From: Chelativorans sp. YIM 93263
GTDB taxonomy: Bacteria; Pseudomonadota; Alphaproteobacteria; Rhizobiales; Rhizobiaceae
DNA: 64,000 bases
Assembly (NCBI RefSeq): GCF_028767125.1
Contig: NZ_JAKCWP010000003.1
Location: 434,001-498,000 of the forward strand
Direction of reading: 5' to 3'
Of this stretch, positions 1-64,000 are shown in pieces. Made by a program: the position numbers and the translations under genes. The notes below the pieces were generated by a model. The model saw only the letters and a list, made by a program, of their open reading frames with translations. It did no database searches and was not told the origin of the DNA. How positions within the stretch are numbered: the first letter of the stretch is position 1; each line of letters begins with the position of its first letter.

Positions 1-17
1 TTGGCGAGCGTTTCCAT
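1..17 (-). CDS. tctA: TctA, tripartite tricarboxylate transporter large subunit (5'-end fragment)
   Basis: Only the first five codons (M-E-T-L-A) are inside the window; the gene continues past the left edge. The ATG at 17-15 lies 3 nt after the tctB stop, and tctA normally follows tctB. The start residues resemble the usual TctA N-terminus. The assignment rests on gene order more than on sequence, so it is tentative. Confidence 0.5.
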
Positions 18-20
18 AGC

Positions 21-467
21 TCACCACCAGAACGGGTCGAGCGAAACGCCGAGCCCGGGAACGAAAAGGAGGTAGCCGGCAATGGCAATGACTGCCGCCG
101 ACAGCAGGGCCGGCATCGCCCGGAACGGCGGGTCGGCGAACGCCGCAAGCACGATCATGCCGAGGGTTGCCGGAATCATACCGATGTGGCGTACCGTGAA
201 GGCGAAGAACAGGATCGACAGGCCGATGGCAATGAGCGGTCGCAATCGGATCTCAAAGACCTCCTCCGGCGCGCGCAACGCCTCGAAGAGCAGACCGACG
301 CCGAAGAGAGCGAGGAGCGTGCCCAGCGCCACCGGCATGAAGCCCGCCCCCATCCGGCGCAGCGACCCCAGTGGATAGTCCATGCCTTTCGCCGCCATGA
401 AGACGCCGAAGGCGAGCACGGTCAGCGCCGCCGCCGTCTCCGGCCAGTTGATGTGTCGTCCCTTCAT
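21..467 (-). CDS. tctB: TctB, small membrane subunit of a tripartite tricarboxylate transporter
   Basis: A 148-residue hydrophobic protein with about four membrane segments (roughly residues 12-30, 40-60, 75-95 and 115-138), the size and layout of the TctB (DUF1468) small subunit. TctB partners the large TctA permease and the periplasmic TctC binding protein in secondary, ion-driven uptake of carboxylates. It starts 20 nt after the carboxylase stop on the same strand and is followed within 3 nt by the start of tctA. The divergent tctC at 4038 completes the system. The small subunit gives no clue to the substrate. Confidence 0.88.
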   Translation of the reverse strand: MKGRHINWPETAAALTVLAFGVFMAAKGMDYPLGSLRRMGAGFMPVALGTLLALFGVGLLFEALRAPEEVFEIRLRPLIAIGLSILFFAFTVRHIGMIPATLGMIVLAAFADPPFRAMPALLSAAVIAIAGYLLFVPGLGVSLDPFWW

Positions 468-487
468 GCCGCCTCCCTATTGTCGCC

Positions 488-3400
488 TTACCAGGCGTCG
501 ACCATGGGTCGTTTGGACTCTTTCGGCAGTCGCGCCCGCGGCACCGCGGCCAATCCCGCCGCCAACAGGCTTCTGGTCTCGGCCGGGTCGATGACAGCGT
601 CGATGCTGAGATAGGGGGCGATATTGACGGCCTTGCCCGCCTCATACATGCCGGCGACGATCTCGCGATAGCGTTCATCGCGCGCCTGCGAATCCGTGAT
701 CGCCTCGAGCTCCTTGCGGAAGCCCAAACGCGCAGCGCCTTCAAGGCCCATGGCGCCAAATTCTCCGGACGGCCAGCTGAGCGTCATCTGGCTGCTTTCG
801 TGAAAGCTGCCGCCGCTCATGGCCATCGCCCCCAGGCCATAAGCCTTGCGCAGGATCACCGTCAGGAAGGGCGTGTTGAGGCTGGCTCCCACCAGGAACA
901 TCCGGCTGAAATGGCGGACATTGGCGCGCGTTTCCGCGTCCGGGCCCACCATAAAGCCGGGCGTGTCGACGAGACTGATGATCGGCAGGTCGTAGGCATC
1001 GCAAAGCTGCATGAAGCGCGCCGCCTTGTCCGCCTCGTCACGATCGAGCGCTCCGCCATTGACGGCGGCAACATTGGCCATGACGCCGCACGGGCGGCCT
1101 TCGATGCGGATAAGCGCCGTCACCAGCGCGGGACCGAACTGGCGGCGCAGTTCAAGCACGCTGTCCTTGTCGGCCACCATCTCTATCAAGGGCCGTACGT
1201 CATAGGCGCGTTTGCGGTCTTCAGGAACCGCGCCGCGCAGCATGCGCTCATCACCCGCCTCCCAATCCTCAAGTGAACCCTGGAAATAGGACAGATACTT
1301 GCGGGCGGCAGCTGTGGCTTCTGCTTCGTCCGCAACGAGGACGTCGATAACCCCGTTCGGCGCCTGCACCGAAACGGGTCCAACCTCTTCCGGCCGGTAA
1401 ACGCCAAGCCCCGCCCCTTCGATCATCGCCGGTCCGCCCATACCGATATTTGCATCCTCGGTGGCTATCACCACGTCGCAGACCCCCAGTACGGCCGCAT
1501 TGCCGGCAAAGCAACGCCCCGAAACGATACCCACCATCGGAGCCACGCCAGACATGCGGGCGAGCTGCCAGAATGTCGGGTTGGCGAGATTCACGCCCGG
1601 GCGGTTATCCGTGTCACCTGGACGGCCGCCGCCGCCCTCGGCATAGATGACGACGGGCAATGCTGACCTTTCTGCCACCCGCAGAAGCCGGTCCGTCTTA
1701 CGATGGCCGATATTGCCCTGGGTGCCCGCAAAGACCGTATAGTCATAGGACATGACCGCCGCACGTGCCCGTTCGGAGCCAAAGATCGAGCCATTGATGG
1801 TGGCAAGCCCCGCCACAAGTCCGTCGGCCGGGCTGATCTGCCGCAGATGCTCTTCCGAATGGCGGCTGCGCTGCGCGGCGACGGCCAGCGCGCCATATTC
1901 GACAAAACTGCCTTGATCGCAGAGATCCGCGATATTCTCGCGCGCGGTACGCTTGCCCTTTGCATGCCGCCGTTTGACGGCTTCGGGCCGGGCGGCGTCG
2001 AAACCCATTTGGCGGCGCTTCAACGCTTCTTCCAGGTCGGGGCGAATACGGTCGGGATCGAAAGCTTCTTCGCGCGTTGCCGTATTAGCGGCGACGTCAG
2101 CCGGCTCCAGTACCACAAGGGCCTCTCCCGCGGCCACCACGGCGTCGACGGGGGCAAGACCGCGAACGTAGCCGGCGATCTTGGAGCTTACCACATGCTC
2201 CATCTTCATCGCCTCGAGAACGGCAACCGGCGCACCCTGCGCCACCGCATCGCCCTCGGCGACGAGCAGGCGCACGAGCACGCCGCCCATCGGGGCAGCC
2301 ACGGCCTCGAACCCAGGCGGCACCGGAATGCCGCCGACCTCGCCGTGCAACGTCTCGGCCTCGCCGGCTCCCATCTGCTGCGGCGGATCCTCCGCCGCGA
2401 CCAGGGTAGCCGCATGCTCGTCGACGAAGCGGGTGGTGATGGCACCACTTCGCACTTCCTGGAGCGCCAGGATCTTGCGCAGAAAGCCCAAATTGGTCGG
2501 CACGCCGTCGACGCGGAACTCCGCCAGAGACCGGTCGAGGCGCGTCAGGGCCTGCACCCAGTCCTTCCCGCGCACGATGACCTTGGCGAGCAGGGAATCG
2601 TAATGTGGCGACAAGTTCAGGCCGCGATAGCCCCCGCCGTCCACACGCACCCCCGGGCCTCCGGGTGTCTCGTAGGCGTTGATGCGCCCGGAGGCCATGC
2701 GGGCACTGCCGTCGGGACTCATTACTTCCGCATTGATGCGCGCCTGGACAGCGATGCAGCGTGGCTCGGGAATCGCCTCTTGCTCAAGGCCAAGTTCTTC
2801 AAGGCTGTCACCGGCGCATACGCGAATCTGCGCAGCCACGAGATCGAGGCCCGTCAGTTCTTCCGTAACCGTGTGCTCGACCTGAATGCGCGGATTGACC
2901 TCAATGAATGCGTAGTCTCCTCGATTGAGGTCAACCAGGAATTCCATCGTGGCAAGGCCGCGATAGCCGACTTCGGCTGCGATCCGGCATGCGTCCTGCA
3001 GCATGGCGTCGCGCATCGTGCGGTCGATCCACGGGCTTGGCGCGATTTCAAGCAGCTTTTGGTTGCGGCGCTGCAGCGTGCATTCGCGCTCCCACAGATG
3101 AACGACGCCACCCTGCCCATCGCCCAGTATCTGCACTTCTACGTGGCGCGCCCGCTCGATCAGGCGCTCGACATAAAGCGCGCCATCGCCGAAGGCGCTG
3201 CGTGCCTCGTTGCGACAACTCTCCAGCGCTGCCGGCAACTCCGCCGCGTTCCGCACCACCCGGATGCCCCGCCCGCCGCCGCCAGCGACGGCCTTGATCA
3301 TAATCGCGGTGCCGCGCGGCTGAGCCTCGAAAAAGGCAGTTGCGCTCTCAAGAGTGGATACGTCATCGGCGCCGTCGACCACCGGGACGCCAAGTCGCCG

Positions 3401-3781
3401 CGCCAGGTCCCGCGCACGTGCTTTATCGCCCAGTTCCCGCAAGGCCGCCGCGTCCGGACCAATGAAGAGGATGCCTTCCTCCTGGCATCGGGCGGCAAAC
3501 GCCGCGTTCTCGGACAGAAAACCATAGCCCGGATGAACCATGTCACAACCGGACCGCTTCGCAGCCTCGATCACCGCATCGATGTCCAGATACGCGGCCG
3601 CGCCTCGACCCGGCAGCAAAACAGCCTCATCGGTGCTATGAACATGCCGCGAGGCGGCGTCATCCTCAGGATGGATTGCGCAGGTGTAGAGGCCGAGATC
3701 CGCGGCCGTGCGCGCTAGACGGATAGCGATTTCGCCTCGATTGGCGATTAGCATGCGGCTGGACGTGAATTCGCTCGTCAT
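488..3781 (-). CDS. Single-chain biotin-dependent acyl-CoA carboxylase (BC-BCCP-CT fusion)
   Basis: This 1097-residue protein carries all three parts of a biotin carboxylase system. An N-terminal biotin carboxylase domain (about residues 8-450) begins with MLIANRGEIAIR and has a glycine-rich ATP-grasp loop (GGGGRGIRVV). A biotinyl domain follows, with the acceptor motif EAMKMEH and the biotinylated lysine at about 526. A carboxyltransferase domain (about 590-1090) has the glycine-rich segments typical of acyl-CoA carboxylases. It would use ATP and bicarbonate to carboxylate an acyl-CoA in the cytoplasm. I chose the ATG at 3781: the frame opens upstream at a TTG (3841), but the strong Shine-Dalgarno there serves a short leader ORF whose stop overlaps this ATG. 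Neighbours are TTT genes and, across the promoter, an acyl-CoA synthetase. The acyl substrate cannot be read from sequence. Confidence 0.9.
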   Translation of the reverse strand: MTSEFTSSRMLIANRGEIAIRLARTAADLGLYTCAIHPEDDAASRHVHSTDEAVLLPGRGAAAYLDIDAVIEAAKRSGCDMVHPGYGFLSENAAFAARCQEEGILFIGPDAAALRELGDKARARDLARRLGVPVVDGADDVSTLESATAFFEAQPRGTAIMIKAVAGGGGRGIRVVRNAAELPAALESCRNEARSAFGDGALYVERLIERARHVEVQILGDGQGGVVHLWERECTLQRRNQKLLEIAPSPWIDRTMRDAMLQDACRIAAEVGYRGLATMEFLVDLNRGDYAFIEVNPRIQVEHTVTEELTGLDLVAAQIRVCAGDSLEELGLEQEAIPEPRCIAVQARINAEVMSPDGSARMASGRINAYETPGGPGVRVDGGGYRGLNLSPHYDSLLAKVIVRGKDWVQALTRLDRSLAEFRVDGVPTNLGFLRKILALQEVRSGAITTRFVDEHAATLVAAEDPPQQMGAGEAETLHGEVGGIPVPPGFEAVAAPMGGVLVRLLVAEGDAVAQGAPVAVLEAMKMEHVVSSKIAGYVRGLAPVDAVVAAGEALVVLEPADVAANTATREEAFDPDRIRPDLEEALKRRQMGFDAARPEAVKRRHAKGKRTARENIADLCDQGSFVEYGALAVAAQRSRHSEEHLRQISPADGLVAGLATINGSIFGSERARAAVMSYDYTVFAGTQGNIGHRKTDRLLRVAERSALPVVIYAEGGGGRPGDTDNRPGVNLANPTFWQLARMSGVAPMVGIVSGRCFAGNAAVLGVCDVVIATEDANIGMGGPAMIEGAGLGVYRPEEVGPVSVQAPNGVIDVLVADEAEATAAARKYLSYFQGSLEDWEAGDERMLRGAVPEDRKRAYDVRPLIEMVADKDSVLELRRQFGPALVTALIRIEGRPCGVMANVAAVNGGALDRDEADKAARFMQLCDAYDLPIISLVDTPGFMVGPDAETRANVRHFSRMFLVGASLNTPFLTVILRKAYGLGAMAMSGGSFHESSQMTLSWPSGEFGAMGLEGAARLGFRKELEAITDSQARDERYREIVAGMYEAGKAVNIAPYLSIDAVIDPAETRSLLAAGLAAVPRARLPKESKRPMVDAW

Positions 3782-3831
3782 GCAGCCGTGCGCCCCGCGC
3801 CATCCCCGCAGAACGTTCCATTCATGTCCAT
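3778..3831 (-). CDS. 17-residue leader peptide coupled to the carboxylase gene
   Basis: A short ORF (MDMNGTFCGDGAGRTAA) begins at an ATG with AAGGAGG just 5' of it; a second in-frame ATG at 3825 has better spacing. Its TGA overlaps the carboxylase ATG as ATGA. The carboxylase start has no good ribosome site of its own, so translation of the leader would load ribosomes onto it. The peptide has no resemblance to amino-acid attenuator leaders. Only the reading frame and overlap are seen; translation is inferred. Confidence 0.5.
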   Translation of the reverse strand: MDMNGTFCGDGAGRTAA

Positions 3832-3856
3832 CCTCCTTCAATTCGTTCTCTCTGAA

Positions 3857-3885
3857 AGAACATATGTTCTAACTTGAGATCAAGT
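3857..3885. promoter_or_regulatory. Two adjacent palindromes between the carboxylase and tctC
   Basis: AGAACATATGTTCT (3857-3870) is a perfect 14-bp palindrome. It is followed one base later by ACTTGA-GA-TCAAGT (3872-3885), a perfect inverted repeat. Both lie just upstream of the carboxylase leader, in the 200-bp divergent promoter region. They are good operator candidates for a dimeric regulator; no regulator gene is adjacent inside the window. Confidence 0.5.
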
Positions 3886-4037
3886 CCTTTTCTGCCGATC
3901 GGCTGTGAATTTGCCACCAGCTGAATGCAGACCGCCCCAAAAATTCCGCGAGGGCATTGCAAAATTTATTATTTGGTGCTCAGAATAGAACACATGGGCT
4001 ATGTAACAGACCATTTTTCTTGAAAGGGAGGAACTCC

Positions 4038-5018
4038 ATGCAGAAATTACGACCACTCGCCCTCGCGCTTATGCTCGGCCTTGGTTACGGCAACTCGGCA
4101 CAGGCGCAGGACTGGCCCAGCGAACCGATCAAGATCATCGTCGGCTTCAGCGCCGGCAGCTCGATCGATTCCGTCGCTCGAATCGTCGGCGAGAACCTGA
4201 CGAAGTCCCTGGGTCAGCCTGTCGTCGTTGAGAACAGGACCGGCGCCAACGGCATGCTGGCCGCTACGGCGGTGGCTCAGGCCGAGTCTGACGGGCACAC
4301 CATACTGTTTTCGAACTCCAGCTCGATCACCGTGAACCCCACATTGTTCAACGATATACAGTACCAACCCCTGGAGGACTTCGAGCCGGTAACCAAGGTG
4401 GTGGCCACTCCCTTCATTCTGGTGACGAATCCCGAGAACGAGCGCACGGCCGGCGTTACCGATGTCGCCTCCCTCGTCGAACTGGCCCGCGAGAAACCGG
4501 ACGAGCTCTCCTACGGTTCGGCCGGCATCGGCAATCTCATCCACATCGCGACGGAGCTGCTGTCGCAGCAGGCCGATGTGAAGATGACGCACATCCCGTA
4601 CAAGGGCGCTGCGCCGATGGAAGTGGGTCTCTTGGGCGGCGAAATCGACCTCGCCTTCGACACGCCCGCCGGTGTTCCGCAGATCGAGGCCGGCAAGCTG
4701 ACGGCACTTGCCGTTTCCGGCCCCGACCGCTGGCCGGGCCTGCCTGATACGCCGACAATGATGGAAGCGGGATACCCGGATTTCGACGTTACCTTCTGGA
4801 CCGGCGTTTTCGTGCCGGACGGCACCGACCCGGCAATTGTGAAGGCGCTGTATGACGCCATCGTCGCTGCGACGGAAGATCCGGCGACGCGGGAGAAACT
4901 CGAAATGCAGGGTCGCCCCGTCGTTCCGACGCCCGAAGAGTTCCGCGCCCAGATCGCCGAGGAAACCGAGGTTGCAGCGCAGACCATCGAGGCCGCCGGC
5001 ATCGTCGTCGAGCAATAG
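4038..5018 (+). CDS. tctC: TctC/Bug-family periplasmic solute-binding protein
   Basis: A 326-residue secreted protein with a classical signal peptide (about residues 1-23, ending AQAQD), followed by the Bug-family start PIKIIVGFSAGSSIDSVAR and the internal motif HIPYKGAAPMEVGLLGG. Bug proteins bind carboxylates and present them to TctAB. The start at 4038 follows GGGAGG at the right distance; an upstream in-frame ATG at 3957 would put 27 polar residues before the signal peptide and is rejected. It is divergent from the carboxylase-tctB-tctA genes and is followed by a strong hairpin and then an acyl-CoA synthetase on the same strand, so the ligand is probably a carboxylate that is later activated to a CoA ester. 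Confidence 0.9.
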   Translation: MQKLRPLALALMLGLGYGNSAQAQDWPSEPIKIIVGFSAGSSIDSVARIVGENLTKSLGQPVVVENRTGANGMLAATAVAQAESDGHTILFSNSSSITVNPTLFNDIQYQPLEDFEPVTKVVATPFILVTNPENERTAGVTDVASLVELAREKPDELSYGSAGIGNLIHIATELLSQQADVKMTHIPYKGAAPMEVGLLGGEIDLAFDTPAGVPQIEAGKLTALAVSGPDRWPGLPDTPTMMEAGYPDFDVTFWTGVFVPDGTDPAIVKALYDAIVAATEDPATREKLEMQGRPVVPTPEEFRAQIAEETEVAAQTIEAAGIVVEQ

Positions 5019-5030
5019 CGTAAAAGAATA

Positions 5031-5059
5031 GCACCGGGCCGCCCCTCGCGGCCCGGTGC
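5031..5059 (+). terminator. Perfect 12-bp hairpin between tctC and the acyl-CoA synthetase
   Basis: GCACCGGGCCGC (5031-5042), loop CCCTC, and GCGGCCCGGTGC (5048-5059) form a perfect stem 12 nt after the tctC stop and 26 nt before the next start. The following bases are only mildly T-rich (CGTCTTCGTT), so it may be a partial terminator or an mRNA 3'-end stabiliser that raises tctC over the downstream gene. Confidence 0.7.
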
Positions 5060-5084
5060 GTCTTCGTTACTTCGCAGGATAGCC

Positions 5085-7271
5085 ATGAATCACGATCCCG
5101 TCCAAAGCGCCGAGCGTCTCGCCCGGCTGTTCTCGCCCAGGTCCATCGCCATCGTCGGAGCCTCGGCCAACAAAAGTTCCTTCGGCGCACGCTTCATGGC
5201 CAACCTTGCGGGCTTCGAGGGGCGCCTGCACCTGGTCAACCCGCGTTATGACGACATCGACGGCATGCCGTGCAGCCGCTCGCTGCGGGATCTGCCCGAG
5301 GCGCCCGATTGCGTCATTGTGGCAACCGGTCTGGCGACCGTAGAGGCGATCTTCGAAGATTGCATCGCTGTCGGCGCAGGCGGCGTCGTGATGATTGCAT
5401 CGGGCTTTGCCGAGACCGGCGAGGCGGACACGGCCGCGATCCAGGACCGACTCGCCACCCGCGCCGCCGAGAGCGGCGTGCCTCTGCTCGGGCCCAACGC
5501 GATCGGTTTCGTCAATTTCTCTTCTCGCGCCGGAGCCACCTTCCTGACGGGCCTCGATTTCGAGCGCGGCTTCGACCGCGCGCCGGAGGATCGCCGCATA
5601 GGGCTTGTCAGTCAGTCCGGTGCACTCGGCCTGTCATTGGCCCAGGCGATGAACCGGGGTGTCTTCTTCAGCCATGTTCTGTCGTGCGGCAATTCGGCGG
5701 ATGTCGATCTCGCCGATTGTGCCAACTTCCTGGTCGACGACCCGGCCTGCAAGGTCATCGTCTGCCTGCTGGAGGGCCTCACCGCGCCGCGCCGCCTGGA
5801 GGAAGTCACACGGCGTGCCACCGCCGCCGGCAAACCCATTATCCTGTGCAAGATGGCGCATGGAGACACGGGCGCCCAGGCGGCCGCCTCCCATACCGGC
5901 AGCCTCGCTGGCTCCCACGCCGCCTACCGCTCAATGATCGAGCGGGCCGGCGGCATCGTGATCGACGCTTTCGAGGACCTTCTGGAAACGGCCTGCTTCC
6001 TCTCCAAAGTGGATGCGCCGACCGGCGACGGTGCCATGGTCATCGCCACCTCAGGCGGCGCCGCGATCCTGTCCGCAGACGCCGCCGAAGCGGCCGGCGT
6101 TCCGCTTCCCCAGCCAGACAGTGCGGTGCGCGACACCCTGCGCGCCCATATTCCCTCCTTCGGCAGTGCGCGCAATCCCGCCGACGTCACCGCCGAGGTG
6201 GTCAACAATGTGGAATCCCTCACCGCCTGCGTGCGCACGGTGCTCGACGAGGACGGCTATGCTGCCCTGGTGGTCCCGCACCCGCTGGCCTACGAGACAG
6301 CTTATCCCCGCATCGAGCTCCTTGATCGGCTTGGCCGGGAGGCAGGCAAAGTGATTTCGCTGGTCTGGCTGTCGGGTTGGCTGGAGGGACCTGGCGCGCG
6401 GGAGATCGAAATTGCCCGCAACCTCGCCCTGTTCCGCTCCATGGACCGCTGTTTCGAGACCATCCGCATCTGGACCGACTGGCACCGACGCCGCGCACAG
6501 TTGCAGACCACCGCCTCGGTCCGCGTCAGCGTTGATGAAGCGGGACGCGAAGTTGCCACGGCGCTTGCCGCATCGCCGCACCGCACGATTGCCGAACGCG
6601 AAGCCAAAGCGCTTCTGGCCGCGTATGGAGTGCCGGTGACGACGGACTGGCGCGCGACCTCCGCCGAGGCAGCGCGGCAGGCGGTGGTCGAAATGGGCGG
6701 CAGGCTGGTCATGAAGATCGACAGTCCCGACATCGCCCACAAGACCGAAGTTGGCGGGATCGCCCTCAATCTCGACACACCGGAAGCCGTTGCCGCCGCT
6801 TACGAGCAGATGATGGACGACGTTTCCCGCAATGCCCCCGATGCCGCCATCGACGGTGTAATCTTACAACGCATGATCCCCGAAGGCATAGAGATCGTCG
6901 TCGGTGCGCGCATTGATCCCGCCTTCGGACCCCTTGTTCTTGTGGGGCTCGGCGGCGTGATGGTCGAACTGCTGGCCGACAGCGTGACCGCCCCTGCACC
7001 CGTAACCCCCGACCAGGCCTTACGCATGCTGGAGAACCTGCGCGGCGCCAAACTGCTCGACGGCTTCCGCGGCCTTCCCGCCGTAGATCGCCAAGCCCTG
7101 GCAGACATCATCGCACGCGTCTCTGAATTTGCCGCAGACCACGCGAACCAGCTGGCGGAACTCGACCTGAACCCCCTCATCTGCCGCGGCAGCGACATCA
7201 TTGCCGCGGACGCGCTTATCGTGCTCGCCGATCGAACGGGGTCGCGGCAGCATCATGCCGCTGCCGAATGA
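5085..7271 (+). CDS. NDP-forming acyl-CoA synthetase (acetate-CoA ligase family)
   Basis: This 728-residue protein has the fused layout of NDP-forming acyl-CoA synthetases: an N-terminal CoA-binding Rossmann domain (starting around SIAIVGASANKSSFGARF), succinyl-CoA-ligase-like flavodoxin domains, and a C-terminal ATP-grasp domain (about residues 500-720, with KIDSPDIAHKTEVGGI). The phosphohistidine motif SHTGSLAG is present with the histidine at about 270. The enzyme makes acyl-CoA from a free acid, CoA and ATP, or the reverse. Its place behind tctC and opposite a biotin carboxylase suggests that it activates the imported acid. The lack of an N-acetyltransferase domain separates it from Pat-type protein acetylases. 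Confidence 0.88.
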   Translation: MNHDPVQSAERLARLFSPRSIAIVGASANKSSFGARFMANLAGFEGRLHLVNPRYDDIDGMPCSRSLRDLPEAPDCVIVATGLATVEAIFEDCIAVGAGGVVMIASGFAETGEADTAAIQDRLATRAAESGVPLLGPNAIGFVNFSSRAGATFLTGLDFERGFDRAPEDRRIGLVSQSGALGLSLAQAMNRGVFFSHVLSCGNSADVDLADCANFLVDDPACKVIVCLLEGLTAPRRLEEVTRRATAAGKPIILCKMAHGDTGAQAAASHTGSLAGSHAAYRSMIERAGGIVIDAFEDLLETACFLSKVDAPTGDGAMVIATSGGAAILSADAAEAAGVPLPQPDSAVRDTLRAHIPSFGSARNPADVTAEVVNNVESLTACVRTVLDEDGYAALVVPHPLAYETAYPRIELLDRLGREAGKVISLVWLSGWLEGPGAREIEIARNLALFRSMDRCFETIRIWTDWHRRRAQLQTTASVRVSVDEAGREVATALAASPHRTIAEREAKALLAAYGVPVTTDWRATSAEAARQAVVEMGGRLVMKIDSPDIAHKTEVGGIALNLDTPEAVAAAYEQMMDDVSRNAPDAAIDGVILQRMIPEGIEIVVGARIDPAFGPLVLVGLGGVMVELLADSVTAPAPVTPDQALRMLENLRGAKLLDGFRGLPAVDRQALADIIARVSEFAADHANQLAELDLNPLICRGSDIIAADALIVLADRTGSRQHHAAAE

Positions 7272-7308
7272 ATAAGCCCGTCCTGCCGGCAAATGGCCCG
7301 GAAAAACT

Positions 7309-9021
7309 CTACGTGGCTACGTGCCAGGGTACCGCGCCGGGGGCATAGCGGCGGCCAAAGAGTTCGAAGAGCAAAGCCAGCAGCACGGTGACCGCCACGA
7401 TGACCGTCGCCAGCGCGGCAGCGGCAGGGGAATTGCCCTCGTATTGCAGGAAGAAGACCATGATTCCGAGGGTCTCGTGGCCAGTCGACCAGAGAAGCGC
7501 CGACAGGGTTAGTTCATTGAATGCGGTCATGAAGATGAGCATGGCGCCCGCCACCGCAGCGGGCGCCACAAGGGGCGCGCCGATGGCGAGGAGGCGCCGC
7601 ATTGGGCGAGCGCCGGCGATGGCCGCGGCTTCATCGAGACCGGTTTCGAGCGTTGCGAAGGCGGCATTGATCGGGCGCAGAGCGAGAAGGAGAAAGCGGG
7701 CGAGATAGGCAATCAGCAGAATCCAGATCGTGCCGTAAAGCGAAAAACCGAGGAGGGGCAGCGGCGGCAGGAACACGAGGATGATACCGACGGCGAGAAC
7801 CGTCCCGGGGACGGCATAAGGCGCATCGGCGGCTGCATCGAGGAATCGGGCGACGGGCAATTGGCGGACGGTCGAAAAATAGGCCAAGGGGATGGCCGCA
7901 AGCGCCGAAAGGATGGCGGCGGCGGCCGCGAGGGTGAAGCTGTTGGCGAAGGCACGGCGCGTGCCTGCACTTTCGAACAGGACGAAGGAGAAGTTCTCGA
8001 GCGACATCGTCTCAAAGCTGAGCTTGACGCCCAGTGCAGGAACGAGCGCGCGGGAAACGAGCGCAATCAGCGGAAGGATCGAGAAAAAGAGTGTAGCCGT
8101 CCAGACGAGCGCGCTCACGGTCAGACGATGGCGGCCGAGCGCGAAGCTGCGCAGTGCGGGGCCGATGCGCGTCTGGACGGTGCGGCTGCGGGTTTCGAAC
8201 ACGATACGGATAACGATACCGAGAATGGAAAGGCCTACGAGGAGGTAGGCGATTGCGGCGACCTCGCCGAGGACCGAAGGGCCAAAGCCATTGAGACGCT
8301 GGTAGATGAGCGTCGTTAAGACCGTGACGCGGCCGGGGATGCCCAGAAGCGCGGGCACTCCGAAGTTGCCGATGGCCGAGACATAGGCGAGCGCACCCCC
8401 GGCAATGATCGCCGGCAACAGGAGCGGAACAACAACCGAGCGGACGATTCGCCAGGACCCGACACCACCAATGCGGGCGGCTTCCACGAGGTCGTTGGAA
8501 AGACCGCTTGCGGCAGCCGTAACCGCGAGGAAGACCAGTGGGGCGTGCTCGAGTCCCATCACCCAGATGATGCCGCCCATCGAATAGAGCGGGTTCGTCG
8601 TGCCCGGCGGCGGGGCGAGACCGAGTAGCTGAAGGATTACGCTCGAGGGACCAAGGAGTTCGATCCACGCCAGTGCCGAAATCTGCGGCGGGATCAGCAT
8701 GGGGAGCATGGCGAGGAAGACGATCGCCTTGCGCCCCCATATGTCGGTGAGCCGAACGAAAAGCGCAAAGGCAACGCCTACGACGACCGAAACGCAGGTA
8801 CTCAGCGAAGCGATGAGCACTGTGTTTGCGAGCGCGCGACCGACCGAACGGCTGCCCCAAGTATCACGCGCAAGGCCGAAGATCTGCCCCTCCTCGCCCG
8901 GCGCGAGGCCCTCGAGAAGCAGGCGCGCGAGCGGGATGACGACGACAACGACGACGTAAAGCAGAAGTCCGGCAAGAACGAACGTCTCGCCGGACGGGAT
9001 ACGCCTTAGAGTTGATGCCAT
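7309..9021 (-). CDS. ABC importer permease, ferric-iron (FbpB) type, two fused permease units
   Basis: A 570-residue membrane protein made of two binding-protein-dependent permease units of about 280 residues each, with some twelve membrane segments. EAA-like loops are visible in both halves (around EAARIGGVGSWRIVRSVVVP and EAAAIAGARPMRRL). Such double permeases are typical of the Fe3+/thiamine/phosphonate subclass. The frame opens at a TTG (9024), but the adjacent ATG at 9021 is the more likely start. It lies 10 nt after the binding-protein stop, in the order ATPase, binding protein, permease. The substrate is uncertain within the subclass. Confidence 0.85.
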   Translation of the reverse strand: MASTLRRIPSGETFVLAGLLLYVVVVVVIPLARLLLEGLAPGEEGQIFGLARDTWGSRSVGRALANTVLIASLSTCVSVVVGVAFALFVRLTDIWGRKAIVFLAMLPMLIPPQISALAWIELLGPSSVILQLLGLAPPPGTTNPLYSMGGIIWVMGLEHAPLVFLAVTAAASGLSNDLVEAARIGGVGSWRIVRSVVVPLLLPAIIAGGALAYVSAIGNFGVPALLGIPGRVTVLTTLIYQRLNGFGPSVLGEVAAIAYLLVGLSILGIVIRIVFETRSRTVQTRIGPALRSFALGRHRLTVSALVWTATLFFSILPLIALVSRALVPALGVKLSFETMSLENFSFVLFESAGTRRAFANSFTLAAAAAILSALAAIPLAYFSTVRQLPVARFLDAAADAPYAVPGTVLAVGIILVFLPPLPLLGFSLYGTIWILLIAYLARFLLLALRPINAAFATLETGLDEAAAIAGARPMRRLLAIGAPLVAPAAVAGAMLIFMTAFNELTLSALLWSTGHETLGIMVFFLQYEGNSPAAAALATVIVAVTVLLALLFELFGRRYAPGAVPWHVAT

Positions 9022-9031
9022 CAACGCGCTG

Positions 9032-10012
9032 TTAGCCGCCGAAGAGATCGGCGAAGTTGCGCTTGTTTTCTTCGTCGGCTTCTAGCATCGCGGCGGGGTC
9101 GGCCTCGAGAATGGAGAGTGAGGAGACCTGCGGATAGCCGGCCGGGGGCTCGACGCCGTCGTAGATCGGGAAGTAACCTTGAGCAACCGACTGCTCCTGG
9201 GCGGTCTCGGAAAGCTGCCAGTCGACAAACGCCTGGGCGGCTTCGAGGTTGTCGGTGCCTTCGATGATCGCGACTGGCTGGGTGATTGAGGTGACGCCTT
9301 CCTCGGGGAAGACGAAATCGACAGGCGAGCCCTCAGCCTTGGCGTTCAGGGCCATGTATTCGATGATGATCCCGTAGGGTTTTTCACCGCGCGCGACAGC
9401 TTCGATCACGCTGCCATTGCCCTGGCCGGCGACGGCACCGTTGTCGGCTAGGGTTTCATAGAAGTCCCAGCCGAGTTCGGGCTGTTGGACGATGGTGCCG
9501 ACGTGAATTACCGCGGCGCCGGAGTAGAGCGGGCTGGGCATGATAAGGCCCGAAGCCACCTCAGAGTCGGTCAGATCGGCCCAGGACGTCGGGGCTTCTT
9601 CGACGAGATCGGTGTTGTAGACGATGCCGGTGGTAATGAGCTTCGTGCCGAAGAACGTCATGTCGGGATCGACGACGCTTGCGGGCAAGTTCTCGACCGG
9701 GGCATCCTCGTAGGCGTAGAGTTGGTCCTGGTTCTTGAGCTGGGTCATTGCGACGGCGTCGGCGATGAGCACGACGTCGGCCTGGACGTCACCAGCGGCA
9801 ATTTCCGACTGCAGACGGGTCATCACTTCGGTGGTGCCGGAGCGAAACAACTCAACGGTCACGTCGGGATAGTCTTCGTTAAATGCAGCGATGACCGCTT
9901 CCATCTGCTCGGTCGGCTGGGAGGTATAGACCGTGATGGTGCCATCCTGGGCGATGGCGGGGGCGGCGCCCGCGAGAAGAACGGCGAGTGTGGTGAGGAA
10001 ATGACGTTTCAT
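9032..10012 (-). CDS. ABC importer periplasmic binding protein, ferric-iron (FbpA/FutA) type
   Basis: A 326-residue exported protein with a signal peptide (residues 1-21, ending APAIA), then the cluster opening GTITVYTSQPTEQMEAVIAA that is common in iron-type periplasmic binding proteins. It has the expected length and a C-terminal VDWQLSETAQEQ segment typical of the family. It would deliver its ligand to the fused permease encoded 10 nt downstream. The paired tyrosines that bind ferric iron in classical FbpA are not obvious to me, so the ligand may be a small organic compound, for example a phosphonate or thiamine relative, rather than iron. Confidence 0.82.
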   Translation of the reverse strand: MKRHFLTTLAVLLAGAAPAIAQDGTITVYTSQPTEQMEAVIAAFNEDYPDVTVELFRSGTTEVMTRLQSEIAAGDVQADVVLIADAVAMTQLKNQDQLYAYEDAPVENLPASVVDPDMTFFGTKLITTGIVYNTDLVEEAPTSWADLTDSEVASGLIMPSPLYSGAAVIHVGTIVQQPELGWDFYETLADNGAVAGQGNGSVIEAVARGEKPYGIIIEYMALNAKAEGSPVDFVFPEEGVTSITQPVAIIEGTDNLEAAQAFVDWQLSETAQEQSVAQGYFPIYDGVEPPAGYPQVSSLSILEADPAAMLEADEENKRNFADLFGG

Positions 10013-10156
10013 GGCAATGGCCTTTCAAGGAGTGCGTTACCGTGACGGGCGACTCTCTATTGGGCGTCCGTTACAGTGCGGTGACAAAGTTCGAGGCGGG
10101 TTTGCCATTTTCCCCAAGCGATAGAGGAAGTGGGTGTTCGCCTCAATGCCGGGTGC

Positions 10157-11209
10157 CTACCCCGGTAGAACCCAGCCGCTCTTGATGCCAAAATCCACCC
10201 GGTCGCCCTCAGCGTAGGCGACCGGAGATGCGGCTTCAAGGCGGGTGCCGTTCAGGCTGTCGGGGGCGAGTTCCAGCGCGAACATGCCGCCGCGATATTC
10301 GACGGACATGACGGTTGCGGCGAATCCGGCGGTATCAGCGGGGGGGATTTCAATGTCGCCGGGACGCAAGCAGAGCGTGCGCTCACCCGTGCCCTCGGGC
10401 CCAGACAGTTCGATCAGCTTTTCCGATAGAAGCGCGCGCAGGCGCCCCTGCCCCAACGTTTCAGTGACCTCGACCGGCAGAAGCGCGCCCTTGCCGACGA
10501 AACGAGCAACTGTGGGATTGGCAGGTTGGCCATAGACATCCTGCGGGGTGCCCAGTTGCAATATGCGGCCTTCGTGCATGACCGCGACGCGGTCGGAGAG
10601 CGCCATGGCCTCGTGCTGATCGTGTGTGACGAAGACGAAAGTTGTGCCGGATTCTCTGTGGATACGCCGGAACTCCCTCTGCATGGTGCCGCGTAGATTG
10701 GCATCGAGGTTAGCCAGCGGCTCGTCGAGCAGGATAAGGCGCGGCTCCATGGCGAGGCAGCGTGCAAGTGCGGTGCGCTGGCGTTGGCCGCCGGAAAGCT
10801 GCGCGGGTTTCCGTGCCGCGAATTCGGCGAGGCCGACAGCTTCGAGCACTTCGGTGACGCGGTCCTCGAGCGCCTTGCCGCGCAATTTGGCGACGCGCAG
10901 CGCGAAGGCAACGTTTTCGAAGACCGTCATGTGTGGCCAGAGCGCGTAGGACTGAAAGACCATGCCGAGCTTGCGGTCTTCGGGCGGAACGAAGATCGAT
11001 TGGGACGCGACCGTGTCCGAGCCGATGCGGATTTCACCGCTTGTTGGGCGCTCAAGCCCGGCGATCATGCGCAAAAGCGTAGTCTTACCGCAGCCGGACG
11101 GGCCGAGGAGCGCGAGGAATTCGCCGTCCTGGATGTGCAGGTCGACGTCGCGTACCACCGCCTTCTGATCGAAGCGCTTGGTGACGCCGCCAAGTTCGAT
11201 GCCAGCCAT
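10157..11209 (-). CDS. ABC importer ATPase, FbpC/PotA-like
   Basis: A 350-residue ATPase with Walker A GPSGCGKTT, signature LSGGQRQRTALARCL, Walker B LILLDEPLANLD and the switch histidine in FVTHDQ. A TOBE-type regulatory domain follows from about residue 270, including the LRPGDIEIP segment. It is the first gene of the three-gene importer; a 144-nt gap separates it from the binding-protein gene, so the latter may also have its own promoter. Confidence 0.88.
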   Translation of the reverse strand: MAGIELGGVTKRFDQKAVVRDVDLHIQDGEFLALLGPSGCGKTTLLRMIAGLERPTSGEIRIGSDTVASQSIFVPPEDRKLGMVFQSYALWPHMTVFENVAFALRVAKLRGKALEDRVTEVLEAVGLAEFAARKPAQLSGGQRQRTALARCLAMEPRLILLDEPLANLDANLRGTMQREFRRIHRESGTTFVFVTHDQHEAMALSDRVAVMHEGRILQLGTPQDVYGQPANPTVARFVGKGALLPVEVTETLGQGRLRALLSEKLIELSGPEGTGERTLCLRPGDIEIPPADTAGFAATVMSVEYRGGMFALELAPDSLNGTRLEAASPVAYAEGDRVDFGIKSGWVLPG

Positions 11210-11552
11210 TGCCCGCTCCTGATTTTGGATAAAGCGCTACCGAAGGTTTGCGACGGTTTAACGACAGGTGCCTTCTCACGCTGGCCGTCTCTAACACTGG
11301 TGCGCATGCTCCAACTGCGCGTCCTTGACATTGACGTGGATGGGCCGGTGCCGCTGTCGGAGGCGGTGCAACCCTGGGCGGATATGCAGGATCACACCTC
11401 GAAATCTCGACAGCAGCAAGGCAAACTGGAGTTGCGCCCCTCTCGTCCCGAACGAGGCGCGTATCTGTCCGCGTGAAGTTATCGGCATCCAGCCGTGGAA
11501 CAAAGCCGCTGCCGAGGTGTTAGCGGGGCCGTAGATCCCACGGGAGGCTCTC
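11210..11552. other. Intergenic region between importer ATPase and secreted protein, no gene seen
   Basis: About 340 bp between two divergent genes. Short frames exist on both strands but none has a ribosome site or recognisable product. CTCGT-CCCGA-ACGAG (within 11443-11457) is a small inverted repeat. The stretch presumably holds the two divergent promoters. Confidence 0.5.
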
Positions 11553-12011
11553 ATGTTGAAGCATTTGACTGGTTCCGCCGCGATTATCACACTTGCGCTG
11601 TCCGCTACGCCCGCCATGGCCCAGGATGCCGTGGAACTGACGGTCGGGGAGAGCGAGGAATACGGCAGCTATCTGGCTGACGGCGAAGGCCGCGCCCTCT
11701 ATCTCTTTACGACCGACACGCAGGGAACGGGCGATAGCGACGCCCAGGTCTCGTGCGAAGGCGAATGCCTGGACGCATGGCCGCCCGTCTATAGCGAAGG
11801 CGAGCCCCAGGCTGGCGATCAGGTCGACGCCGAAATGATCGGCACCCTCGATCACGAAGGGCAGATGATGGTCACCTATAATGGCTGGCCGCTTTATTAT
11901 TTCTCCCAGGACGAAGGCTCGGACGAGCCGACCGGCCACGAGATCGAAAGCTTCGGCGGCGAGTGGTATCTCGTCTCACCCGCAGGCGAGCAGATCGAAG
12001 GCGAGGAGTAA
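11553..12011 (+). CDS. Secreted protein with PF03640-type repeats
   Basis: A 152-residue exported protein. The signal peptide (1-23, ending PAMAQD) is followed by two repeats of the secreted repeat family (Lipoprotein_15, PF03640). The first has GRALYLFTTD and the paired-cysteine motif CEGECLDAWPPV; the second has NGWPLYYFSQDE. The family is common in secreted or surface proteins, and its function is unknown. There is no lipobox cysteine, so it is probably soluble periplasmic. The start follows GGGAGG. It is convergent with the RidA gene 36 nt away and is likely a single-gene unit. Confidence 0.82.
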   Translation: MLKHLTGSAAIITLALSATPAMAQDAVELTVGESEEYGSYLADGEGRALYLFTTDTQGTGDSDAQVSCEGECLDAWPPVYSEGEPQAGDQVDAEMIGTLDHEGQMMVTYNGWPLYYFSQDEGSDEPTGHEIESFGGEWYLVSPAGEQIEGEE

Positions 12012-12047
12012 TTCTTTCCGAGGCAGCGTCCGCGCGGCCGCTGTCGG

Positions 12048-12425
12048 CTACGTCATATCAAAATTCACCGCCGAAACCATGATCATCTCGACCTTCATGT
12101 CGGGGCTGGCGAGCCGTGCCTCAAAGCACGCACGCGCCGGTGGATCCACGTCCTTGACCCACTCGTCCCAAACCTCGTTCACGGAATCGTAGTCGACCAT
12201 GTCCGCGAGGATGATGGCCGTGAAAGCCAGCCGGTCCTTGCCGCTGCCGATCTCGGCGAGCCGTGCGTCCGCCTTTGCCAGAAGCTGGCGGGTCTGTTCG
12301 GCGGTGCTCAGGCTTCCGTCATAGGGCGCTTGCGGCGTTACGGCAAAATAGCCCGTCCCGTTGAGGGCGGTTGCGAGGCTGGCGCGCTTACCGACTCCGA
12401 ACCGCTCGAAAAAGCTTTCGGTCAT
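12048..12425 (-). CDS. RidA/YjgF family protein, probable enamine/imine deaminase
   Basis: A 125-residue protein of typical RidA length. The conserved arginine that holds the substrate carboxylate is seen in PPARACFEARL near residue 98. RidA proteins hydrolyse reactive enamines and imines made by PLP- or flavin-dependent enzymes. It is the last gene of the IclR-led operon, 27 nt after the importer ATPase. This suggests the pathway releases an imine from an amine or amino-acid substrate. Confidence 0.85.
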   Translation of the reverse strand: MTESFFERFGVGKRASLATALNGTGYFAVTPQAPYDGSLSTAEQTRQLLAKADARLAEIGSGKDRLAFTAIILADMVDYDSVNEVWDEWVKDVDPPARACFEARLASPDMKVEMIMVSAVNFDMT

Positions 12426-12452
12426 GGTTTTTATCCTTCTTTCGCGACGCGG

Positions 12453-13514
12453 CTACTGTTCAATGACGAATACAGATTCCGGCAGCCAGCTTATGCAGCA
12501 TTCGTCACCTTCCTCCAGAATGATGACATCCCGCCCCAGGACGCGCGCGCGCATGTTGAGATCACCGACGCGGCCCATGACGAGAGCGTTGTCGCCGTAG
12601 TTAACGATGGTATCCACCTGCATGCGGGCGTTTTTTCGCCCGTCCACCGGCTCGCGCGAGAGCCTGATGTGCTCGGGACGGATGAGAAGCGTCACGTCCT
12701 GGCCGTCCGCCGCGCCGTTTGCCTTAACTTCGCAGTTGCCAAGAACCGGACTATCCGCCTTACCCGCGGCGGCATCCGTGATCCGCGCGGGGATGAGATT
12801 GCTCTCGCCGACGAATCCCGCGACGAACCGCGTCTTCGGGCGGTGATATACATCGAGCGGCGAGGCCGCCTGCTGGATTCGGCCTTGTTCGAACACCACG
12901 ATCCTGTCGGACATCGACATGGCCTCGGATTGGTCGTGCGTGACGAACACAGTGGTCACGCCCAGCCTGCGCTGAATGCGCTTGATCTCGATCTGCATCT
13001 GCTCGCGCAGGTTCTTGTCGAGCGCGCCCAGCGGCTCGTCCAGAAGCAGGAGCGAAGGCTCGAAAACGAGCGCGCGGGCAAGAGCCACACGCTGCTGCTG
13101 GCCGCCCGAAAGCTCCTTCGGATAACGGTCACCGAAGCCTTTCAACCCGACGAGGTCGAGCATCTCGGCGGCCTTTTCCAGCCCCTCGCCCCGGCCGTAG
13201 CCGCGCATCTGGAGCGGGAAATAGACGTTATCCGCCGCCGTCTTGTGCGGGAACAAGGCATAATTCTGAAAGACGATGCCGATGTTGCGCTGATAGGGCG
13301 CCAGGCCGGACAGGGACTGTCCCTGCACCAGAACATCCCCGCTCGTCGCCTTCTCGAAGCCGGCGATGATCATCAGGGTCGTCGTCTTGCCCGAGCCACT
13401 GGGGCCGAGAAAGGTGACGAACTCCCCCTTCTCCACCGCGAGACTGACCTCATGGAGAGCGGTGAAATCCCCGAACCTCTTCGTGATGTTTTTGATTTCA
13501 AGATAGCTGTTCAT
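12453..13514 (-). CDS. Spermidine/putrescine-type ABC importer ATPase (PotA-like)
   Basis: A 353-residue ATPase with Walker A GPSGSGKTT, signature LSGGQQQRVALARAL, Walker B LLLLDEPLGALD, the switch histidine in FVTHDQSEAMSMSDR, and a C-terminal TOBE domain (about 280-350). The nucleotide-binding and regulatory halves match PotA. It lies 12 nt after the second permease gene and would power uptake through the two permeases with the PotD-like binding protein. The substrate class is polyamine, betaine or related amine; sequence does not decide. Confidence 0.88.
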   Translation of the reverse strand: MNSYLEIKNITKRFGDFTALHEVSLAVEKGEFVTFLGPSGSGKTTTLMIIAGFEKATSGDVLVQGQSLSGLAPYQRNIGIVFQNYALFPHKTAADNVYFPLQMRGYGRGEGLEKAAEMLDLVGLKGFGDRYPKELSGGQQQRVALARALVFEPSLLLLDEPLGALDKNLREQMQIEIKRIQRRLGVTTVFVTHDQSEAMSMSDRIVVFEQGRIQQAASPLDVYHRPKTRFVAGFVGESNLIPARITDAAAGKADSPVLGNCEVKANGAADGQDVTLLIRPEHIRLSREPVDGRKNARMQVDTIVNYGDNALVMGRVGDLNMRARVLGRDVIILEEGDECCISWLPESVFVIEQ

Positions 13515-13526
13515 GGTGAAATCCCG

Positions 13527-14339
13527 TTACTGGCTACCGAGGATAGCTGCCGGCGGTGTTTTGGAACGCAGGCGCTTGCGAATGCTCTTCCAGCCCGCCG
13601 GTGCGACCAGAGCCAAGATTACGACGGCGAAGAGAAGGGTGGAGATCACGGCGATCACCGGATCGGCTTCCTGGCGGATGCTGTCGAACATCTTGCGCGG
13701 CAGGGTTTCGGCGTTCCGGCCCGAGATAAAGATCGCGACCACCGTCTCGTCGAAGGACTGGATGAACGCAAAGAGCGCGCTGATCATGATACCCGGTCGC
13801 AGAATCGGCAGCGTCACGTGCATGAACGTACGCACGGGGCTGGCCCCGAGGCTCTGCGCCGCACGCTCCAACGTCCGGTCGAAGCCCTTCAGATTGGCCG
13901 AGAGCACCAGAAACGCGATCGGCACCGCAAGGCAGGTATGGGCAAGGATAACGCCGAAATGCGTGTGCACCAGGCGCAGATCGCCGAGGAACGAATAATA
14001 CCCCACCGCCATGACGATGTGCGGCACGGCCAGCGGCATCATCATCATCAGATCGGCGACGCTCTTGCCGTAGAAGCGGTAGCGCACCAGCGCGAAAGTT
14101 GCCGGCACGACGAGGATCATGGTCAGCACCATGGTCGCCGCCGCGATGATGATGCTGTTCCAGGTAGGTCTCAGCCAGCCCCAGTCGTTGAAGAAAGCGT
14201 AATAGTAGCCGAGCCAGTATCCGGGCGGCGGGAATTGAAGCGAACGCGCGTCGGAGAATGACATCGGGACCACAATGACCAACGGTGCCGCGATGAAGAT
14301 CACGACGAGGACGCCCAGAATGCGCATGAGACGGTTCAT
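13527..14339 (-). CDS. ABC importer permease, PotC-like
   Basis: A 270-residue protein with six membrane segments and the permease EAA loop (ERAAQSLGASPVRTFMHVTL). It starts MNRLMRILGV at 14339, one base after the stop of the PotB-like gene; the frame continues further upstream but that part is a shadow of potB. It forms the membrane channel with the PotB-like subunit. Confidence 0.88.
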   Translation of the reverse strand: MNRLMRILGVLVVIFIAAPLVIVVPMSFSDARSLQFPPPGYWLGYYYAFFNDWGWLRPTWNSIIIAAATMVLTMILVVPATFALVRYRFYGKSVADLMMMMPLAVPHIVMAVGYYSFLGDLRLVHTHFGVILAHTCLAVPIAFLVLSANLKGFDRTLERAAQSLGASPVRTFMHVTLPILRPGIMISALFAFIQSFDETVVAIFISGRNAETLPRKMFDSIRQEADPVIAVISTLLFAVVILALVAPAGWKSIRKRLRSKTPPAAILGSQ

Positions 14340-14340
14340 G

Positions 14341-15189
14341 TCACCCCCACAGCTTGTCGAGGCCGAAACGGCGGTGATAGACGGCCAGAATGGCCAGTGT
14401 GATGACCAGCAGGATGATCGCCATCGCCGACCCCATGCCGAAGGCCAGGAACTCCTCGATCTGCGTGCCGATGAGACCTGCCACCATTTGCTCGCGTGGG
14501 CTGCCCAGCAGCACGGGTGTGACGTAGAAGCCGATGCAGATGACGAAGACCAGCACACAGCCATTGGCAATCCCGGGTGCGGTGAGCGGCAGGTACACGT
14601 GACGGAACAATGACCACCCCCGTGCGCCAAGGCTTTCGGCCGAGCGGATAAGCACGGGATCGATCTTCTGCATTACCGTGTAGATGTTCATGATCATGTA
14701 CGGGGCCAGGATGTGCACCATGGCCAGCGTCGACGAAAAGCGCGTGAAGAGAAGCTGCGGCGCAGGGTCGACGCCGATGGCGGCCAGGAAGGCGACGACT
14801 GGCCCGTTATTGCCAAGCAGCACCATCCAGGCATAGGTGCGCACCAGGAAGCTCGTCCAGAAGCTCATGGTCACGAGCAGCAGGATGAGCATCGCCGTGC
14901 GCCGCGTCACATGATTCATCAGATACGCGAGCGGATAGCCCACGAGCAGGCACGAGAGGGTCACCAGACCGGCCGTCATAAACGTGTTCATGAAGACCTG
15001 CTGATAAAGCTTGCCGGTCAGCACCCGCTCATAATTGGCGAACGACAGTGAGGGTTCGGTAAAGCTCATCACCGCAACGTCGAAGAGCGGCACGGCGAAG
15101 AAGACGGCCAAATAGAGGGCCAGCGGCGTCAAAAGCAGCCACGGCCACAAATTCGGCTTGTCAGCCAATCTGGAGATTGTCGCTCCCAC
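14341..15189 (-). CDS. ABC importer permease, PotB-like
   Basis: A 282-residue protein with six membrane segments and the EAA loop RSAESLGARGWSLFRHVYLP. It follows the PotD-like gene after a 114-nt gap that contains two strong hairpins. It pairs with the PotC-like subunit encoded 1 nt downstream. Confidence 0.88.
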   Translation of the reverse strand: MGATISRLADKPNLWPWLLLTPLALYLAVFFAVPLFDVAVMSFTEPSLSFANYERVLTGKLYQQVFMNTFMTAGLVTLSCLLVGYPLAYLMNHVTRRTAMLILLLVTMSFWTSFLVRTYAWMVLLGNNGPVVAFLAAIGVDPAPQLLFTRFSSTLAMVHILAPYMIMNIYTVMQKIDPVLIRSAESLGARGWSLFRHVYLPLTAPGIANGCVLVFVICIGFYVTPVLLGSPREQMVAGLIGTQIEEFLAFGMGSAMAIILLVITLAILAVYHRRFGLDKLWG

Positions 15190-15228
15190 TGCTGCTCCTC
15201 TTCTTATTCGTTATCGATTCTTGGCGGC

Positions 15229-15297
15229 GCCGCCGCGAAGCACGTACCATGGGTATTCGCGGCGGCGTTTTGCGCGATCGGATGCAGCACCCGATCG
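15229..15297 (-). terminator. Two hairpins between the binding-protein gene and its permeases
   Basis: CGATCGG (15275-15281) pairs with CCGATCG (15291-15297), and GCCGCCGCGAA (15229-15239) pairs with TTCGCGGCGGC (15256-15266); both stems are perfect. They sit just 3' of the PotD-like gene and likely reduce read-through or protect the mRNA 3' end, giving more binding protein than permease. Neither is followed by a long U-run. Confidence 0.6.
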
Positions 15298-15303
15298 TGT
15301 CAT

Positions 15304-16362
15304 TCAGGTGGCAAGCCACTCTTCGAAGCGTTGAGAAATTTCCGACGGATCGGCGCCGAGATTGGCGATATCCTGCTCAAAGCATTTCGCATAGTTCTCC
15401 GGTGAGGTCGGCATGCGCTCGGCGTCTTCCTCCGGGATGTATTCATTGGCGGCCGGATTGAGCGGCCCGTAGTTCGCCTGCATCACAAATCCAGCCAGCG
15501 GCTCGGGGCTCGTGGCGAACTTGATCAACTCTCTGGCGATCTCGGCGTTCGGCGTGTCCTTCGCCACGACCCAATAGGCGCGGTCGATTTCGCCTTCGTT
15601 CCAGGTCATCTCAAGCGGCGCGCCCGTGTCCTGCGCCTCGAAGAAGCGGCTGTGCCAAATGCCGATGAGGTCCACTTCGCCGTCCCGCAGGATCTGCGCC
15701 GACTGCGCACCGGCGGTCCACCAGACGATGATGTTATCCTTGATACGGTCGAGCGATGCGAAGGCCCGATCGATATCGAGCGGGTAGAGCTCGTCTTCCG
15801 GTACACCATCGGCCAGGAGCGCGATCGGCAGAATGCGCGCGGGATAACGCTGTAGCGAACGCGGTCCGGGGAAACGTTCCACGTCCCAGAATTCCGCCCA
15901 GTTCTTGGGGCCGCCATCGGGGAACTTGTCGGTCCTGTGGCCGATCACGGTTGCAAAGGCATGTGAGGCGACGCCGTTCTGGAACAGGGCGCCCTCATAA
16001 GGCGCTTCGTTCCAGGTCTCGATAATACCGGCTTCGTTGGCCCGGACGAGTTCGCTACCGCCAAGCGTGGTGATGTCGAATTCATAGGTGCCCGTGCGTA
16101 CCTGCTGGGCCAGTTTTGCGAAGGAGACCGGCGAGACCGTCCTGATCTCGACACCCGTCTCGGCGGTGAAGGGATCGAAGAGATTCGCGCGTGCGGCCTC
16201 CTCCCAGGGCCCGCCCCAGGTGTTGATGTAAAGGACGTTTTCCTGGGCCCGCGCAATATAGGGTGCGGCGAGTGTCGTGGTGAGCGCGGCACCGGATGCC
16301 TTCAGAAATGTTCGGCGGTTTGGCGCGAGCAGGCCGAAGGGCCGCTTGTTGAATGCCGTCAT
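15304..16362 (-). CDS. PotD-like periplasmic binding protein with Tat signal
   Basis: A 352-residue protein with a twin-arginine signal (NRRTFLKASG, residues 15-24) and cleavage near IARAQE. The mature part is a PotD/PotF-type binding protein (YINTWGGPWEEAARANLF, VWWTAGAQSAQILRDGEVD). The start at 16362 follows GAGGAGAA; a longer frame upstream is out of context. It is close to identical in layout to the orphan binding protein at 24735, with long shared blocks such as ELYPLDIDRAFASLDRIKD. Tat export fits proteins that fold in the cytoplasm. The ligand is probably an amine or amino-acid derivative. Confidence 0.9.
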   Translation of the reverse strand: MTAFNKRPFGLLAPNRRTFLKASGAALTTTLAAPYIARAQENVLYINTWGGPWEEAARANLFDPFTAETGVEIRTVSPVSFAKLAQQVRTGTYEFDITTLGGSELVRANEAGIIETWNEAPYEGALFQNGVASHAFATVIGHRTDKFPDGGPKNWAEFWDVERFPGPRSLQRYPARILPIALLADGVPEDELYPLDIDRAFASLDRIKDNIIVWWTAGAQSAQILRDGEVDLIGIWHSRFFEAQDTGAPLEMTWNEGEIDRAYWVVAKDTPNAEIARELIKFATSPEPLAGFVMQANYGPLNPAANEYIPEEDAERMPTSPENYAKCFEQDIANLGADPSEISQRFEEWLAT

Positions 16363-16376
16363 TGTGCGTTCTCCTC

Positions 16377-17348
16377 TTAGGTTCTTCTGAAAGTCGCTTC
16401 GTAGAGGCGAAGCCAGTTTCCGTGGGTTATCTTTGCGACCTCTTCTTCCGAGAAGCCCACTGTGCGGAGGCCGTTTGGTATGACGTTCATGTCCTCGACG
16501 GACTGGAACCAATCCGGCGGAGGAGCCTTGCCCGGACGGGCTGCCGACCCCGCGCCATAGTCGATACCGCGGGTCCAGCGGCCCTGACGCATCCAGGCGT
16601 AATCCGGTGCGGTGAAGTTGTGGCTGCGGTCCGTGCCAATGGCGACGGAGTCGATGCCAGCAATTTCTACTGTCTGAGCCACCATGCCGCACCACGCCTC
16701 GATGGACTTGCAGTAATCGTCGCCGGTGATGTTGCGGTAGGCCGCGCAGCCGATGACACCGCCGGTCTGGCTCAATGCCTTCAGCACGTCGTCGGACTTA
16801 TTGCGCTTGTGGTCGAACAGCGAGCGGGCATTGGCATGTGTCACCGCGATCGGCTTACCCGAGGCCTCAATGGCGTCGAGCGTCGTGCGGTCGCCCACAT
16901 GGCTGCAGTCGACCAGCATCCCGGCCGCGTTCATCTCGCGGACCACTTCCTTGCCGAAGCGGGCAAGGCCGGAATCTTCCGCCTCGTAACAGCTTCCGCC
17001 GAGCTCGTTCTGGTTGTTATAGGTGAGTTGAACGACGCGCACGCCCAGTTCGGCAAACAGCTCGACGAAGCGGATGCGCCCCTCGAAGAGATTGGCGTTC
17101 TGGAAACCCAGAATAACAGCCACCTTGCCGGATTCGCCGATCCGCTTGACCGCGTCGGCTGTGGTCCCGATCTCCGCGATATCGGAATTCTCGCGCACAA
17201 GGTCGCGCCAGCGGCCGAGGGAATCGAGGGACTCGACCGTGCCTTCCCAGAAGCCGCAGGTGACCACCACGCCACCGACGCCGGCCTTCTGAAGCGATGC
17301 GAAGGCTTCACGGTCGAAATGGCCGCACTGCAATCCGTCAATAATCAT
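16377..17348 (-). CDS. M19 (renal dipeptidase) family protein with altered metal site
   Basis: A 323-residue protein with the M19 fold signature: REMNAAGMLVDCSHVGDRTT, VTHANARSLFDHKRNKSDD and a late GTD motif. Catalytic M19 enzymes bind two zinc ions through an N-terminal HxD, a glutamate in GxEG, two histidines and an aspartate. Here the start reads IDGLQCGH (HxD lost) and the glutamate motif reads GFQNAN (Glu to Gln), while both later histidines and the GTD aspartate remain. From memory, a similar pattern occurs in M19-like proteins of Pseudomonas glycine-betaine loci, so it may be a subfamily trait. Peptidase activity is doubtful; a role on a methylated amine is a guess. Its start overlaps the preceding stop as ATGA. 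Confidence 0.8.
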   Translation of the reverse strand: MIIDGLQCGHFDREAFASLQKAGVGGVVVTCGFWEGTVESLDSLGRWRDLVRENSDIAEIGTTADAVKRIGESGKVAVILGFQNANLFEGRIRFVELFAELGVRVVQLTYNNQNELGGSCYEAEDSGLARFGKEVVREMNAAGMLVDCSHVGDRTTLDAIEASGKPIAVTHANARSLFDHKRNKSDDVLKALSQTGGVIGCAAYRNITGDDYCKSIEAWCGMVAQTVEIAGIDSVAIGTDRSHNFTAPDYAWMRQGRWTRGIDYGAGSAARPGKAPPPDWFQSVEDMNVIPNGLRTVGFSEEEVAKITHGNWLRLYEATFRRT

Positions 17349-18076
17349 GTGTCTGCGCCCTGTTTCTGGACCCCGCTGCGGGCGGAGGTCAGGAAAGAGA
17401 TGTCCGTCTCGTCGTCATTGTCCTTGCGGCCGATCACCGTGCCGTCGTCGTTCACGATCAACGGGCCGGCATGGCGGCGGGAAACGACGCTGTCCGGGGT
17501 TAACGCCTTCTGCGCCAGGCGATAGATGCGCCACCACAGATCCGGCTCGATCTGCGCACCGTCCTGCAAAAGGGCCCAAAGAAGCGGCTCGTCCTTGCGG
17601 AGATCACCGGTTGCGGTAATCGCGGAAGCGGTGAGCTGCGCTTCCTCCCCGCCTGTAAAAAGCACCGCCAGCCCACTGCGGGAACCGAGCGCCACTGCGA
17701 TCTGCAGCTCTGCGGGATAAAGCGTGTTGACGACCGTAACGCGAGCGGAGCCGGAACGCTGAACCAGTTCGCCCATCAGGTCGACAAGCGTCAACGCGAC
17801 AAACCAGGCATGTTGGCCGCCGCCGTCGAGGCACAGCTCTCCATCACCTTCCGATGCGATCCGGATTCGTGACAGATCGGCGTCCTTCAGCGACTCGACC
17901 CGGTCCTCCAGATGCGCAAATCCGCCAAGCCCGAGCTTCTCCGAGATCATCACCACATCTTGCGCGGCCGGGACGAACCCCTTCGGCAGGTTGGTGAGCG
18001 AGAAGATGCGTTCCGTCATCATGCGCATCTCGCGCGGCATGATGCGCAGCATGGCCTCTTCCCCTGCCCCGCTCAT
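17345..18076 (-). CDS. Uncharacterised protein, 243 residues, operon partner of the M19-like protein
   Basis: I do not recognise this family. The protein is soluble with no signal or membrane segment, and looks mixed alpha/beta in the middle (HAWFVALTLVDLMGELVQRS, TVVNTLYPAELQIAVALG). A glycine-rich stretch LFTGGEEAQ and an acidic C-terminus (RKDNDDETD) stand out. Both ends overlap neighbouring genes by ATGA, so it is translationally coupled to the 567-residue protein and to the M19-like protein. The three products probably act together or in fixed ratio on the substrate brought in by the PotDBCA importer. Confidence 0.75.
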   Translation of the reverse strand: MSGAGEEAMLRIMPREMRMMTERIFSLTNLPKGFVPAAQDVVMISEKLGLGGFAHLEDRVESLKDADLSRIRIASEGDGELCLDGGGQHAWFVALTLVDLMGELVQRSGSARVTVVNTLYPAELQIAVALGSRSGLAVLFTGGEEAQLTASAITATGDLRKDEPLLWALLQDGAQIEPDLWWRIYRLAQKALTPDSVVSRRHAGPLIVNDDGTVIGRKDNDDETDISFLTSARSGVQKQGADT

Positions 18077-19776
18077 TGGCGCGGCTCCGCCGGATAGGCC
18101 CAGGGTCCTCCATGGCCGGCGCGGATGTCCGCCGGGGTCGGCGCACCGTGATAGAGAACACCGCGCAGGTTCCGGCGCAGGAAATCGCGAGTCTTGTCAA
18201 TGCCGTGGATGCCGACATTCATAAGACGAACGAGATGAATAGGAATGAATTCCTCCGCATTAATGTTTGCCATGGGTGTGTGATATTCGTAGTCACGCAA
18301 TGCCTGAATGCGGGCGACCATGTGACGGTGGCCGGGATGCTTGAGCAGAAAGCGCGCCATCGTCAGGTCCGGCGGTTCCGCGCGCAAATCGGCATCGAGG
18401 CGCTGGATCTCGCCACAGATGTCGAGGCCGAGGTCGAGCGCTTCAGGCACTTCCTCGCGCGCGCCGCGGCGCGGCTCCTCGGCCGACTCGGACTTGTACC
18501 AGACATACTTATATGCGTCGGGGTCGGACATATCCGTGTCCAAGGCCCACCGGTATTGCTCCTGGATTAAATCGATCAGCTCCGCCGCAGTTTCAGCCGG
18601 CGCGACGGTCATCTCGTCCGGACCTTCGATCTTCGCCGACAGCGCATCCGCCTCCTCGGGTACCAACTCAATGAGCAGGGACAGAAAGGTCTCGAAGGAT
18701 TCGGGGTGGAGCGCCGTCTTGAAGTGCCGAGCAAGCGCATCCAGCGGGAATTCCCTGCGCTCGCCGCCGACCAGCCCGGTCTCTTTCAGTTCGGCCAGTG
18801 CGGCCGCGATCTTCTCCAGATCGTCGGCTACATCCGCGCTGGAGGCGAAGGTCTCGTAAACCATCCTGTCTTCGCGCCGAAAGGTCATGGCGCGGCGCAC
18901 CAGCATTAAAAGCTCATCGATCTTCGCGTCGCCCTTTTCGAGCTTGAGCCCCCTCGCCCGCGCAATCGCTTCCTCGCGCGCGGCGATAAAGCGGCTGATG
19001 AGGCGCGGGTGCTTCTGAACAAAGAATATGAGGCCGAGAGCGGACCCGTTACCGACTCCGAGAAAACGGCGGATCGCCGGATCCAGCGGAACGGCCTCGT
19101 CCGATTTCAGCCTCGCCAGGTGCTCCACCAGGTCGCAGGAAAACTCGCGCATCAGATAGGCGGTGAGAAGCTGGGCCTGCAGGGGTCCGCCGAGCGCATG
19201 GTCCCGCCCAAGCGAGGGGAAGGAGCGCGTGCCGAAAGTGCCGTTGCCGTCGAGGCCGGTGTTGCGCATCAGGTAGCAGACCTGAGCAAGCTCATCGACG
19301 GAGGGTTGGCGCCCTGCAGCCAGAGCCTCCAGCGTGCTGTCGAACACCCGCATCGACCGGTTTGAGCGGCACCAGACAAGCGCGTTCGTCGTCGCCCGGC
19401 CACGATAGAGCTTCGGGATTTCCTGCCGTGCGGACTCGATGCCCGCTTCCGTCGCCGGGCCTTCGTTCAGCGTGCCCATCATGTCCCAGGCCTGGCCGAT
19501 AATGCGGCCGGTGCGCGCTTTTCGGCTCGGCGGGCGGGAGAACGCAATGAAGCTGAATTCCTGCCCCGGCGCCTTGATGGAATAGACCACGGTGCCGGAA
19601 GCACTTTCGTCGATGTCGAAACGCTCAATGGAGATATCCCAGCGCTCGCGCAACATCCTGTTCATCAATGCGCGCGTGACGCTGACCCGGCTCGGCTGGA
19701 TCGCGGACAATCTTTCCGGCCGCATCACATCGTGACCAGACCGCGGCCGCGGCATCTCCGTCGACAGGCCATCCAT
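18073..19776 (-). CDS. Uncharacterised protein, 567 residues, second gene of the IclR operon
   Basis: I do not recognise this protein. It is long, soluble and largely helical, with many charged residues, no signal peptide, and no obvious nucleotide-binding, iron-sulfur or PLP motif. Tryptophan- and aspartate-rich stretches occur in the C-terminal half (EQYRWALDTDMSDPDAYKYV). A conserved-looking C-terminal part has NAEEFIPIHLVRLMNVGIHG. The ATG directly follows the TAG of the IclR gene with no gap, and its stop overlaps the next start as ATGA. The position at the head of the enzyme genes suggests a catalytic or scaffolding part of the pathway. Confidence 0.75.
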   Translation of the reverse strand: MDGLSTEMPRPRSGHDVMRPERLSAIQPSRVSVTRALMNRMLRERWDISIERFDIDESASGTVVYSIKAPGQEFSFIAFSRPPSRKARTGRIIGQAWDMMGTLNEGPATEAGIESARQEIPKLYRGRATTNALVWCRSNRSMRVFDSTLEALAAGRQPSVDELAQVCYLMRNTGLDGNGTFGTRSFPSLGRDHALGGPLQAQLLTAYLMREFSCDLVEHLARLKSDEAVPLDPAIRRFLGVGNGSALGLIFFVQKHPRLISRFIAAREEAIARARGLKLEKGDAKIDELLMLVRRAMTFRREDRMVYETFASSADVADDLEKIAAALAELKETGLVGGERREFPLDALARHFKTALHPESFETFLSLLIELVPEEADALSAKIEGPDEMTVAPAETAAELIDLIQEQYRWALDTDMSDPDAYKYVWYKSESAEEPRRGAREEVPEALDLGLDICGEIQRLDADLRAEPPDLTMARFLLKHPGHRHMVARIQALRDYEYHTPMANINAEEFIPIHLVRLMNVGIHGIDKTRDFLRRNLRGVLYHGAPTPADIRAGHGGPWAYPAEPRQ

Positions 19777-20535
19777 CTATCGCGCCCCCTGCTGCAATTC
19801 GCTTATTTTTCTGGCTGCCTGGAGAAGCAGTCCCTTCACCGCTTCCAGATTGAAGCGCGTTTCCGGCATGACGAGAGAAAGCGTGGCACTGCACTTGCCA
19901 TGGACATCGAAGACGGGTGCCGCGACCGCGCGGACGCCAACCTGGCTGTAGCCACTCGACAAGGCATACCCGTCGGCGCGCGCGGCGGCGAGGATCTCTT
20001 CCGAGGCCAGTTCCTCTTTCCCTTCCTTCAGCCGGCGCAGCGTCGCCTCGTCCGCAAACGCCGCGAGAATGCGCCCCGAGGCGGAGCCTTCGAGCGACAT
20101 TGTCGTGCCGATCTTCTGCTCCGCGCGCAGAACACTGTCGGACTCCACGCGCGAGACGATGCAGGGAACGCCCCGATCCAGCACGGCGAGCGACGCCGTT
20201 TCCTTCGTCTCGTGCACCAGTCCTTCGAGGATCGGCTGAACGCGGGTGCCGAGATCGGCCTGCTCCAGGGCCGCGGCGGCCAGCCGGGACACATGCATGG
20301 AAAGGCGATAGCGGGACTGCTCATCCTGCTCGACCCAGCCGGCCTCCACCAGCGTCAGCAAGCGCTGATAGGCGGTCGGGCGGGAAAGCCCCATTGCCGC
20401 GGCGACCTCGGGTAAGCGCATCGGCCGCGAGCTGGAGCCCAGCGTATCGAGGACCGCGAGAGTTTTCAGAGCCGTCGACAGTGGACGGACGCCCCCGCCT
20501 TCGCCCTGTATTCTATTTGAATATATCGTATCCAT
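19777..20535 (-). CDS. IclR-family transcriptional regulator, first gene of the PotDBCA operon
   Basis: A 252-residue regulator with an N-terminal winged helix (about 15-75, LPEVAAAMGLSRPTAYQRLL) and a C-terminal IclR effector domain (about 90-245). It is the promoter-proximal gene of a nine-gene operon and its start codon lies inside an inverted repeat, so autoregulation is likely. A matching inverted repeat precedes the orphan PotD at 24735, so this regulator may control both units. The effector is likely the imported compound or a breakdown product. Confidence 0.88.
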   Translation of the reverse strand: MDTIYSNRIQGEGGGVRPLSTALKTLAVLDTLGSSSRPMRLPEVAAAMGLSRPTAYQRLLTLVEAGWVEQDEQSRYRLSMHVSRLAAAALEQADLGTRVQPILEGLVHETKETASLAVLDRGVPCIVSRVESDSVLRAEQKIGTTMSLEGSASGRILAAFADEATLRRLKEGKEELASEEILAAARADGYALSSGYSQVGVRAVAAPVFDVHGKCSATLSLVMPETRFNLEAVKGLLLQAARKISELQQGAR

Positions 20536-20544
20536 TTCGGATAC
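20509..20544. promoter_or_regulatory. Two inverted repeats over the start of the IclR gene
   Basis: TATTC-TATTT-GAATA (20509-20523) and GTATCC-ATTTC-GGATAC (20528-20544) are both perfect inverted repeats with 5-bp centres, about 20 bp apart centre to centre. The second covers the ATG at 20535. The first has the same arms as the repeat before the second PotD gene. This fits binding of IclR dimers and autorepression. Confidence 0.6.
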
Positions 20545-20719
20545 ATGATTACAAAATGATCCGGCGAGTCAACCGCCATGCTCAAAATTTTTTACATTTC
20601 GATGTGATCAAGCGGCGCTTTCGACGTGGAAATCTGGGTGGCAAAGCCTTGGCGGGCTAGGGAGATACCGGCTGACGTGCTAGATCAGTTAGAGCGCTAA
20701 AAATGTTGTCCAGAGGCCC

Positions 20720-21343
20720 ATGTCCGAGACAGAAATCCCTTTGAACTCCGCCGAGTCGCGAGACGCGCAATTCGACATCGGCGCGCGGCTGCGCACACTC
20801 AGGGCCGCCGCCGCGCTTTCCCAACGTCAGGTGGCCGAGCGGGCCGGCGTTCCGCACGCGCAGATTTCCAACGTCGAGAAAAACAAGATCAGCCCGTCCA
20901 TCTCCACCCTGCGAAAGATCCTGAGCGGACTCGGCGTGGGCATGGCCGACTTCTTCGAGCCCGAACGCGAGGCGCCCCCCGGACCCTTTTTCAAGCCGGA
21001 GGATCTGATCGATCTGACGTCCAAAGTGGCGATGAACGCCATTGGCGACGGCCCCGGTCGCATCGCGCTGCGCCAGATCGGCAATGCGCGCGAGCACAAC
21101 CTGCAAATCCTGCACGAGGTCTACGAGCCGAACGCCGACACTGGCGAGACGCCGCTCCAACATGGCTCCAGCGAAGGCGGATTCGTGGTGGAAGGGGAAC
21201 TCGAAGTCACAGTTGGGGACAATGTGCGCGTGCTCAAGGCCGGCGAAGCCTACCTTTTCGACAGCCGCACGCCGCACCGCTTTCGCAACGTATCGTCCCG
21301 CCGCACCGTTGTAATCTCGGCCTGCACACCACCCTATCTTTGA
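20720..21343 (+). CDS. XRE-family regulator with C-terminal cupin (PuuR-like)
   Basis: A 207-residue regulator with an N-terminal helix-turn-helix of the XRE type (about 20-80, LSQRQVAERAGVPHAQISNV) and a C-terminal cupin_2 domain (about 120-205, with FVVEGELEVTVG). Such proteins sense small molecules in the cupin and often control amine or amino-acid catabolism. The start has only a weak ribosome site (CAGAGG). It is followed by a promoter and the aldehyde dehydrogenase/TPP-enzyme genes, which it likely controls. Confidence 0.88.
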   Translation: MSETEIPLNSAESRDAQFDIGARLRTLRAAAALSQRQVAERAGVPHAQISNVEKNKISPSISTLRKILSGLGVGMADFFEPEREAPPGPFFKPEDLIDLTSKVAMNAIGDGPGRIALRQIGNAREHNLQILHEVYEPNADTGETPLQHGSSEGGFVVEGELEVTVGDNVRVLKAGEAYLFDSRTPHRFRNVSSRRTVVISACTPPYL

Positions 21344-21410
21344 GTGTAGTCATTGATCAATATAATGAGCAATGCTACAGCCCCGTCCGATCCGGGGCAG
21401 CGCATTGCTC
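21340..21410 (+). promoter_or_regulatory. Promoter with perfect TATAAT and a nested 5' hairpin, upstream of the ALDH gene
   Basis: TATAAT (21361-21366) is a consensus -10, with a weak TTGAGT 15 bp upstream. A 10-bp palindrome ATTGATCAAT (21352-21361) overlaps the spacer and is a good operator site. Directly 3' is a nested hairpin: GAGCAATGC (21367-21375) with GCATTGCTC (21402-21410), enclosing GCCCCG (21380-21385) with CGGGGC (21393-21398). It would form the very 5' end of the transcript. Confidence 0.5.
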
Positions 21411-21493
21411 GTCACCGCCCAATCTGACATACGTCGCGGGCATTCACGGCGGCCACCAAACTGGAAAGACGCCGCCAGCAAGGAGAATGAGAA

Positions 21494-22942
21494 ATGGCGC
21501 AGAATTCGAACTATCCCGACACGCAGCTCTTCATTGACGGCGAATGGCGCCCCGGCGCCGAGGGCAAGACCATCGACGTGGTCGACCCGGCGACGGAAGA
21601 GGTCATCGGAACTGTCGCTCATGCCACGAAAACGGATCTGGACGCCGCTCTCGCGGCGGTCGAGCGCGGATTCAAGACCTGGAGCGCGGTTTCCGCATTC
21701 GAACGCGCCAAACTGATGCGCAAGGCAGCCAACCTGCTGCGCGAGCGTAGCGACCGCATCGCCGAAATCATGACCTTTGAGCAAGGCAAGCCCCTCGCCG
21801 AAGCCAAGGGCGAAGTGATGGCTGGCGCCGACGTCATCGACTGGTTCGCTGAAGAAGCGCGCCGCACCTACGGCCAGGTGATCCCCGCCCGCGCGCCGGG
21901 CGTTATGCAGATGACGGTCAAGCTGCCGGTCGGCCCCGTGGCGGCCTTCACGCCGTGGAACTTTCCAATCAACCAGGTGGTCCGCAAGCTTTCAGGCGCG
22001 GTTGCCGCCGGCTGCTCGATCATCGTGAAAGCGCCTGAAGAGACGCCAGCCTCCCCGGCCGAGCTGGTACGGGCCTTTGTGGATGCCGGGATTCCGGCCG
22101 GCGTGGTCAATCTCGTCTATGGCGTGCCTGCCGAGATTTCCGAGTATCTCATCCCGCACCCGGTGATCCGCAAGATCTCATTCACCGGCTCCACCGCGAT
22201 CGGCAAGCATCTCGCCGCTCTCGCGGGCACCCACATGAAACGCGCGACGATGGAACTCGGCGGCCATGCGCCGGCCATCATCTTCGAGGACGCCAATCTC
22301 GACAAGGCGGTCAAGGTGCTCGCCGCGGCCAAGTACCGCAACGCCGGACAGGTCTGCGTCTCGCCCACACGCTTCCTCGTGCAGGACCGGGTTTACGACC
22401 AGGTAGTCGATGCCTTTACGGATGCGGCCAAGGCGATCAAAGTCGGCAATGGCCGCGAGGAAGACACGAAGATGGGGCCGCTCGCCAATGAGCGCCGCAT
22501 CCCGGCACTGGAGAGCCTCATTCAGGATGCCGTCGACAACGGCGCAGAGCTGAAAACCGGCGGCCGGCGCATCGGCAACAAGGGCAACTTCTTCGAGCCG
22601 ACAGTGCTCTCCAACGTGCCGAAGGAGGCGCGCATCATGAACGAAGAGCCGTTCGGACCGGTGGCCGTGTTCAACCCGTTCTCCACTGTCGACGAAGTCA
22701 TCGAGGAATCCAACCGCCTGCCCTACGGCCTCGCCTCCTACGCCTTCACTGGATCGACCGAAACCGCCCAGCAGCTGGGGACTCGGATCGAGGCCGGCAT
22801 GACGACCATCAATCACAATGGCCTGGCTCTGCCTGAGGTGCCGTTCGGCGGGGTGAGGGACTCCGGCTACGGCACGGAAGGCGGCTCGGAGGCTATCGAC
22901 GCCTATCTCGTCACCAAGCTTGTGACCCAAGCCAGCGCCTGA
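21494..22942 (+). CDS. NAD(P)-dependent aldehyde dehydrogenase, succinate-semialdehyde dehydrogenase type
   Basis: A 482-residue aldehyde dehydrogenase with the family hallmarks: [13 protein letters not shown], the glutamate motif [12 protein letters not shown], the nucleophile Cys at about 288 ([10 protein letters not shown]) and [10 protein letters not shown]. Length and sequence are closest to GabD-like enzymes, which oxidise semialdehydes to acids in the cytoplasm. It starts after AGGAG and is followed 26 nt later by a TPP-dependent enzyme, so its substrate may be the aldehyde released by that decarboxylase. The exact aldehyde is not known. Confidence 0.9.
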
Positions 22943-22968
22943 CGGGAACCAAGAAGAGAGGGAAGCGA

Positions 22969-24519
22969 ATGAACGGGGCCGACCGCCTGTGTGATGTGCT
23001 GCTGGAAAACGGGATTGACGTCTGCTTCGCCAATCCCGGCACGTCGGAGATGCATTTCGTGGCGGCGCTCGACCGCAAGCCGCGGATGCGCTGTGTGCTC
23101 GGCCTCTTCGAAGGCGTGGTGACCGCAGCCGCCGACGGCTATGCGCGCATGGCGGACAAGCCGGCCGCGACCCTGCTTCACCTCGGCCCCGGTCTCGCCA
23201 ACGGTCTGGCAAACCTGCACAACGCCCGGCGTGCGCGCACGCCGATCGTCAATGTGGTCGGCGACCACGCGACATATCACCTGAAATATGACGCGCCGCT
23301 GACGAGCGATATCGAAAGCCTCGCCCGCCCCATGTCGCAATGGGTCGGGCGCGCTTCGAATTCAAGCGACATCCGTGCGAAGGCGGAGGAAGCCTATGTG
23401 GCCGCGCTCAGCCATCCCGGCATTTCCACGTTGATCCTGCCGGCCGACGCCGCGTGGGGTGAAGTCGCGCCGGAAAAGCTGACGCCGGCCGAAGTTCCGG
23501 ACCGCCCCGCTATCGACCCCGATACTCTAGAAAAGGCCGTGGTCGCACTGCGCAGTGGCCGGAAGACCGCGGTCTTCCTCGGCGGGCGCGCCGTGCGCGC
23601 CGATGCGCTGGAGGTCGCCGGACGGATCGCGGCAGGAACGGATGCGACCCTGTTCAGTGAGCGGCCGGCGCGCTCCGAGCGGGGCGCGGGACGTGTTGCC
23701 GTGCGGCCTGTGCCCTACAATATCGATCTTGCAGTCGAAGCCTTGAAGGAGTTCGAGGTGGCGATCTGCATCGGCGGGCGGACGCCCGTCGGCTTTTTCG
23801 CTTATCCGGACAAACCCGGCTTCCTACTTCCCGAAGGCTGTGAGGTCATCGAGCTTGCCGGTGTCGAGCACGACCTGCATGGCGTTCTGGATGCGCTGGC
23901 GAGCGAATTGGGACCGGACCACCTCGCAGCCCCGACACGCGGTCAGTATACCGCGCCGGAATTGCCCGCCCCCACCGGCGAACTGACACCGGATGCGATC
24001 TCGGTCGCGGTGGCCCGTCTTCTTCCCGAAGGCGCGATCATCTGCGACGAGTCCATCACCTCCTCTGGCCGTTTCCCGGAACTCGCCCCCACCATGGCGC
24101 CGCACGACCACCTGCCGATCACCGGTGGCGCCATCGGCATCGGCATTCCCCTGTCCGTGGGTGCCGCGGTTGGCGCTCCCGGCCGCAAGATCGTGACGCT
24201 CCAGGCTGATGGCAGCGGCATGTACACGCTCCAGGGCCTGTGGACCCAGGCCAGGGAAAATCTCGACGTGCTGACGATCGTCTTTTCCAACCGGGGCTAT
24301 TCGATCCTCAAAGGCGAAATGCGCAACGTCGGGGTGAATACGTTCGGGCAGAACGCCCGGCGCATGCTGGATATCGACGATCCGACGCTGGACTGGTGTT
24401 CGCTGGCACGCGGCATGGGCGTCGAGGCCGGCCGCGCGGAGACGGCCGAGGCGTTTACCAGGCTGCTCGAGGCCGGCCTGTCGCGCCAGGGGCCATTCCT
24501 GATCGAAGCGGTCATCTGA
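22969..24519 (+). CDS. TPP-dependent enzyme, acetolactate synthase/benzoylformate decarboxylase type
   Basis: A 516-residue protein with the three-domain layout of the POX/ALS family: an N-terminal PYR domain with the catalytic glutamate at about 48 (GLFEGVVTAAADGYARM), a central domain, and a C-terminal PP domain with the TPP motif beginning ADGSGMYTLQGLW. It is shorter than true acetolactate synthases and has no small-subunit gene nearby, so a 2-oxoacid decarboxylase role is more likely. With the aldehyde dehydrogenase upstream it would convert a 2-oxoacid to an acid via an aldehyde. A perfect hairpin follows 30 nt after the stop. Confidence 0.85.
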   Translation: MNGADRLCDVLLENGIDVCFANPGTSEMHFVAALDRKPRMRCVLGLFEGVVTAAADGYARMADKPAATLLHLGPGLANGLANLHNARRARTPIVNVVGDHATYHLKYDAPLTSDIESLARPMSQWVGRASNSSDIRAKAEEAYVAALSHPGISTLILPADAAWGEVAPEKLTPAEVPDRPAIDPDTLEKAVVALRSGRKTAVFLGGRAVRADALEVAGRIAAGTDATLFSERPARSERGAGRVAVRPVPYNIDLAVEALKEFEVAICIGGRTPVGFFAYPDKPGFLLPEGCEVIELAGVEHDLHGVLDALASELGPDHLAAPTRGQYTAPELPAPTGELTPDAISVAVARLLPEGAIICDESITSSGRFPELAPTMAPHDHLPITGGAIGIGIPLSVGAAVGAPGRKIVTLQADGSGMYTLQGLWTQARENLDVLTIVFSNRGYSILKGEMRNVGVNTFGQNARRMLDIDDPTLDWCSLARGMGVEAGRAETAEAFTRLLEAGLSRQGPFLIEAVI

Positions 24520-24549
24520 ACCACCTGTAAAAACCAGCTCAAGATCTCG

Positions 24550-24571
24550 CAGCGCATCTCACGATGCGCTG
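24550..24571 (+). terminator. Hairpin after the TPP-enzyme gene
   Basis: CAGCGCATC (24550-24558), loop TCAC, GATGCGCTG (24563-24571) is a perfect 9-bp stem followed by TTGACTTTCT. It likely ends the ALDH-TPP transcript. Confidence 0.65.
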
Positions 24572-24656
24572 TTGACTTTCTATGCGTGCTTGTGAACGAT
24601 ACTTCTAGTATTTTGCGTATTTTATAAGAATACATCAATATATACTAAATAAATAT

Positions 24657-24686
24657 TATTCTAATTGAATATATTCTAATTGCATC
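24657..24686. promoter_or_regulatory. Operator-like repeat upstream of the second PotD gene
   Basis: TATTC-TAATT-GAATA (24657-24671) is a perfect inverted repeat with the same arms and spacing as the one at 20509. TATTCTAATTG recurs in direct orientation 15 bp later (24672-24682). They sit in a markedly AT-rich stretch (about 24590-24735) that stands out from the GC-rich surroundings and is the likely promoter of the orphan binding protein. Confidence 0.6.
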
Positions 24687-24734
24687 CAAGAAAAGAGTAT
24701 CTCTTCAGAGAGGGCGAAAAAGCGGAGGAATGAT

Positions 24735-25775
24735 ATGTTGTTCGATATAAAGCCCGGGATTTCGCGCAGGCGTTTTCTTACAATTACGGGAGGCGCGGTC
24801 GCTGCATCGTTGGCAGCTCCTGCTGTTTTACGCGCGCAGACACGCACTATTTCGGTCAATTCCTGGGGTGGTCCCTGGCTCGAAAACGCCAGGAAATACC
24901 TCTTCAATCCTTTCACGGAAGCCACCGGGATCGAGATCCAGACAGTTTCGCCGGTTTCCTTTGCCAAGCTTGCGGCGCAGGTGCGCACCGGCACCTACGA
25001 ATTCGACGTCACGACTCTCGGCGGAGCCGAGCTCGTGCGCGCAAACAAGGCGGGCATCATCGAGAGCTGGGACGTGGCGCCCTATCCTGGCGGCTTGTTT
25101 CAGAATGGAGTCGGATCACACGCCTTTTCTACGGTTATGGCGTGGCGTGAAGACAAGTTCGGTGAGGGACCGAAAGACTGGAAGGATTTCTGGGACGTGG
25201 AGCGCTTCCCTGGAACGCGCTCCCTTCAGCGATACGCTTCGCGCGTCCTACCCATTGCGCTTTTGGCGGATGGTGTCGATCCGGACGAGCTTTATCCGCT
25301 CGACATCGATCGCGCCTTTGCGTCCCTCGACCGGATAAAGGACCACATTCTTGTGTGGTGGACGGCGGGCGAACAATCGTCCCAGCTACTTCGCGACGGC
25401 GAAATCGATATGATCGGCATCTGGCAGACCCGTTTCTTTGCCGTCCAGGATTCTGGCGCTCCGGTGGCGATGACCTGGAACCAGGCGGAACTGGACAAAG
25501 CGTATTGGGTCGTGGCGAAGGACACCCCCGCTGTAGGAGCCGCCAAGGAATTCGTGGCGTTCGCAACGTCACCCGAGCCGCTGGCCGGCTTCACGGCGGC
25601 CCAGATGGACGGTCCGCTAAACCCGGCGGCAATGGACCTCGTTCCGCCGGAAGAAGCCAAGCTGATGCCCACCCACCCGGATCATGCTGACAAGGTCTTC
25701 GAACAGGACATGATGAACTTCGGCGGCGACCCTGCAGAAGTGACGATGCGCTTCGAAGAATGGCTGATGACCTGA
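24735..25775 (+). CDS. Second PotD-like binding protein with Tat signal, no permease nearby
   Basis: A 346-residue paralog of the binding protein at 15304. It has a twin-arginine signal (SRRRFLTITG, residues 11-20) and the same mature domain (SVNSWGGPWLENARKYLF, VWWTAGEQSSQLLRDGEID). Long identical blocks imply a recent duplication. There is no ATPase or permease beside it, so it probably shares the PotBCA system encoded at 12453-15189. The upstream operator repeat matches the one at the IclR gene, supporting common control. It may widen the ligand range. A perfect hairpin follows the stop. Confidence 0.9.
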   Translation: MLFDIKPGISRRRFLTITGGAVAASLAAPAVLRAQTRTISVNSWGGPWLENARKYLFNPFTEATGIEIQTVSPVSFAKLAAQVRTGTYEFDVTTLGGAELVRANKAGIIESWDVAPYPGGLFQNGVGSHAFSTVMAWREDKFGEGPKDWKDFWDVERFPGTRSLQRYASRVLPIALLADGVDPDELYPLDIDRAFASLDRIKDHILVWWTAGEQSSQLLRDGEIDMIGIWQTRFFAVQDSGAPVAMTWNQAELDKAYWVVAKDTPAVGAAKEFVAFATSPEPLAGFTAAQMDGPLNPAAMDLVPPEEAKLMPTHPDHADKVFEQDMMNFGGDPAEVTMRFEEWLMT

Positions 25776-25783
25776 TTAGCACC

Positions 25784-25810
25784 GCGTGCGGGAGCACCGT
25801 TCCCGCACGC
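25784..25810 (+). terminator. Hairpin after the second PotD gene
   Basis: GCGTGCGGGA (25784-25793), a 7-nt loop, TCCCGCACGC (25801-25810) form a perfect 10-bp stem 8 nt after the stop, without a U-run. Confidence 0.65.
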
Positions 25811-25898
25811 TTGCCGAGCGATGAACGGACAGCTATAGGCTCATAAGACGATCTCTTTGTGCTGTTCATCCAGCTTCGGAAATCCGGAATCCAATCTC

Positions 25899-27122
25899 AT
25901 GAGCCTAGCCAACGGGCGAAACTATCTCGCCATTCCCGGTCCGTCAGTCATTCCCGATCGCGTGCTTGCGGCAATGCAGCGGCCGGCGCCCAACATCTAT
26001 CACGGCGAGATTATAGAGACGACGCGCTCGATCCTCGACGATCTGCGCCGGGTCGCTCGGACGTCGGGCAATGTCGCCATATACATCTCCAACGGTCACG
26101 GCACCTGGGAAGCGGCGATTACCAACATGTGTTCGCGCGGAGACAAGGTGCTGGTAGCGATGACCCAGCATTTCGGCCGCGGCTGGGCCGAATGGGCGAG
26201 CGCCATGGGCCTTGAAGTCGAAACAATCGATTTCGGCAGATCGAGCGCCATCGATCCGGCGCGTATCGAGGAGGCGCTGACGGCGGACCGGTCGCACAGT
26301 ATCCGTGCCGTGCTGATGACCCATGTCGACACGGCCTCGACAGTGCGCAATGACATCAAATCCGTCCGTGCCGCGCTCGACGCCGCCGGGCATCCCGCCC
26401 TGCTCGCCGTGGATGCCATCGCCTCGCTCGCTTGCGAAGAGCTTCACTTCGACGACTGGGGCATCGACGTCATGGTCGGCGCAAGCCAAAAGGGGCTGAT
26501 GGTGCCACCGGGGCTGGGCTTTATCTGGTTTTCCGAAAAAGCCGCCGCCGCGTCAAACGAGGCGGACATGTCCACCCCCTATTGGGATTGGACGTCGCGC
26601 ACCACGAGCACAGAATATTACCGCTACTTCGCCGGCACCGCACCGACCCATCATCTCTTCGGCCTGCGCGAGTCGCTCACCATGATTCTCGAGGAAGAAG
26701 GGCTCGAGACCATCTGGCGGCGGCACCGCGCGCTTGCCCGCGCGGTATGGGCTGCTTTCGAGGCTTGGGGAAAGGATGGTGAAATCGCACTGAATGTCAG
26801 CGACGCCGATGTGCGCGCCCATGCGGTTACCGGCGCGCGGGTGGGCGGCGGCGGCGCTTCCCGGCTGCGGCAATGGCTTGAAGAAAACGCCGGCGTGACG
26901 CTCGGCATCGGTCTCGGCATGGCTCCGCCCACGGAACCGGCTTATCACGACTACCTGCGCGTGGCGCATATGGGGCACGTCAACGCCCATATGACGCTCG
27001 GCGCGCTGGCCGCGATGGAAGCGGGCATGCAGGCGCTCGACATCCCGCATGGCAGCGGCGCAGTCGAAGCCGCCGCCGGCGTGGTGGCCCGCGAGGTGGA
27101 AGCGTTCCGCGTCGGACGATAA
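25899..27122 (+). CDS. Class V aminotransferase, alanine/serine-glyoxylate type
   Basis: A 407-residue PLP enzyme. The opening NYLAIPGPSVIPDRVLAAM is the usual start of alanine-glyoxylate/serine-glyoxylate aminotransferases, and the PLP lysine lies in VGASQKGLMVPPGLGF. I chose the ATG at 25899 because the 14 residues before it are not conserved in the family. It lies 88 nt beyond the hairpin that ends the PotD gene and would transaminate an amino acid to a 2-oxoacid, possibly feeding the TPP enzyme upstream. The natural amino donor cannot be told from sequence. Confidence 0.85.
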   Translation: MSLANGRNYLAIPGPSVIPDRVLAAMQRPAPNIYHGEIIETTRSILDDLRRVARTSGNVAIYISNGHGTWEAAITNMCSRGDKVLVAMTQHFGRGWAEWASAMGLEVETIDFGRSSAIDPARIEEALTADRSHSIRAVLMTHVDTASTVRNDIKSVRAALDAAGHPALLAVDAIASLACEELHFDDWGIDVMVGASQKGLMVPPGLGFIWFSEKAAAASNEADMSTPYWDWTSRTTSTEYYRYFAGTAPTHHLFGLRESLTMILEEEGLETIWRRHRALARAVWAAFEAWGKDGEIALNVSDADVRAHAVTGARVGGGGASRLRQWLEENAGVTLGIGLGMAPPTEPAYHDYLRVAHMGHVNAHMTLGALAAMEAGMQALDIPHGSGAVEAAAGVVAREVEAFRVGR

Positions 27123-27168
27123 TCCGGGTGCTGGCTCCCCCTCGGCGTCATCACGCTCTGCCGAATGG

Positions 27169-27933
27169 CTAGCCCCTGCCCACCAGCGGCATCTTGGTCG
27201 CCATGACCGTCATGTTCAGCACATTCGCGTCCAGCGGTAGGCTCGCCATATAAACCACCGCTCTCGCGACCTCGCTCACCGGGATGGTCGGCTCGCTAGC
27301 GATCTCGCCATTGGGCTGAAGCACACCCTCGCTCATGCGCGCGGTCATCTCCGTCGCCGCGTTGCCGATGTCGATCTGGCCGCATGCGATGTCGAAGGAC
27401 CGACCGTCCAACGCTGTTGATTTCGTCAAGCCGGTAATGGCGTGTTTGGTCGCGGTATACGGAGCCGAGTGCGGCCGCGGCGCCGTTGCGGAAATCGAGC
27501 CGTTGTTGATGATCCGGCCTCCACGCGGCTCCTGCTTCTTCATCAGGCGTACGGCCTGCTGGGTGCAGAGGAAGGCGCCGGTCAGGTTGACGCTTACGAC
27601 GGCGCTCCACTGGTCGAAGGTAAGGTCCTCCATCGGAACGGCCGGCGCGCCAATCCCCGCATTGTTCACCAGCAGGTCGAGTCGCCCGAAGGTGCTCTCT
27701 ATCTCACCGAACAACGCCTCGACCGAGCTCGGCTCGCCGACATTGACGGGTATCGCCATGAAATGTCCGCCGATGTTCGCTTCCATCTCCCGAACTGCCG
27801 CATCCAGGACGTCCGCACGCCGGCCGCAAATGACGACCTTATAGGCTTCCGCGCCCAAGGCTTCGGCTATCCCGCGCCCCAGGCCGGTGCCGCCGCCGGT
27901 CACAAGTGCCACGTTGCCAGCTTTATCCGCCAT
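27169..27933 (-). CDS. Short-chain dehydrogenase/reductase (SDR)
   Basis: A 254-residue classical SDR. The N-terminal nucleotide motif is [12 protein letters not shown], the NNAG motif is present ([11 protein letters not shown]), and the active-site Tyr-xxx-Lys is YTATK with Tyr at about 159. The start at 27933 follows GGAGG; the longer frame adds 32 unlikely residues. It is convergent with the aminotransferase gene and lies 110 nt after nadC on the same strand. Substrate unknown; no partner genes point to one. Confidence 0.87.
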
Positions 27934-28043
27934 ATGCCTCCTCCCATGTTCTTTCCCGCGCGAGCGTCGCACGGTGTCGTTCGCGTCGAGGTGAAGCCCG
28001 TTATAGAGTGCGTGCGCCCTGCTAGCCAACGGATTCCGGTGGG

Positions 28044-28892
28044 CTACACGTGGTCCAAACCGATGTCGAGGATGGGCGCGCTGTGGGTGAGCCAGCCTAT
28101 GGAGATCAGGTCCACGCCGGTGGCGGCGATTTCCGGTGCGGTCTCCGGCGTCACCCGGCCCGAGGCTTCCGTGATCGCGCGGCCATCCACCAGGCCGACA
28201 GCCCGCTTCAGCGTTTCATTGGACATATTGTCGAGCAGAACGGCATCGACTCCGGTCGCCAGAGCCTCCTCGAGCTGGTCGAGCGTATCCACCTCGACCT
28301 CGATCTTCACCATGTGCCCGCAATGGGCCCGCGCCCGCTCGATCGCCGGGCGAATGCCGCCGGCCATAGCGATATGGTTGTCCTTAATGAGCACCGCGTC
28401 ATCGAGGCCGAAACGGTGGTTCGCGCCGCCGCCCGCCCGCACGGCATATTTTTCGACCGCGCGCAAGCCGGGCGTGGTCTTGCGCGTGCAAACGATCTGC
28501 GCCTCATGATCGCGCACCGCGTCGACCACGGTGCGGGTCACCGAGGCAATACCGCTCAGATGGCACAGGAAATTGAGGGCGGTGCGCTCCGCCGTCAGAA
28601 GGCCGCGCGCTGGGCCCGTCACAGAGGCGATCAAATCACCGGCGGCGATCTGCTGACCCTCCGCCCGCTCGACCTTCAATTTCACGGAGGGATCGATCAG
28701 GCGAAATGCGAGCGCAGCGAGATCCAGCCCCGCAACCACGCCCGGCTGGCGGGCGCGCAAATGCATCGAGTCTTGAAGCTCCGCGGGAACAATGGCGTCG
28801 GTGGTGATGTCCCCGGCGCGGCCCAGATCCTCCAAAAGCGCATTGCGCACAAGAGGTTCGAGCATGATCTTGGGAAGAGGAGTCAGAGACAT
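28044..28892 (-). CDS. nadC: Nicotinate-nucleotide pyrophosphorylase (quinolinate phosphoribosyltransferase)
   Basis: A 282-residue enzyme that joins quinolinate and PRPP to nicotinate mononucleotide with loss of CO2, the third step of de novo NAD synthesis. Conserved family segments are visible: [25 protein letters not shown] and [12 protein letters not shown]. It starts one base after the nadB stop and is the last gene of nadABC. Confidence 0.95.
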
Positions 28893-28893
28893 T

Positions 28894-30435
28894 CTACGCG
28901 CTCCGAGCCAGCGGCATGGAGTTGCAAGCCAGCTCGCGTGCCTCTTCCATGGCGTCCCGAAGGGTCAGAAGCGCACGGCTCGTCGTGGCGCGCTTTTCCG
29001 GGTAGTCGAGACGATGGTGCGCGCCGCGGCTTTCGGTGCGCCGCAGTGCGGCCACCGCGATCAGGAGCGCCAGGGCAGCGGGATCGGCGTCTGCGCTTTC
29101 CTCTTCGGCCAAGGGCAACAGCGTCTCGATTCCGTAGCACAACCCTTCGCCAGAACGAACGACACCAAGAGACTGCGAAACGATCGGGCGAATGGCGGCG
29201 AGGTCAGGCGGCAATGGCACGTCTATCGGAGGCGGCCGGCGAACGGTTCCTGCCGGCGTGTCGACCACGCTCTCCGCGATCTTTCGCGCAAAAACCGCTG
29301 CCTCGATCAGGGAATTGCTGGCAAGCCGATTGGCGCCGTGAAGTCCCGTGGAGGCCGTCTCGCCGCAGGCCCAAAGACCCGCCACCGTGCTGCGCCCCTG
29401 CCCATCCACGGCGATGCCGCCCATGTGGTAGTGCTCGGCAGGACGTATCGGAATGGGCTCGCACACAGGATCGATGCCTGCTTCGTGACAGAAGCCATTG
29501 ATGGCAGGAAAACGCTCCGGGAAACCCGATCCGATCGCCTTTCGCGCATCGAGAAACACCCGGTGGCCTTTGCGCATATGCGCGGCCACGCCGCGCGTGA
29601 CCACATCGCGAGGGGCGAGCTCCGCGCCCGGCGTATCCCCCAGGAAGCGCCGACCGGTCTCATCGATCAGCACCGCGCCCTCGCCGCGCACGGCCTCGCT
29701 GACGAGCCGCATCGGCCGGCCGGCACCGTCCAGCGCCGTGGGATGAAACTGGATGAATTCGAGATCGACCAGCGCTGCGCCAGCACGAGCGGCCATCAAA
29801 AGCCCCTGCCCCCAGCAGCCGATAGGATTGGTGGTGTCTTCGAATAAGCCACCGATGCCGCCCGTGGCCATCACCACGCGGTTCGTGGGAAAAGTGATTG
29901 GCCCATTGCCCGACTGCGCCAGCACACCGCAAACAATACCGTCCGCCAGCAGAAGCCGACGCGCCTCCACGTGCTCGAAAACGGTGATGGAGGGCGTCTT
30001 GCGCACGGCCTCGGCCAATGCGCGCATGATCTCACGCCCCGTTCCGTCACCGCTGGCATGGACAATGCGCTTGCGGCTGTGCGCGGCTTCAAGACCGAGG
30101 CTCAGAGTGCCGTCCGAGCCTCGGTCGAAACAAACGCCGAAGCGCTCCAGCGTTGCGATGGCGTCCGGCGCGGCCTCGGTGACCTGCCGCACGATTTGCG
30201 GGTCGCACAGGCCGGCGCCGGCCGTCATGGTGTCGGCCATGTGCAGGGCCGGGCTGTCATCGTCGGCAATGCTCGCCGCCAAACCGCCCTGGGCAAGCTC
30301 GCTCGAAGAAACAGCGCCCAGCGGTGCCCTGGTGAGCAACACGACGGGGTCCGGCGACAGATGCAGTGCCGTCAGCAGTCCCGCGATTCCACCGCCGATG
30401 ATGACCGGCTGCCCGGCCAGATGCCGGGTCGTCAT
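28894..30435 (-). CDS. nadB: L-aspartate oxidase
   Basis: A 513-residue flavoprotein that oxidises L-aspartate to iminoaspartate for quinolinate synthesis. The FAD dinucleotide motif is near the N-terminus ([13 protein letters not shown]), followed by [12 protein letters not shown], and [10 protein letters not shown] and [13 protein letters not shown] typical of the succinate dehydrogenase/aspartate oxidase flavoprotein family. The start overlaps the nadA stop as ATGA. Confidence 0.95.
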
Positions 30436-31406
30436 ACGGCCAGCATCCGCTCGACGGCAACGCGAGCCCGGTCTGCCGTTGCCGGATCGAGGATCACCTC
30501 ATAGCGATCCTGCTCCAGCGCGTCGCGGATATTGGACAGCGTGATGCGCTTCATATGCGGGCAGAGATTACAAGGGCGCATAAACTCCACCTCGGGATGC
30601 GCGGCGGCGATATTGTCGCTCATGGAGCACTCGGTCAACAACACCACACGGCCCGGCGCCTTCGTCTCCACGAAATTGGACATGGCGGCGGTGGAGCCGG
30701 AGAAATCCGCCTCGGCCACGACATCCGGCGGACACTCGGGATGGGCCAGTACCGTCACGCCGGAGTGTGCCTCGCGCAACTCACGGATATCGTCCGCGGT
30801 GAACAGCTCGTGTACTTCGCAATGGCCTTTCCAGGCGATGATCTCGACATCGGTCTCCTTGGCGATGTTCTGCGCCAGGTATTCGTCTGGGATCATGATG
30901 ACGCGCGGCACGCCGAGCGATTCCACCACGGCGCGGGCATTGCCCGATGTGCAGCAGATGTCGGATTCGGCCTTCACCGCTGCCGAGGTGTTCACGTAAG
31001 TGACGATCGGCACGCCGGGATAGCGCTCGCGCATGAGCCGGACATCCGCCGGTGTGATGGACTCGGCCAGCGAACAGCCCGCCCGCGTATCCGGAATGAG
31101 CACGGTCTTTTCCGGGTTCAGCAGCTTGGCCGTCTCGGCCATGAAGTGAACACCGGCGAGCACGATGGTACCTGCCTCCACCTCCATAGCCTTGCGAGCA
31201 AGCGCCAGGCTGTCGCCAACGATATCGGCCACGCAATGGAAGATTTCCGGTGTCTGGTAATTGTGCGCCAGTATGACGGCGTCGCGCTTTTCCTTCAGCT
31301 CCAGAATGGACTCGATATCGCTTGTGAAGGCCGGCCATTCGATAGGCGGGATAACGTTGCGCACCCTGTCGTAAAGTGAATTCAGCTGTGCGGGTGTGTC
31401 TAGCAT
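30432..31406 (-). CDS. nadA: Quinolinate synthase
   Basis: A 324-residue iron-sulfur enzyme that condenses iminoaspartate with dihydroxyacetone phosphate to quinolinate. Family segments include [33 protein letters not shown] and [14 protein letters not shown]; the three [4Fe-4S] cysteines are likely those in RAGCSLAES, a central cysteine, and the C-terminal CNLC region. The start follows GGAGAG. Two NadQ-type operator repeats lie immediately upstream. Confidence 0.95.
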
Positions 31407-31417
31407 TGGCCGCTCTC

Positions 31418-31467
31418 CTTATACTCAGCTCGAGTATAAGTAAGGATATGCTTGAGATGAGCATAAG
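31418..31467 (-). promoter_or_regulatory. Tandem NadQ-like operators before nadA
   Basis: Site 1: CTTATACTC (31418-31426), 5-bp centre, GAGTATAAG (31432-31440), perfect. Site 2 (31445-31467, read on the minus strand) has the same skeleton with changes: CTTATGCTC, centre ATCTC, AAGCATATC. Centres are 27 bp apart. They fill almost the whole nadQ-nadA gap, so repression of nadABC by the adjacent NadQ regulator is the natural reading. Confidence 0.75.
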
Positions 31468-32418
31468 TCAAGAGCGCATGACTGGCAGGCGTGTCCCCAT
31501 CAAGGTGCGCTGGATATGCACCGCTGGACGGAAACGGAAGAGCTTTGCCGGGCGTCCGCCGGTGTCCGAGGCCATTTCCCCCGTCTCCTCGATCAATTCC
31601 TGCTGTTCGATCAGGCGGCGGAAGTTCTGCTTGTGGGCCAGCCGGCCGGAGAGCGCCTCGACAGTCTGCTGCAATTGCAGGAGGGTAAAAACCGGCGGCA
31701 TCAGTTCAAACACCATGGGGCGATATTTGATCTTAGTGCGCAGCCGGGCGATCGCCGTCGCCAGAATGCGGCGGTGATCGGCAAACATCGCCACACCGGG
31801 AATCTCTTTTCTCGGACAGTCTGCCGCTTTGCGCCTGCGCCGGGCCTCTGCAACCAGACCTGCTTCGTAGAGAAGCTCGTAACGCTGCAACGCCAGTTCC
31901 TCGTTCCAACGCTCTCCATCGAAGCCAAAGACGCTGGCCATGCGCCGCCGACGCTCGTCCCGGAGTTGCCGGTCGGAAGCACTTTCGGCCCACTCGTCGA
32001 GAAGCGGCTGGATCACCTCTTCCAGCAGCGGGGGCGTGCCGTCGCGATGATCCTCCCAGGGGAAATAGTCGTACCAGCCGACCCAGTGGGGCGCGGAGGC
32101 AGCGTGCGGCTCCTCCGCCCGGGTCAGCCCGAGATAGCTGATTGAAATGGCGCGCCCGGCCTCATTGTCGATCCGGTCACGGTCGGCAAAAGTGTAGAGC
32201 TGCTCGATATAACCGAGCGGATGGCCCGTCTGCTGCTCGACCCATGCACGCAGCCCTGCCTGGAGCGAGCGATGCTCGAATTCGAAAGGCCCGGACGGCA
32301 GCATGTCTCCCTGGCGAATCGTCAGCACTGAAGGGGCCCCCGCTATAACGGACACCAGAACGGCAATCAGATCTACCTGAACGTCATGAGACTTGCGTGA
32401 CTTCCGGGTGTCGTCCAT
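31468..32418 (-). CDS. nadQ: NadQ-type NAD biosynthesis regulator (Nudix-like domain plus winged helix)
   Basis: A 316-residue protein of the alphaproteobacterial NAD regulator family (COG4111). The N-terminal half is Nudix-like without an intact catalytic Nudix box (LPSGPFEFEHRSLQAGLRAW, LGYIEQLYTFADRDR). The C-terminal part (about 215-310) is a winged helix (LQLQQTVEALSGRLAHKQNF, GRPAKLFRFRP). It stands directly upstream of nadABC with two inverted repeats in the gap. Family knowledge says such proteins repress nadABC in response to a nucleotide cofactor; the effector here is not shown by sequence. Confidence 0.8.
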   Translation of the reverse strand: MDDTRKSRKSHDVQVDLIAVLVSVIAGAPSVLTIRQGDMLPSGPFEFEHRSLQAGLRAWVEQQTGHPLGYIEQLYTFADRDRIDNEAGRAISISYLGLTRAEEPHAASAPHWVGWYDYFPWEDHRDGTPPLLEEVIQPLLDEWAESASDRQLRDERRRRMASVFGFDGERWNEELALQRYELLYEAGLVAEARRRRKAADCPRKEIPGVAMFADHRRILATAIARLRTKIKYRPMVFELMPPVFTLLQLQQTVEALSGRLAHKQNFRRLIEQQELIEETGEMASDTGGRPAKLFRFRPAVHIQRTLMGTRLPVMRS

Positions 32419-32597
32419 CGGCTGTGCGCACCTGCTTGTTTTGCTCCTCGCTTATGCACAAAACAGTGGCCTTGTGCCACCGTGGGATGATCGTAGGTGC
32501 AATCTTCGGCGCATCCCGATACCGCCGAGGCCGCTCGGACGCGCGCAGCTCGCGCATAGATTTGCGCTTGCATTTTCGCCATTGCTTGTTCAACATC

Positions 32598-32616
32598 GGT
32601 ATACATCTAGTATTCC
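32598..32616. promoter_or_regulatory. Inverted repeat just upstream of the first O-demethylase gene
   Basis: GGTATAC (32598-32604), ATCTA, GTATTCC (32610-32616) is an inverted repeat with one mismatch, ending 14 nt before the start codon. It is a candidate repressor site. The geometry (7-bp arms, 5-bp centre) resembles the IclR-linked repeats at 20528 and 24657, but the regulator is unknown. Confidence 0.4.
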
Positions 32617-32630
32617 ATAGGGAGGACGCA

Positions 32631-34040
32631 ATGGGTTCCACATCGAGCCTGCAGGACATTATCGAGGAAAACGGCAATATCGTTCGGGTGCTCCGGAATT
32701 CCAGAATCGGGATGTATGTATACCCGGTCGTCGCGCCGGAGTTTTCCAACTGGCGGGACGAACAGCGCGCGTGGCGCGACTCCGCCGTATTGTTCGACCA
32801 GACGCATCACATGGACGAGCTGATCGTCGAGGGTCCGGACGCCGCAGCGTTCCTAGACCATATCGGCATCAACAGTTTTTCCAATTTCGACCTGAACCGG
32901 GCGAAGCATTTCGTCCCGGTGACGCCGGCAGGTCATGTCATCGGCGACATGATCACCTTCCGCGAGCGCGAAGACAAATTCATTCTTGTCGGTCGCGCCC
33001 CGACGGCAAACTGGGTAAAATTCCAGCAGGCGATCAGCACATTCAAGGTGCGCCTGACCCACGATCCGCGCTCCGACAGCCGCCCCGACGGCAAGGCGAT
33101 TTACCGCACTCATTACCGTTTCCAGATCCAGGGCCCCGACGCCAACAAGATTTTCGAGAAGATCAATGGCGGGCCGGTCCCGGAGGTGAAATTCTTCCAT
33201 GTCGATTGGATCAATGTCGGCAGCAAGCGCGTGCAGGCGCTGCGACACGGCATGGCCGGCGCGCCGGGCCTGGAGATCTGGGGCCCGTATGCCGATAAGC
33301 ACTATATCCAGTCGACGATCCTCCAGGCGGCGAAGGATGTCGGGGTCGACCTGCGTCAGGTCGGTGCGCGCGCCTACTCCACCAACACGCTGGAATCGGG
33401 CTGGATCCCCTCGCCTCTGCCGGCCATCTACACCGGCGACGGCATGATGAAGGATTACCGCGAGTGGCTCGGGCCCGACAGCTACGAGGCCATGGGCTCG
33501 CTCGGCGGCAGCTATGTCAGCGACAATATTGAGGACTATTACGTCAATCCGTTCGAGCTGGGCTATGGCTTCTACATCGGATGGAAGTCCGACTTCATTG
33601 GTAAGGATGCCCTGGCCGGGATGAAGCAGCAGAAGAACCGCAAGAAGGTCACCTTCGAGTGGAACCGCGAGGATCTGCTGAAAGTCATCGCTTCCGGGTT
33701 CGAGGATGGCACGCCCTATAAGTGGGTCGATTTCCCGCAGCCGAACTACGCCTCGACGAATGCCGATAAGGTGATGCACGGCGACAAGATGGTCGGCATG
33801 TCGATGTTCAACGGCTACTCCTTCAACGAGCGCTGCATGCTGTCGCTGGGCGTCGTCGATGCCGATGTTCAGGAAGGCGATGTGCTCACACTGATCTGGG
33901 GCGAGCCGGACGACACCCAGAAAACTTCGGCGGAAAAGCATAAGCAGGCCGAAATTCGCGTGCGGGTCGCGCCGACACCTTATGCCCGCGAGGCGCGCGA
34001 GAATTATGCGGAGAGCTGGCGGAACAAGAAAAGCGCCTGA
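32631..34040 (+). CDS. ligM: LigM-type tetrahydrofolate-dependent aromatic O-demethylase (1)
   Basis: A 469-residue member of the GcvT/aminomethyltransferase fold, the length of LigM (vanillate/3-O-methylgallate O-demethylase) and DesA (syringate O-demethylase). These enzymes pass the methyl group of an aryl methyl ether to tetrahydrofolate. Shared segments with the second copy at 41483 include ESGWIPSPLPAIYTG and GPDSYEAMGSLGGSYVSDN, and the AYS tyrosine corresponds to the catalytic region of LigM. The start at 32631 follows GGGAGG; longer frames upstream are not conserved. It is the first gene of the aromatic cluster but is separated from it by a terminator. Whether vanillate, syringate or 3-O-methylgallate is preferred cannot be read. 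Confidence 0.85.
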   Translation: MGSTSSLQDIIEENGNIVRVLRNSRIGMYVYPVVAPEFSNWRDEQRAWRDSAVLFDQTHHMDELIVEGPDAAAFLDHIGINSFSNFDLNRAKHFVPVTPAGHVIGDMITFREREDKFILVGRAPTANWVKFQQAISTFKVRLTHDPRSDSRPDGKAIYRTHYRFQIQGPDANKIFEKINGGPVPEVKFFHVDWINVGSKRVQALRHGMAGAPGLEIWGPYADKHYIQSTILQAAKDVGVDLRQVGARAYSTNTLESGWIPSPLPAIYTGDGMMKDYREWLGPDSYEAMGSLGGSYVSDNIEDYYVNPFELGYGFYIGWKSDFIGKDALAGMKQQKNRKKVTFEWNREDLLKVIASGFEDGTPYKWVDFPQPNYASTNADKVMHGDKMVGMSMFNGYSFNERCMLSLGVVDADVQEGDVLTLIWGEPDDTQKTSAEKHKQAEIRVRVAPTPYAREARENYAESWRNKKSA

Positions 34041-34057
34041 CATATCCGATGCCGGAG

Positions 34058-34082
34058 GGGTCGGCGCGTGTGCTGCCGACCC
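34058..34082 (+). terminator. Hairpin after the first O-demethylase gene
   Basis: GGGTCGGC (34058-34065), 9-nt loop, GCCGACCC (34075-34082), a perfect 8-bp stem followed by TT, 17 nt after the stop. It separates this gene from the TRAP operon. Confidence 0.65.
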
Positions 34083-34299
34083 TTAGCAACCAGCAACTAT
34101 AACCGGGAACCTAGCCGGGCTGCTCCGGAACACCTGTATTTCCGGGAAAATTTCGTTTGCCCAAATTTCATATGTAACAAAAACTTATAGCTAGACAGCA
34201 GAACGAATTTCGCCTCCCTCCCCCGATCGCTTAATCTCCGGCTTGCTTGGTCCCGCCTCGTTCGCAATGGTGGGGATGTGCAACAGGGAGGTAAAGCAG
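34083..34299. promoter_or_regulatory. Likely promoter region of the TRAP/gallate operon
   Basis: About 220 bp without a gene, locally AT-rich (34135-34200). TTTCC-G-GGAAA (34139-34149) is a palindrome, and AAATTT occurs twice 9 bp apart, as expected for LysR-type sites. No clear -35/-10 pair could be fixed. Confidence 0.4.
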
Positions 34300-35310
34300 A
34301 TGTTTCGACAGATGATTTCCAGTGTCGCGGTCCGCACGGTGGCCGCCGCTGCATTCGCCACCACGTTCGTGGCAACGCCGCTTTCGGCCGAGACCTTGTC
34401 GCTCGCGCACTTCGTCGCGCCGGGTCACGTTGTGACGGGGTCCGTGGTCGAACCGCTGGCCGAGGGCGTATCGGCGGACACGGACGGCGAACTGACCATC
34501 GATGTCTATCCCGGCGGCGAACTGGGTGCGGGGCCGATGGAGCAGTATGTGCGCGCGCTGCAGGGCGTGGCGGACATTACCTGGGGCCTGCAGGGCTACA
34601 CCTCCTCGCAGTTCCCCAAAACCATGATCGTCGAGATGCCCGGGGCCATTCCCGACGGCATGACCGGCTACGAGATGCTGTGGAATGCCTATGACGCGCA
34701 TCTGACGGACGAGTTTCCGGGCACCAAACCGCTGGCGCTGTGGGCTTCCGAACCCAACATCATCATCATGAAGAACCATGAGGTTCGAACGCCGGAGGAC
34801 CTGGCCGGGCTGAAGATCCGCGTCTCCGGCTCAATCGCATCGTCGGTCGTCGAAGCGCTCGGCGCAACGCCGGTCCAGATGCCGGCCGGCGAAATCTACA
34901 ATGCGCTGCAGACGGGCCTGATCGACGGGCTGATCACCGGAGCCAGCGCGGTCGCCGACTTCAAACTGGACGAGGTCGCAAACAGCTATACGGTCGGCGC
35001 GCCGCTCGGCCATATCAGCTTCTATCTCGTCATGAACCAGGAGCGCTATGACGGCCTTTCCGACGAATTCAAGGCCGCCGTCGACAACCACAGCGGCCTG
35101 AAACTGTCCCAGAGCGGCGAGGAATCCTGGAACGAGCGCGCTGACGAAACCCTGGAGTCCATTCGCGCGTCCGATGACAACACGGTGATCGATCTGACGC
35201 CCGAGGAAGCGGAGGCGTTCGCCGAGCTGACCTTGCCGGTGACCGATGAGCTCGTCGCAGAGATGGGCGCCGAGGATGTTCTCGCCACCATGCGTGGGGA
35301 GGGAGATTAG
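34300..35310 (+). CDS. TRAP transporter substrate-binding protein (DctP) of the aromatic cluster
   Basis: A 336-residue exported protein with a signal peptide (about 1-30, ending PLSAET) and the DctP fold: LSLAHFVAPGHVV, the ligand-arginine segment DLAGLKIRVSGSIASSV and QTGLIDGLITGASAV. The start follows GGGAGG. The DctQ and DctM genes follow after 6 nt and by overlap. Its ligand is likely an aromatic acid, given the downstream ring-cleavage genes; this is inference. Confidence 0.9.
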   Translation: MFRQMISSVAVRTVAAAAFATTFVATPLSAETLSLAHFVAPGHVVTGSVVEPLAEGVSADTDGELTIDVYPGGELGAGPMEQYVRALQGVADITWGLQGYTSSQFPKTMIVEMPGAIPDGMTGYEMLWNAYDAHLTDEFPGTKPLALWASEPNIIIMKNHEVRTPEDLAGLKIRVSGSIASSVVEALGATPVQMPAGEIYNALQTGLIDGLITGASAVADFKLDEVANSYTVGAPLGHISFYLVMNQERYDGLSDEFKAAVDNHSGLKLSQSGEESWNERADETLESIRASDDNTVIDLTPEEAEAFAELTLPVTDELVAEMGAEDVLATMRGEGD

Positions 35311-35316
35311 TCCTTC

Positions 35317-35820
35317 ATGCTGCGCAATTTGCGAGGCTTCGCGGACGGGCTGATCAGCCTGTCCGCAACAATCGGCGCCCTCGGGCTGCTGTTTGAGGTC
35401 GTCGTCATCCTGATCGACGTGGCTGAGCGCTATTTCGGCATCCCTCTTAGGGGCGCCCAGGACCTCTCGCAAATGGGCATGGTCATACTGGTCTTCGGTG
35501 CCATGGCGCTGTGCGACCGGCTCGGCGGGCATATCGCGGTGGACATCTTCGAATCGCGATTTCCGCACTGGCTCAACCACCTGGCCAATGTGGCGAGCGC
35601 GCTGCTCGGTGCGGTGATTTTCGTCGGCATTGCCTGGGCGGTTTACGAGTCCTCCAAGATCTCGCAGATGCTCAATCTCGCCACCAACATTCTCAACCTG
35701 CCGAAGGTTTATTTTCAGTGGGCGCTGTCGGCGTTCGCACTCGTAGCCGCGCTCGGCATGATCATGCGCGCGCTCGAGCTCACCATTTCCGGCCGTGACG
35801 TCCGGGAGGAGCGGCCATGA
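35317..35820 (+). CDS. TRAP transporter small membrane subunit (DctQ)
   Basis: A 167-residue protein with four membrane segments, the usual DctQ size. It begins 6 nt after the dctP stop and overlaps dctM as ATGA, so the three are co-translated. DctQ links the binding protein to the DctM channel. Confidence 0.9.
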   Translation: MLRNLRGFADGLISLSATIGALGLLFEVVVILIDVAERYFGIPLRGAQDLSQMGMVILVFGAMALCDRLGGHIAVDIFESRFPHWLNHLANVASALLGAVIFVGIAWAVYESSKISQMLNLATNILNLPKVYFQWALSAFALVAALGMIMRALELTISGRDVREERP

Positions 35821-37121
35821 GTCCGATGGCGGTCGGTGGCATTGGAATGGCCGTTCTGCTGGCGCTGCTCGTGCTGCGCGTGCCGGTGGCCTTTGCCATG
35901 TTCGCCGTCGGCTTCGCCGGCATCGCCATTCTCAACGGCCCCTCCTCGGCGATCAATCTCCTAGCCTCGGAGACATTCACCCTGGCCTCTTCGGCGGAGC
36001 TCGTCGTGGTGCCGCTTTTCATCCTGATGGGCAATGTGGCCTCCGCGACCGGCATGAGCAGCCGGCTCTACGATGCGGCCTATGCGATCATCGGCTCGAT
36101 CCGGGGCGGCCTCGCCTCTGCCACCATCATCGGCTGCGGCGGCTTTGCGGCGCTCTCCGGCTCCTCCGTGGCGTCCGCGCTCACGATGGGCAAGGTCTCG
36201 CTCGCCGAGATGAAGCGTTTCAACTACGATTCGCGTCTTTCCACCGGCTCGGTTACGGCGGGCGGTACGCTCGGCATCCTGATCCCGCCATCCACCGGTT
36301 TCGTGATCTACGCAATCCTGACCGAGCAATCGATCGGCCGGCTCTTTCTTGCGGGGGTTCTGCCGGGGCTTCTGCTGCTTACGCTTTTCATTTTCACGAT
36401 CACGCTTCTTTGCTGGTGGCGTCCCGCGCTCGGCCCCAGCGGCCCGAGCACCTCCGTGCCGGAAAAGGTGAAGGCCCTTGCCGGGGCGCTGCCCATCGTC
36501 GGCGTTATCCTCCTGACGATCGGCGGCATCTATGGCGGCCTCTTCTCGCCGGTGGAGGCGGCGGCGGTCGGTGCAGGGTTGATCATCCTGCTGGGCGCGA
36601 TCATTGGCCAGCTCTCCCTATCCGTCCTGTGGCAGGCGGCAAAGGACTCGGTCGTCACCACGGCCACCGTGATGCTGATCCTGACCGCCGCGCACCTGCT
36701 CAATCCGTTTCTGGCGCTCAGCCACATCCCGCAGGCGGTCGGCGCCTTTCTCGAGGGGCTGAATGCCTCCAACCTCACGGTCCTGGGGCTGATCCTGCTT
36801 TGCTATCTCGTGCTCGGATGCTTCATCGAAGGTTTTGCGATGCTCGTGCTGACGATGCCGATCTTCTTTCCCGTCGTCACGATGCTCGGCTTCGACCCGA
36901 TCTGGTTCGGCGTTCTGGTGGTGGTGACGCTCGAGATGGGGCTGATCTCCCCGCCCGTGGGCGTCAACGTCTTTATCGTGAAGTCGGTGGCACGAGACGT
37001 GCCCATGGGCAAGATTTTCGCAGGCGTGATGCCGTTCTGGATCGCCATGCTTGTGGCGCTGATCCTGCTGGTCGCGTTTCCACAGATCGCGCTGTTCCTG
37101 CCGAACACGATGATCAACTGA
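35817..37121 (+). CDS. TRAP transporter large membrane subunit (DctM)
   Basis: A 434-residue protein with about twelve membrane segments and the DctM signature segments (GGTLGILIPPSTGFVIYAI, MGLISPPVGVNVFIV). It is the sodium-coupled channel part of the TRAP system. It ends 29 nt before the dioxygenase gene. Confidence 0.92.
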   Translation: MSPMAVGGIGMAVLLALLVLRVPVAFAMFAVGFAGIAILNGPSSAINLLASETFTLASSAELVVVPLFILMGNVASATGMSSRLYDAAYAIIGSIRGGLASATIIGCGGFAALSGSSVASALTMGKVSLAEMKRFNYDSRLSTGSVTAGGTLGILIPPSTGFVIYAILTEQSIGRLFLAGVLPGLLLLTLFIFTITLLCWWRPALGPSGPSTSVPEKVKALAGALPIVGVILLTIGGIYGGLFSPVEAAAVGAGLIILLGAIIGQLSLSVLWQAAKDSVVTTATVMLILTAAHLLNPFLALSHIPQAVGAFLEGLNASNLTVLGLILLCYLVLGCFIEGFAMLVLTMPIFFPVVTMLGFDPIWFGVLVVVTLEMGLISPPVGVNVFIVKSVARDVPMGKIFAGVMPFWIAMLVALILLVAFPQIALFLPNTMIN

Positions 37122-37150
37122 GCGACCGAAAGGAATGAAGGAGAGTGGAT

Positions 37151-38119
37151 TTGACTGAACCGTGTTTCGATGTCGCTCATCTCGGCCATGTCGAGGTGCT
37201 CACCGACCGTTTTGAAGAAAGCCTCGATTTCTTTGTCAATGTCTACGGCTTGACCGAGAGCGGACGCGACGCCGACTCCGTCTATCTGCGCGCCTGGGAC
37301 GATTACGAGTTTCATTCGCTGAAACTCACTCGCTCGGAGACGACCGGCATGGGACATTGCGCCTACCGCACGTCATCAGAAACCGCGCTGCATCGCCGAG
37401 TTAAGGTGATTGAGGAGATGGGGCTCGGTATCGGCTGGACTGACGGCGATCTCGGCCACGGACCGTCCTACCGCTTCAAGAGCCCTGACGGACACGTTTT
37501 CGAACTCTACTGGGAAACCAAGAAATATGTCGCGCAGGAAGGCGAAAAGCCGGCGCTGAAGAACATCGCCCAGCGCTATCACGGCCGGGGCGTTGCGCCG
37601 CGCCGGCTCGACCATTTCAATCTGCTTGCCAGCGACGTGTCGAAGATCCGCGATTTTATGGTTCAAGCCCTGGGCAGCCGCGTCACCGAGATGATCCAGC
37701 TCGACAATGGGCGTATCGGCGGCTGCTGGTTCACCGTCAACAACAAGGGCTACGACATGGCCTGCACGGAGGACCATTCCGGCGCGCAGGGCCGCTTTCA
37801 CCACATCACCTACGCCGCCGATCACCGCGACGACATCCTGCGGGCGGCCGACATCTTTCTGGAAAACGGCGTCTTCATCGAAACCGGCCCGCATAAGCAC
37901 GCCATCCAGGGTACTTTCTTCCTATACGTCTACGAGCCCGCCGGGAACCGGGTCGAGGTCGCCAATGCCGGTGCGCGGTTGGTTCTTGATCCCGACTGGG
38001 AACCGATCGTCTGGACGGAGGCCGAGCGCAGACGAGGCCAGGCCTGGGGAATGAAGACGATTGAATCCTTCCACACACATGGAACGCCGCCGGTCAGTAC
38101 CTCGGCGGGAAAAGACTAG
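37151..38119 (+). CDS. VOC-fold (type I) extradiol ring-cleavage dioxygenase, catechol 2,3-dioxygenase-like
   Basis: A protein of about 322 residues with two vicinal oxygen chelate modules, the XylE-type layout. The three iron ligands are in place: His155 (RRLDHFNLL), His218 (GRFHHITYAAD) and Glu269 (GNRVEV); the KHAIQGTFF segment matches the second-sphere histidine region, and EPIVW the C-terminal part. It would cleave a catechol-type ring next to the two hydroxyls using Fe(II) and O2. The start is a TTG at 37151, seven bases after AAGGAG; a GTG at 37145 would have too short a spacing. It lies between TRAP genes and galB/galC/galD-like genes, so a carboxylated catechol such as gallate, 3-O-methylgallate or protocatechuate is the expected substrate; gallate is usually cleaved by unrelated LigAB-type enzymes. 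Confidence 0.85.
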   Translation: MTEPCFDVAHLGHVEVLTDRFEESLDFFVNVYGLTESGRDADSVYLRAWDDYEFHSLKLTRSETTGMGHCAYRTSSETALHRRVKVIEEMGLGIGWTDGDLGHGPSYRFKSPDGHVFELYWETKKYVAQEGEKPALKNIAQRYHGRGVAPRRLDHFNLLASDVSKIRDFMVQALGSRVTEMIQLDNGRIGGCWFTVNNKGYDMACTEDHSGAQGRFHHITYAADHRDDILRAADIFLENGVFIETGPHKHAIQGTFFLYVYEPAGNRVEVANAGARLVLDPDWEPIVWTEAERRRGQAWGMKTIESFHTHGTPPVSTSAGKD

Positions 38120-38129
38120 GAGTTAATGC

Positions 38130-38858
38130 ATGAGTAAGACCGCATTGGTTGTAAGCGCGCATTCGGCCGATTTCGTTTGGCGTTGCGGCGGGGCGATCGC
38201 GCTGCACCAGAAGAAGGGCTATGACGTCACCATCGTCTGCCTCTCCTACGGCGAGCGCGGCGAGAGCGCCAAGCTCTGGAAGCAGGAAGGCATGACGCTC
38301 GACAAGGTCAAGGCCGCCCGCCGCAAGGAAGCGGAAAACGCGGCCGCAGCCCTCAACGCCCACGACATACAGTTCTTCGATCTCGGTGACTATCCGCTGG
38401 AGATGGACCGCGCGGCGAAGGACCGACTGGTCGACGTCATCCGCAAGGTGCAGCCTGATTTCATGCTCTCGCACTCGCTGGACGACCCCTACAACACCGA
38501 TCATCCCTATGCCACGAAGATGGCGCTGGAGTGCCGCATGATCGCACAGGCCTGGGGGCACAATCCCGGCGAAAAGGTGCTCGGCGCGCCCCAGCTTTAC
38601 CTGTTCGAGCCTCATCAGACGGAGCAGTGCGGCTGGAAGCCGGACACAATCCTCGACATCACCGATGTCTGGGCCGAGAAGCGCGCGGCCATCGAGTGCA
38701 TGGAAGGCCAGCAGCACCTCTGGGACTATTACACCAATGTGGCAGAGAACCGCGCTAACCAGTTCCGCCGCAATTCCGGCGGGCAGGCAGGCGGACGGTC
38801 GGCCAAGCATGCCGAGGGCTTCCAATCGATCTTTCCCAAAACCGTGGATGAGCTGTGA
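38130..38858 (+). CDS. galB: PIG-L family hydratase, GalB-like (4-oxalomesaconate hydratase)
   Basis: A 242-residue PIG-L/LmbE fold protein. The family zinc motif is altered at the start ([15 protein letters not shown] in place of AHPDD), which agrees with the GalB branch acting on gallate-pathway intermediates and not with deacetylases. GalB adds water to 4-oxalomesaconate to give 4-carboxy-4-hydroxy-2-oxoadipate. The neighbours downstream are aldolase- and tautomerase-like genes of the same pathway. The start follows AGGAG. A deacetylase role is the alternative. Confidence 0.8.
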
Positions 38859-39529
38859 TGAGTGTTGTTGTTCAGAATATCGAGCGCGCCGATCCGGAGG
38901 TGATCACCGGACTGGCCGAATGCGGGGTGGCCACTGTGCACGAGGCGCAAGGCCGCAAGGGCCTGCTCGCCTCCCATATGCGGCCGATCTATTCCGGCGC
39001 GCAGATCTCCGGCTCGGCCCTCACCATCTCCGCCCCGCCCGGCGACAACTGGATGCTGCATGTGGCCATCGAACAATTGAAGGAAGGTGACGTGCTGGTG
39101 CTGGCGCCCACCAGCCCTTGCGAAGACGGCTATTTCGGCGACCTGCTGGCCACGTCGGCCATGGTGCGCGGGTGCCGGGGATTGGTGATCGATGCCGGCG
39201 TGCGGGACGTGCGCGATCTCACGAAAATGGAGTTTCCCGTCTGGTCAAAGGCGATCTTCGCCCAGGGCACGGTCAAAGAGACGCCCGGCTCGGTCAATGT
39301 GCCTGTGGTCTGCGCGGGCGCGCATATCAATCCGGGCGACGTGATCGTGGCCGATGATGACGGCGTGTGCGTTGTGCGCCGGGAGGAGACCGAAAGCGTG
39401 CTCGCGGCCGCGCGCAAGCGCATGGCCAATGAGGAAGAAAAACGCCAGCGCCTCGCGGCAGGCGAACTCGGCCTCGACATCTACAAGATGCGCGAGCGGC
39501 TGAAGGAAAAGGGACTGAAATATGTCTGA
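38858..39529 (+). CDS. galC: RraA-fold aldolase, LigK/GalC-like (4-carboxy-4-hydroxy-2-oxoadipate aldolase)
   Basis: A 223-residue RraA-like protein. In the aldolase branch the metal and substrate site lies around [14 protein letters not shown]-type segments, seen here as [16 protein letters not shown], plus [12 protein letters not shown]. It cleaves 4-carboxy-4-hydroxy-2-oxoadipate to pyruvate and oxaloacetate. The ATG at 38858 overlaps the galB stop (TGATG); a GTG one codon earlier is possible. It overlaps the next gene by 8 bases. Confidence 0.85.
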
Positions 39530-40574
39530 CGGCATCCGGGCCATGTGGATGCGCGGCGGCACGTCCAAGGGAGGCTACTTCCTCGCCTCGGACCTGCCGC
39601 AGGATACCGCGGAACGCGACCGGCTTCTTCTGCGCATCATGGGCTCACCCGACCCGCGCCAGATCGACGGTCTCGGCGGGGCCGACCCGCTGACCTCGAA
39701 GGTCGCGGTGGTGAAGCCTTCCGAACAGGAGGGCGTCGACGTCGATTACCTGTTTCTCCAGGTCTTCGTCGATCAGGCGATCGTCACGGACGCGCAGAAT
39801 TGCGGCAACATCCTTGCCGGTGTCGGCCCGTTCGCCATCGAGCGCGGGCTTGTCCCGGCGCAGGATGGAACGACCGATGTGCGTATCTTCATGGAGAACA
39901 CGGGCCAGACCGCCGTGGCGACGATCCAGACGCCCGGCGGCACGGTGACTTATGAGGGCGAGGCGCGCATCGATGGCGTTCCCGGCACGGCGGCGCCCAT
40001 CCCGATTGCGTTCGAGGATACGGCCGGCTCCTCCTGCGGGGCGCTTTTGCCCACCGGGAACGCCGTCGACCGGATCGATGGTGTCGACCTCACCATGATC
40101 GACAACGGCATGCCCTGCGTGGTCATGCGTGCCGCCGATCTCGGCATCAGCGGCTATGAGGACCGGGCCGAGCTGGAGGCAAACGAGGACTTGCGGCGGA
40201 AGCTGGAGGCCATCCGACTGAAGGCCGGGCCGATGATGAATTTGGGCGATGTGGCGGAAAAATCCGTGCCCAAGATGACGATGGTCGCCCCGCCGCGCCA
40301 TGGCGGCGCCATCACCACGCGCACCTTCATTCCGCATCGCTGCCACGCTTCCATCGGCGTTTTAGGCGCGGTCAGTGTGGCCACCGCTTGCCTGCTGCCG
40401 GAAGGCCCGGCTGCCGACATGGCCGAGACGGGCGAAGGTGCGGAGCGCACGCTTTCCATCGAGCATCCAACCGGAGAGATGACCGTGGTGGCAAAGCTGG
40501 ACGCCGAGGGCGGCGTGCAGCGTACCGCGATCCTGAGAACGGCACGCAAACTTTTCGACGGCCAGGTGTTCTGA
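39522..40574 (+). CDS. galD: PrpF-family isomerase, GalD-like (4-oxalomesaconate tautomerase)
   Basis: A 350-residue PrpF-family protein. The N-terminal [11 protein letters not shown] and the [16 protein letters not shown] segment are typical of the family, and gene context favours the GalD branch, which converts the enol and keto forms of 4-oxalomesaconate. A cysteine motif NCGNIL near residue 92 is a conserved catalytic position. It overlaps galC and is followed directly by the oxidoreductase gene, stop to start with no gap. Confidence 0.85.
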
Positions 40575-41486
40575 ATGACTCACGGCATGAGCATCGCCTT
40601 CATCGGGTTCGGCGAAGCGGCAAGGGCGTTTCAGGAAAGCCTTGCCGCAGAGGAGCCGGAGCTACGCTTTTCAGCCTACGACATTCTTCTCGATGCGCCG
40701 GGCTCGGCCGGAGAGATGCGCGCGGCTATGAAAGAACGCGGTATCGAGATTTGCGATGCACCTGCGGGTCTGTCTACCGCCGATTGGGTCATCAGTGCCG
40801 TCACTGCCGATCAGAGCGGCAATGCGATCGATGCGCTAAGCCCGCACCTCAAGCCCGGACAACTCGTCATCGACATCAACTCGGTCTCGCCGCAACAAAA
40901 GCGCGCCAACGCCGCGCTCGTCGAGCAAAAGGGTGCGGGCTATCTTGACATGGCGGTGATGGCCCCCGTTCATCCGCGCAAGCACCGCACGCCGGTGCTG
41001 ATCGCCGGGGCTTCGGCGGAGGCTCTTCGCGCTCGACTCGATGCGCTCGGCTTCGACTACGCGGTTGCGGGCGAGTCGCCTGGTAAAGCGACGGCTATCA
41101 AGATGGTGCGCTCGCTTTTCGTGAAAGGGCTGGAGGCGATTACGGTCGAAACGCTTCTGGCGGCGGAGGCCTCGGACTGTTTCGACGCGGTGTATCAATC
41201 GCTATCCCGCGATTTTTCCGGTCTCGGCTGGCCGGACTTCGCCGCCTACGAATTCGAACGGAGTTTGCGCCACGGACGCCGGCGCGCCGCGGAAATGCGT
41301 GAAAGCGCTGCAACGGTGGAAGAGCTGGGGCTCAACGGAGCGCTCGCGACGGAGATTGCCGAGGTGCAGGAGCGGATAGGCCGAACTCAAGCCCCGGCGC
41401 CCGAAGCCGAGGCGCTTCGCGACGGCATTCGCGAAGTGTTGCGCGGCCGATTGGAGCAGGAAACCGGACAGGAGCAGAAAAAGTGA
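40575..41486 (+). CDS. 6PGDH-like NAD(P)-dependent oxidoreductase with DUF1932
   Basis: A 303-residue protein with an N-terminal Rossmann domain (IAFIGFGEAARAFQ) of the 6-phosphogluconate/3-hydroxyisobutyrate dehydrogenase type, the segment KPGQLVIDINSVSPQ, and a C-terminal helical DUF1932-like domain with KATAIKMVRSLFVKG. The lysine in the KMVRS segment is the usual catalytic site of the superfamily. It has no fixed place in the known gallate route and may reduce or oxidise a side intermediate, or act on an additional substrate. Its stop overlaps the GTG start of the second O-demethylase. Confidence 0.8.
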   Translation: MTHGMSIAFIGFGEAARAFQESLAAEEPELRFSAYDILLDAPGSAGEMRAAMKERGIEICDAPAGLSTADWVISAVTADQSGNAIDALSPHLKPGQLVIDINSVSPQQKRANAALVEQKGAGYLDMAVMAPVHPRKHRTPVLIAGASAEALRARLDALGFDYAVAGESPGKATAIKMVRSLFVKGLEAITVETLLAAEASDCFDAVYQSLSRDFSGLGWPDFAAYEFERSLRHGRRRAAEMRESAATVEELGLNGALATEIAEVQERIGRTQAPAPEAEALRDGIREVLRGRLEQETGQEQKK

Positions 41487-42856
41487 GCTACAGGTCTCTG
41501 GAGGAAAAGCTGCAGGCGGTCGGCAACCCCGCCACCATGATGCAGAATTCGCCGATTGGCCGCTACGTCTATCCGATTCCGGCCGAGTTCACGAGCTGGA
41601 TCGCGGAACAGCGTGCCTGGCGCGAGACGGCCGTGCTTTTCGACCAGTCCTTCCACATGACCGATCTCTACGTGAAAGGGCCGGACACAATCCGGCTCCT
41701 CTCCGACCTCGGCGTCAACAGTTTTGCGAACTTCGGAAAGAACAAAGCCAAGCAGTTCGTCTGCTGCAACTATGACGGCTATGTCATCGGCGATGTGATC
41801 TGCTTCGGCCTGGAAGACGACATGGTCAACCTCGTCGGCCGCCCGCCGGTGCCCAACTGGGTTCAGTTTCACGCCGAGACGGGCGATTACGACGTAAGAG
41901 TGGAGCGCGACGAGCGCAGCGCTGACAAACCGGACAAGCCCCGCAAGATCTACCGCTACGAGGTGCAGGGGCCGAACGCCATGGAGATCCTGGAAAAGGT
42001 GAACGAGGGCGGGCCGCTCACCACCAAGTTCTTCAATATGGGCGAGATCACGATTGCCGGCTGCAAGGCGCGAACGCTGGCTCATGGTATGGGCGGTGCG
42101 CCGGGGCTGGAGTTGTGGGGGCCGTTCGAGGACGGGCAGAAGGTGAAGGCCGCGCTCCTGGAAGTCGGCGAGGAATTCGGCATCAAGCAGGCTGGCGGCC
42201 GCGCCTACTCTACAGTGGCCATGGAGTCCGGCTGGATCCCCTCCCCGCTGCCGGCCATCTACACCGGCGAGAAGATGAAGCCTTACCGCGAATGGCTCTC
42301 CGGCAACGGTTTCGAGGCGGTGTCGTCCATCGGCGGCAGCTTCCAATCGGACAATGTCGAGGACTATTACCTCAAGCCCTGGGATCTGGACTATGGTCGC
42401 GTGGTCCGCTTCGACCACGACTTCATCGGCCGCGAGGCGCTGGAGAAAATGGCCGACCAGCCGCATCGCAAGAAGGTGACCCTCGTGTGGGACAAGGAGG
42501 ATGTGCTGAAGGTCTTCGCCGGGTTGATGGAAGATGGCGAGATGCCGAAGCTGATGGAAATGCCCGCCGCGCACTACGCCGCGCATCCTTACGACAAGGT
42601 CGTCAAGGATGGCCGGACTGTCGGTATTTCGACCTACCCCGTCTATACGGCCAATGAGCGCGCGTGGATTTCGCTGGCAATGGTGGAGGAAGGGCTTTCC
42701 GAGCCGGGCAATGACTTGACGGTCGTCTGGGGCGAGGCGAATGGCGGCACCGCCAAGCCGATGGTCGAACGCCACCGCCAGACCGAAATCGGAGCCGAGG
42801 TTCATCCCTGGCCGATCCACGAGGCTTCGCGGAAGTATCATCGCAGCCAGAAATAG
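41483..42856 (+). CDS. ligM: LigM-type tetrahydrofolate-dependent aromatic O-demethylase (2)
   Basis: A 457-residue paralog of the product at 32631, with the same family blocks (ESGWIPSPLPAIYTGEKMK, YGRVVRFDHDFIGREAL, AYSTVAMESGW). It starts at a GTG that overlaps the previous stop as GTGA, so it is translated with the ring-cleavage operon. The two copies differ in many substrate-side positions and probably divide syringate/vanillate and 3-O-methylgallate demethylation, as LigM and DesA do in Sphingobium SYK-6. No methylene-tetrahydrofolate reductase or other folate gene lies in this window, so methyl-group disposal must be encoded elsewhere. Confidence 0.85.
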   Translation: MSYRSLEEKLQAVGNPATMMQNSPIGRYVYPIPAEFTSWIAEQRAWRETAVLFDQSFHMTDLYVKGPDTIRLLSDLGVNSFANFGKNKAKQFVCCNYDGYVIGDVICFGLEDDMVNLVGRPPVPNWVQFHAETGDYDVRVERDERSADKPDKPRKIYRYEVQGPNAMEILEKVNEGGPLTTKFFNMGEITIAGCKARTLAHGMGGAPGLELWGPFEDGQKVKAALLEVGEEFGIKQAGGRAYSTVAMESGWIPSPLPAIYTGEKMKPYREWLSGNGFEAVSSIGGSFQSDNVEDYYLKPWDLDYGRVVRFDHDFIGREALEKMADQPHRKKVTLVWDKEDVLKVFAGLMEDGEMPKLMEMPAAHYAAHPYDKVVKDGRTVGISTYPVYTANERAWISLAMVEEGLSEPGNDLTVVWGEANGGTAKPMVERHRQTEIGAEVHPWPIHEASRKYHRSQK

Positions 42857-42908
42857 GGTTGGCCTCCGCCCGCACTTTCAACATGATGCGCGGCATCGGC
42901 CTCGGCGC

Positions 42909-42927
42909 GGGGAAACACGGTTTCCCC
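42909..42927 (+). terminator. Hairpin between the second O-demethylase and the LysR gene
   Basis: GGGGAAAC (42909-42916), ACG, GTTTCCCC (42920-42927), a perfect 8-bp stem, 27 nt before the LysR start. It may end the catabolic transcript or act in the LysR leader. Confidence 0.55.
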
Positions 42928-42953
42928 TGCCCGGGCCGCCTCGAGGGGCCATC

Positions 42954-44162
42954 ATGAAGCAATATCCGAACCTGCGCCATGTGCGGCTGTTCTGCCAATG
43001 CTTGCAGTCCGGCTCGGTTTCGCGCGCGGCTGATCTGGTCGGCATCTCCCAGCCCGCCGCCTCACAGGCGTTGGCGCGGCTTGAGGCCATTTTCGACGCC
43101 ACGCTGATCGACCCGCAACACAGCACGCCCGTTGCCACGGAAGAAGGGCGCATCGTGCTTACGCGCGCACAACGGGCGCTGGAATTGATCAGGACCGGCT
43201 GTGCGCGGCTGCGAGGCCCGACAAACGAGCGCAACGACAGCTCCGTCGAAGGTCGGCTGACCATATCGCATCTGCGCGCGCTTTCGGCCTTTGCCGAAGG
43301 CGGAAGCTTCAGTGCGGCCGCGCGCATCCTCGAGCAATCCGAACCTGCGGTTCACCGCACCGCGCGGGATGCGGAACTGACGCTGGAAACCGCGCTCCTC
43401 GAGGGCTCCGGGCGGGCAATCCGGCTTTCGAGCGCCGGCACATCCGCGGCGCGCTGGTCGCGCCTGGCGCTGAACGAACTGGAGAACGCCGCCGCCGAGC
43501 TGCGCGAGTTGCGCGGCCGCTATGAGGGTCATGTCTCGGTCGGAACCCTCCCGCTGGTACGGACCAGCATCATACCGGAAGTAATCGCCAGGATTAGCGC
43601 CCGCCATCCGCTGGCCAGCTTCGCCGTCGCGGAGGGCCGCTACGATGACCTGCGGCGCGATCTCGAGATGGGCCGCATCGAAATTCTGGTCGGTGCGCTG
43701 CGCACCACGCTCAGATCGAACATGCTGGTTCAGGAAAAACTCTTTACCTACCAGCTGTCAGTGGTCGCTCGGGCCGATCATCCCCTTGCCGCGAAGAAGG
43801 CCCTTACGGCGGCCGGTCTGGCGGAGTATCCTTGGGTGGTCGCGCGCCAGGGCACACCGTCGCGCGAGACCTTCGATGCATTGACCGCGCGGTTTCCGCC
43901 GGGCAGGCCGGCCCATCGCGCCGTCGAGACCGGGTCACTGGTCGCCGTCCGCGGCATCCTGATGAAATCCGACCATCTGGCCCTCTTATCCCAGCATCAG
44001 ATCGAATACGAAATGCGCGCCGGATTCTTGGCGCCGCTCGATTTCGACCTTCCCAGTCCCGAACACTCGATCGGCATGACCACGCGCCGGCAGTGGAAAC
44101 CGACCGCGCTTCAGAGTGAGTTCATCGAAACACTGCGGGAAATACGGCCGGAGGGTGATTAA
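42954..44162 (+). CDS. LysR-family regulator with two N-terminal HTH domains
   Basis: A 402-residue protein, about 100 residues longer than ordinary LysR regulators. The first winged helix is at about 5-65 (LCQ-type opening then SGSVSRAADLVGISQPAASQ). A second LysR-like helix-turn-helix follows at about 100-160 (SHLRALSAFAEGGSFSAAAR, EQSEPAVHRTARDAELTLE). The C-terminal substrate-binding domain runs from about 175. The start at 42954 has GAGGGG upstream; the longer frame is out of context. It follows the aromatic operon on the same strand and is the obvious regulator of the TRAP/ring-cleavage genes. The repeated HTH may reflect a fusion or duplication. Confidence 0.85.
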   Translation: MKQYPNLRHVRLFCQCLQSGSVSRAADLVGISQPAASQALARLEAIFDATLIDPQHSTPVATEEGRIVLTRAQRALELIRTGCARLRGPTNERNDSSVEGRLTISHLRALSAFAEGGSFSAAARILEQSEPAVHRTARDAELTLETALLEGSGRAIRLSSAGTSAARWSRLALNELENAAAELRELRGRYEGHVSVGTLPLVRTSIIPEVIARISARHPLASFAVAEGRYDDLRRDLEMGRIEILVGALRTTLRSNMLVQEKLFTYQLSVVARADHPLAAKKALTAAGLAEYPWVVARQGTPSRETFDALTARFPPGRPAHRAVETGSLVAVRGILMKSDHLALLSQHQIEYEMRAGFLAPLDFDLPSPEHSIGMTTRRQWKPTALQSEFIETLREIRPEGD

Positions 44163-44417
44163 AGCCCGCTATTCCAACTCCCTGATTACGCCGCCTACCA
44201 TTTTTGCGGGTCCAAGCTTCGTCACGATCGGCGGATTTAGCGGAATCCGGTTGTCATTGTGCTTTTGGATCGCGGGTCAATGCCACCAATTTCGTTGTCA
44301 CGCATTTCCACTATGTGCTGATCAGCGGAATGGGTTTTCGTTGTTCGCGGCCTTCGTGCCGCTCTGTTGTTCGTTGCAACCCTGTGATTGCCTGGAGCCG
44401 GCTGTGCGGAGGATGAA
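44163..44417. other. Intergenic stretch, no gene seen
   Basis: About 255 bp between the LysR gene and the exoD-like gene. Short frames here lack ribosome sites and recognisable products. No clear hairpin or promoter pair was found. Confidence 0.5.
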
Positions 44418-45011
44418 GTGCTAGAGCAAGAACAACCGACTAATCTGGAAAAGGTGCTCGATAAGGCGACGCAAGCCGGTGACGGAAACAAGGAGATTTC
44501 CGTATCCCAGATTATGAGTGCCGTGGGACGGCGCTCATTCGGACCCCTCATACTCGTCATTTCGCTTATCGGTCTCACGCCGCTCGGCGGGGTTCCGGGT
44601 GTTCCCACCATGCTGGCGGTCGTGGTGTTCCTGATCGCCGTTCAGCTCGTGGTCGGCCTGGAGCATTTCTGGCTGCCGCGCTTTTTGCTGAATCGTACTT
44701 TGAACAGAGATCGGTTTCGCACAGCCATCAGCTATATGAGACCCGTCGCCAAGGTCATCGACCGGGTGTTGCGGGAAAGGCTGATATGGATTTTTCAACC
44801 CATCTTCGTACGCCTCGCCGCCGCGATGTGCATCCTCGTCACCCTCACCGTGCCACCGCTTGAGCTGATCCCCTTTGCAGGCACAATACCTTGGGTGGCC
44901 ATTGGCATTTTTGCGCTCGCGCTGATCGCCCGCGACGGCCTCCTGGCCCTTGTCGCCCTCGCATTCGCGCTCGGATCCGCTTATGTCGTGATAAGCGTTT
45001 TGTTCGTCTAA
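44418..45011 (+). CDS. ExoD-family membrane protein
   Basis: A 197-residue membrane protein of the exopolysaccharide synthesis ExoD family (PF06055). It has an N-terminal cytoplasmic part, then SFGPLILVISLIGLTPLGG and four or five hydrophobic segments, with PPLELIPFAGTIPW near the end, as expected for the family. ExoD proteins were linked to exopolysaccharide production and alkali tolerance in rhizobia, but their biochemical role is unclear. I chose the GTG at 44418, six bases after GGAGG; a TTG at 44388 is possible. It is a single gene, convergent with the sugar importer. Confidence 0.85.
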   Translation: MLEQEQPTNLEKVLDKATQAGDGNKEISVSQIMSAVGRRSFGPLILVISLIGLTPLGGVPGVPTMLAVVVFLIAVQLVVGLEHFWLPRFLLNRTLNRDRFRTAISYMRPVAKVIDRVLRERLIWIFQPIFVRLAAAMCILVTLTVPPLELIPFAGTIPWVAIGIFALALIARDGLLALVALAFALGSAYVVISVLFV

Positions 45012-45037
45012 AGGGCTACGCCGTTGCTGGCGTTCAC

Positions 45038-45064
45038 CGGCCCGGCCGCAAGGCGACCGGGCCG
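45038..45064. terminator. Bidirectional hairpin between exoD-like and sugar-binding protein genes
   Basis: CGGCCCGG (45038-45045), 11-nt loop, CCGGGCCG (45057-45064), a perfect 8-bp stem in the gap of two convergent genes, so it can serve both. Confidence 0.65.
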
Positions 45065-45078
45065 ATAATTGTCGCTGA

Positions 45079-46035
45079 TCAGAACGGGCTGTCGGGGAAG
45101 TAGAACTGCTCTGCGTTCTCCGGCGTAACGAGCTGCGAACCGATGATGAACTCGCCGGTCACAGGCGTGTTCGAAACCAGCCCGAGGGCTGTCAGCTCGA
45201 TGGCCGTGGAGATCTGCGCCGGCGGATAGGTGACGTCGACGGGAATCTGGGGGTCGCCCTCCATCACGCGCCTGATGATCTCCTTCATCCCGGCCCCGCC
45301 GACGACCCACATCTCTTCCTCGCGGCCGGCCTGGGAAATGGCCTCCAGCACGCCGACGGCCATATCGTCATCGGCGGCCCATACGGCGTCGATGTCGTCG
45401 TATCTCGACAGGAAGTCCTGCATCACGTTGAAGGCGTCATCGCGATTCCAGTTGCCGTGCTGCATGTCGAGCACATTGATGCCGGAGCCTTCAATGGCTG
45501 CCTCAAAAGCCTCAACGCGCTCATTGTCGAGCGTGGTCGGAATGCCGCGCAGCACGACGATATTGTCGCCTTCCTCGAGGTTTTCAGCGAAATACTCGCC
45601 GGCCATACGGCCAAAGCCGGGGTTGTCGCCGGCGACGTAAAGATCCTCGATCCCCTCGACGGAAAGCCCGCGGTCAACCACCGTGACCCAGATGCCCTGC
45701 TCCGCAACGGCCTGAACGGGCGACGTCAGCGGCTCGCTTTCGAAAGGCAGCACAACCAGCGCGTCGATATCGCGGGTGGCAACCATGTCCTCGACGTCAT
45801 TGACCATCTTGGAGGCATCGCCTGCCGTCGCAAGCACGAAGTTGATCTGCGGATAAGTCTCCTCGACCCGGGCGATGGTTTCGCGCGCGTGGAAGTTCAA
45901 CCCACCCATGAAGCCATGCGTGGCCGAGGGGATGGCGACGCCGATCGTATAGCTTTCATCCTGCGCAACAGCCGCCGTGGTGGTGGCCAGCGCGCCGGCC
46001 AGCATCGCACTCTTTAGCAAAGTTCTGCGTTTCAT
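45079..46035 (-). CDS. Ribose-type sugar ABC importer binding protein
   Basis: A 318-residue exported protein with an N-terminal KRRTLLKSAM (twin-arginine-like) signal and cleavage near AVAQDE. The mature part is a periplasmic binding protein of the RbsB class (YTIGVAIPSATHGFMGGLN, DIDALVVLPFESEP, VVDRGLSVEGI). It would hand a sugar or polyol to the RbsC-like permease encoded 32 nt upstream. The sugar is not known; the arabinose/galactose pathway genes at 56946-63974 are a possible destination. Confidence 0.9.
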   Translation of the reverse strand: MKRRTLLKSAMLAGALATTTAAVAQDESYTIGVAIPSATHGFMGGLNFHARETIARVEETYPQINFVLATAGDASKMVNDVEDMVATRDIDALVVLPFESEPLTSPVQAVAEQGIWVTVVDRGLSVEGIEDLYVAGDNPGFGRMAGEYFAENLEEGDNIVVLRGIPTTLDNERVEAFEAAIEGSGINVLDMQHGNWNRDDAFNVMQDFLSRYDDIDAVWAADDDMAVGVLEAISQAGREEEMWVVGGAGMKEIIRRVMEGDPQIPVDVTYPPAQISTAIELTALGLVSNTPVTGEFIIGSQLVTPENAEQFYFPDSPF

Positions 46036-46067
46036 AGTCCTCTCCCTTGGTTACAACTCCTCCCGTG

Positions 46068-47072
46068 CTAGTCAGCGGTTTTCCTTTCACGCTGCAAGAC
46101 CACGGCGAGTATGACGACCACGCCCTGAATCGCGCCGTTCAGATACGGGCTGACGATCGAGGCGAGGTTCAGAATATTATCGATGAGGCTGAGAATCAGG
46201 ACGCCAACGACGGTGCCCCAAATCCGGCCGTAGCCGCCCTTGAGCACTGTGCCGCCGATGATCACCGCGGCGATGGCCTCAAGCTCCCACAAAACGCCCG
46301 TCGAGCCGGATGCAGAGCCGAGCCGCGGAACGTACATGATGGTTGCCAGCCCGACCAGCGTGCCCAGCAGCACGTAGGTTGCGGTGCGCGAACGGTCGAC
46401 ATTGACTGCGGAATAGCGCGCCACTTGCTCATTTGCGCCGATGGCCGCGCAATGCCGGCCGAAGGCCGTGTGGCGCATGATCAGTTCGCCCAGAATGGCA
46501 ACGACCGCGAAGACGATGATGGGCCAGCTGATGCCCAGCAATCCATCGTAATAAACAGGCCTGTAAAGTCCGCGGAGATCGAAATTCAGCGACAGCGTGC
46601 CACCATCGGCAAGCCAGGTCACCAGGCTGCGGTAGATGCCCATGGAGCCCAGCGTGACGATGAAAGCTTCTATCTTGACCTTGCTGATCAGCACTCCATT
46701 CAGCATACCCGCGGCAAAGCCCGTCAGGAGCGCAATGCACATGCCAACCACGATCAGGGGAATACCCACCCCCATGGCTGGAATGAGCGCGTTCATGCAC
46801 ATGATCATAACGCCGGCGACGAACGCGGCCATGGAGCCGACGGACAGGTCGATACCGCCTGCCGTAATGACGAACGTCATGCCGATGGCGATGATGCCGA
46901 TGAATGCGGAACGCGCCAGGACATTGGTCACGTTACCGTAGCTCAGGAAATTGGGGTTCAACAGCGCACCGAGGATGATCAGCGCGATCAGAGCCAGAAG
47001 CGGCCCGAGCACGTGAAAATTAAACCGGCGCAGGTTGATCTTTCTTTGCGTGTTCATTGTCGCTTCGGTCAT
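46068..47072 (-). CDS. Ribose-type sugar ABC importer permease
   Basis: A 334-residue membrane protein of the RbsC/AraH class with about ten segments. GGIDLSVGSMAAFVAGVMI and AIAAVIIGGTVLKGGYGRIW are typical. It overlaps the ATPase gene upstream as ATGA. Confidence 0.9.
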   Translation of the reverse strand: MTEATMNTQRKINLRRFNFHVLGPLLALIALIILGALLNPNFLSYGNVTNVLARSAFIGIIAIGMTFVITAGGIDLSVGSMAAFVAGVMIMCMNALIPAMGVGIPLIVVGMCIALLTGFAAGMLNGVLISKVKIEAFIVTLGSMGIYRSLVTWLADGGTLSLNFDLRGLYRPVYYDGLLGISWPIIVFAVVAILGELIMRHTAFGRHCAAIGANEQVARYSAVNVDRSRTATYVLLGTLVGLATIMYVPRLGSASGSTGVLWELEAIAAVIIGGTVLKGGYGRIWGTVVGVLILSLIDNILNLASIVSPYLNGAIQGVVVILAVVLQRERKTAD

Positions 47073-48571
47073 CCCACCTCCGCCTTGCGTTCGGAGATCC
47101 CCATTGCCAGACGCAATATGGCGTCTTCCGTTATGTTGTCCCCTTCGATCTCGCCCGCTATGCGCCCGCGCGCCATGACGACCACGCGCGACGCCAGGCC
47201 GATGACCTCCGACATTTCGGACGAGATCACGATGACGCTTTTGCCTTCGGCTGCCAAGCGGCTGATGAATTCGTAGATCTGCTGCTTGGTGCCGATATCG
47301 ATGCCGCGCGTCGGCTCGTCGATAATGACGATATCCGGTTCGGCCAGCATGGTCTTCGCCAGGAGCAGCTTCTGCTGGTTGCCCCCGGAAAGATTGCCGG
47401 CCTTCATCGTTCGATCTCCAGCGCGGATGTCGAACTCCTTGAAGGCGCGGGTGAGGGCCTCATCCTCCGCGCGCGCATCGATGGCAACGCGGGTAAAGCG
47501 ATCGAGGGCAAGCAGCGTCAGGTTCTCACGCAGGTTCTTGCCGAGAAGAAGGCCTTTTTCCTTACGGTCTTCCGTTAGATAAACCAGCCCTGCCTCACGA
47601 GCAGCCAGAACCGATCCGGACTTGATCGGCTTGCCGTTGACCAGCACGCTACCAGTCCCCTGGCGCAGGCCAACTATCCCCTCCATCAACTCGGTGCGGC
47701 CCGCTCCGACGAGACCGGCAAAGCCGAGGACTTCGCCCCGCTTCAGCGAAAAGGAGGCGTGCTTTACATGACCGGGTACGGTCAGGTCGCGGACCTCTAG
47801 CACAGTCTCGTCCTGCGGCTCGGCCTTTGCGGGATAGAGATGACTCAACTCGCGTCCCACCATGGCTTCGGCCATCTTGTGCTCTGTCAGATCGCGCGCA
47901 TCGGCCTGCAGGACCTTGTGGCCGTCACGAAGAACGGTGACACGGTCGGCAATGCGCGAGACCTCATCAAGCTTGTGGGATGTGTAGAGAACGGCAGTGC
48001 CGGCGGCGCGCAGGCGGTCGACCTGTTCAAGAAGAATGTCGGTTTCCCGACTTGTGAGCACCGCCGTCGGCTCGTCCATGATGAGCACGCGCGCGTCGCG
48101 CCCCAGCGCTCTGGCAATCTCGATCATCTGGCGGTTCGGCACGGAAACGTTGGAAACCTTTTCCGTCGGATCGATATAGCAATCGAGCCGCTCCAGCAGC
48201 CTCCTGCTTTCGGCCTGCATTGCTTTATGATTGAGCAGGAGACCGCGCCACTTCTCGCGGCCGAGGAAGATGTTCTCTTCGACGGAAAGCTGAAGAGCGA
48301 GGTTGAACTCTTGGTGGATCATGATGATCCCGGCCGCTTCAGCGTCGCGGAGAGAAGCGAAGTGCACAGGCTTCCCTTCGAGAAGAACGTCCCCCTCACT
48401 GGGCTGGAGATAGCCACCGAGGATCTTCATCATCGTCGACTTTCCGGCGCCGTTCTCCCCAATAAGCGCATGGACTTCGCCCGGACGCAAATCGAAGTCG
48501 ACGTCGAACAGAACCTGAATAGGCCCAAAAAATTGCGAAATCTTACGGAGAGCGAGCACCGAATCGCTCAT
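47069..48571 (-). CDS. Ribose-type sugar ABC importer ATPase with two nucleotide-binding domains
   Basis: A 500-residue tandem ATPase of the RbsA class. The first half has Walker A GENGAGKST and Walker B VLIMDEPTAVL. The second half (from about 250) has the variant Walker A GLVGAGRTEL, as usual for the class, and LSGGNQQKLLLAKTM with VIIDEPTRGID. It is the first gene of the importer operon; a 296-bp non-coding region precedes it. Confidence 0.92.
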   Translation of the reverse strand: MSDSVLALRKISQFFGPIQVLFDVDFDLRPGEVHALIGENGAGKSTMMKILGGYLQPSEGDVLLEGKPVHFASLRDAEAAGIIMIHQEFNLALQLSVEENIFLGREKWRGLLLNHKAMQAESRRLLERLDCYIDPTEKVSNVSVPNRQMIEIARALGRDARVLIMDEPTAVLTSRETDILLEQVDRLRAAGTAVLYTSHKLDEVSRIADRVTVLRDGHKVLQADARDLTEHKMAEAMVGRELSHLYPAKAEPQDETVLEVRDLTVPGHVKHASFSLKRGEVLGFAGLVGAGRTELMEGIVGLRQGTGSVLVNGKPIKSGSVLAAREAGLVYLTEDRKEKGLLLGKNLRENLTLLALDRFTRVAIDARAEDEALTRAFKEFDIRAGDRTMKAGNLSGGNQQKLLLAKTMLAEPDIVIIDEPTRGIDIGTKQQIYEFISRLAAEGKSVIVISSEMSEVIGLASRVVVMARGRIAGEIEGDNITEDAILRLAMGISERKAEVG

Positions 48572-48867
48572 AATGCAGCCGTCCTAAAAACGGCCGGGAT
48601 CTCGTCCAACCGCCTCGCAAACACGACATACCCAAGGGAACAGGCAGGAACCTCACCTGTGCCCAATCGCATACCCACAGCACTCGCGCCAGGCGTCGCT
48701 CGCCGGGTGTGCCCCCGCAAAACCATCAAATTATGCGCTCCTCCCAACGGCAAGCGTTATCTTGTCACCTGCTCGATGTAATCGATTTCACAATCACTTT
48801 ACTGATCATGCCGGCGATTACAACCACCAGATTTCGCACGTACGAAACCGGCGATAAAGTCGTTTTT
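48572..48867. promoter_or_regulatory. Non-coding region upstream of the sugar importer with inverted repeats
   Basis: About 296 bp. TGTAATCG (48777-48784) and CGATTACA (48815-48822) are a perfect inverted pair 30 bp apart, and TTTCG-CACGTA-CGAAA (48832-48847) is a near palindrome. The importer promoter is expected here. No gene or regulator is visible. Confidence 0.4.
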
Positions 48868-50169
48868 TCACCCCATTGCCGCCGGAAGCCACAGCACCAA
48901 AGCGGGAAACGCCACCAGAAGTGCCAAGCGCACCACATCGGCGAGAATGAACGGAAGAATCCCTCGGACCACATCGCCCTGTGTCAGGCCTGGGGCTGTA
49001 GCCTGGACGACAAACAGATTCATGCCGATAGGCGGCGTTATGAGGCCGATCTCGGCTACCGTCACCACGATGATACCAAACCAGATGAGATCAAAATCCA
49101 GTTGCAGAACGATAGGCGTGAGCAGCGGCACGGTGAGCAGGATCATGGACATGGAATCCATAAAGCATCCCAACACCACGTAAAACACGAGGATAATGAG
49201 CAACACCATGAACGGGGTCAGCCCGGCCGTCTCGATAAGGCTGATCAGCAACTGCGGCAGGCCGGTCTCCTCGAGGAAGAAGTTGAAGAGTGCCGCCCCG
49301 ATCAGGATGAAGAAGATCATGCCCGTCAGGCCGGCGGTTTCCACGACGGAGGCGTGCAGCATCTTGACGGATAACTTTCCCGAGAGGAGAACCAGCAGGA
49401 AAGCGCCGACGGCTCCGACGGCAGCCGCCTCGGTGGGAGAGAAGACGCCCAGATAGATGCCGCCGATCACGGTGGCAAAGAGCACAACGACCGGCCAGAT
49501 CCGGCCGAGCATCCTGAGACGATCCGGCCATGCCGTGCGCTCGGCGCGGGGCGCGAGATCGGGTCTGAAGCGTGTTCTTACCAGAATAGCGAGGCTGTAG
49601 AGCAACGCGCCCAAGAGGCCCGGTATGAGCGCAGCAACAAAAAGCTGTCCGATGGAGCTCTGGGTCAGCAGGCCATATATGACCAGGAGAATGGAGGGCG
49701 GAATAAGCACGCCAAGGGTGCCGCCGGCGGCCACCGTGGCCGAGGAAAGCGACTTGTCATAGCCGTGGCGCTGCATCTCCGGCAGCGCAACGCGCCCGAT
49801 CGTGGCGACTGTCGCCAGGGACGACCCGCAGATGGCTCCGAAAAAGGCGCTGGCGCCCACAGTCGTCATGGCCAGCCCGCCTCGGACATGTCCGAGGAAA
49901 CTGTTGATGACGTCGAAGAGCGAGCGCGACAGGCCGGCATGTGAGGCGAACACGCCCATCATCACGAACAGGGGAATGACGCTGAAGGAATATGGAAAGA
50001 TGGATTCGAAAGGTGCGGAGCCAACGACATAGGCCGCGCCCGACCAGCCATTCAACCACCAGTAACCGGCAACACCGACAGCCCCCATTGCAACCGCGAC
50101 CGGCAGGCCCATGGCGATCAAAAGCAGAGCCGCGAAAAAGCCCAGCAAACCGAACCAGGCCTCATTCAT
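48868..50169 (-). CDS. TRAP transporter large membrane subunit (DctM), second system
   Basis: A 433-residue protein with about twelve membrane segments and DctM signatures (GGTLGVLIPPSILLVIYGLL, IGLITPPIGMNLFVV). I chose the ATG at 50169, which overlaps the dctQ end by 8 bases. It is the last gene of the P450-dctP-dctQ-dctM row. Confidence 0.9.
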   Translation of the reverse strand: MNEAWFGLLGFFAALLLIAMGLPVAVAMGAVGVAGYWWLNGWSGAAYVVGSAPFESIFPYSFSVIPLFVMMGVFASHAGLSRSLFDVINSFLGHVRGGLAMTTVGASAFFGAICGSSLATVATIGRVALPEMQRHGYDKSLSSATVAAGGTLGVLIPPSILLVIYGLLTQSSIGQLFVAALIPGLLGALLYSLAILVRTRFRPDLAPRAERTAWPDRLRMLGRIWPVVVLFATVIGGIYLGVFSPTEAAAVGAVGAFLLVLLSGKLSVKMLHASVVETAGLTGMIFFILIGAALFNFFLEETGLPQLLISLIETAGLTPFMVLLIILVFYVVLGCFMDSMSMILLTVPLLTPIVLQLDFDLIWFGIIVVTVAEIGLITPPIGMNLFVVQATAPGLTQGDVVRGILPFILADVVRLALLVAFPALVLWLPAAMG

Positions 50170-50650
50170 GGATGCCCTCCTCCCCGGCCTGATCGACAGC
50201 AGCCACGAGCACGCCGAGAACGGCCACCGGAAGCGCGACCAGGAATGCGTACCAGTACCAGGCGATGGGAATGCCAAGCTGTTGCGAGCGATCGCCGAAC
50301 ATGGTGCGGGTCTGGAAAGTCTCAAAACCTTTCCAGACCATGAGGGTCAGAAGAACAGCCGCGACGAGCGCGCCGAAGATATTCAACGCCAAGGAGATCC
50401 GGCGCGGCTGTGCGTTTGCAATGAAATCCACGCTGACATGCGCGCCCGTCATGAAAGCGAAGGGCATGACCAGCCATGCACCCGTCACGATGAAAAGCTG
50501 CACGAGATCGACGACGCCAATCACGGGCAAGCCGACAAGGCGGCCAAGAACATCAGCAACCGTGACCAGGGCAGCGGCGGCATAAGCCAAGACGCCCAGA
50601 AGCGCGAGCACCGAGATCAGTCGGCGCGCGCCCGTCAAAGCGATTGTCAC
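50162..50650 (-). CDS. TRAP transporter small membrane subunit (DctQ), second system
   Basis: A 162-residue protein with four membrane segments. It starts at a GTG after GGGAGG, 140 nt downstream of dctP with a strong hairpin between. It pairs with the DctM protein whose gene it overlaps. Confidence 0.88.
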   Translation of the reverse strand: MTIALTGARRLISVLALLGVLAYAAAALVTVADVLGRLVGLPVIGVVDLVQLFIVTGAWLVMPFAFMTGAHVSVDFIANAQPRRISLALNIFGALVAAVLLTLMVWKGFETFQTRTMFGDRSQQLGIPIAWYWYAFLVALPVAVLGVLVAAVDQAGEEGIHE

Positions 50651-50752
50651 AATGCGCCTCCCTTCCCGGTTCGGCGTTGACCTGATGCCTGAGCGGTTCC
50701 GTTTATAAAACAGCCGAAGTCAGCCCACAGTTATCAGATAACCTGGATAAAG

Positions 50753-50780
50753 AGGATGCAGGCCGTTAGGCCTGCATCCT
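50753..50780 (-). terminator. Perfect 12-bp hairpin between dctP and dctQ
   Basis: AGGATGCAGGCC (50753-50764), loop GTTA, GGCCTGCATCCT (50769-50780). It stands directly after dctP and before dctQM and likely limits read-through or protects dctP mRNA. On the coding strand it is followed by CTTTATCC, not a U-run. Confidence 0.7.
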
Positions 50781-50790
50781 GTCGCCGGCA

Positions 50791-51819
50791 TTATTGTTGT
50801 TGCTGCTGGTACTCGGCGACCTTTTCCTGCATCAGCCGATAGATTTCCTGAGCGTTTTCGACGCCTTGGGCTTCGATCTCTTCGATGTAGGATGCGATCA
50901 TCGGCTGAAGGGCTTCGCGCCAGCGTTCACGCTCCTCATCCGATAGCTCTGAAATCTCGTGGCCGGCCTCAATGGCACCTTCCCGGCCCGGTTCGTCCCA
51001 CTTGTCCCACCAGTCGTCGAACTTGGAGACAAGCGCGTCGCCTGAATATTGGTCGACGCAGGCCTGCGCCTCTTCGCTGAGCTGATTGTAGGAATCCTCG
51101 TTCATCACGAAGAAAAATGAGACTGTGTAGGCGCCGGCATCGAGGTGGTAGTTCAGAACCTCGTTCAGGCGGAAGGAACTGACGGGATCCCATGGGAAAA
51201 CGGTGCCGTCGATAACCCCGCGCTGCAGGCTTTCATAGACCTCGCCCGGTGGCAGACCCTGCGGCGTCGCGCCCAGGAAGGTGAGCATTTCGGAGACGGC
51301 CGGGCTCGGCGTGCGGATGCGCAGACCTTCCAGGTCCTCCATGGTCTCCACCTTTTCCTCGGCCGTGTGGATCAGCCCGCCATTATGGGCGTGCAGCCCC
51401 AGGACGTTGAGCCCCTCATATTCCTCCGCGAGGTAGGCGGGATAAAGCTCCCAAAGGGCATGCGTGGCCGCGCCGGCATCCGCCGTCAGGAACGGCATGT
51501 CGATCAGCGAGGTGCGCGGGAAACGCCCGCGCGGGATGCCGTGCAGGCCGTGGGCAATGTCCACCACGCCGCTCATCACCTGCTCCTGCTGGCGGGCGAC
51601 GTTGCCCATTTGCGAGCCGGCCGGGAAAATCTCGAACTGCACCTCGCCATCGGTGCAAGCAGTGATGTCCTCCGTCCACGGCACGATGAAATCGGTGTGG
51701 ATCCCGTGCACAGACGGCAGGAAGTGGCTGAGCTTGAGCGTGGTTTGGGCCTCGGCCGTTCCCGAATATGCCGTAAGCGCCAAAACGCTGGTGAAAGCCA
51801 GTCCGATTCTTTTCAACAT
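50791..51819 (-). CDS. TRAP transporter substrate-binding protein (DctP), second system
   Basis: A 342-residue exported protein with a signal peptide (about 1-24, ending AEAQTT) and the DctP fold (LKLSHFLPSVHGIHTDFIVP, DLEGLRIRTPSPAVSEMLTF, RGVIDGTVFPWDPVSS). The C-terminus ends in five glutamines. The start follows GGGAGG. It lies 50 nt after the P450 gene, suggesting that the transported compound is the P450 substrate or product. Confidence 0.9.
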   Translation of the reverse strand: MLKRIGLAFTSVLALTAYSGTAEAQTTLKLSHFLPSVHGIHTDFIVPWTEDITACTDGEVQFEIFPAGSQMGNVARQQEQVMSGVVDIAHGLHGIPRGRFPRTSLIDMPFLTADAGAATHALWELYPAYLAEEYEGLNVLGLHAHNGGLIHTAEEKVETMEDLEGLRIRTPSPAVSEMLTFLGATPQGLPPGEVYESLQRGVIDGTVFPWDPVSSFRLNEVLNYHLDAGAYTVSFFFVMNEDSYNQLSEEAQACVDQYSGDALVSKFDDWWDKWDEPGREGAIEAGHEISELSDEERERWREALQPMIASYIEEIEAQGVENAQEIYRLMQEKVAEYQQQQQ

Positions 51820-51869
51820 GAGCGTTCCTCCCTGGGATGTTTCGTTAAACCATGTTCTTTCTCACCGAC

Positions 51870-54218
51870 TCACAGCGCCACCTTGAGCCGGCATCCGCCG
51901 AGCGCGCGCGAGCAGCAACTCATCATGCGATCATTCCCTGCCTGCTCGGCCGAAGTGAGAACCTTGTCGCGATGGTCAATGCCGCCTTCCCGCACCGCCA
52001 CCTCGCACGTGCCGCACAGACCTTCCTCGCAATCACTGGGCACGTCGATTCCGGCGGCGCGGAGCGCCTGCAGCAGTGTTTGGTCTGCCGGCACACGCAC
52101 GTTCAATCCCGAATCCGTGAGTTCCACGTCGAAGGGGGACTCACGCTCGGGATCGAGCAGCGCGCCATCATGGCTGAAATGCTCGAAACGCAGCGCGTCT
52201 TCAGGCAAGTTTTGCGTGACCGCCTGCAGATGCTCGATCATGCGCTCTGGCCCGCAGACATAGATCTGCGTGCCCTCCCCGCGCCCGGTGGCGAGTGCCG
52301 AGAGATCCGCGCGGCGGCCCTCATCGGCAGGATAGAGGCTCACATGCCCGACGTGATCGCGCTCAAGCCGCTCAATGAAAGCCATGGTGGCGCGCGAGCG
52401 GCCCGCATAGTGAACTTCATAGTCGTGCCCGAGCGCCTTCAGCCGGTCAGCCATCGCGATAATCGGCGTGATGCCGATTCCGCCGGCGATCAGAAGGTGT
52501 CGGGGCGCGTCCTCATTGATGCGGAAATGGTTTCGCGGCCCGCGCAGATTGAGCACCATGCCGTTGCGCGCGGCCTCATGAATAAAACGCGAGCCGCCGC
52601 GCCCCTGATCCTCGCGAAGCACCGCCACGGAGAAGGTGTTGGCGTCCGCATGGCCGCAAAGGGAGTAGCGCCGCTCATATTCGCCGCAAACGAGCTCGAC
52701 GTGAGCTCCCGCGCTCCAGGCCGGCAGCGGACGGCCCTGCACGTCTTCAAGCGTCAGGCCAAGCACCCCCTCGGCCTCCTGCCGCACTTCGGCAATGCGC
52801 ACCTTGCGCACGATGTCCTTCTTCGACGGCGCACCGACGGCAAAAGAAGCGCGCGGTTTCAGTAGGTTCCCGTCGCAGCGCTCTGGATTCTCTTGCGGGT
52901 CCCATTCCACCCAGAGGTGGTCCGGCCCGCGAAATGATGTGTTCGGCAGATAGGTGAATTCCTGCTCGGCCAGGCGCATATGCGGCAGACGGCGGGTGAA
53001 TTCCTCGAGGAATATGCGCATCTCCATGCGCGCCAGGTTCTTGCCCATGCATTGATGGCTGCCATAGCCGAACGTCAGGTGATCGACGGCATTGTCGCGA
53101 TAAATGTCGAACGTGTCGGCGGCTTCGAAATGGCGGCTGTCGTGATTGGCCGAAGCCGTCACGATCAAAAGCTTCGCGCCTTCCGGAATGGGAACGCCGC
53201 CGATTTGCGTGTCGGCCATCGCCTGCCGCCGCCAGGCGACCACCGAACCGGCGTAGCGCAGGCATTCTTCCACCGTATTGGGGATCAGCGACGGGTCGGT
53301 GCAGATGTCCTCCCAAGCCTGCCGGTGCGTAAGCAGCAGCTTGAGCGCGTTGGCGGAGGCATGGGCGGTCGTCTCGTGCGCGGCGACGATGATCGCCATC
53401 ATCATGGAATGCAGATAGCTGTCGGTGACGACCTCCGGGATCTCCTTGTTCTTGCGAATCGCGTAGTGCATCCAGCCGGGGCCGTCCGGCTCCGCCCGCA
53501 TTTTCTCAAGCACCTTGCCGGCATATTGCCAGAAATTGCCGACCGCATGCGCCACCGCTACCTGCTCTTCAGGCGAAGGGCGGCCCCAGGTGTTGACCGT
53601 GTGCGCGATGGAGTAGCGCCGCAGCGTATCCATGTCCTCTTCCGGAACGCCGAGGAAGTGCAGCGCCACGGTGAGCGGGATCTCCCACAGCATCTCGTCG
53701 ACGAGATCGGCGCGTCCCGTGTCGATGATGCCATCGACCTTCTCGCGCGTGAGACGGCGCACCATGTCTTCCTTCACACACAGATTTTCCGGCAGGAAAT
53801 GATCCAGAAGCGCACGCCGGCGCTCCATATGCGCCGGCTCGTCCTCGTTCACGAGCGTGCGGTTCATCGCATAGTCGTATTGCTTGAGCGTATCCGTCGC
53901 CTCCTGCGTGACGGGCGTGATCTTCTCCAGCGCGATACGCGGCGAAAACAGGATATTGTCGCGGAAGACGGCCTTGATGTCGTCGTAACGGCTGACGACC
54001 CAGTAGCCCAGCTTCGGGCTATAGAACACGGGCTCCTGAGCGCGCGACCAGCGCAGCGCATCAGCCGGATCGACCTGATAAGGCGCCTCGAAGGGATCGA
54101 ACGCCGCCGCGCGATGAGAAACGGGACAACCGTTCGGAGCGGACAATGCCGCCCCCTCTCCCGCATGCACCGGACAGCCCTTCGCGGCAGAATCCTTACG
54201 GCCCGTCTGGACGCTCAA
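51870..54218 (-). CDS. Self-sufficient cytochrome P450 fused to FMN/2Fe-2S reductase (CYP116B-like)
   Basis: A 782-residue fusion. Residues 30-440 are a P450 (I-helix VAAHETTAHA; ExxR as ECLR; heme motif FGYGSHQCMGKN with Cys390). Residues 460-680 are a phthalate dioxygenase reductase-like FMN/NAD(P)H part (GGIGITPIIAMAD, VCGPERMIEHL). A C-terminal plant-type [2Fe-2S] domain has CEEGLCGTC and a later CC. The enzyme needs no separate partner and hydroxylates or O-dealkylates small molecules with NAD(P)H and O2. The start is a TTG after AGGGAGG. Two GCPV repeats occur at the N-terminus. It heads the TRAP genes and is divergent from an IclR regulator. The substrate is unknown. Confidence 0.92.
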   Translation of the reverse strand: MSVQTGRKDSAAKGCPVHAGEGAALSAPNGCPVSHRAAAFDPFEAPYQVDPADALRWSRAQEPVFYSPKLGYWVVSRYDDIKAVFRDNILFSPRIALEKITPVTQEATDTLKQYDYAMNRTLVNEDEPAHMERRRALLDHFLPENLCVKEDMVRRLTREKVDGIIDTGRADLVDEMLWEIPLTVALHFLGVPEEDMDTLRRYSIAHTVNTWGRPSPEEQVAVAHAVGNFWQYAGKVLEKMRAEPDGPGWMHYAIRKNKEIPEVVTDSYLHSMMMAIIVAAHETTAHASANALKLLLTHRQAWEDICTDPSLIPNTVEECLRYAGSVVAWRRQAMADTQIGGVPIPEGAKLLIVTASANHDSRHFEAADTFDIYRDNAVDHLTFGYGSHQCMGKNLARMEMRIFLEEFTRRLPHMRLAEQEFTYLPNTSFRGPDHLWVEWDPQENPERCDGNLLKPRASFAVGAPSKKDIVRKVRIAEVRQEAEGVLGLTLEDVQGRPLPAWSAGAHVELVCGEYERRYSLCGHADANTFSVAVLREDQGRGGSRFIHEAARNGMVLNLRGPRNHFRINEDAPRHLLIAGGIGITPIIAMADRLKALGHDYEVHYAGRSRATMAFIERLERDHVGHVSLYPADEGRRADLSALATGRGEGTQIYVCGPERMIEHLQAVTQNLPEDALRFEHFSHDGALLDPERESPFDVELTDSGLNVRVPADQTLLQALRAAGIDVPSDCEEGLCGTCEVAVREGGIDHRDKVLTSAEQAGNDRMMSCCSRALGGCRLKVAL

Positions 54219-54256
54219 GCTTTCCTCCCTTTTGGCGTAGCGACTTTACTTTTATC

Positions 54257-54270
54257 GCACACTCTTGTGC
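54257..54270. promoter_or_regulatory. Inverted repeat in the P450/IclR divergent promoter
   Basis: GCACA-CTCT-TGTGC (54257-54270) is a perfect inverted repeat midway between the P450 start (54218) and the IclR start (54343); a likely IclR site acting on both promoters. Confidence 0.45.
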
Positions 54271-54342
54271 TATTACCGTACGATGTGTAATTTTCGCTGT
54301 CAACGCGGGCGTGGCCCGGAGAGGGGAAAATCGGGAGACTTC

Positions 54343-55038
54343 ATGGAAACGAACAAGCTGCAGACGCTGGATCGCGGGATCGTGGCGCTGCGGCGGGTGG
54401 CGGACAGCGCCGAGGGATTGAGTATTGCCGAGCTTGCCGCGGCACTCGGCGTACACCGGGCCATCGCCTATCGCATCGTCGGCACGCTGGAGGCGCACGG
54501 CATGGTCCATCGCCGGCCGGACGGACGCGTTATGCTCGGCAGCGGCGCCTTGACGCTCGCGGCGCAATTCGATGGCCATCTGCGTGGCCACGCGCGCCCG
54601 TTGATCGAGGCCTTGGCCGAAGAGGCAAGGGCCGCCGCCTTTCTTTCGGTCGCGCAGGGAGAGGAATGCGTGGCGGTTCTCGCCGCCGAGCCCCGGGAGG
54701 CTTTTCTCAATATCAATTACCGCGTCGGAAGCCGGCATCCCCTGAACGTCGGTGCCGCCGGCATCGCCATCCTGGCGGGACGCGAACCGCACCCGGACGA
54801 CATGGAGGCGGTGCAGCGCGCCCGGCGGCAGGGCTATAGCGTAACGCGCGGAGAACTGCAGCGCGGAGCCGTAGGGCTCGCCAGCCCCGTTCCCCTTTCG
54901 CGTGCGCTTCATCCGGGGCTGGAATGCTCCGTCGGCGTGGTTGCGATGGAGGATCTCGACATCGAGAACGCCGCGAGCATTACCATGGCGCGGGCCGCGG
55001 ATCTCGCCCGACTGATGGGGAAGCCGGAGAATTCCTGA
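54343..55038 (+). CDS. IclR-family transcriptional regulator, divergent from the P450
   Basis: A 231-residue regulator with an N-terminal winged helix (about 8-65, LSIAELAAALGVHRAIAYRI) and an IclR effector domain. The ATG at 54343 has GGGAG upstream; an earlier ATG at 54265 would run through the probable operator. It is divergent from the P450-TRAP operon, which it most likely controls. Confidence 0.88.
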   Translation: METNKLQTLDRGIVALRRVADSAEGLSIAELAAALGVHRAIAYRIVGTLEAHGMVHRRPDGRVMLGSGALTLAAQFDGHLRGHARPLIEALAEEARAAAFLSVAQGEECVAVLAAEPREAFLNINYRVGSRHPLNVGAAGIAILAGREPHPDDMEAVQRARRQGYSVTRGELQRGAVGLASPVPLSRALHPGLECSVGVVAMEDLDIENAASITMARAADLARLMGKPENS

Positions 55039-55084
55039 CGGCGTTAGAAGATCGTGAGGGCAAAGCAGATGCCCCGCGCAGACG

Positions 55085-56548
55085 CTAAACGGCGATCTCG
55101 ACGTCCTTCCCTTCATGCCTGAAACGCGCCGTTGCTGGGTCGAAGCGGTAGTCGCTCTCGTAGTCCTCGGCATCGCGCGCGAGGCGGTCGACGGCCGAGA
55201 TGATGAAATCGGCCTTTTGATCGCTCAGGAGATAGCTCAGATTGAGCCGCACCCAGCCCGGCTTGCGGATTTCCTCGCCCGAACGGATCGCATCTCGCAG
55301 TTCCGCGGATTGTGCCTCGTCGATCTCCAGCAGGCGATGCGCATAAGGCCCGGCGCAAGCACAGCCGCCGCGTGCCTGAATGCCGTGAACGTCACTCAGC
55401 ATGCGGGTGAAAAGCTGATGGTGCAGGAGGCTCCCGTTGCGCCGCCGCACGCGGAAGGAAAAGATCGGCAAGCCTGGCGCGTCCAACCGGCCCAGAAGCT
55501 CTATGTGCGGGTTTCTTGCCCAGGTCGCCAGCGCGCGCTCGCGCAATTCGCGGTCTTGCCGGTCGATAAAGTCCTGGCCGAGCACCTGTTTGATCATAAC
55601 GGTCAAGGCGGCCCGGATGTCGCCGATCACGTTCGGCGTTCCCGCCTCTTCCCGCGCGCTGATGGACTCCGAATAATCGTGCCCCCAGGGCGAAACGAAG
55701 GTGACCGAGCCGCCGCCGGGCATGGAAGGCCGGGGCTCGCGCGCGATCTCGTCGCGCAGAACAAGCACGCCGGACGCCCCAGGCCCGCCCGGGAACTTGT
55801 GCGGTGAAAAAACGATCGCGTCCTTGGCGCAATCGGTGCCGGGACGCATGTTCATCGAAAGGTACGGCGCGCCGCCGGCATAATCCCAGATTGCCAGAGC
55901 GCCGTTTGCCTTCAGGACCCGCGTGACCGCGTCGGTATCGGTCACGATACCGGTCACGTTGGAGGCAGCCGAAAAAACGCCGACTTTCAGCGCCTTTGCG
56001 CCGTGTTCTTTCAAAGCGGACTCAAGCGCGGCGCGATCGGGCCCGCCATTCGACCCCTCCGGGATTTCGACGATCTCCGCACCGCTTTCGCGCCAGGGCA
56101 GGATGTTGGAATGGTGCTCATAGGGTCCCATGAAAACCACGGCGCCCTGCCCCGCGCTTGCGGTCTGCGCCACCTGCAACAGGCTGGCCAGACGGTTTAT
56201 TCCGGCCGTCGCGCCCGAGCCGGTGAAAACCACGCTGGTGTCGCTATCGGCGCTGGCGACGCGGTGGATTACCGCGCGCGCTTCGCGGCGCAGGCGCGTG
56301 CAGAATGCGCCGCAGTAAGAGGCTTCCGTGTGGCTGTTGGCATAGAACGGCAGCACTTTCTCGCGCAGGAAATCCTCCACCTGGGCCAGCGCCCGTCCCG
56401 ACGCCACGTAATCGGCATAGACGAGCGTTTTCGGCCCACAGGGACCGTCGATAACGGCATTCTCGCCAATCAGGCCAGCGCGGAGGAAAGCCGGCAGATC
56501 TTCCCGGTTTAAACTCCCGCAGAAAGCATCCAAAACTTGATCCCGCAT
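55085..56548 (-). CDS. Class V PLP enzyme, cysteine desulfurase-like
   Basis: A 487-residue PLP enzyme of the class V/NifS fold. The PLP lysine is in SPHKFPGGPGASGV, and a cysteine-rich loop RGGCACAGPYAH stands at the position of the catalytic cysteine of SufS/CsdA-type enzymes. It is longer than typical desulfurases (about 400), with extra residues at both ends. The ATG at 56548 follows GGGAG. It has no Isc/Suf partners nearby, so a role in cysteine or selenocysteine use, or another amino-acid reaction, cannot be separated. Confidence 0.82.
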   Translation of the reverse strand: MRDQVLDAFCGSLNREDLPAFLRAGLIGENAVIDGPCGPKTLVYADYVASGRALAQVEDFLREKVLPFYANSHTEASYCGAFCTRLRREARAVIHRVASADSDTSVVFTGSGATAGINRLASLLQVAQTASAGQGAVVFMGPYEHHSNILPWRESGAEIVEIPEGSNGGPDRAALESALKEHGAKALKVGVFSAASNVTGIVTDTDAVTRVLKANGALAIWDYAGGAPYLSMNMRPGTDCAKDAIVFSPHKFPGGPGASGVLVLRDEIAREPRPSMPGGGSVTFVSPWGHDYSESISAREEAGTPNVIGDIRAALTVMIKQVLGQDFIDRQDRELRERALATWARNPHIELLGRLDAPGLPIFSFRVRRRNGSLLHHQLFTRMLSDVHGIQARGGCACAGPYAHRLLEIDEAQSAELRDAIRSGEEIRKPGWVRLNLSYLLSDQKADFIISAVDRLARDAEDYESDYRFDPATARFRHEGKDVEIAV

Positions 56549-56755
56549 TGCAGAACTCCCGAAACGAGCATCCCTATTCCCGGGAAAGATTCGCACAGGA
56601 TGCGGTAATCATGGCCACCTATTTTTTGACTTTTTGCACCTTCCGTTGGTCACATGAACGATAACATCGAGAACTGTCGTTCAGTATTCTCTCAGAAACC
56701 GAGAGCGCCTTTCACCCCCATTGCCGGCCGGCACCGCTGCCCTACTTGCCGGTAC

Positions 56756-56941
56756 ATGGCAAATTACGACAAACGACAGGATGAAGACGGGCAGTGGGAA
56801 GTCTTCGACGGCGACAATGATCGCGTCGTGAGCGTCGACGGATTGCCGCTCTCCGGGCTCGATGAAGACGAGGCCGATGAGGCTATCCGGCAACTGAGTA
56901 GAGGTGAGCTATCGCCGGATACCAGTCCGGAATCTCCGTAG
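56756..56941 (+). CDS. Small acidic protein of unknown function, 61 residues
   Basis: A short, very acidic protein (start MANYDKRQDEDGQWEVFD, then GLPLSGLDEDEADEAIRQL). From memory, similar small proteins of this shape occur in Rhizobiales with no known function. The frame opens at 56654, but the 34 residues before M look non-coding, so I prefer 56756; neither has a good ribosome site. It converges with the dgoA-like gene. Confidence 0.6.
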   Translation: MANYDKRQDEDGQWEVFDGDNDRVVSVDGLPLSGLDEDEADEAIRQLSRGELSPDTSPESP

Positions 56942-56945
56942 CCGG

Positions 56946-57578
56946 TTAGATGCCGAACACTTCGTCGTAGACGGCCACCGCGGCGCGGGCCTTTTCGCCG
57001 ACTTCGGCTGCGCTGGCGCCGGGCGTGTAGAGGCTGGAGCCAAGGCCGAAGGTGCGCACGCCGATCTGCGCATAATCCTCAAAATTTTTCTCCGACACAC
57101 CGCCAACGGCGCCGACCGGCACATAATCGGGCAGAACGGCCATGATCGCCTTGATGCCGCCGGGCCCGAGGGCCGAGGCCGGAAAGAACTTGAGAGCGGA
57201 GGCCCCTGCGCGAACCGCTGTCAAGGCCTCGGTTGCGGTGAAGACACCAGGCATGGTCGCCATGCCGAACTCGGCTGCACGGTGAATCACGGCCGGCTCG
57301 ACATTGGGGCTGACCATGAGATTGCCGCCAACGTCAGAAAGACGTTCAAGGTCATCTTCGGTCAGCACGGTGCCTGCGCCGATCAGTACGTGGTCCGGCG
57401 CAAGGCGGCGGGCGGCCTCGATGGAATGGAACGGATCGGGGGAATTGAGCGGTACCTCGATCGCCTCGAAACCCGCTTCGAGCAGCACTTCGGCGATCGC
57501 CGGCGCTTCTTCGGGTTTCAGTCCGCGCAGGATGGCGACGAGGTCACGACGAAGTTTCGGCCAGACGATCCGGCTCAT
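56946..57578 (-). CDS. dgoA: 2-dehydro-3-deoxy-6-phosphogalactonate aldolase
   Basis: A 210-residue class I aldolase of the KDPG/KDPGal family. The Schiff-base lysine lies in ALKFFPASALGPGGIKA, and the glutamate region reads VAILRGLKPEEA. It cleaves 2-dehydro-3-deoxy-6-phosphogalactonate to pyruvate and glyceraldehyde-3-phosphate. The start follows AAAGGAG. It overlaps dgoK as ATGA and is last in the sugar operon. Confidence 0.9.
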   Translation of the reverse strand: MSRIVWPKLRRDLVAILRGLKPEEAPAIAEVLLEAGFEAIEVPLNSPDPFHSIEAARRLAPDHVLIGAGTVLTEDDLERLSDVGGNLMVSPNVEPAVIHRAAEFGMATMPGVFTATEALTAVRAGASALKFFPASALGPGGIKAIMAVLPDYVPVGAVGGVSEKNFEDYAQIGVRTFGLGSSLYTPGASAAEVGEKARAAVAVYDEVFGI

Positions 57579-58498
57579 GTAGCACTCCTTTCCGGCCACA
57601 GGGCGAGAGCCGCACTGTAGAGTCCACGCCTTACAAGATCGTGACCATCCAAGATTCCGCACCCTACTCCAGCGACGGAAAGTGCCGTCTCGTAAGCCCC
57701 TGCTTGTGCGCCGCTGGCAATCAGCGTCGCTGCCGCGTCGCCCTGAAGCGCCTCGCGCGTGGCGGCGATCTCCGCGCCAATAAGCAAGCCGGAAAGCCGC
57801 GCCCTTGCATCCGGAGCGTCATTGGCGAGCAGTGACGCAGCGCGAATGGAAAACAATCGCCCGGTCAATGCGGTTCCGCCCAACATCTCCGACACCGCAT
57901 CGGCAAAGGCCGGCGATGTGCTGTCGCCGGTGCCTTTCGCGATCATGTCTGCGAGCACGGAATGCCCGGTCATGAGGGCGAAGAGCTCGCCCGTCATGAA
58001 GGTCGTGAATTCGGTCAGCCGCCCCTCCTGCAGCCGCACCCACTTGGAGTGCGTTCCCGGAAGACAGAACAGGCCGGACCGCCGCCCTTCGGCACAAGCA
58101 CCGGCAAGCTGTGTTTCCTCGCCGCGCATCACATCCTCGCGGCCCTTCCGGCGCTGGCAGACGCCGGGAAGGATGCGCACGTCCCGTTGCGCTTCTTCCA
58201 CGCGCACAGCTTTCGCGTGGAGTGCATCGAGCTGTGCAGGTGTGTCGAGGTAAGCGGCTTCCTTCCATGCGCCGCGCGCACCCGCCATGCCGGTCACGAC
58301 GACCGGAAGATCGGCCGGCGCGTCGAGCCCTTTCAGGTGCTCCTCGATTACGGCGTTGAAGCTGTGGTCAGGCAGGCAGGTGCGCATGCCCTGCCCGCTC
58401 GATCTTTCCGCCAGAACGCCGCCACTCGCATCGAGCAGCCACAAGCGGAAATTGGTGGTGCCCCAATCCGCCGCCGCGCAAAAAGGCGCAGTGATCAT
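57575..58498 (-). CDS. dgoK: 2-dehydro-3-deoxygalactonokinase
   Basis: A 307-residue kinase of the DgoK family. The N-terminal phosphate motif is ADWGTTNFRLWLLD, and GTHSKWV and MTGELFALMTGHSVL are family segments. It phosphorylates 2-dehydro-3-deoxygalactonate for the aldolase encoded next. It overlaps both neighbours as ATGA. Confidence 0.92.
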   Translation of the reverse strand: MITAPFCAAADWGTTNFRLWLLDASGGVLAERSSGQGMRTCLPDHSFNAVIEEHLKGLDAPADLPVVVTGMAGARGAWKEAAYLDTPAQLDALHAKAVRVEEAQRDVRILPGVCQRRKGREDVMRGEETQLAGACAEGRRSGLFCLPGTHSKWVRLQEGRLTEFTTFMTGELFALMTGHSVLADMIAKGTGDSTSPAFADAVSEMLGGTALTGRLFSIRAASLLANDAPDARARLSGLLIGAEIAATREALQGDAAATLIASGAQAGAYETALSVAGVGCGILDGHDLVRRGLYSAALALWPERSAT

Positions 58499-60030
58499 GA
58501 GCCTCCGCCGTTCCGAAGATCTTCGGGAAGCAGATCCGCCGGGATGTCCTGGAAGGCGACCGGACGTAGAAAGCGGCGGATGGCCAGGGTGCCGACCGAG
58601 GTGGTCGAAACGTTGGTGCTCGCCGGGTATGGCCCGCCATGCATCATCGCGTCACTGACTTCGACGCCGGTGGGGAAGCCGTTGGCGATCAGCCGGCCCG
58701 CCTTGCGGGCGAGGATCGGCATTAGGCTGGAGGCGAGCGCCGTATCGGCGTCGTCCATGTGCAGTGTGACCGTAAGCTGCCCTTCCAGACCGCTGGCGAT
58801 CTCGCGCATCTGGTCCTCGTCCTTTGCGCGAACGACAATGCCGAGCGGCCCGAAGACCTCGTGTTGCAGGTCGGGATTGGCCAGCCAATCATCCCCTGTC
58901 GCTTCCAGAAGGTCAGGCCCGGCATTGCGGCCTTCGGCCTTGGAGGCAAGGCGAGCCTGCGCACAGCCGAGGCCGGAAAGCTTATCGCGACTACGCCGGT
59001 AAGCGTCCGCGATCCCCGCCGTTAACATCGGCTGCTCGAGCACGTTTTCGAGCGCGGATTGGGCGGCACCGACGAAGGTGTCCGCATTCTCCCCGTCAAG
59101 CGCAATCGCCACACCCGGATTGGTGCAGAACTGGCCGACCCCCATGGAGAGCGAACCGGCCCATCCTTCTGCGATCTTCTCGCCGCGCGCGCCGAGGGCG
59201 GAGGGCAGCAGGAACTGCGGATTGACCGAGCCAAGCTCGCCGAAGAAGGGAATGGGCTCGGGCCTCTTGCTTGCCAGGTCGAAGAGCGCACGCCCGCCGC
59301 CGAGCGAACCGGTGAACCCGACGGCGCGCACCAGCGGATGTGTGACGATTGCCTCGCCGGCTTCGTTGGTGTTGCTTTGAATGAGTGAGAAGACGCTGGG
59401 ATTCTGGCCAGTTTTCTCGATAGCCATGGCGATCGCTTCGGCAACGAGTTCACCCGTACCCGGATGAGCCGGGTGGCCCTTGACGATTACCGGGCAGCCG
59501 GCGGCCAAGGCAGACGCCGTGTCTCCGCCGGCCGTGGAGAAGGCGAGCGGGAAATTGGATGCGCCAAACACGCCGACCGGGCCGATGGGAAGCTGCATCA
59601 GCTTCAGGTCCGGCTTGGGCGCGGGCTTGCGCTCGGGGTCCGCCGGGTCATGGCGGCGGTCGAGGTAGTCGCCCTTTTCGATATGCTTTGCAAAGAGGCG
59701 AAGCTGCCCGGTTGTCCGCCCTCGCTCTCCGTTAATACGCGCCTCCGGCAGACCGCTCTCCTGCGTGGCGATCTCGGTGATCGCCTCGGCACGTGCTTCG
59801 ATCTCATCGGCAATCGCATTGAGAAAAGCAGCACGGACCGCGCGAGTGGACGGGCCGTAGGTCCAGAAGGCCTCCTCTGCGGCTTTCGCGGCACGGTCCA
59901 CATCAGCGGAAGAGCCGACCGCAAAGCTGTGTGAGGGGCCCATTACCGGATCGGAGGCGAAGGTCTTGTCACCGCCGACCCATTCACCGGCAATCAAGTG
60001 TTTTCCGCGGGGCTGAAAGCTTTCGGGCAT
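58495..60030 (-). CDS. 2,5-dioxovalerate (2-oxoglutarate semialdehyde) dehydrogenase
   Basis: A 511-residue aldehyde dehydrogenase. The nucleophile Cys lies in GQFCTNPGV, the glutamate region is PFFGELGSVNPQFLLP, and the start MPESFQPRGKHLIAGEWVGG matches the 2-oxoglutarate semialdehyde dehydrogenase branch. It gives 2-oxoglutarate as the end of the L-arabinose oxidative route. The start follows AAGGAG; the stop overlaps dgoK as ATGA. Confidence 0.9.
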   Translation of the reverse strand: MPESFQPRGKHLIAGEWVGGDKTFASDPVMGPSHSFAVGSSADVDRAAKAAEEAFWTYGPSTRAVRAAFLNAIADEIEARAEAITEIATQESGLPEARINGERGRTTGQLRLFAKHIEKGDYLDRRHDPADPERKPAPKPDLKLMQLPIGPVGVFGASNFPLAFSTAGGDTASALAAGCPVIVKGHPAHPGTGELVAEAIAMAIEKTGQNPSVFSLIQSNTNEAGEAIVTHPLVRAVGFTGSLGGGRALFDLASKRPEPIPFFGELGSVNPQFLLPSALGARGEKIAEGWAGSLSMGVGQFCTNPGVAIALDGENADTFVGAAQSALENVLEQPMLTAGIADAYRRSRDKLSGLGCAQARLASKAEGRNAGPDLLEATGDDWLANPDLQHEVFGPLGIVVRAKDEDQMREIASGLEGQLTVTLHMDDADTALASSLMPILARKAGRLIANGFPTGVEVSDAMMHGGPYPASTNVSTTSVGTLAIRRFLRPVAFQDIPADLLPEDLRNGGGS

Positions 60031-60072
60031 GGTGCACTCCTTGATTGTCTGTAGGGGCAGTTGGGGGTCTGT

Positions 60073-60996
60073 CTATTCGTGAAAGGCCTCGACGTCCACA
60101 GTCCGGCCGGAAAGAAAAGAGTCCGCCACGAGTTGCAGCGGGGCGGGGTCGACATCGCTTTCGCCTGACTTCAGGAGCTCGGCGAAGCGGTGATAGATGC
60201 CCTCATATTCCGCCTCGAGCCCGCCATCCTGCCCCTGACCAACAACGGACATCTTTGAGCCACCTTCGGTCAGCGTGAGTTGGCCGGCATCCGTCTCGAT
60301 ACGGATGTCCCAGGTCTGGGGCCCTTCTTGCCGCCAGTCGAAATCGGCGGCCACGTCGAAACCTGCTTGGCTGCGCATTTTCAGCTGCGCGGCAATCGGC
60401 ATTTGTACGTTTTTGGGCACCTGCAACACGGCTTCAGTGACGAAGACCGGCGGCACGATGGCCGTCAGGATCGAAAGCGCGTTGATGCCGGGATCAAACA
60501 CGCCGAACCCGCCGGCTTCCCAGATCCAGGCCTGGCCGGGATGCCAGCGCCGCACATCTTCCTTCCAGATGATCTCGACATGGCGGATTGTCTTGCCGGC
60601 AAGCCACTGCCGCGCCGGCTCAACGCAGGGCGCGAAGCGCGAATGCCATGTCGCGAAGAGCGAGACGTTGTGCTGCCCTGCAAGCTCGGCCAGCGCATCG
60701 ACCTCGCCCAGCGTCGCGCCGGGCGGCTTTTCCAGGAGCACATGGCGGCCGGCCTTTATGCTTGCAACGGCCATGTTGTAACGCACGGAAGGCGGCGTGC
60801 AGAGCGCGACCGCCGGAATGTCGGGGCGCTCCCGCAGCATGGTCTCGAGGTCGGTGTAGTTCTCCACCACATCGACCTTGCCGTGCCGGCTTACGGCAGC
60901 GGCCAATTCGAACTGGGTGGACGCCTCTATGACCGGCAGGTGCTGGTCCCGCGCAATCTTGCCGATGCCGACAACGGCGATCTTGGTGCCGTTCAT
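60073..60996 (-). CDS. Gfo/Idh-family L-arabinose/D-galactose 1-dehydrogenase
   Basis: A 307-residue oxidoreductase. The N-terminal Rossmann motif is VVGIGKIARDQHLPVIEA, and KEDVRRWHPGQAWIWEAGG and EKPPGATLGEVD are close to the Azospirillum L-arabinose dehydrogenase as I recall it. Such enzymes oxidise both L-arabinose and D-galactose to lactones with NAD(P)+, which explains why arabinose and galactose branch genes sit together. The start follows AGGGAG. No lactonase gene is seen in the window. Confidence 0.88.
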   Translation of the reverse strand: MNGTKIAVVGIGKIARDQHLPVIEASTQFELAAAVSRHGKVDVVENYTDLETMLRERPDIPAVALCTPPSVRYNMAVASIKAGRHVLLEKPPGATLGEVDALAELAGQHNVSLFATWHSRFAPCVEPARQWLAGKTIRHVEIIWKEDVRRWHPGQAWIWEAGGFGVFDPGINALSILTAIVPPVFVTEAVLQVPKNVQMPIAAQLKMRSQAGFDVAADFDWRQEGPQTWDIRIETDAGQLTLTEGGSKMSVVGQGQDGGLEAEYEGIYHRFAELLKSGESDVDPAPLQLVADSFLSGRTVDVEAFHE

Positions 60997-61088
60997 GCTA
61001 CGTATCTCCCTCTACTTCCGGGACACTCATTGCCCCTCTCTTGCAAATTCTAAGGACGTGAGCATGGCTCAAGCCCAAGAATTCGCTT

Positions 61089-61200
61089 TCTCTCCCGCAA
61101 GGGGAGAGATGGAGCGCTGCTACACACACTCCGCAAATCGCCATGCTCGGCGATTAACTGCGTGTGTGCGGCTGCGTTGTCTCCCCTTGGGGGGCAAACC
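61089..61200. repeat. Nested palindromic intergenic repeat, RIME-like
   Basis: The element contains a hairpin with arms TCTCTCCC and GGGAGAGA (61089-61109), an inner pair AATCGCC/GGCGATT (61136-61155) flanked by CACACAC and GTGTGTG, and a right end TCTCCCCTTGGGG that is an imperfect inverse of the left end. The layout resembles rhizobial intergenic mosaic elements; other copies in this window were not found. It fills the gap between the dehydrogenase and dehydratase genes. Confidence 0.5.
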
Positions 61201-61204
61201 TTCT

Positions 61205-62950
61205 TTAATGCGACTCCCGCGCCACCGGATGGCCGCGGCAGCCCTTCAAAAAGTCGAAGTCAGCGCCCGTATCCGCGCCCTGCACGTGGTCGTGGAAGAG
61301 CTGGGCGTAACCGCTCTTCGGGCGGTCAATTGCCGGCTTCCACTCCGCCAGGCGCCTTTCCAGTTCCGCATCGGTGATATCGAGATGCAAACGGCGGCTG
61401 GGAACGTCCAACTCGATCATGTCGCCATTGCGCACCACTGCGAGCGGGCCGCCCACCGCCGCTTCCGGGGAGGTGTGAAGGATCACCGTGCCATAGGCCG
61501 TGCCTGACATGCGTGCGTCCGAAATGCGGATCATGTCGGTAATACCCTTCTTCAGCACCTTGGGCGGCAGGCCCATATTGCCGACTTCGGCCATACCGGG
61601 ATAACCCTTGGGCCCGCAATTCTTCAGCACGAGAATGCAGGTCTCATCGACCTCAAGCGTCTCGTCATTGATCTTGGCCTTGTAGTCGTCGATGTCCTCG
61701 AAAACGACGGCGCGGCCGCGATGATGCATCAGATGTGGCGAGGCGGCCGACGGCTTCAGAACCGCCCCTTTGGGCGCCAGATTGCCGCGCAGCACGGCGA
61801 TCCCCCCTTGCTGCGTTAGCGCCTTTTCGACCGGACGGATGACGTCCTCGTTCCAGTTCTTGACGTCCTTGACCTCGTCCCAGATCGGGCCGCCCGAGAC
61901 CGTGAGGGCATCCTTGTGGAGCTTGCCGCCCTCTCCGAGCATCCTGATGACGACGGGCAGGCCGCCGGCATAAAAAAACTCCTCCATCAGGTACTTGCCG
62001 GAAGGCATTAGGTTCACAATGGTGGGGATATCGCGGCCATGCCGGTCCCAATCATCTAGCGTCAGGTCAACGCCGATGCGGCCGGCCAGCGCCAGCAGGT
62101 GAACGACGGCGTTTGTAGAGCCGCCAATCGCCCCGTTGACGCGTATAGCGTTCTCAAACGCTTCGCGGGTAAGGATATCGGAGGGCTTAAGCTCGTCCTT
62201 GACCATGTCGACGATGCGCCGGCCCGACAGATGCGCCATGACGCGGCGGCGGCTGTCGACGCCCGGGATAGCGGCATTGCCGGAAAGTGCCATGCCGAGC
62301 GCCTCGGCCATCGACGCCATGGTGGAGGCGGTGCCCATGGTGTTGCAAGAGCCCGGCGATCGGCTCATGGCTTGCTCGGCCTCGAGAAAATCCTCGTTGC
62401 TCATATCGCCGGCCTTGATGGCCTCGGACATCTGCCAGAGCGCCGTGCCGGAGCCCACGCGTTCGCCGCGGAACCAGCCATTGAGCATCGGCCCGCCGGA
62501 AACGACGATGGAGGGCAGATCGGTGCTGGCCGCGCCCATGAGCAGCGCCGGGGTTGTCTTGTCGCAGCCGGCAAGCAGAACGACCCCGTCAAGCGGATTG
62601 GCGCGTAGCGCCTCCTCCACGTCCATTGCCGTCATGTTGCGATACATCATGGCGGTGGGACGCAGGGAGCTTTCACCGGGCGAGAACACCGGAAATTCGA
62701 GCGGCAGGCCGCCTGCCTCGTATATGCCGTGCTTCACGCGTTCGGCGAGATCGCGCAGATGCGCATTGCAGGGTGTGAGCTGGGACCAGGTGTTGCAGAT
62801 GCCGATCACCGGCCGCCCGTCGAAGAGGTCTGCGGGCAGGCCCTGATTCTTCATCCAGGAGCGGTGGTAAATGTGGTCGCGCGTGGTCCCGCCGAACCAC
62901 TCCTGCGAGCGCAGCTTGCGTGGCCAGGGCTTCGGGGTGAAAGCATTCAT
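61205..62950 (-). CDS. IlvD/Edd-family sugar-acid dehydratase, probable L-arabonate dehydratase
   Basis: A 581-residue dehydratase of the IlvD/Edd family. Family cysteines are seen in GICNTWSQLTPCN, LLAGCDKTTPAL and SPGSCNTMGTASTM, which hold an iron-sulfur cluster. The branch near L-arabonate/D-galactonate-type dehydratases fits the context; it would make 2-dehydro-3-deoxy-L-arabonate and perhaps also act on galactonate. The ATG at 62950 follows GGAAAGGA. It is followed by the palindromic repeat. Confidence 0.87.
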   Translation of the reverse strand: MNAFTPKPWPRKLRSQEWFGGTTRDHIYHRSWMKNQGLPADLFDGRPVIGICNTWSQLTPCNAHLRDLAERVKHGIYEAGGLPLEFPVFSPGESSLRPTAMMYRNMTAMDVEEALRANPLDGVVLLAGCDKTTPALLMGAASTDLPSIVVSGGPMLNGWFRGERVGSGTALWQMSEAIKAGDMSNEDFLEAEQAMSRSPGSCNTMGTASTMASMAEALGMALSGNAAIPGVDSRRRVMAHLSGRRIVDMVKDELKPSDILTREAFENAIRVNGAIGGSTNAVVHLLALAGRIGVDLTLDDWDRHGRDIPTIVNLMPSGKYLMEEFFYAGGLPVVIRMLGEGGKLHKDALTVSGGPIWDEVKDVKNWNEDVIRPVEKALTQQGGIAVLRGNLAPKGAVLKPSAASPHLMHHRGRAVVFEDIDDYKAKINDETLEVDETCILVLKNCGPKGYPGMAEVGNMGLPPKVLKKGITDMIRISDARMSGTAYGTVILHTSPEAAVGGPLAVVRNGDMIELDVPSRRLHLDITDAELERRLAEWKPAIDRPKSGYAQLFHDHVQGADTGADFDFLKGCRGHPVARESH

Positions 62951-63008
62951 GCGTTTCTGTTTCCTTTCCAAGTCCGCTGCCCGGAGGTGCGGGTTAAGTG
63001 AATAGGAG

Positions 63009-63974
63009 TCAGAGAATTTCGACTGTTGCCGCCCGCTTCTTCTCCCGGGCGTGCGGGTTCCGGAGCGGCAGCCCGAACTCGGGCGCGGATATCTCGAATT
63101 CATCCCCCTCGCCGCAGGAGATGCCATCGGCAAAGGAGAGTGTCGCCGTGCCGAACATGTGCACATGCAGATCGCCCGGCTGGCAGAACAGGCCGTATTT
63201 GAAGTGATGAAACTCCAGATTGGCGATCGAATGGGACATGTTGTCCTCGCCGGAGAGAAATTCCTTCTCCCAGATCACCTTACCGTCGCGCAGGATGCGC
63301 GAGGTGCCGCGAATATCGGCCGGCAAGTCGCCGACCAGAAGCTCAGGCCCGAAGGAGGCCGGGCGGAGCTTGGAATGGGCGAGATAGAGATAGTTGATGC
63401 GCTCAGTCACATGGTCGGAGAACTCGTTGGCGAGCGAGAAACCGATGCGGGAGGGCCGGCAATCCTTGCCGATAATATAAAAGCCGGCGATCTCCGGCTC
63501 CTCGCCACCATCCAGCGCGCAGTCGGGCGAGGCAAGCGGATCGCCCGGCGCGACCGCGGCGACGCCCGTGCCCTTGTAAAACCATTCGGGCTGCACGCCG
63601 TCCTTGCCGGCCTCCGGCTTGCCACCCTCGATGCCCATGCGGAACATCTTCATGGAGTCGCTCATGCCGGCCTCATCGGCATGCATGGCGTCACGCGCCG
63701 ACGCGGAGCCAAGATGCGTGAGCCCCGTCCCGGTCAGGTGCATATGCGCCGCGTCAGGATGGCGAACGGGTACGTCGAGCGCGCCTTCGCCAGCCAGCTT
63801 TTCCAGATCGACCGTATCGCCAAAGCCGTGGCTTTCGATCACCGTTAGCAGCTTTTGTCCCGACTCCACCGCCTCCTGCGCCAGCGCATAGGTGGTTGTC
63901 GCCCCGTTCACGAGCCGAGCATCGCTCCCCTGGCGGCAGACCACGCCACCCTTCTTGAGCTGTGAAAGATGCAT
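63009..63974 (-). CDS. AraD1/GguC-family protein, probable 2-dehydro-3-deoxy-L-arabonate dehydratase
   Basis: A 321-residue protein of the fumarylacetoacetate hydrolase superfamily, AraD1 (GguC) branch. HMHLTGTGLTHLGSASARDA and IGFSLANEFSDHVTE are typical, and metal ligands are likely in the GPEL/ANEF region. It converts 2-dehydro-3-deoxy-L-arabonate to 2-oxoglutarate semialdehyde. The start follows GGAGG. It is the first gene inside the window of the sugar operon; others may lie beyond the right edge. Confidence 0.87.
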   Translation of the reverse strand: MHLSQLKKGGVVCRQGSDARLVNGATTTYALAQEAVESGQKLLTVIESHGFGDTVDLEKLAGEGALDVPVRHPDAAHMHLTGTGLTHLGSASARDAMHADEAGMSDSMKMFRMGIEGGKPEAGKDGVQPEWFYKGTGVAAVAPGDPLASPDCALDGGEEPEIAGFYIIGKDCRPSRIGFSLANEFSDHVTERINYLYLAHSKLRPASFGPELLVGDLPADIRGTSRILRDGKVIWEKEFLSGEDNMSHSIANLEFHHFKYGLFCQPGDLHVHMFGTATLSFADGISCGEGDEFEISAPEFGLPLRNPHAREKKRAATVEIL

Positions 63975-64000
63975 CCTATCCCTCCTATGCCGACTTGTTC

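Follow-up and report, generated by a model that had tools for sequence, protein, structure and literature searches.

The gallate dioxygenases GalA and DesB are described as type II enzymes with a LigB fold in the available parts of PMC4250580 and PMC3962378, and 4-oxalomesaconate, according to the available parts of PMC12314914 and PMC9942251, arises directly from gallate cleavage and is the entry compound of the GalB/LigU/LigK route. In Pseudomonas sp. NGC7 the MgaAB-MgaC-MgaD route leads from syringate to 4-oxalomesaconate and then into GalDBC (PMC12314914, in the same available part), which is also the course that we propose for the operon analysed here. MgaAB however is LigAB-like, acts on 3-O-methylgallate and in this differs from the ring-cleavage protein described below. 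The operon lies in the window, that is the whole stretch of 64,000 nucleotides of Chelativorans sp. YIM 93263 DNA that was analysed, and its ring-cleavage protein would share with GalA of Pseudomonas putida and DesB of Sphingobium SYK-6 the conversion of gallate to 4-oxalomesaconate and the delivery of this product to GalD-GalB-GalC. Yet whereas GalA and DesB have the LigB fold, this protein has the vicinal oxygen chelate (VOC) fold and is encoded in a genome in which no match to the LigB-fold profile PF02900 was found. It has the two-module VOC fold and the metal triad in common with AphC of Rhodococcus jostii RHA1 (3lm4/7q2a; about 37% identity), XylE and LapB, but the clade to which it belongs differs from AphC and XylE in having Tyr203 in place of a histidine, in its specific residues Arg278, His250 and Gln255, and in its gal gene context. 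The closest solved sequence, 9wgj (387 bits; labelled 'Catechol 1,2-dioxygenase'), resembles the clade in having tyrosine at the position of XylE His199 but lacks Arg278, His250 and Gln255. A weak precedent for the action of a VOC enzyme on gallate is the type I enzyme BLC23O, for which the available part of PMC9925492 gives a 14% decrease in the phenolic reading of gallic acid within 6 h and that of PMC8671467 no activity on protocatechuic acid.

All genes of the operon are encoded on the plus strand between positions 32631 and 44162 and were called with a codon-usage caller (calling by longest open reading frame yields shadow ORFs). The LigM-like tetrahydrofolate-dependent O-demethylase (32631-34040) passes the cut-off of the LigM model NF047885 (638 bits, scored on the longer ORF starting at 32397; cut-off 580) and matches LigM of SYK-6 (5tl4) with 547 bits. 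It is followed by the genes of a TRAP transporter, the solute-binding protein DctP (34243-35310; PF03480, 147 bits), the small permease DctQ (35317-35820; named by its position and membrane-protein sequence) and the large permease DctM (35817-37121; named by position and sequence); in the loci L055, L099, L122, L164 and L171 the order of the DctQ homologues is kept and the DctM homologues lie immediately 5' of the VOC gene. The VOC gene itself (37151-38119, alternative start at 37145; PF00903, TIGR03211) is followed by the lower gallate pathway, all three members of which either exceed their model cut-off or match characterised proteins by a clear margin: GalB, the 4-oxalomesaconate hydratase of PIG-L fold (38130-38858; PF02585), whose best PDB match is GalB 5cgz with 325 bits as compared to 39 bits for the runner-up; the RraA-type 4-carboxy-4-hydroxy-2-oxoadipate aldolase GalC/LigK (38855-39529; TIGR02798, 397 bits, cut-off 304.5); and the PrpF-fold 4-oxalomesaconate isomerase GalD/LigU (39522-40574; NF033377, 557.6 bits, cut-off 440), best matched in the PDB by the (4E)-oxalomesaconate Delta-isomerase 6p3j (560.7 bits), a type of isomerase for which we take LigU to be the name. 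Next comes a DUF1932/6-phosphogluconate-dehydrogenase-like enzyme (40575-41486; PF09130, 56.5 bits; 177.6 bits to the uncharacterized protein 4ezb), which was missing from the initial annotation and travels with galBCD; its family is present in 60 of 120 neighbourhoods, the window included. The second O-demethylase (41483-42856) can be called DesA-like only, as its 645.8 bits on NF047633 remain below the cut-off of 800; it scores 576.9 bits on the LigM model, just under the cut-off, and 474 bits against 5tl4. Finally, a LysR-type regulator (42954-44162, start approximate) carries PF00126 in two HTH_1 stretches as well as PF03466, and with 202 on the PcaQ model TIGR02424 stays under the cut-off of 304. 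The O-demethylase, TRAP, VOC, PIG-L, RraA and PrpF genes had been named and placed likewise in the initial annotation, with which model and PDB matches agree.

The only Pfam matches of the VOC protein are PF00903, PF22247 and PF13669, the C-terminal module matching PF00903 with 68.6 bits and the N-terminal module PF22247 with 25.6 bits, just below the cut-off of 27. On TIGR03211 the protein reaches 324.3 bits and thus barely exceeds the cut-off of 320.2. The predicted structure (pLDDT 84.1) has the two-module VOC fold of the type I extradiol dioxygenases and superimposes on AphC (3lm4/7q2a) with a TM-score of 0.89, the top Foldseek matches being AphC, LapB and XylE. The TTG start at 37151 agrees with the N-termini of several relatives (M-T-E-P-C) and is preceded by AGGAG. 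Counted from this codon the metal triad is His155, His218 and Glu269, as had been proposed beforehand, which corresponds to H157/H220/E271 when counted from the GTG at 37145. The triad aligns with the ligand positions of XylE, whose residue numbers, including that of His199 as the second-sphere catalytic histidine, we take as given, and it is kept in all 112 clade sequences and in four outgroups, so that this assignment is confirmed. The second-sphere histidine itself is absent from the clade: at the position of XylE His199, which is His in AphC, XylE and L070 and Tyr in 9wgj, all 112 members have Tyr203. Perhaps this histidine is usual rather than universal in type I enzymes, since 9wgj is also without it. 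Arg278, His250 and Gln255 are invariant in the 112 members and specific to the clade. The alignment was drawn from 120 loci (L031-L070 and L092-L171), from which rows with stops, X or fewer than 290 aligned residues were dropped, leaving 112 clade rows (the window and 111 of 119 loci) with L070 as outgroup; in the tree the outgroup branches are very long and the inner nodes weakly supported, and we draw no branching claims from it. An arginine binding the substrate carboxylate as in HPCD was considered and rejected, because by our own placement Thr247 stands at the position of Arg243, presumably the carboxylate-binding residue of HPCD. Both this threonine and the tyrosine in place of the catalytic histidine weigh against the gallate reading. 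Our candidate for this role, at the level of a guess, is Arg278, the surrounding block of which is modelled with a mean pLDDT of 69 and with residues 279-282 below 50.

The replacement of a LigAB-fold dioxygenase by a non-homologous enzyme, as put forward in the initial annotation, would be called into question by a LigAB-type dioxygenase encoded elsewhere in the genome. Such a protein was looked for, and PF02900 found no match in the source genome in a profile search with 4 of 14 controls positive; by this profile neither the VOC protein nor any other protein of the genome belongs with GalA and DesB. A search for the LigA subunit (PF07746), the controls of which were silent as well, had no match and carries no weight. 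A draft-genome artefact is an unlikely explanation for the absence of PF02900, since the genome is 99.99% complete and the pattern is repeated in other genomes. The VOC protein has no second match in the source genome at E<=1e-3. A second gene resembling the 4-oxalomesaconate tautomerase (G000:C22:256251-257288) was rejected as a sign of another gallate cluster because TcuA/TcuB are encoded a few kb away; these are genes of tricarballylate use.

Many Alphaproteobacteria encode relatives of the VOC protein with 60-88% identity close to gal genes, and so do a Pantoea plasmid and the actinomycete Nonomuraea, the latter having the same gal module with a relative at 60% identity. These relatives form a clade (homologue search with an E-value limit of 1e-60) that is distinct from paralogues at 43-47% identity, and the paralogues at 46-47% (Thermus HB8; L070) have no gal genes in the examined flank. 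In annotations, clade members go under the name of either 'catechol 2,3-dioxygenase' or 'VOC family protein'. Among the best 80 of 594 confirmed VOC loci, to which all locus counts out of 80 refer, 60 have a gal gene in the examined flank and 55 have all three; in 48 of these 80 the VOC gene has a gal gene of the same orientation as its immediate neighbour. This adjacency exceeds chance. Against the gallate reading, in 20 of the same 80 the examined flank is free of gal genes, and 11 have neither a gal nor a LigM-like gene. In addition, six of the 80 encode a LigB-fold protein in the same neighbourhood, as do L043, L067 and L179 of Roseomonas, and there the VOC enzyme is therefore not the sole candidate. 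On the pAt plasmid of Agrobacterium tumefaciens 186 the gene order is galB-VOC-galC-galD-tannase, the tannase matching PF07519 with 437.9 bits. A search of 145 loci from L031 on and of the window (L176-L182 lying outside it) found no tannase besides that of L174; the link thus comes from one plasmid record, which counts against the gallate reading.

Across 297 genomes of the order, GalD is present in 36 of 45 genomes with the VOC clade as compared to 39 of 252 without it (p=2e-17). As genomes of one genus are not independent, the comparison was repeated at genus level, with GalD in 24 of 26 genera with the clade and 23 of 97 without (p=1.5e-10). No LigB-fold protein of at least 170 bits was found in 25 of the 36 genomes with both VOC protein and GalD, and no PF02900 match at all in 10 of them; the limit of 170 bits is our own choice, made at the gap in the scores between 175.1 and 157.7, and genome G211 with 157.7 bits is counted as lacking LigB. 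Then again, nine of the 45 VOC genomes lack a GalD above cut-off, and GalD occurs in 25 genomes of the sample that encode neither a member of the VOC clade nor a LigB protein of at least 170 bits, both of which speak against the gallate reading. Some of these 25 fit clusters for PDC uptake or of tricarballylate type. Among the genomes behind the best 80 of 594 loci, 45 have record titles without 'MAG'. Twelve of these 45, in assemblies of unstated completeness, combine the VOC gene and all three gal genes in the flank with no PF02900 match; against this, 15 of the 45 also encode a LigB-fold protein of at least 170 bits. The lack of PF02900, the co-occurrence with GalD, the twelve genomes and the tannase operon together support the non-homologous replacement.

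But might the VOC enzyme act on a substrate other than gallate? If it chiefly cleaved 3-O-methylgallate, the product would be CHMOD or PDC, and the onward step to 4-oxalomesaconate needs an esterase or LigI. The LigM-like and DesA-like genes alongside the VOC gene are in keeping with this, as are LigI near some relatives (L115, L166, L179) and an alpha/beta hydrolase near L179. However, a search of the source genome with the full LigI protein did not find a LigI-type PDC hydrolase, the one LigI-like match (G000:C25) resembling 4mup (382 bits) far more than LigI (115 bits); no esterase is among the operon proteins scanned, and the tannase beside a relative points to gallate. Since the known onward routes need enzymes that were not found here, we regard 3-O-methylgallate as an improbable main substrate; of the earlier proposal of a gallate or 3-O-methylgallate dioxygenase, the gallate part stands and the 3-O-methylgallate part has become less likely.

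Even smaller is the chance that we are dealing with an ordinary catechol 2,3-dioxygenase, or a broad AphC-like alkylcatechol enzyme, that came to lie in a gal operon by accident. The protein does pass the cut-off of TIGR03211, which is a catechol 2,3-dioxygenase model, and its best structural matches are AphC, LapB and XylE, but its neighbours are gal and O-demethylase genes with no catechol meta-pathway genes adjoining, and the discreteness of its clade from the paralogues, the strong association with GalD and the clade-specific invariant residues all argue against such an origin. Just as hard to sustain is the cleavage of vanillate-derived protocatechuate in the manner of PraA, presumably also a VOC family member. 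LigM, going by the name of NF047885, demethylates vanillate too, and PraA has been described as a protocatechuate 2,3-dioxygenase (available part of PMC13254512). The source genome however contains a pcaHG-like protocatechuate dioxygenase pair elsewhere, and protocatechuate breakdown thus does not need the VOC enzyme. Moreover, by known chemistry GalBCD does not take 2,3-cleavage products, and 4,5-cleavage would require LigC/LigI, of which LigI was not found in the source genome.

We therefore favour, with a probability of about 0.85, the reading that the VOC protein is a type I gallate dioxygenase of an operon for lignin-derived syringate and gallate, which would yield 4-oxalomesaconate and replace GalA/DesB. 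Gene set, gene order, fold, metal ligands, the absence of LigB and LigI from the searches and the recurrence elsewhere are read from the sequences; the substrate and product of the VOC enzyme, the transporter cargo and the regulation we infer. The TRAP system would import a methoxylated or hydroxylated benzoate, the DesA-like enzyme would convert syringate to 3-O-methylgallate and the LigM-like enzyme 3-O-methylgallate to gallate, both presumably passing the methyl group to tetrahydrofolate. The VOC enzyme, holding a non-heme metal by two histidines and one glutamate, would bind two neighbouring hydroxyls of gallate and, by insertion of O2, cut the ring at the bond beside the third hydroxyl to give 4-oxalomesaconate, which GalD/LigU, GalB and GalC would take to pyruvate and oxaloacetate. 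As anticipated, a VOC gallate dioxygenase appears to be undescribed within the open-access literature searched. On balance, though with less assurance, we lean towards a separately evolved gallate dioxygenase, a widespread VOC clade with Tyr203 in place of the catalytic histidine and Arg278 for the carboxylate, which gal modules of Alphaproteobacteria, Gammaproteobacteria and Actinomycetota may use as a plug-in part for opening the ring.

If this is true, the role of the DUF1932 enzyme in these operons becomes testable, as does the question of whether tyrosine can stand in for the proton-shuttling histidine of type I extradiol enzymes. The common annotation of the clade would be corrected, and a single-gene part unrelated to LigAB would become available for lignin funnelling and gallate biosensors; the E. 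coli GalR reporter of PMC9942251 responds to gallate in the presence of galA. Finally, the clade would be a clear-cut example of convergence between enzymes and would fill in the missing ring-opening step of gallate, syringate and tannin breakdown in many bacteria without detected GalA, DesB or LigAB.

The cluster at window positions 32631-44162 is a compact gene set, all on one strand, in the order ligM-like, dctP-dctQ-dctM, VOC, galB, galC, galD/ligU, DUF1932, desA-like and lysR, and from dctP through the desA-like gene the genes overlap or leave gaps of at most 29 bases. By profile matches both O-demethylases belong to the LigM/DesA family: the LigM-like protein exceeds the LigM model cut-off and scores 547 bits against LigM (5tl4), and the second, DesA-like protein stays below both the LigM and the DesA cut-offs and scores 474 bits. 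The PIG-L protein groups with GalB (5cgz, 325 bits; next match 39), the RraA protein matches the LigK profile, and the PrpF protein matches that of 4-oxalomesaconate tautomerase, with the oxalomesaconate isomerase 6p3j as its closest solved structure. With these matches the methoxybenzoate/gallate gene set claimed by the initial annotation is indeed present. A DUF1932 dehydrogenase-like protein (window 40575-41486, +) accompanies galBCD modules in many loci, also in Nonomuraea and in three loci with no VOC gene in the stretch (L072, L073, L078); none of the steps by which gallate is known to be degraded requires such an enzyme, as far as we know. The LysR regulator (window 42954-44162, +) has two HTH_1 stretches, apparently tandem, ahead of its effector domain, as has the regulator at L174:4122-5408, the plasmid locus of Agrobacterium tumefaciens 186. 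Just upstream of the cluster (window 28044-32418, -) lie NAD biosynthesis genes, nadB by model and its neighbours resembling nadC and nadA by eye, which end beside a gene whose product carries a winged-helix domain of the NrtR type. An L-arabinonate-dehydratase-like gene is found at window 61205-62950 (-; NF009559, 917.9 vs a cut-off of 882).

The VOC protein (window 37151-38119) barely passes the model for catechol 2,3-dioxygenase (TIGR03211, 324.3 over 320.2). Its AlphaFold model (pLDDT 84.1) superimposes on AphC with a TM of 0.89 and on homoprotocatechuate dioxygenases with about 0.8. Across 112 aligned members of the VOC clade, its close relatives, the metal triad is invariant, and so are Arg278, His250 and Gln255, which differ in all four outgroups. 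The position corresponding to His199 of XylE is Tyr in 112/112 members and in the nearest solved chain, 9wgj, whereas AphC, XylE and the 46-47% identical paralogue L070 have His there.

The clade occurs in 45 of 297 genomes of the order at 63-100% identity, below which there are just two paralogues at 46-47% (E<=1e-60). GalD over cut-off accompanies it in 36 of these 45 genomes, as against 39/252 without the clade (p=2e-17); by genus the figures are 24/26 and 23/97 (p=1.5e-10). Class-wide, 9/289 sampled genomes match the VOC protein, five at 72-100% identity (own genome included) and four at 43-44%. Among the best 80 of 594 relatives in genome_contigs (72-88% identity), the flank examined holds at least one gal gene in 60 loci and all three in 55, a gal gene directly adjoins the VOC gene in 48, a LigM/DesA-like gene is present in 30, and neither kind lies nearby in 11; the proximity to galBCD and ligM for which the initial annotation had proposed a search thus recurs in other genomes.

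On plasmid pAt of the walnut strain A. tumefaciens 186 the order is galB-VOC-galC-galD-tannase (one record; tannase PF07519, 437.9 bits), and plasmids from further walnut isolates give similar matches to the VOC protein. Tannase releases gallate from tannins, and this neighbour may be taken as a clue, drawn from gene order, that gallate is the substrate of the VOC enzyme. The galB-VOC-galC-galD order is also found in Agrobacterium vitis CG78, followed by a carboxylesterase gene, and in Thioclava near a TRAP importer; VOC, galBCD and DUF1932 genes lie inside about 10 kb in Pantoea piersonii and inside about 5 kb in the actinomycete Nonomuraea gerenzanensis. On a plasmid of Chimaeribacter the VOC gene occurs with no gal genes in the stretch examined. 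Unlike the gal-linked clade, the 46% identical enzyme of Thermus HB8 sits among catechol/4-hydroxyphenylacetate meta-cleavage genes. Three loci (L135:8925-9998, L058:3246-4364, L175:4882-5997) encode a protein resembling cobalamin-independent methionine synthase (PF01717; in L135 NF005085), whose gene either separates the VOC gene from an ABC importer of the branched-chain type or adjoins galBCD; no LigM homologue was found in the flanks examined, and the protein is perhaps another handler of methyl groups. Five others (L073, L088, L107, L115, L166) have gal genes and a LigI-like PDC hydrolase together with TRAP importers of the TAXI and/or fused type, and likely serve uptake of pyrone-dicarboxylate produced by other microbes.

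Several observations speak against a gallate role of the VOC enzyme. Some relatives have neither gal nor LigM genes nearby, GalD over cut-off is missing in 9/45 VOC genomes, and in nine loci (L122, L124, L126, L132, L145, L147, L043, L067 and the Roseomonas locus L179) the VOC gene shares its cluster with a LigB-fold enzyme, usually accompanied by LigA and alpha/beta-hydrolase genes. In such clusters gallate might be opened by the LigB enzyme, leaving a different step to the VOC enzyme. The hydrolase/LigA/LigB set may represent a dioxygenase for 3-O-methylgallate together with its CHMOD esterase; the three are unfused, separate neighbours in L043, L122, L124, L126, L132 and L145, and a hydrolase-LigA domain fusion stands beside LigB and gal genes at L067:3189-4178 (-) and L084:6982-8007 (-). 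Among the 36 VOC+GalD genomes, on the other hand, 25 have no LigB-fold protein of at least 170 bits and ten no PF02900 match at all. For the 45 non-MAG genomes (of unstated completeness) among the best 80 loci, 15 have no such match, 15 have one of at least 170 bits, and 12 combine the VOC gene and all three gal genes in the flank with no PF02900 match.

In the own genome (4.25 Mb, completeness 99.99) a search for PF02900, the fold to which GalA, DesB and LigB belong, gave no match, and the same search was positive in 4/14 control genomes; the LigAB-type dioxygenase that the initial annotation had considered elsewhere in the genome was therefore not found, and a LigB enzyme performing the gallate step is not an admissible reading here. 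Nor was a second match to the VOC protein found at E<=1e-3. LigI was looked for in this genome and not found, so that a 3-O-methylgallate/PDC branch via LigI cannot run. Protocatechuate has another route, since an intradiol pair fitting pcaHG is present (two PF00775 hits, the first with TIGR02422 313 over 296). A second OMA-tautomerase-like PrpF protein (in locus L071, G000:C22:246000-265900) sits with TcuA, TcuB and tripartite-tricarboxylate-transporter-like genes; the family model also picks up isomerases of tricarballylate/aconitate-type clusters.

From the genes, fold, metal ligands, conservation and absences as searched we infer a pathway with the VOC enzyme at its centre. The TRAP importer would take up syringate or gallate, and the DesA-like and then the LigM-like protein would demethylate onto tetrahydrofolate. 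Gallate would bind the metal of the VOC enzyme bidentately and O2 would be inserted, cleavage beside the third hydroxyl giving 4-oxalomesaconate or its enol, which LigU/GalD would isomerise, GalB hydrate and GalC cleave to pyruvate and oxaloacetate. The LysR protein would control the cluster; for GalR of P. putida, also a LysR protein, 4-oxalomesaconate is described as the effector (PMC9942251).

In the portions available of the sources concerned, AromaDeg (2014) places gallate dioxygenases under the LigB superfamily only (PMC4250580), DesB is a type II enzyme, as are its two relatives in SYK-6 (PMC3962378), and the ring-openers named in a 2025 syringate study of Pseudomonas NGC7 (LigAB, LigA2B2, DesZ, DesB, GalA and MgaAB) are all LigAB-related (PMC12314914). 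The open-access literature, to which our search extended and not to subscription papers, yielded no physiological VOC gallate dioxygenase, the nearest precedent found being BLC23O, for which a weak effect on gallic acid is noted (PMC9925492). Both the pathway and the superfamily are known, it is their pairing that we did not find described in this literature, and we propose, on sequence grounds, that the VOC enzyme would be the gallate ring-opener of the cluster.
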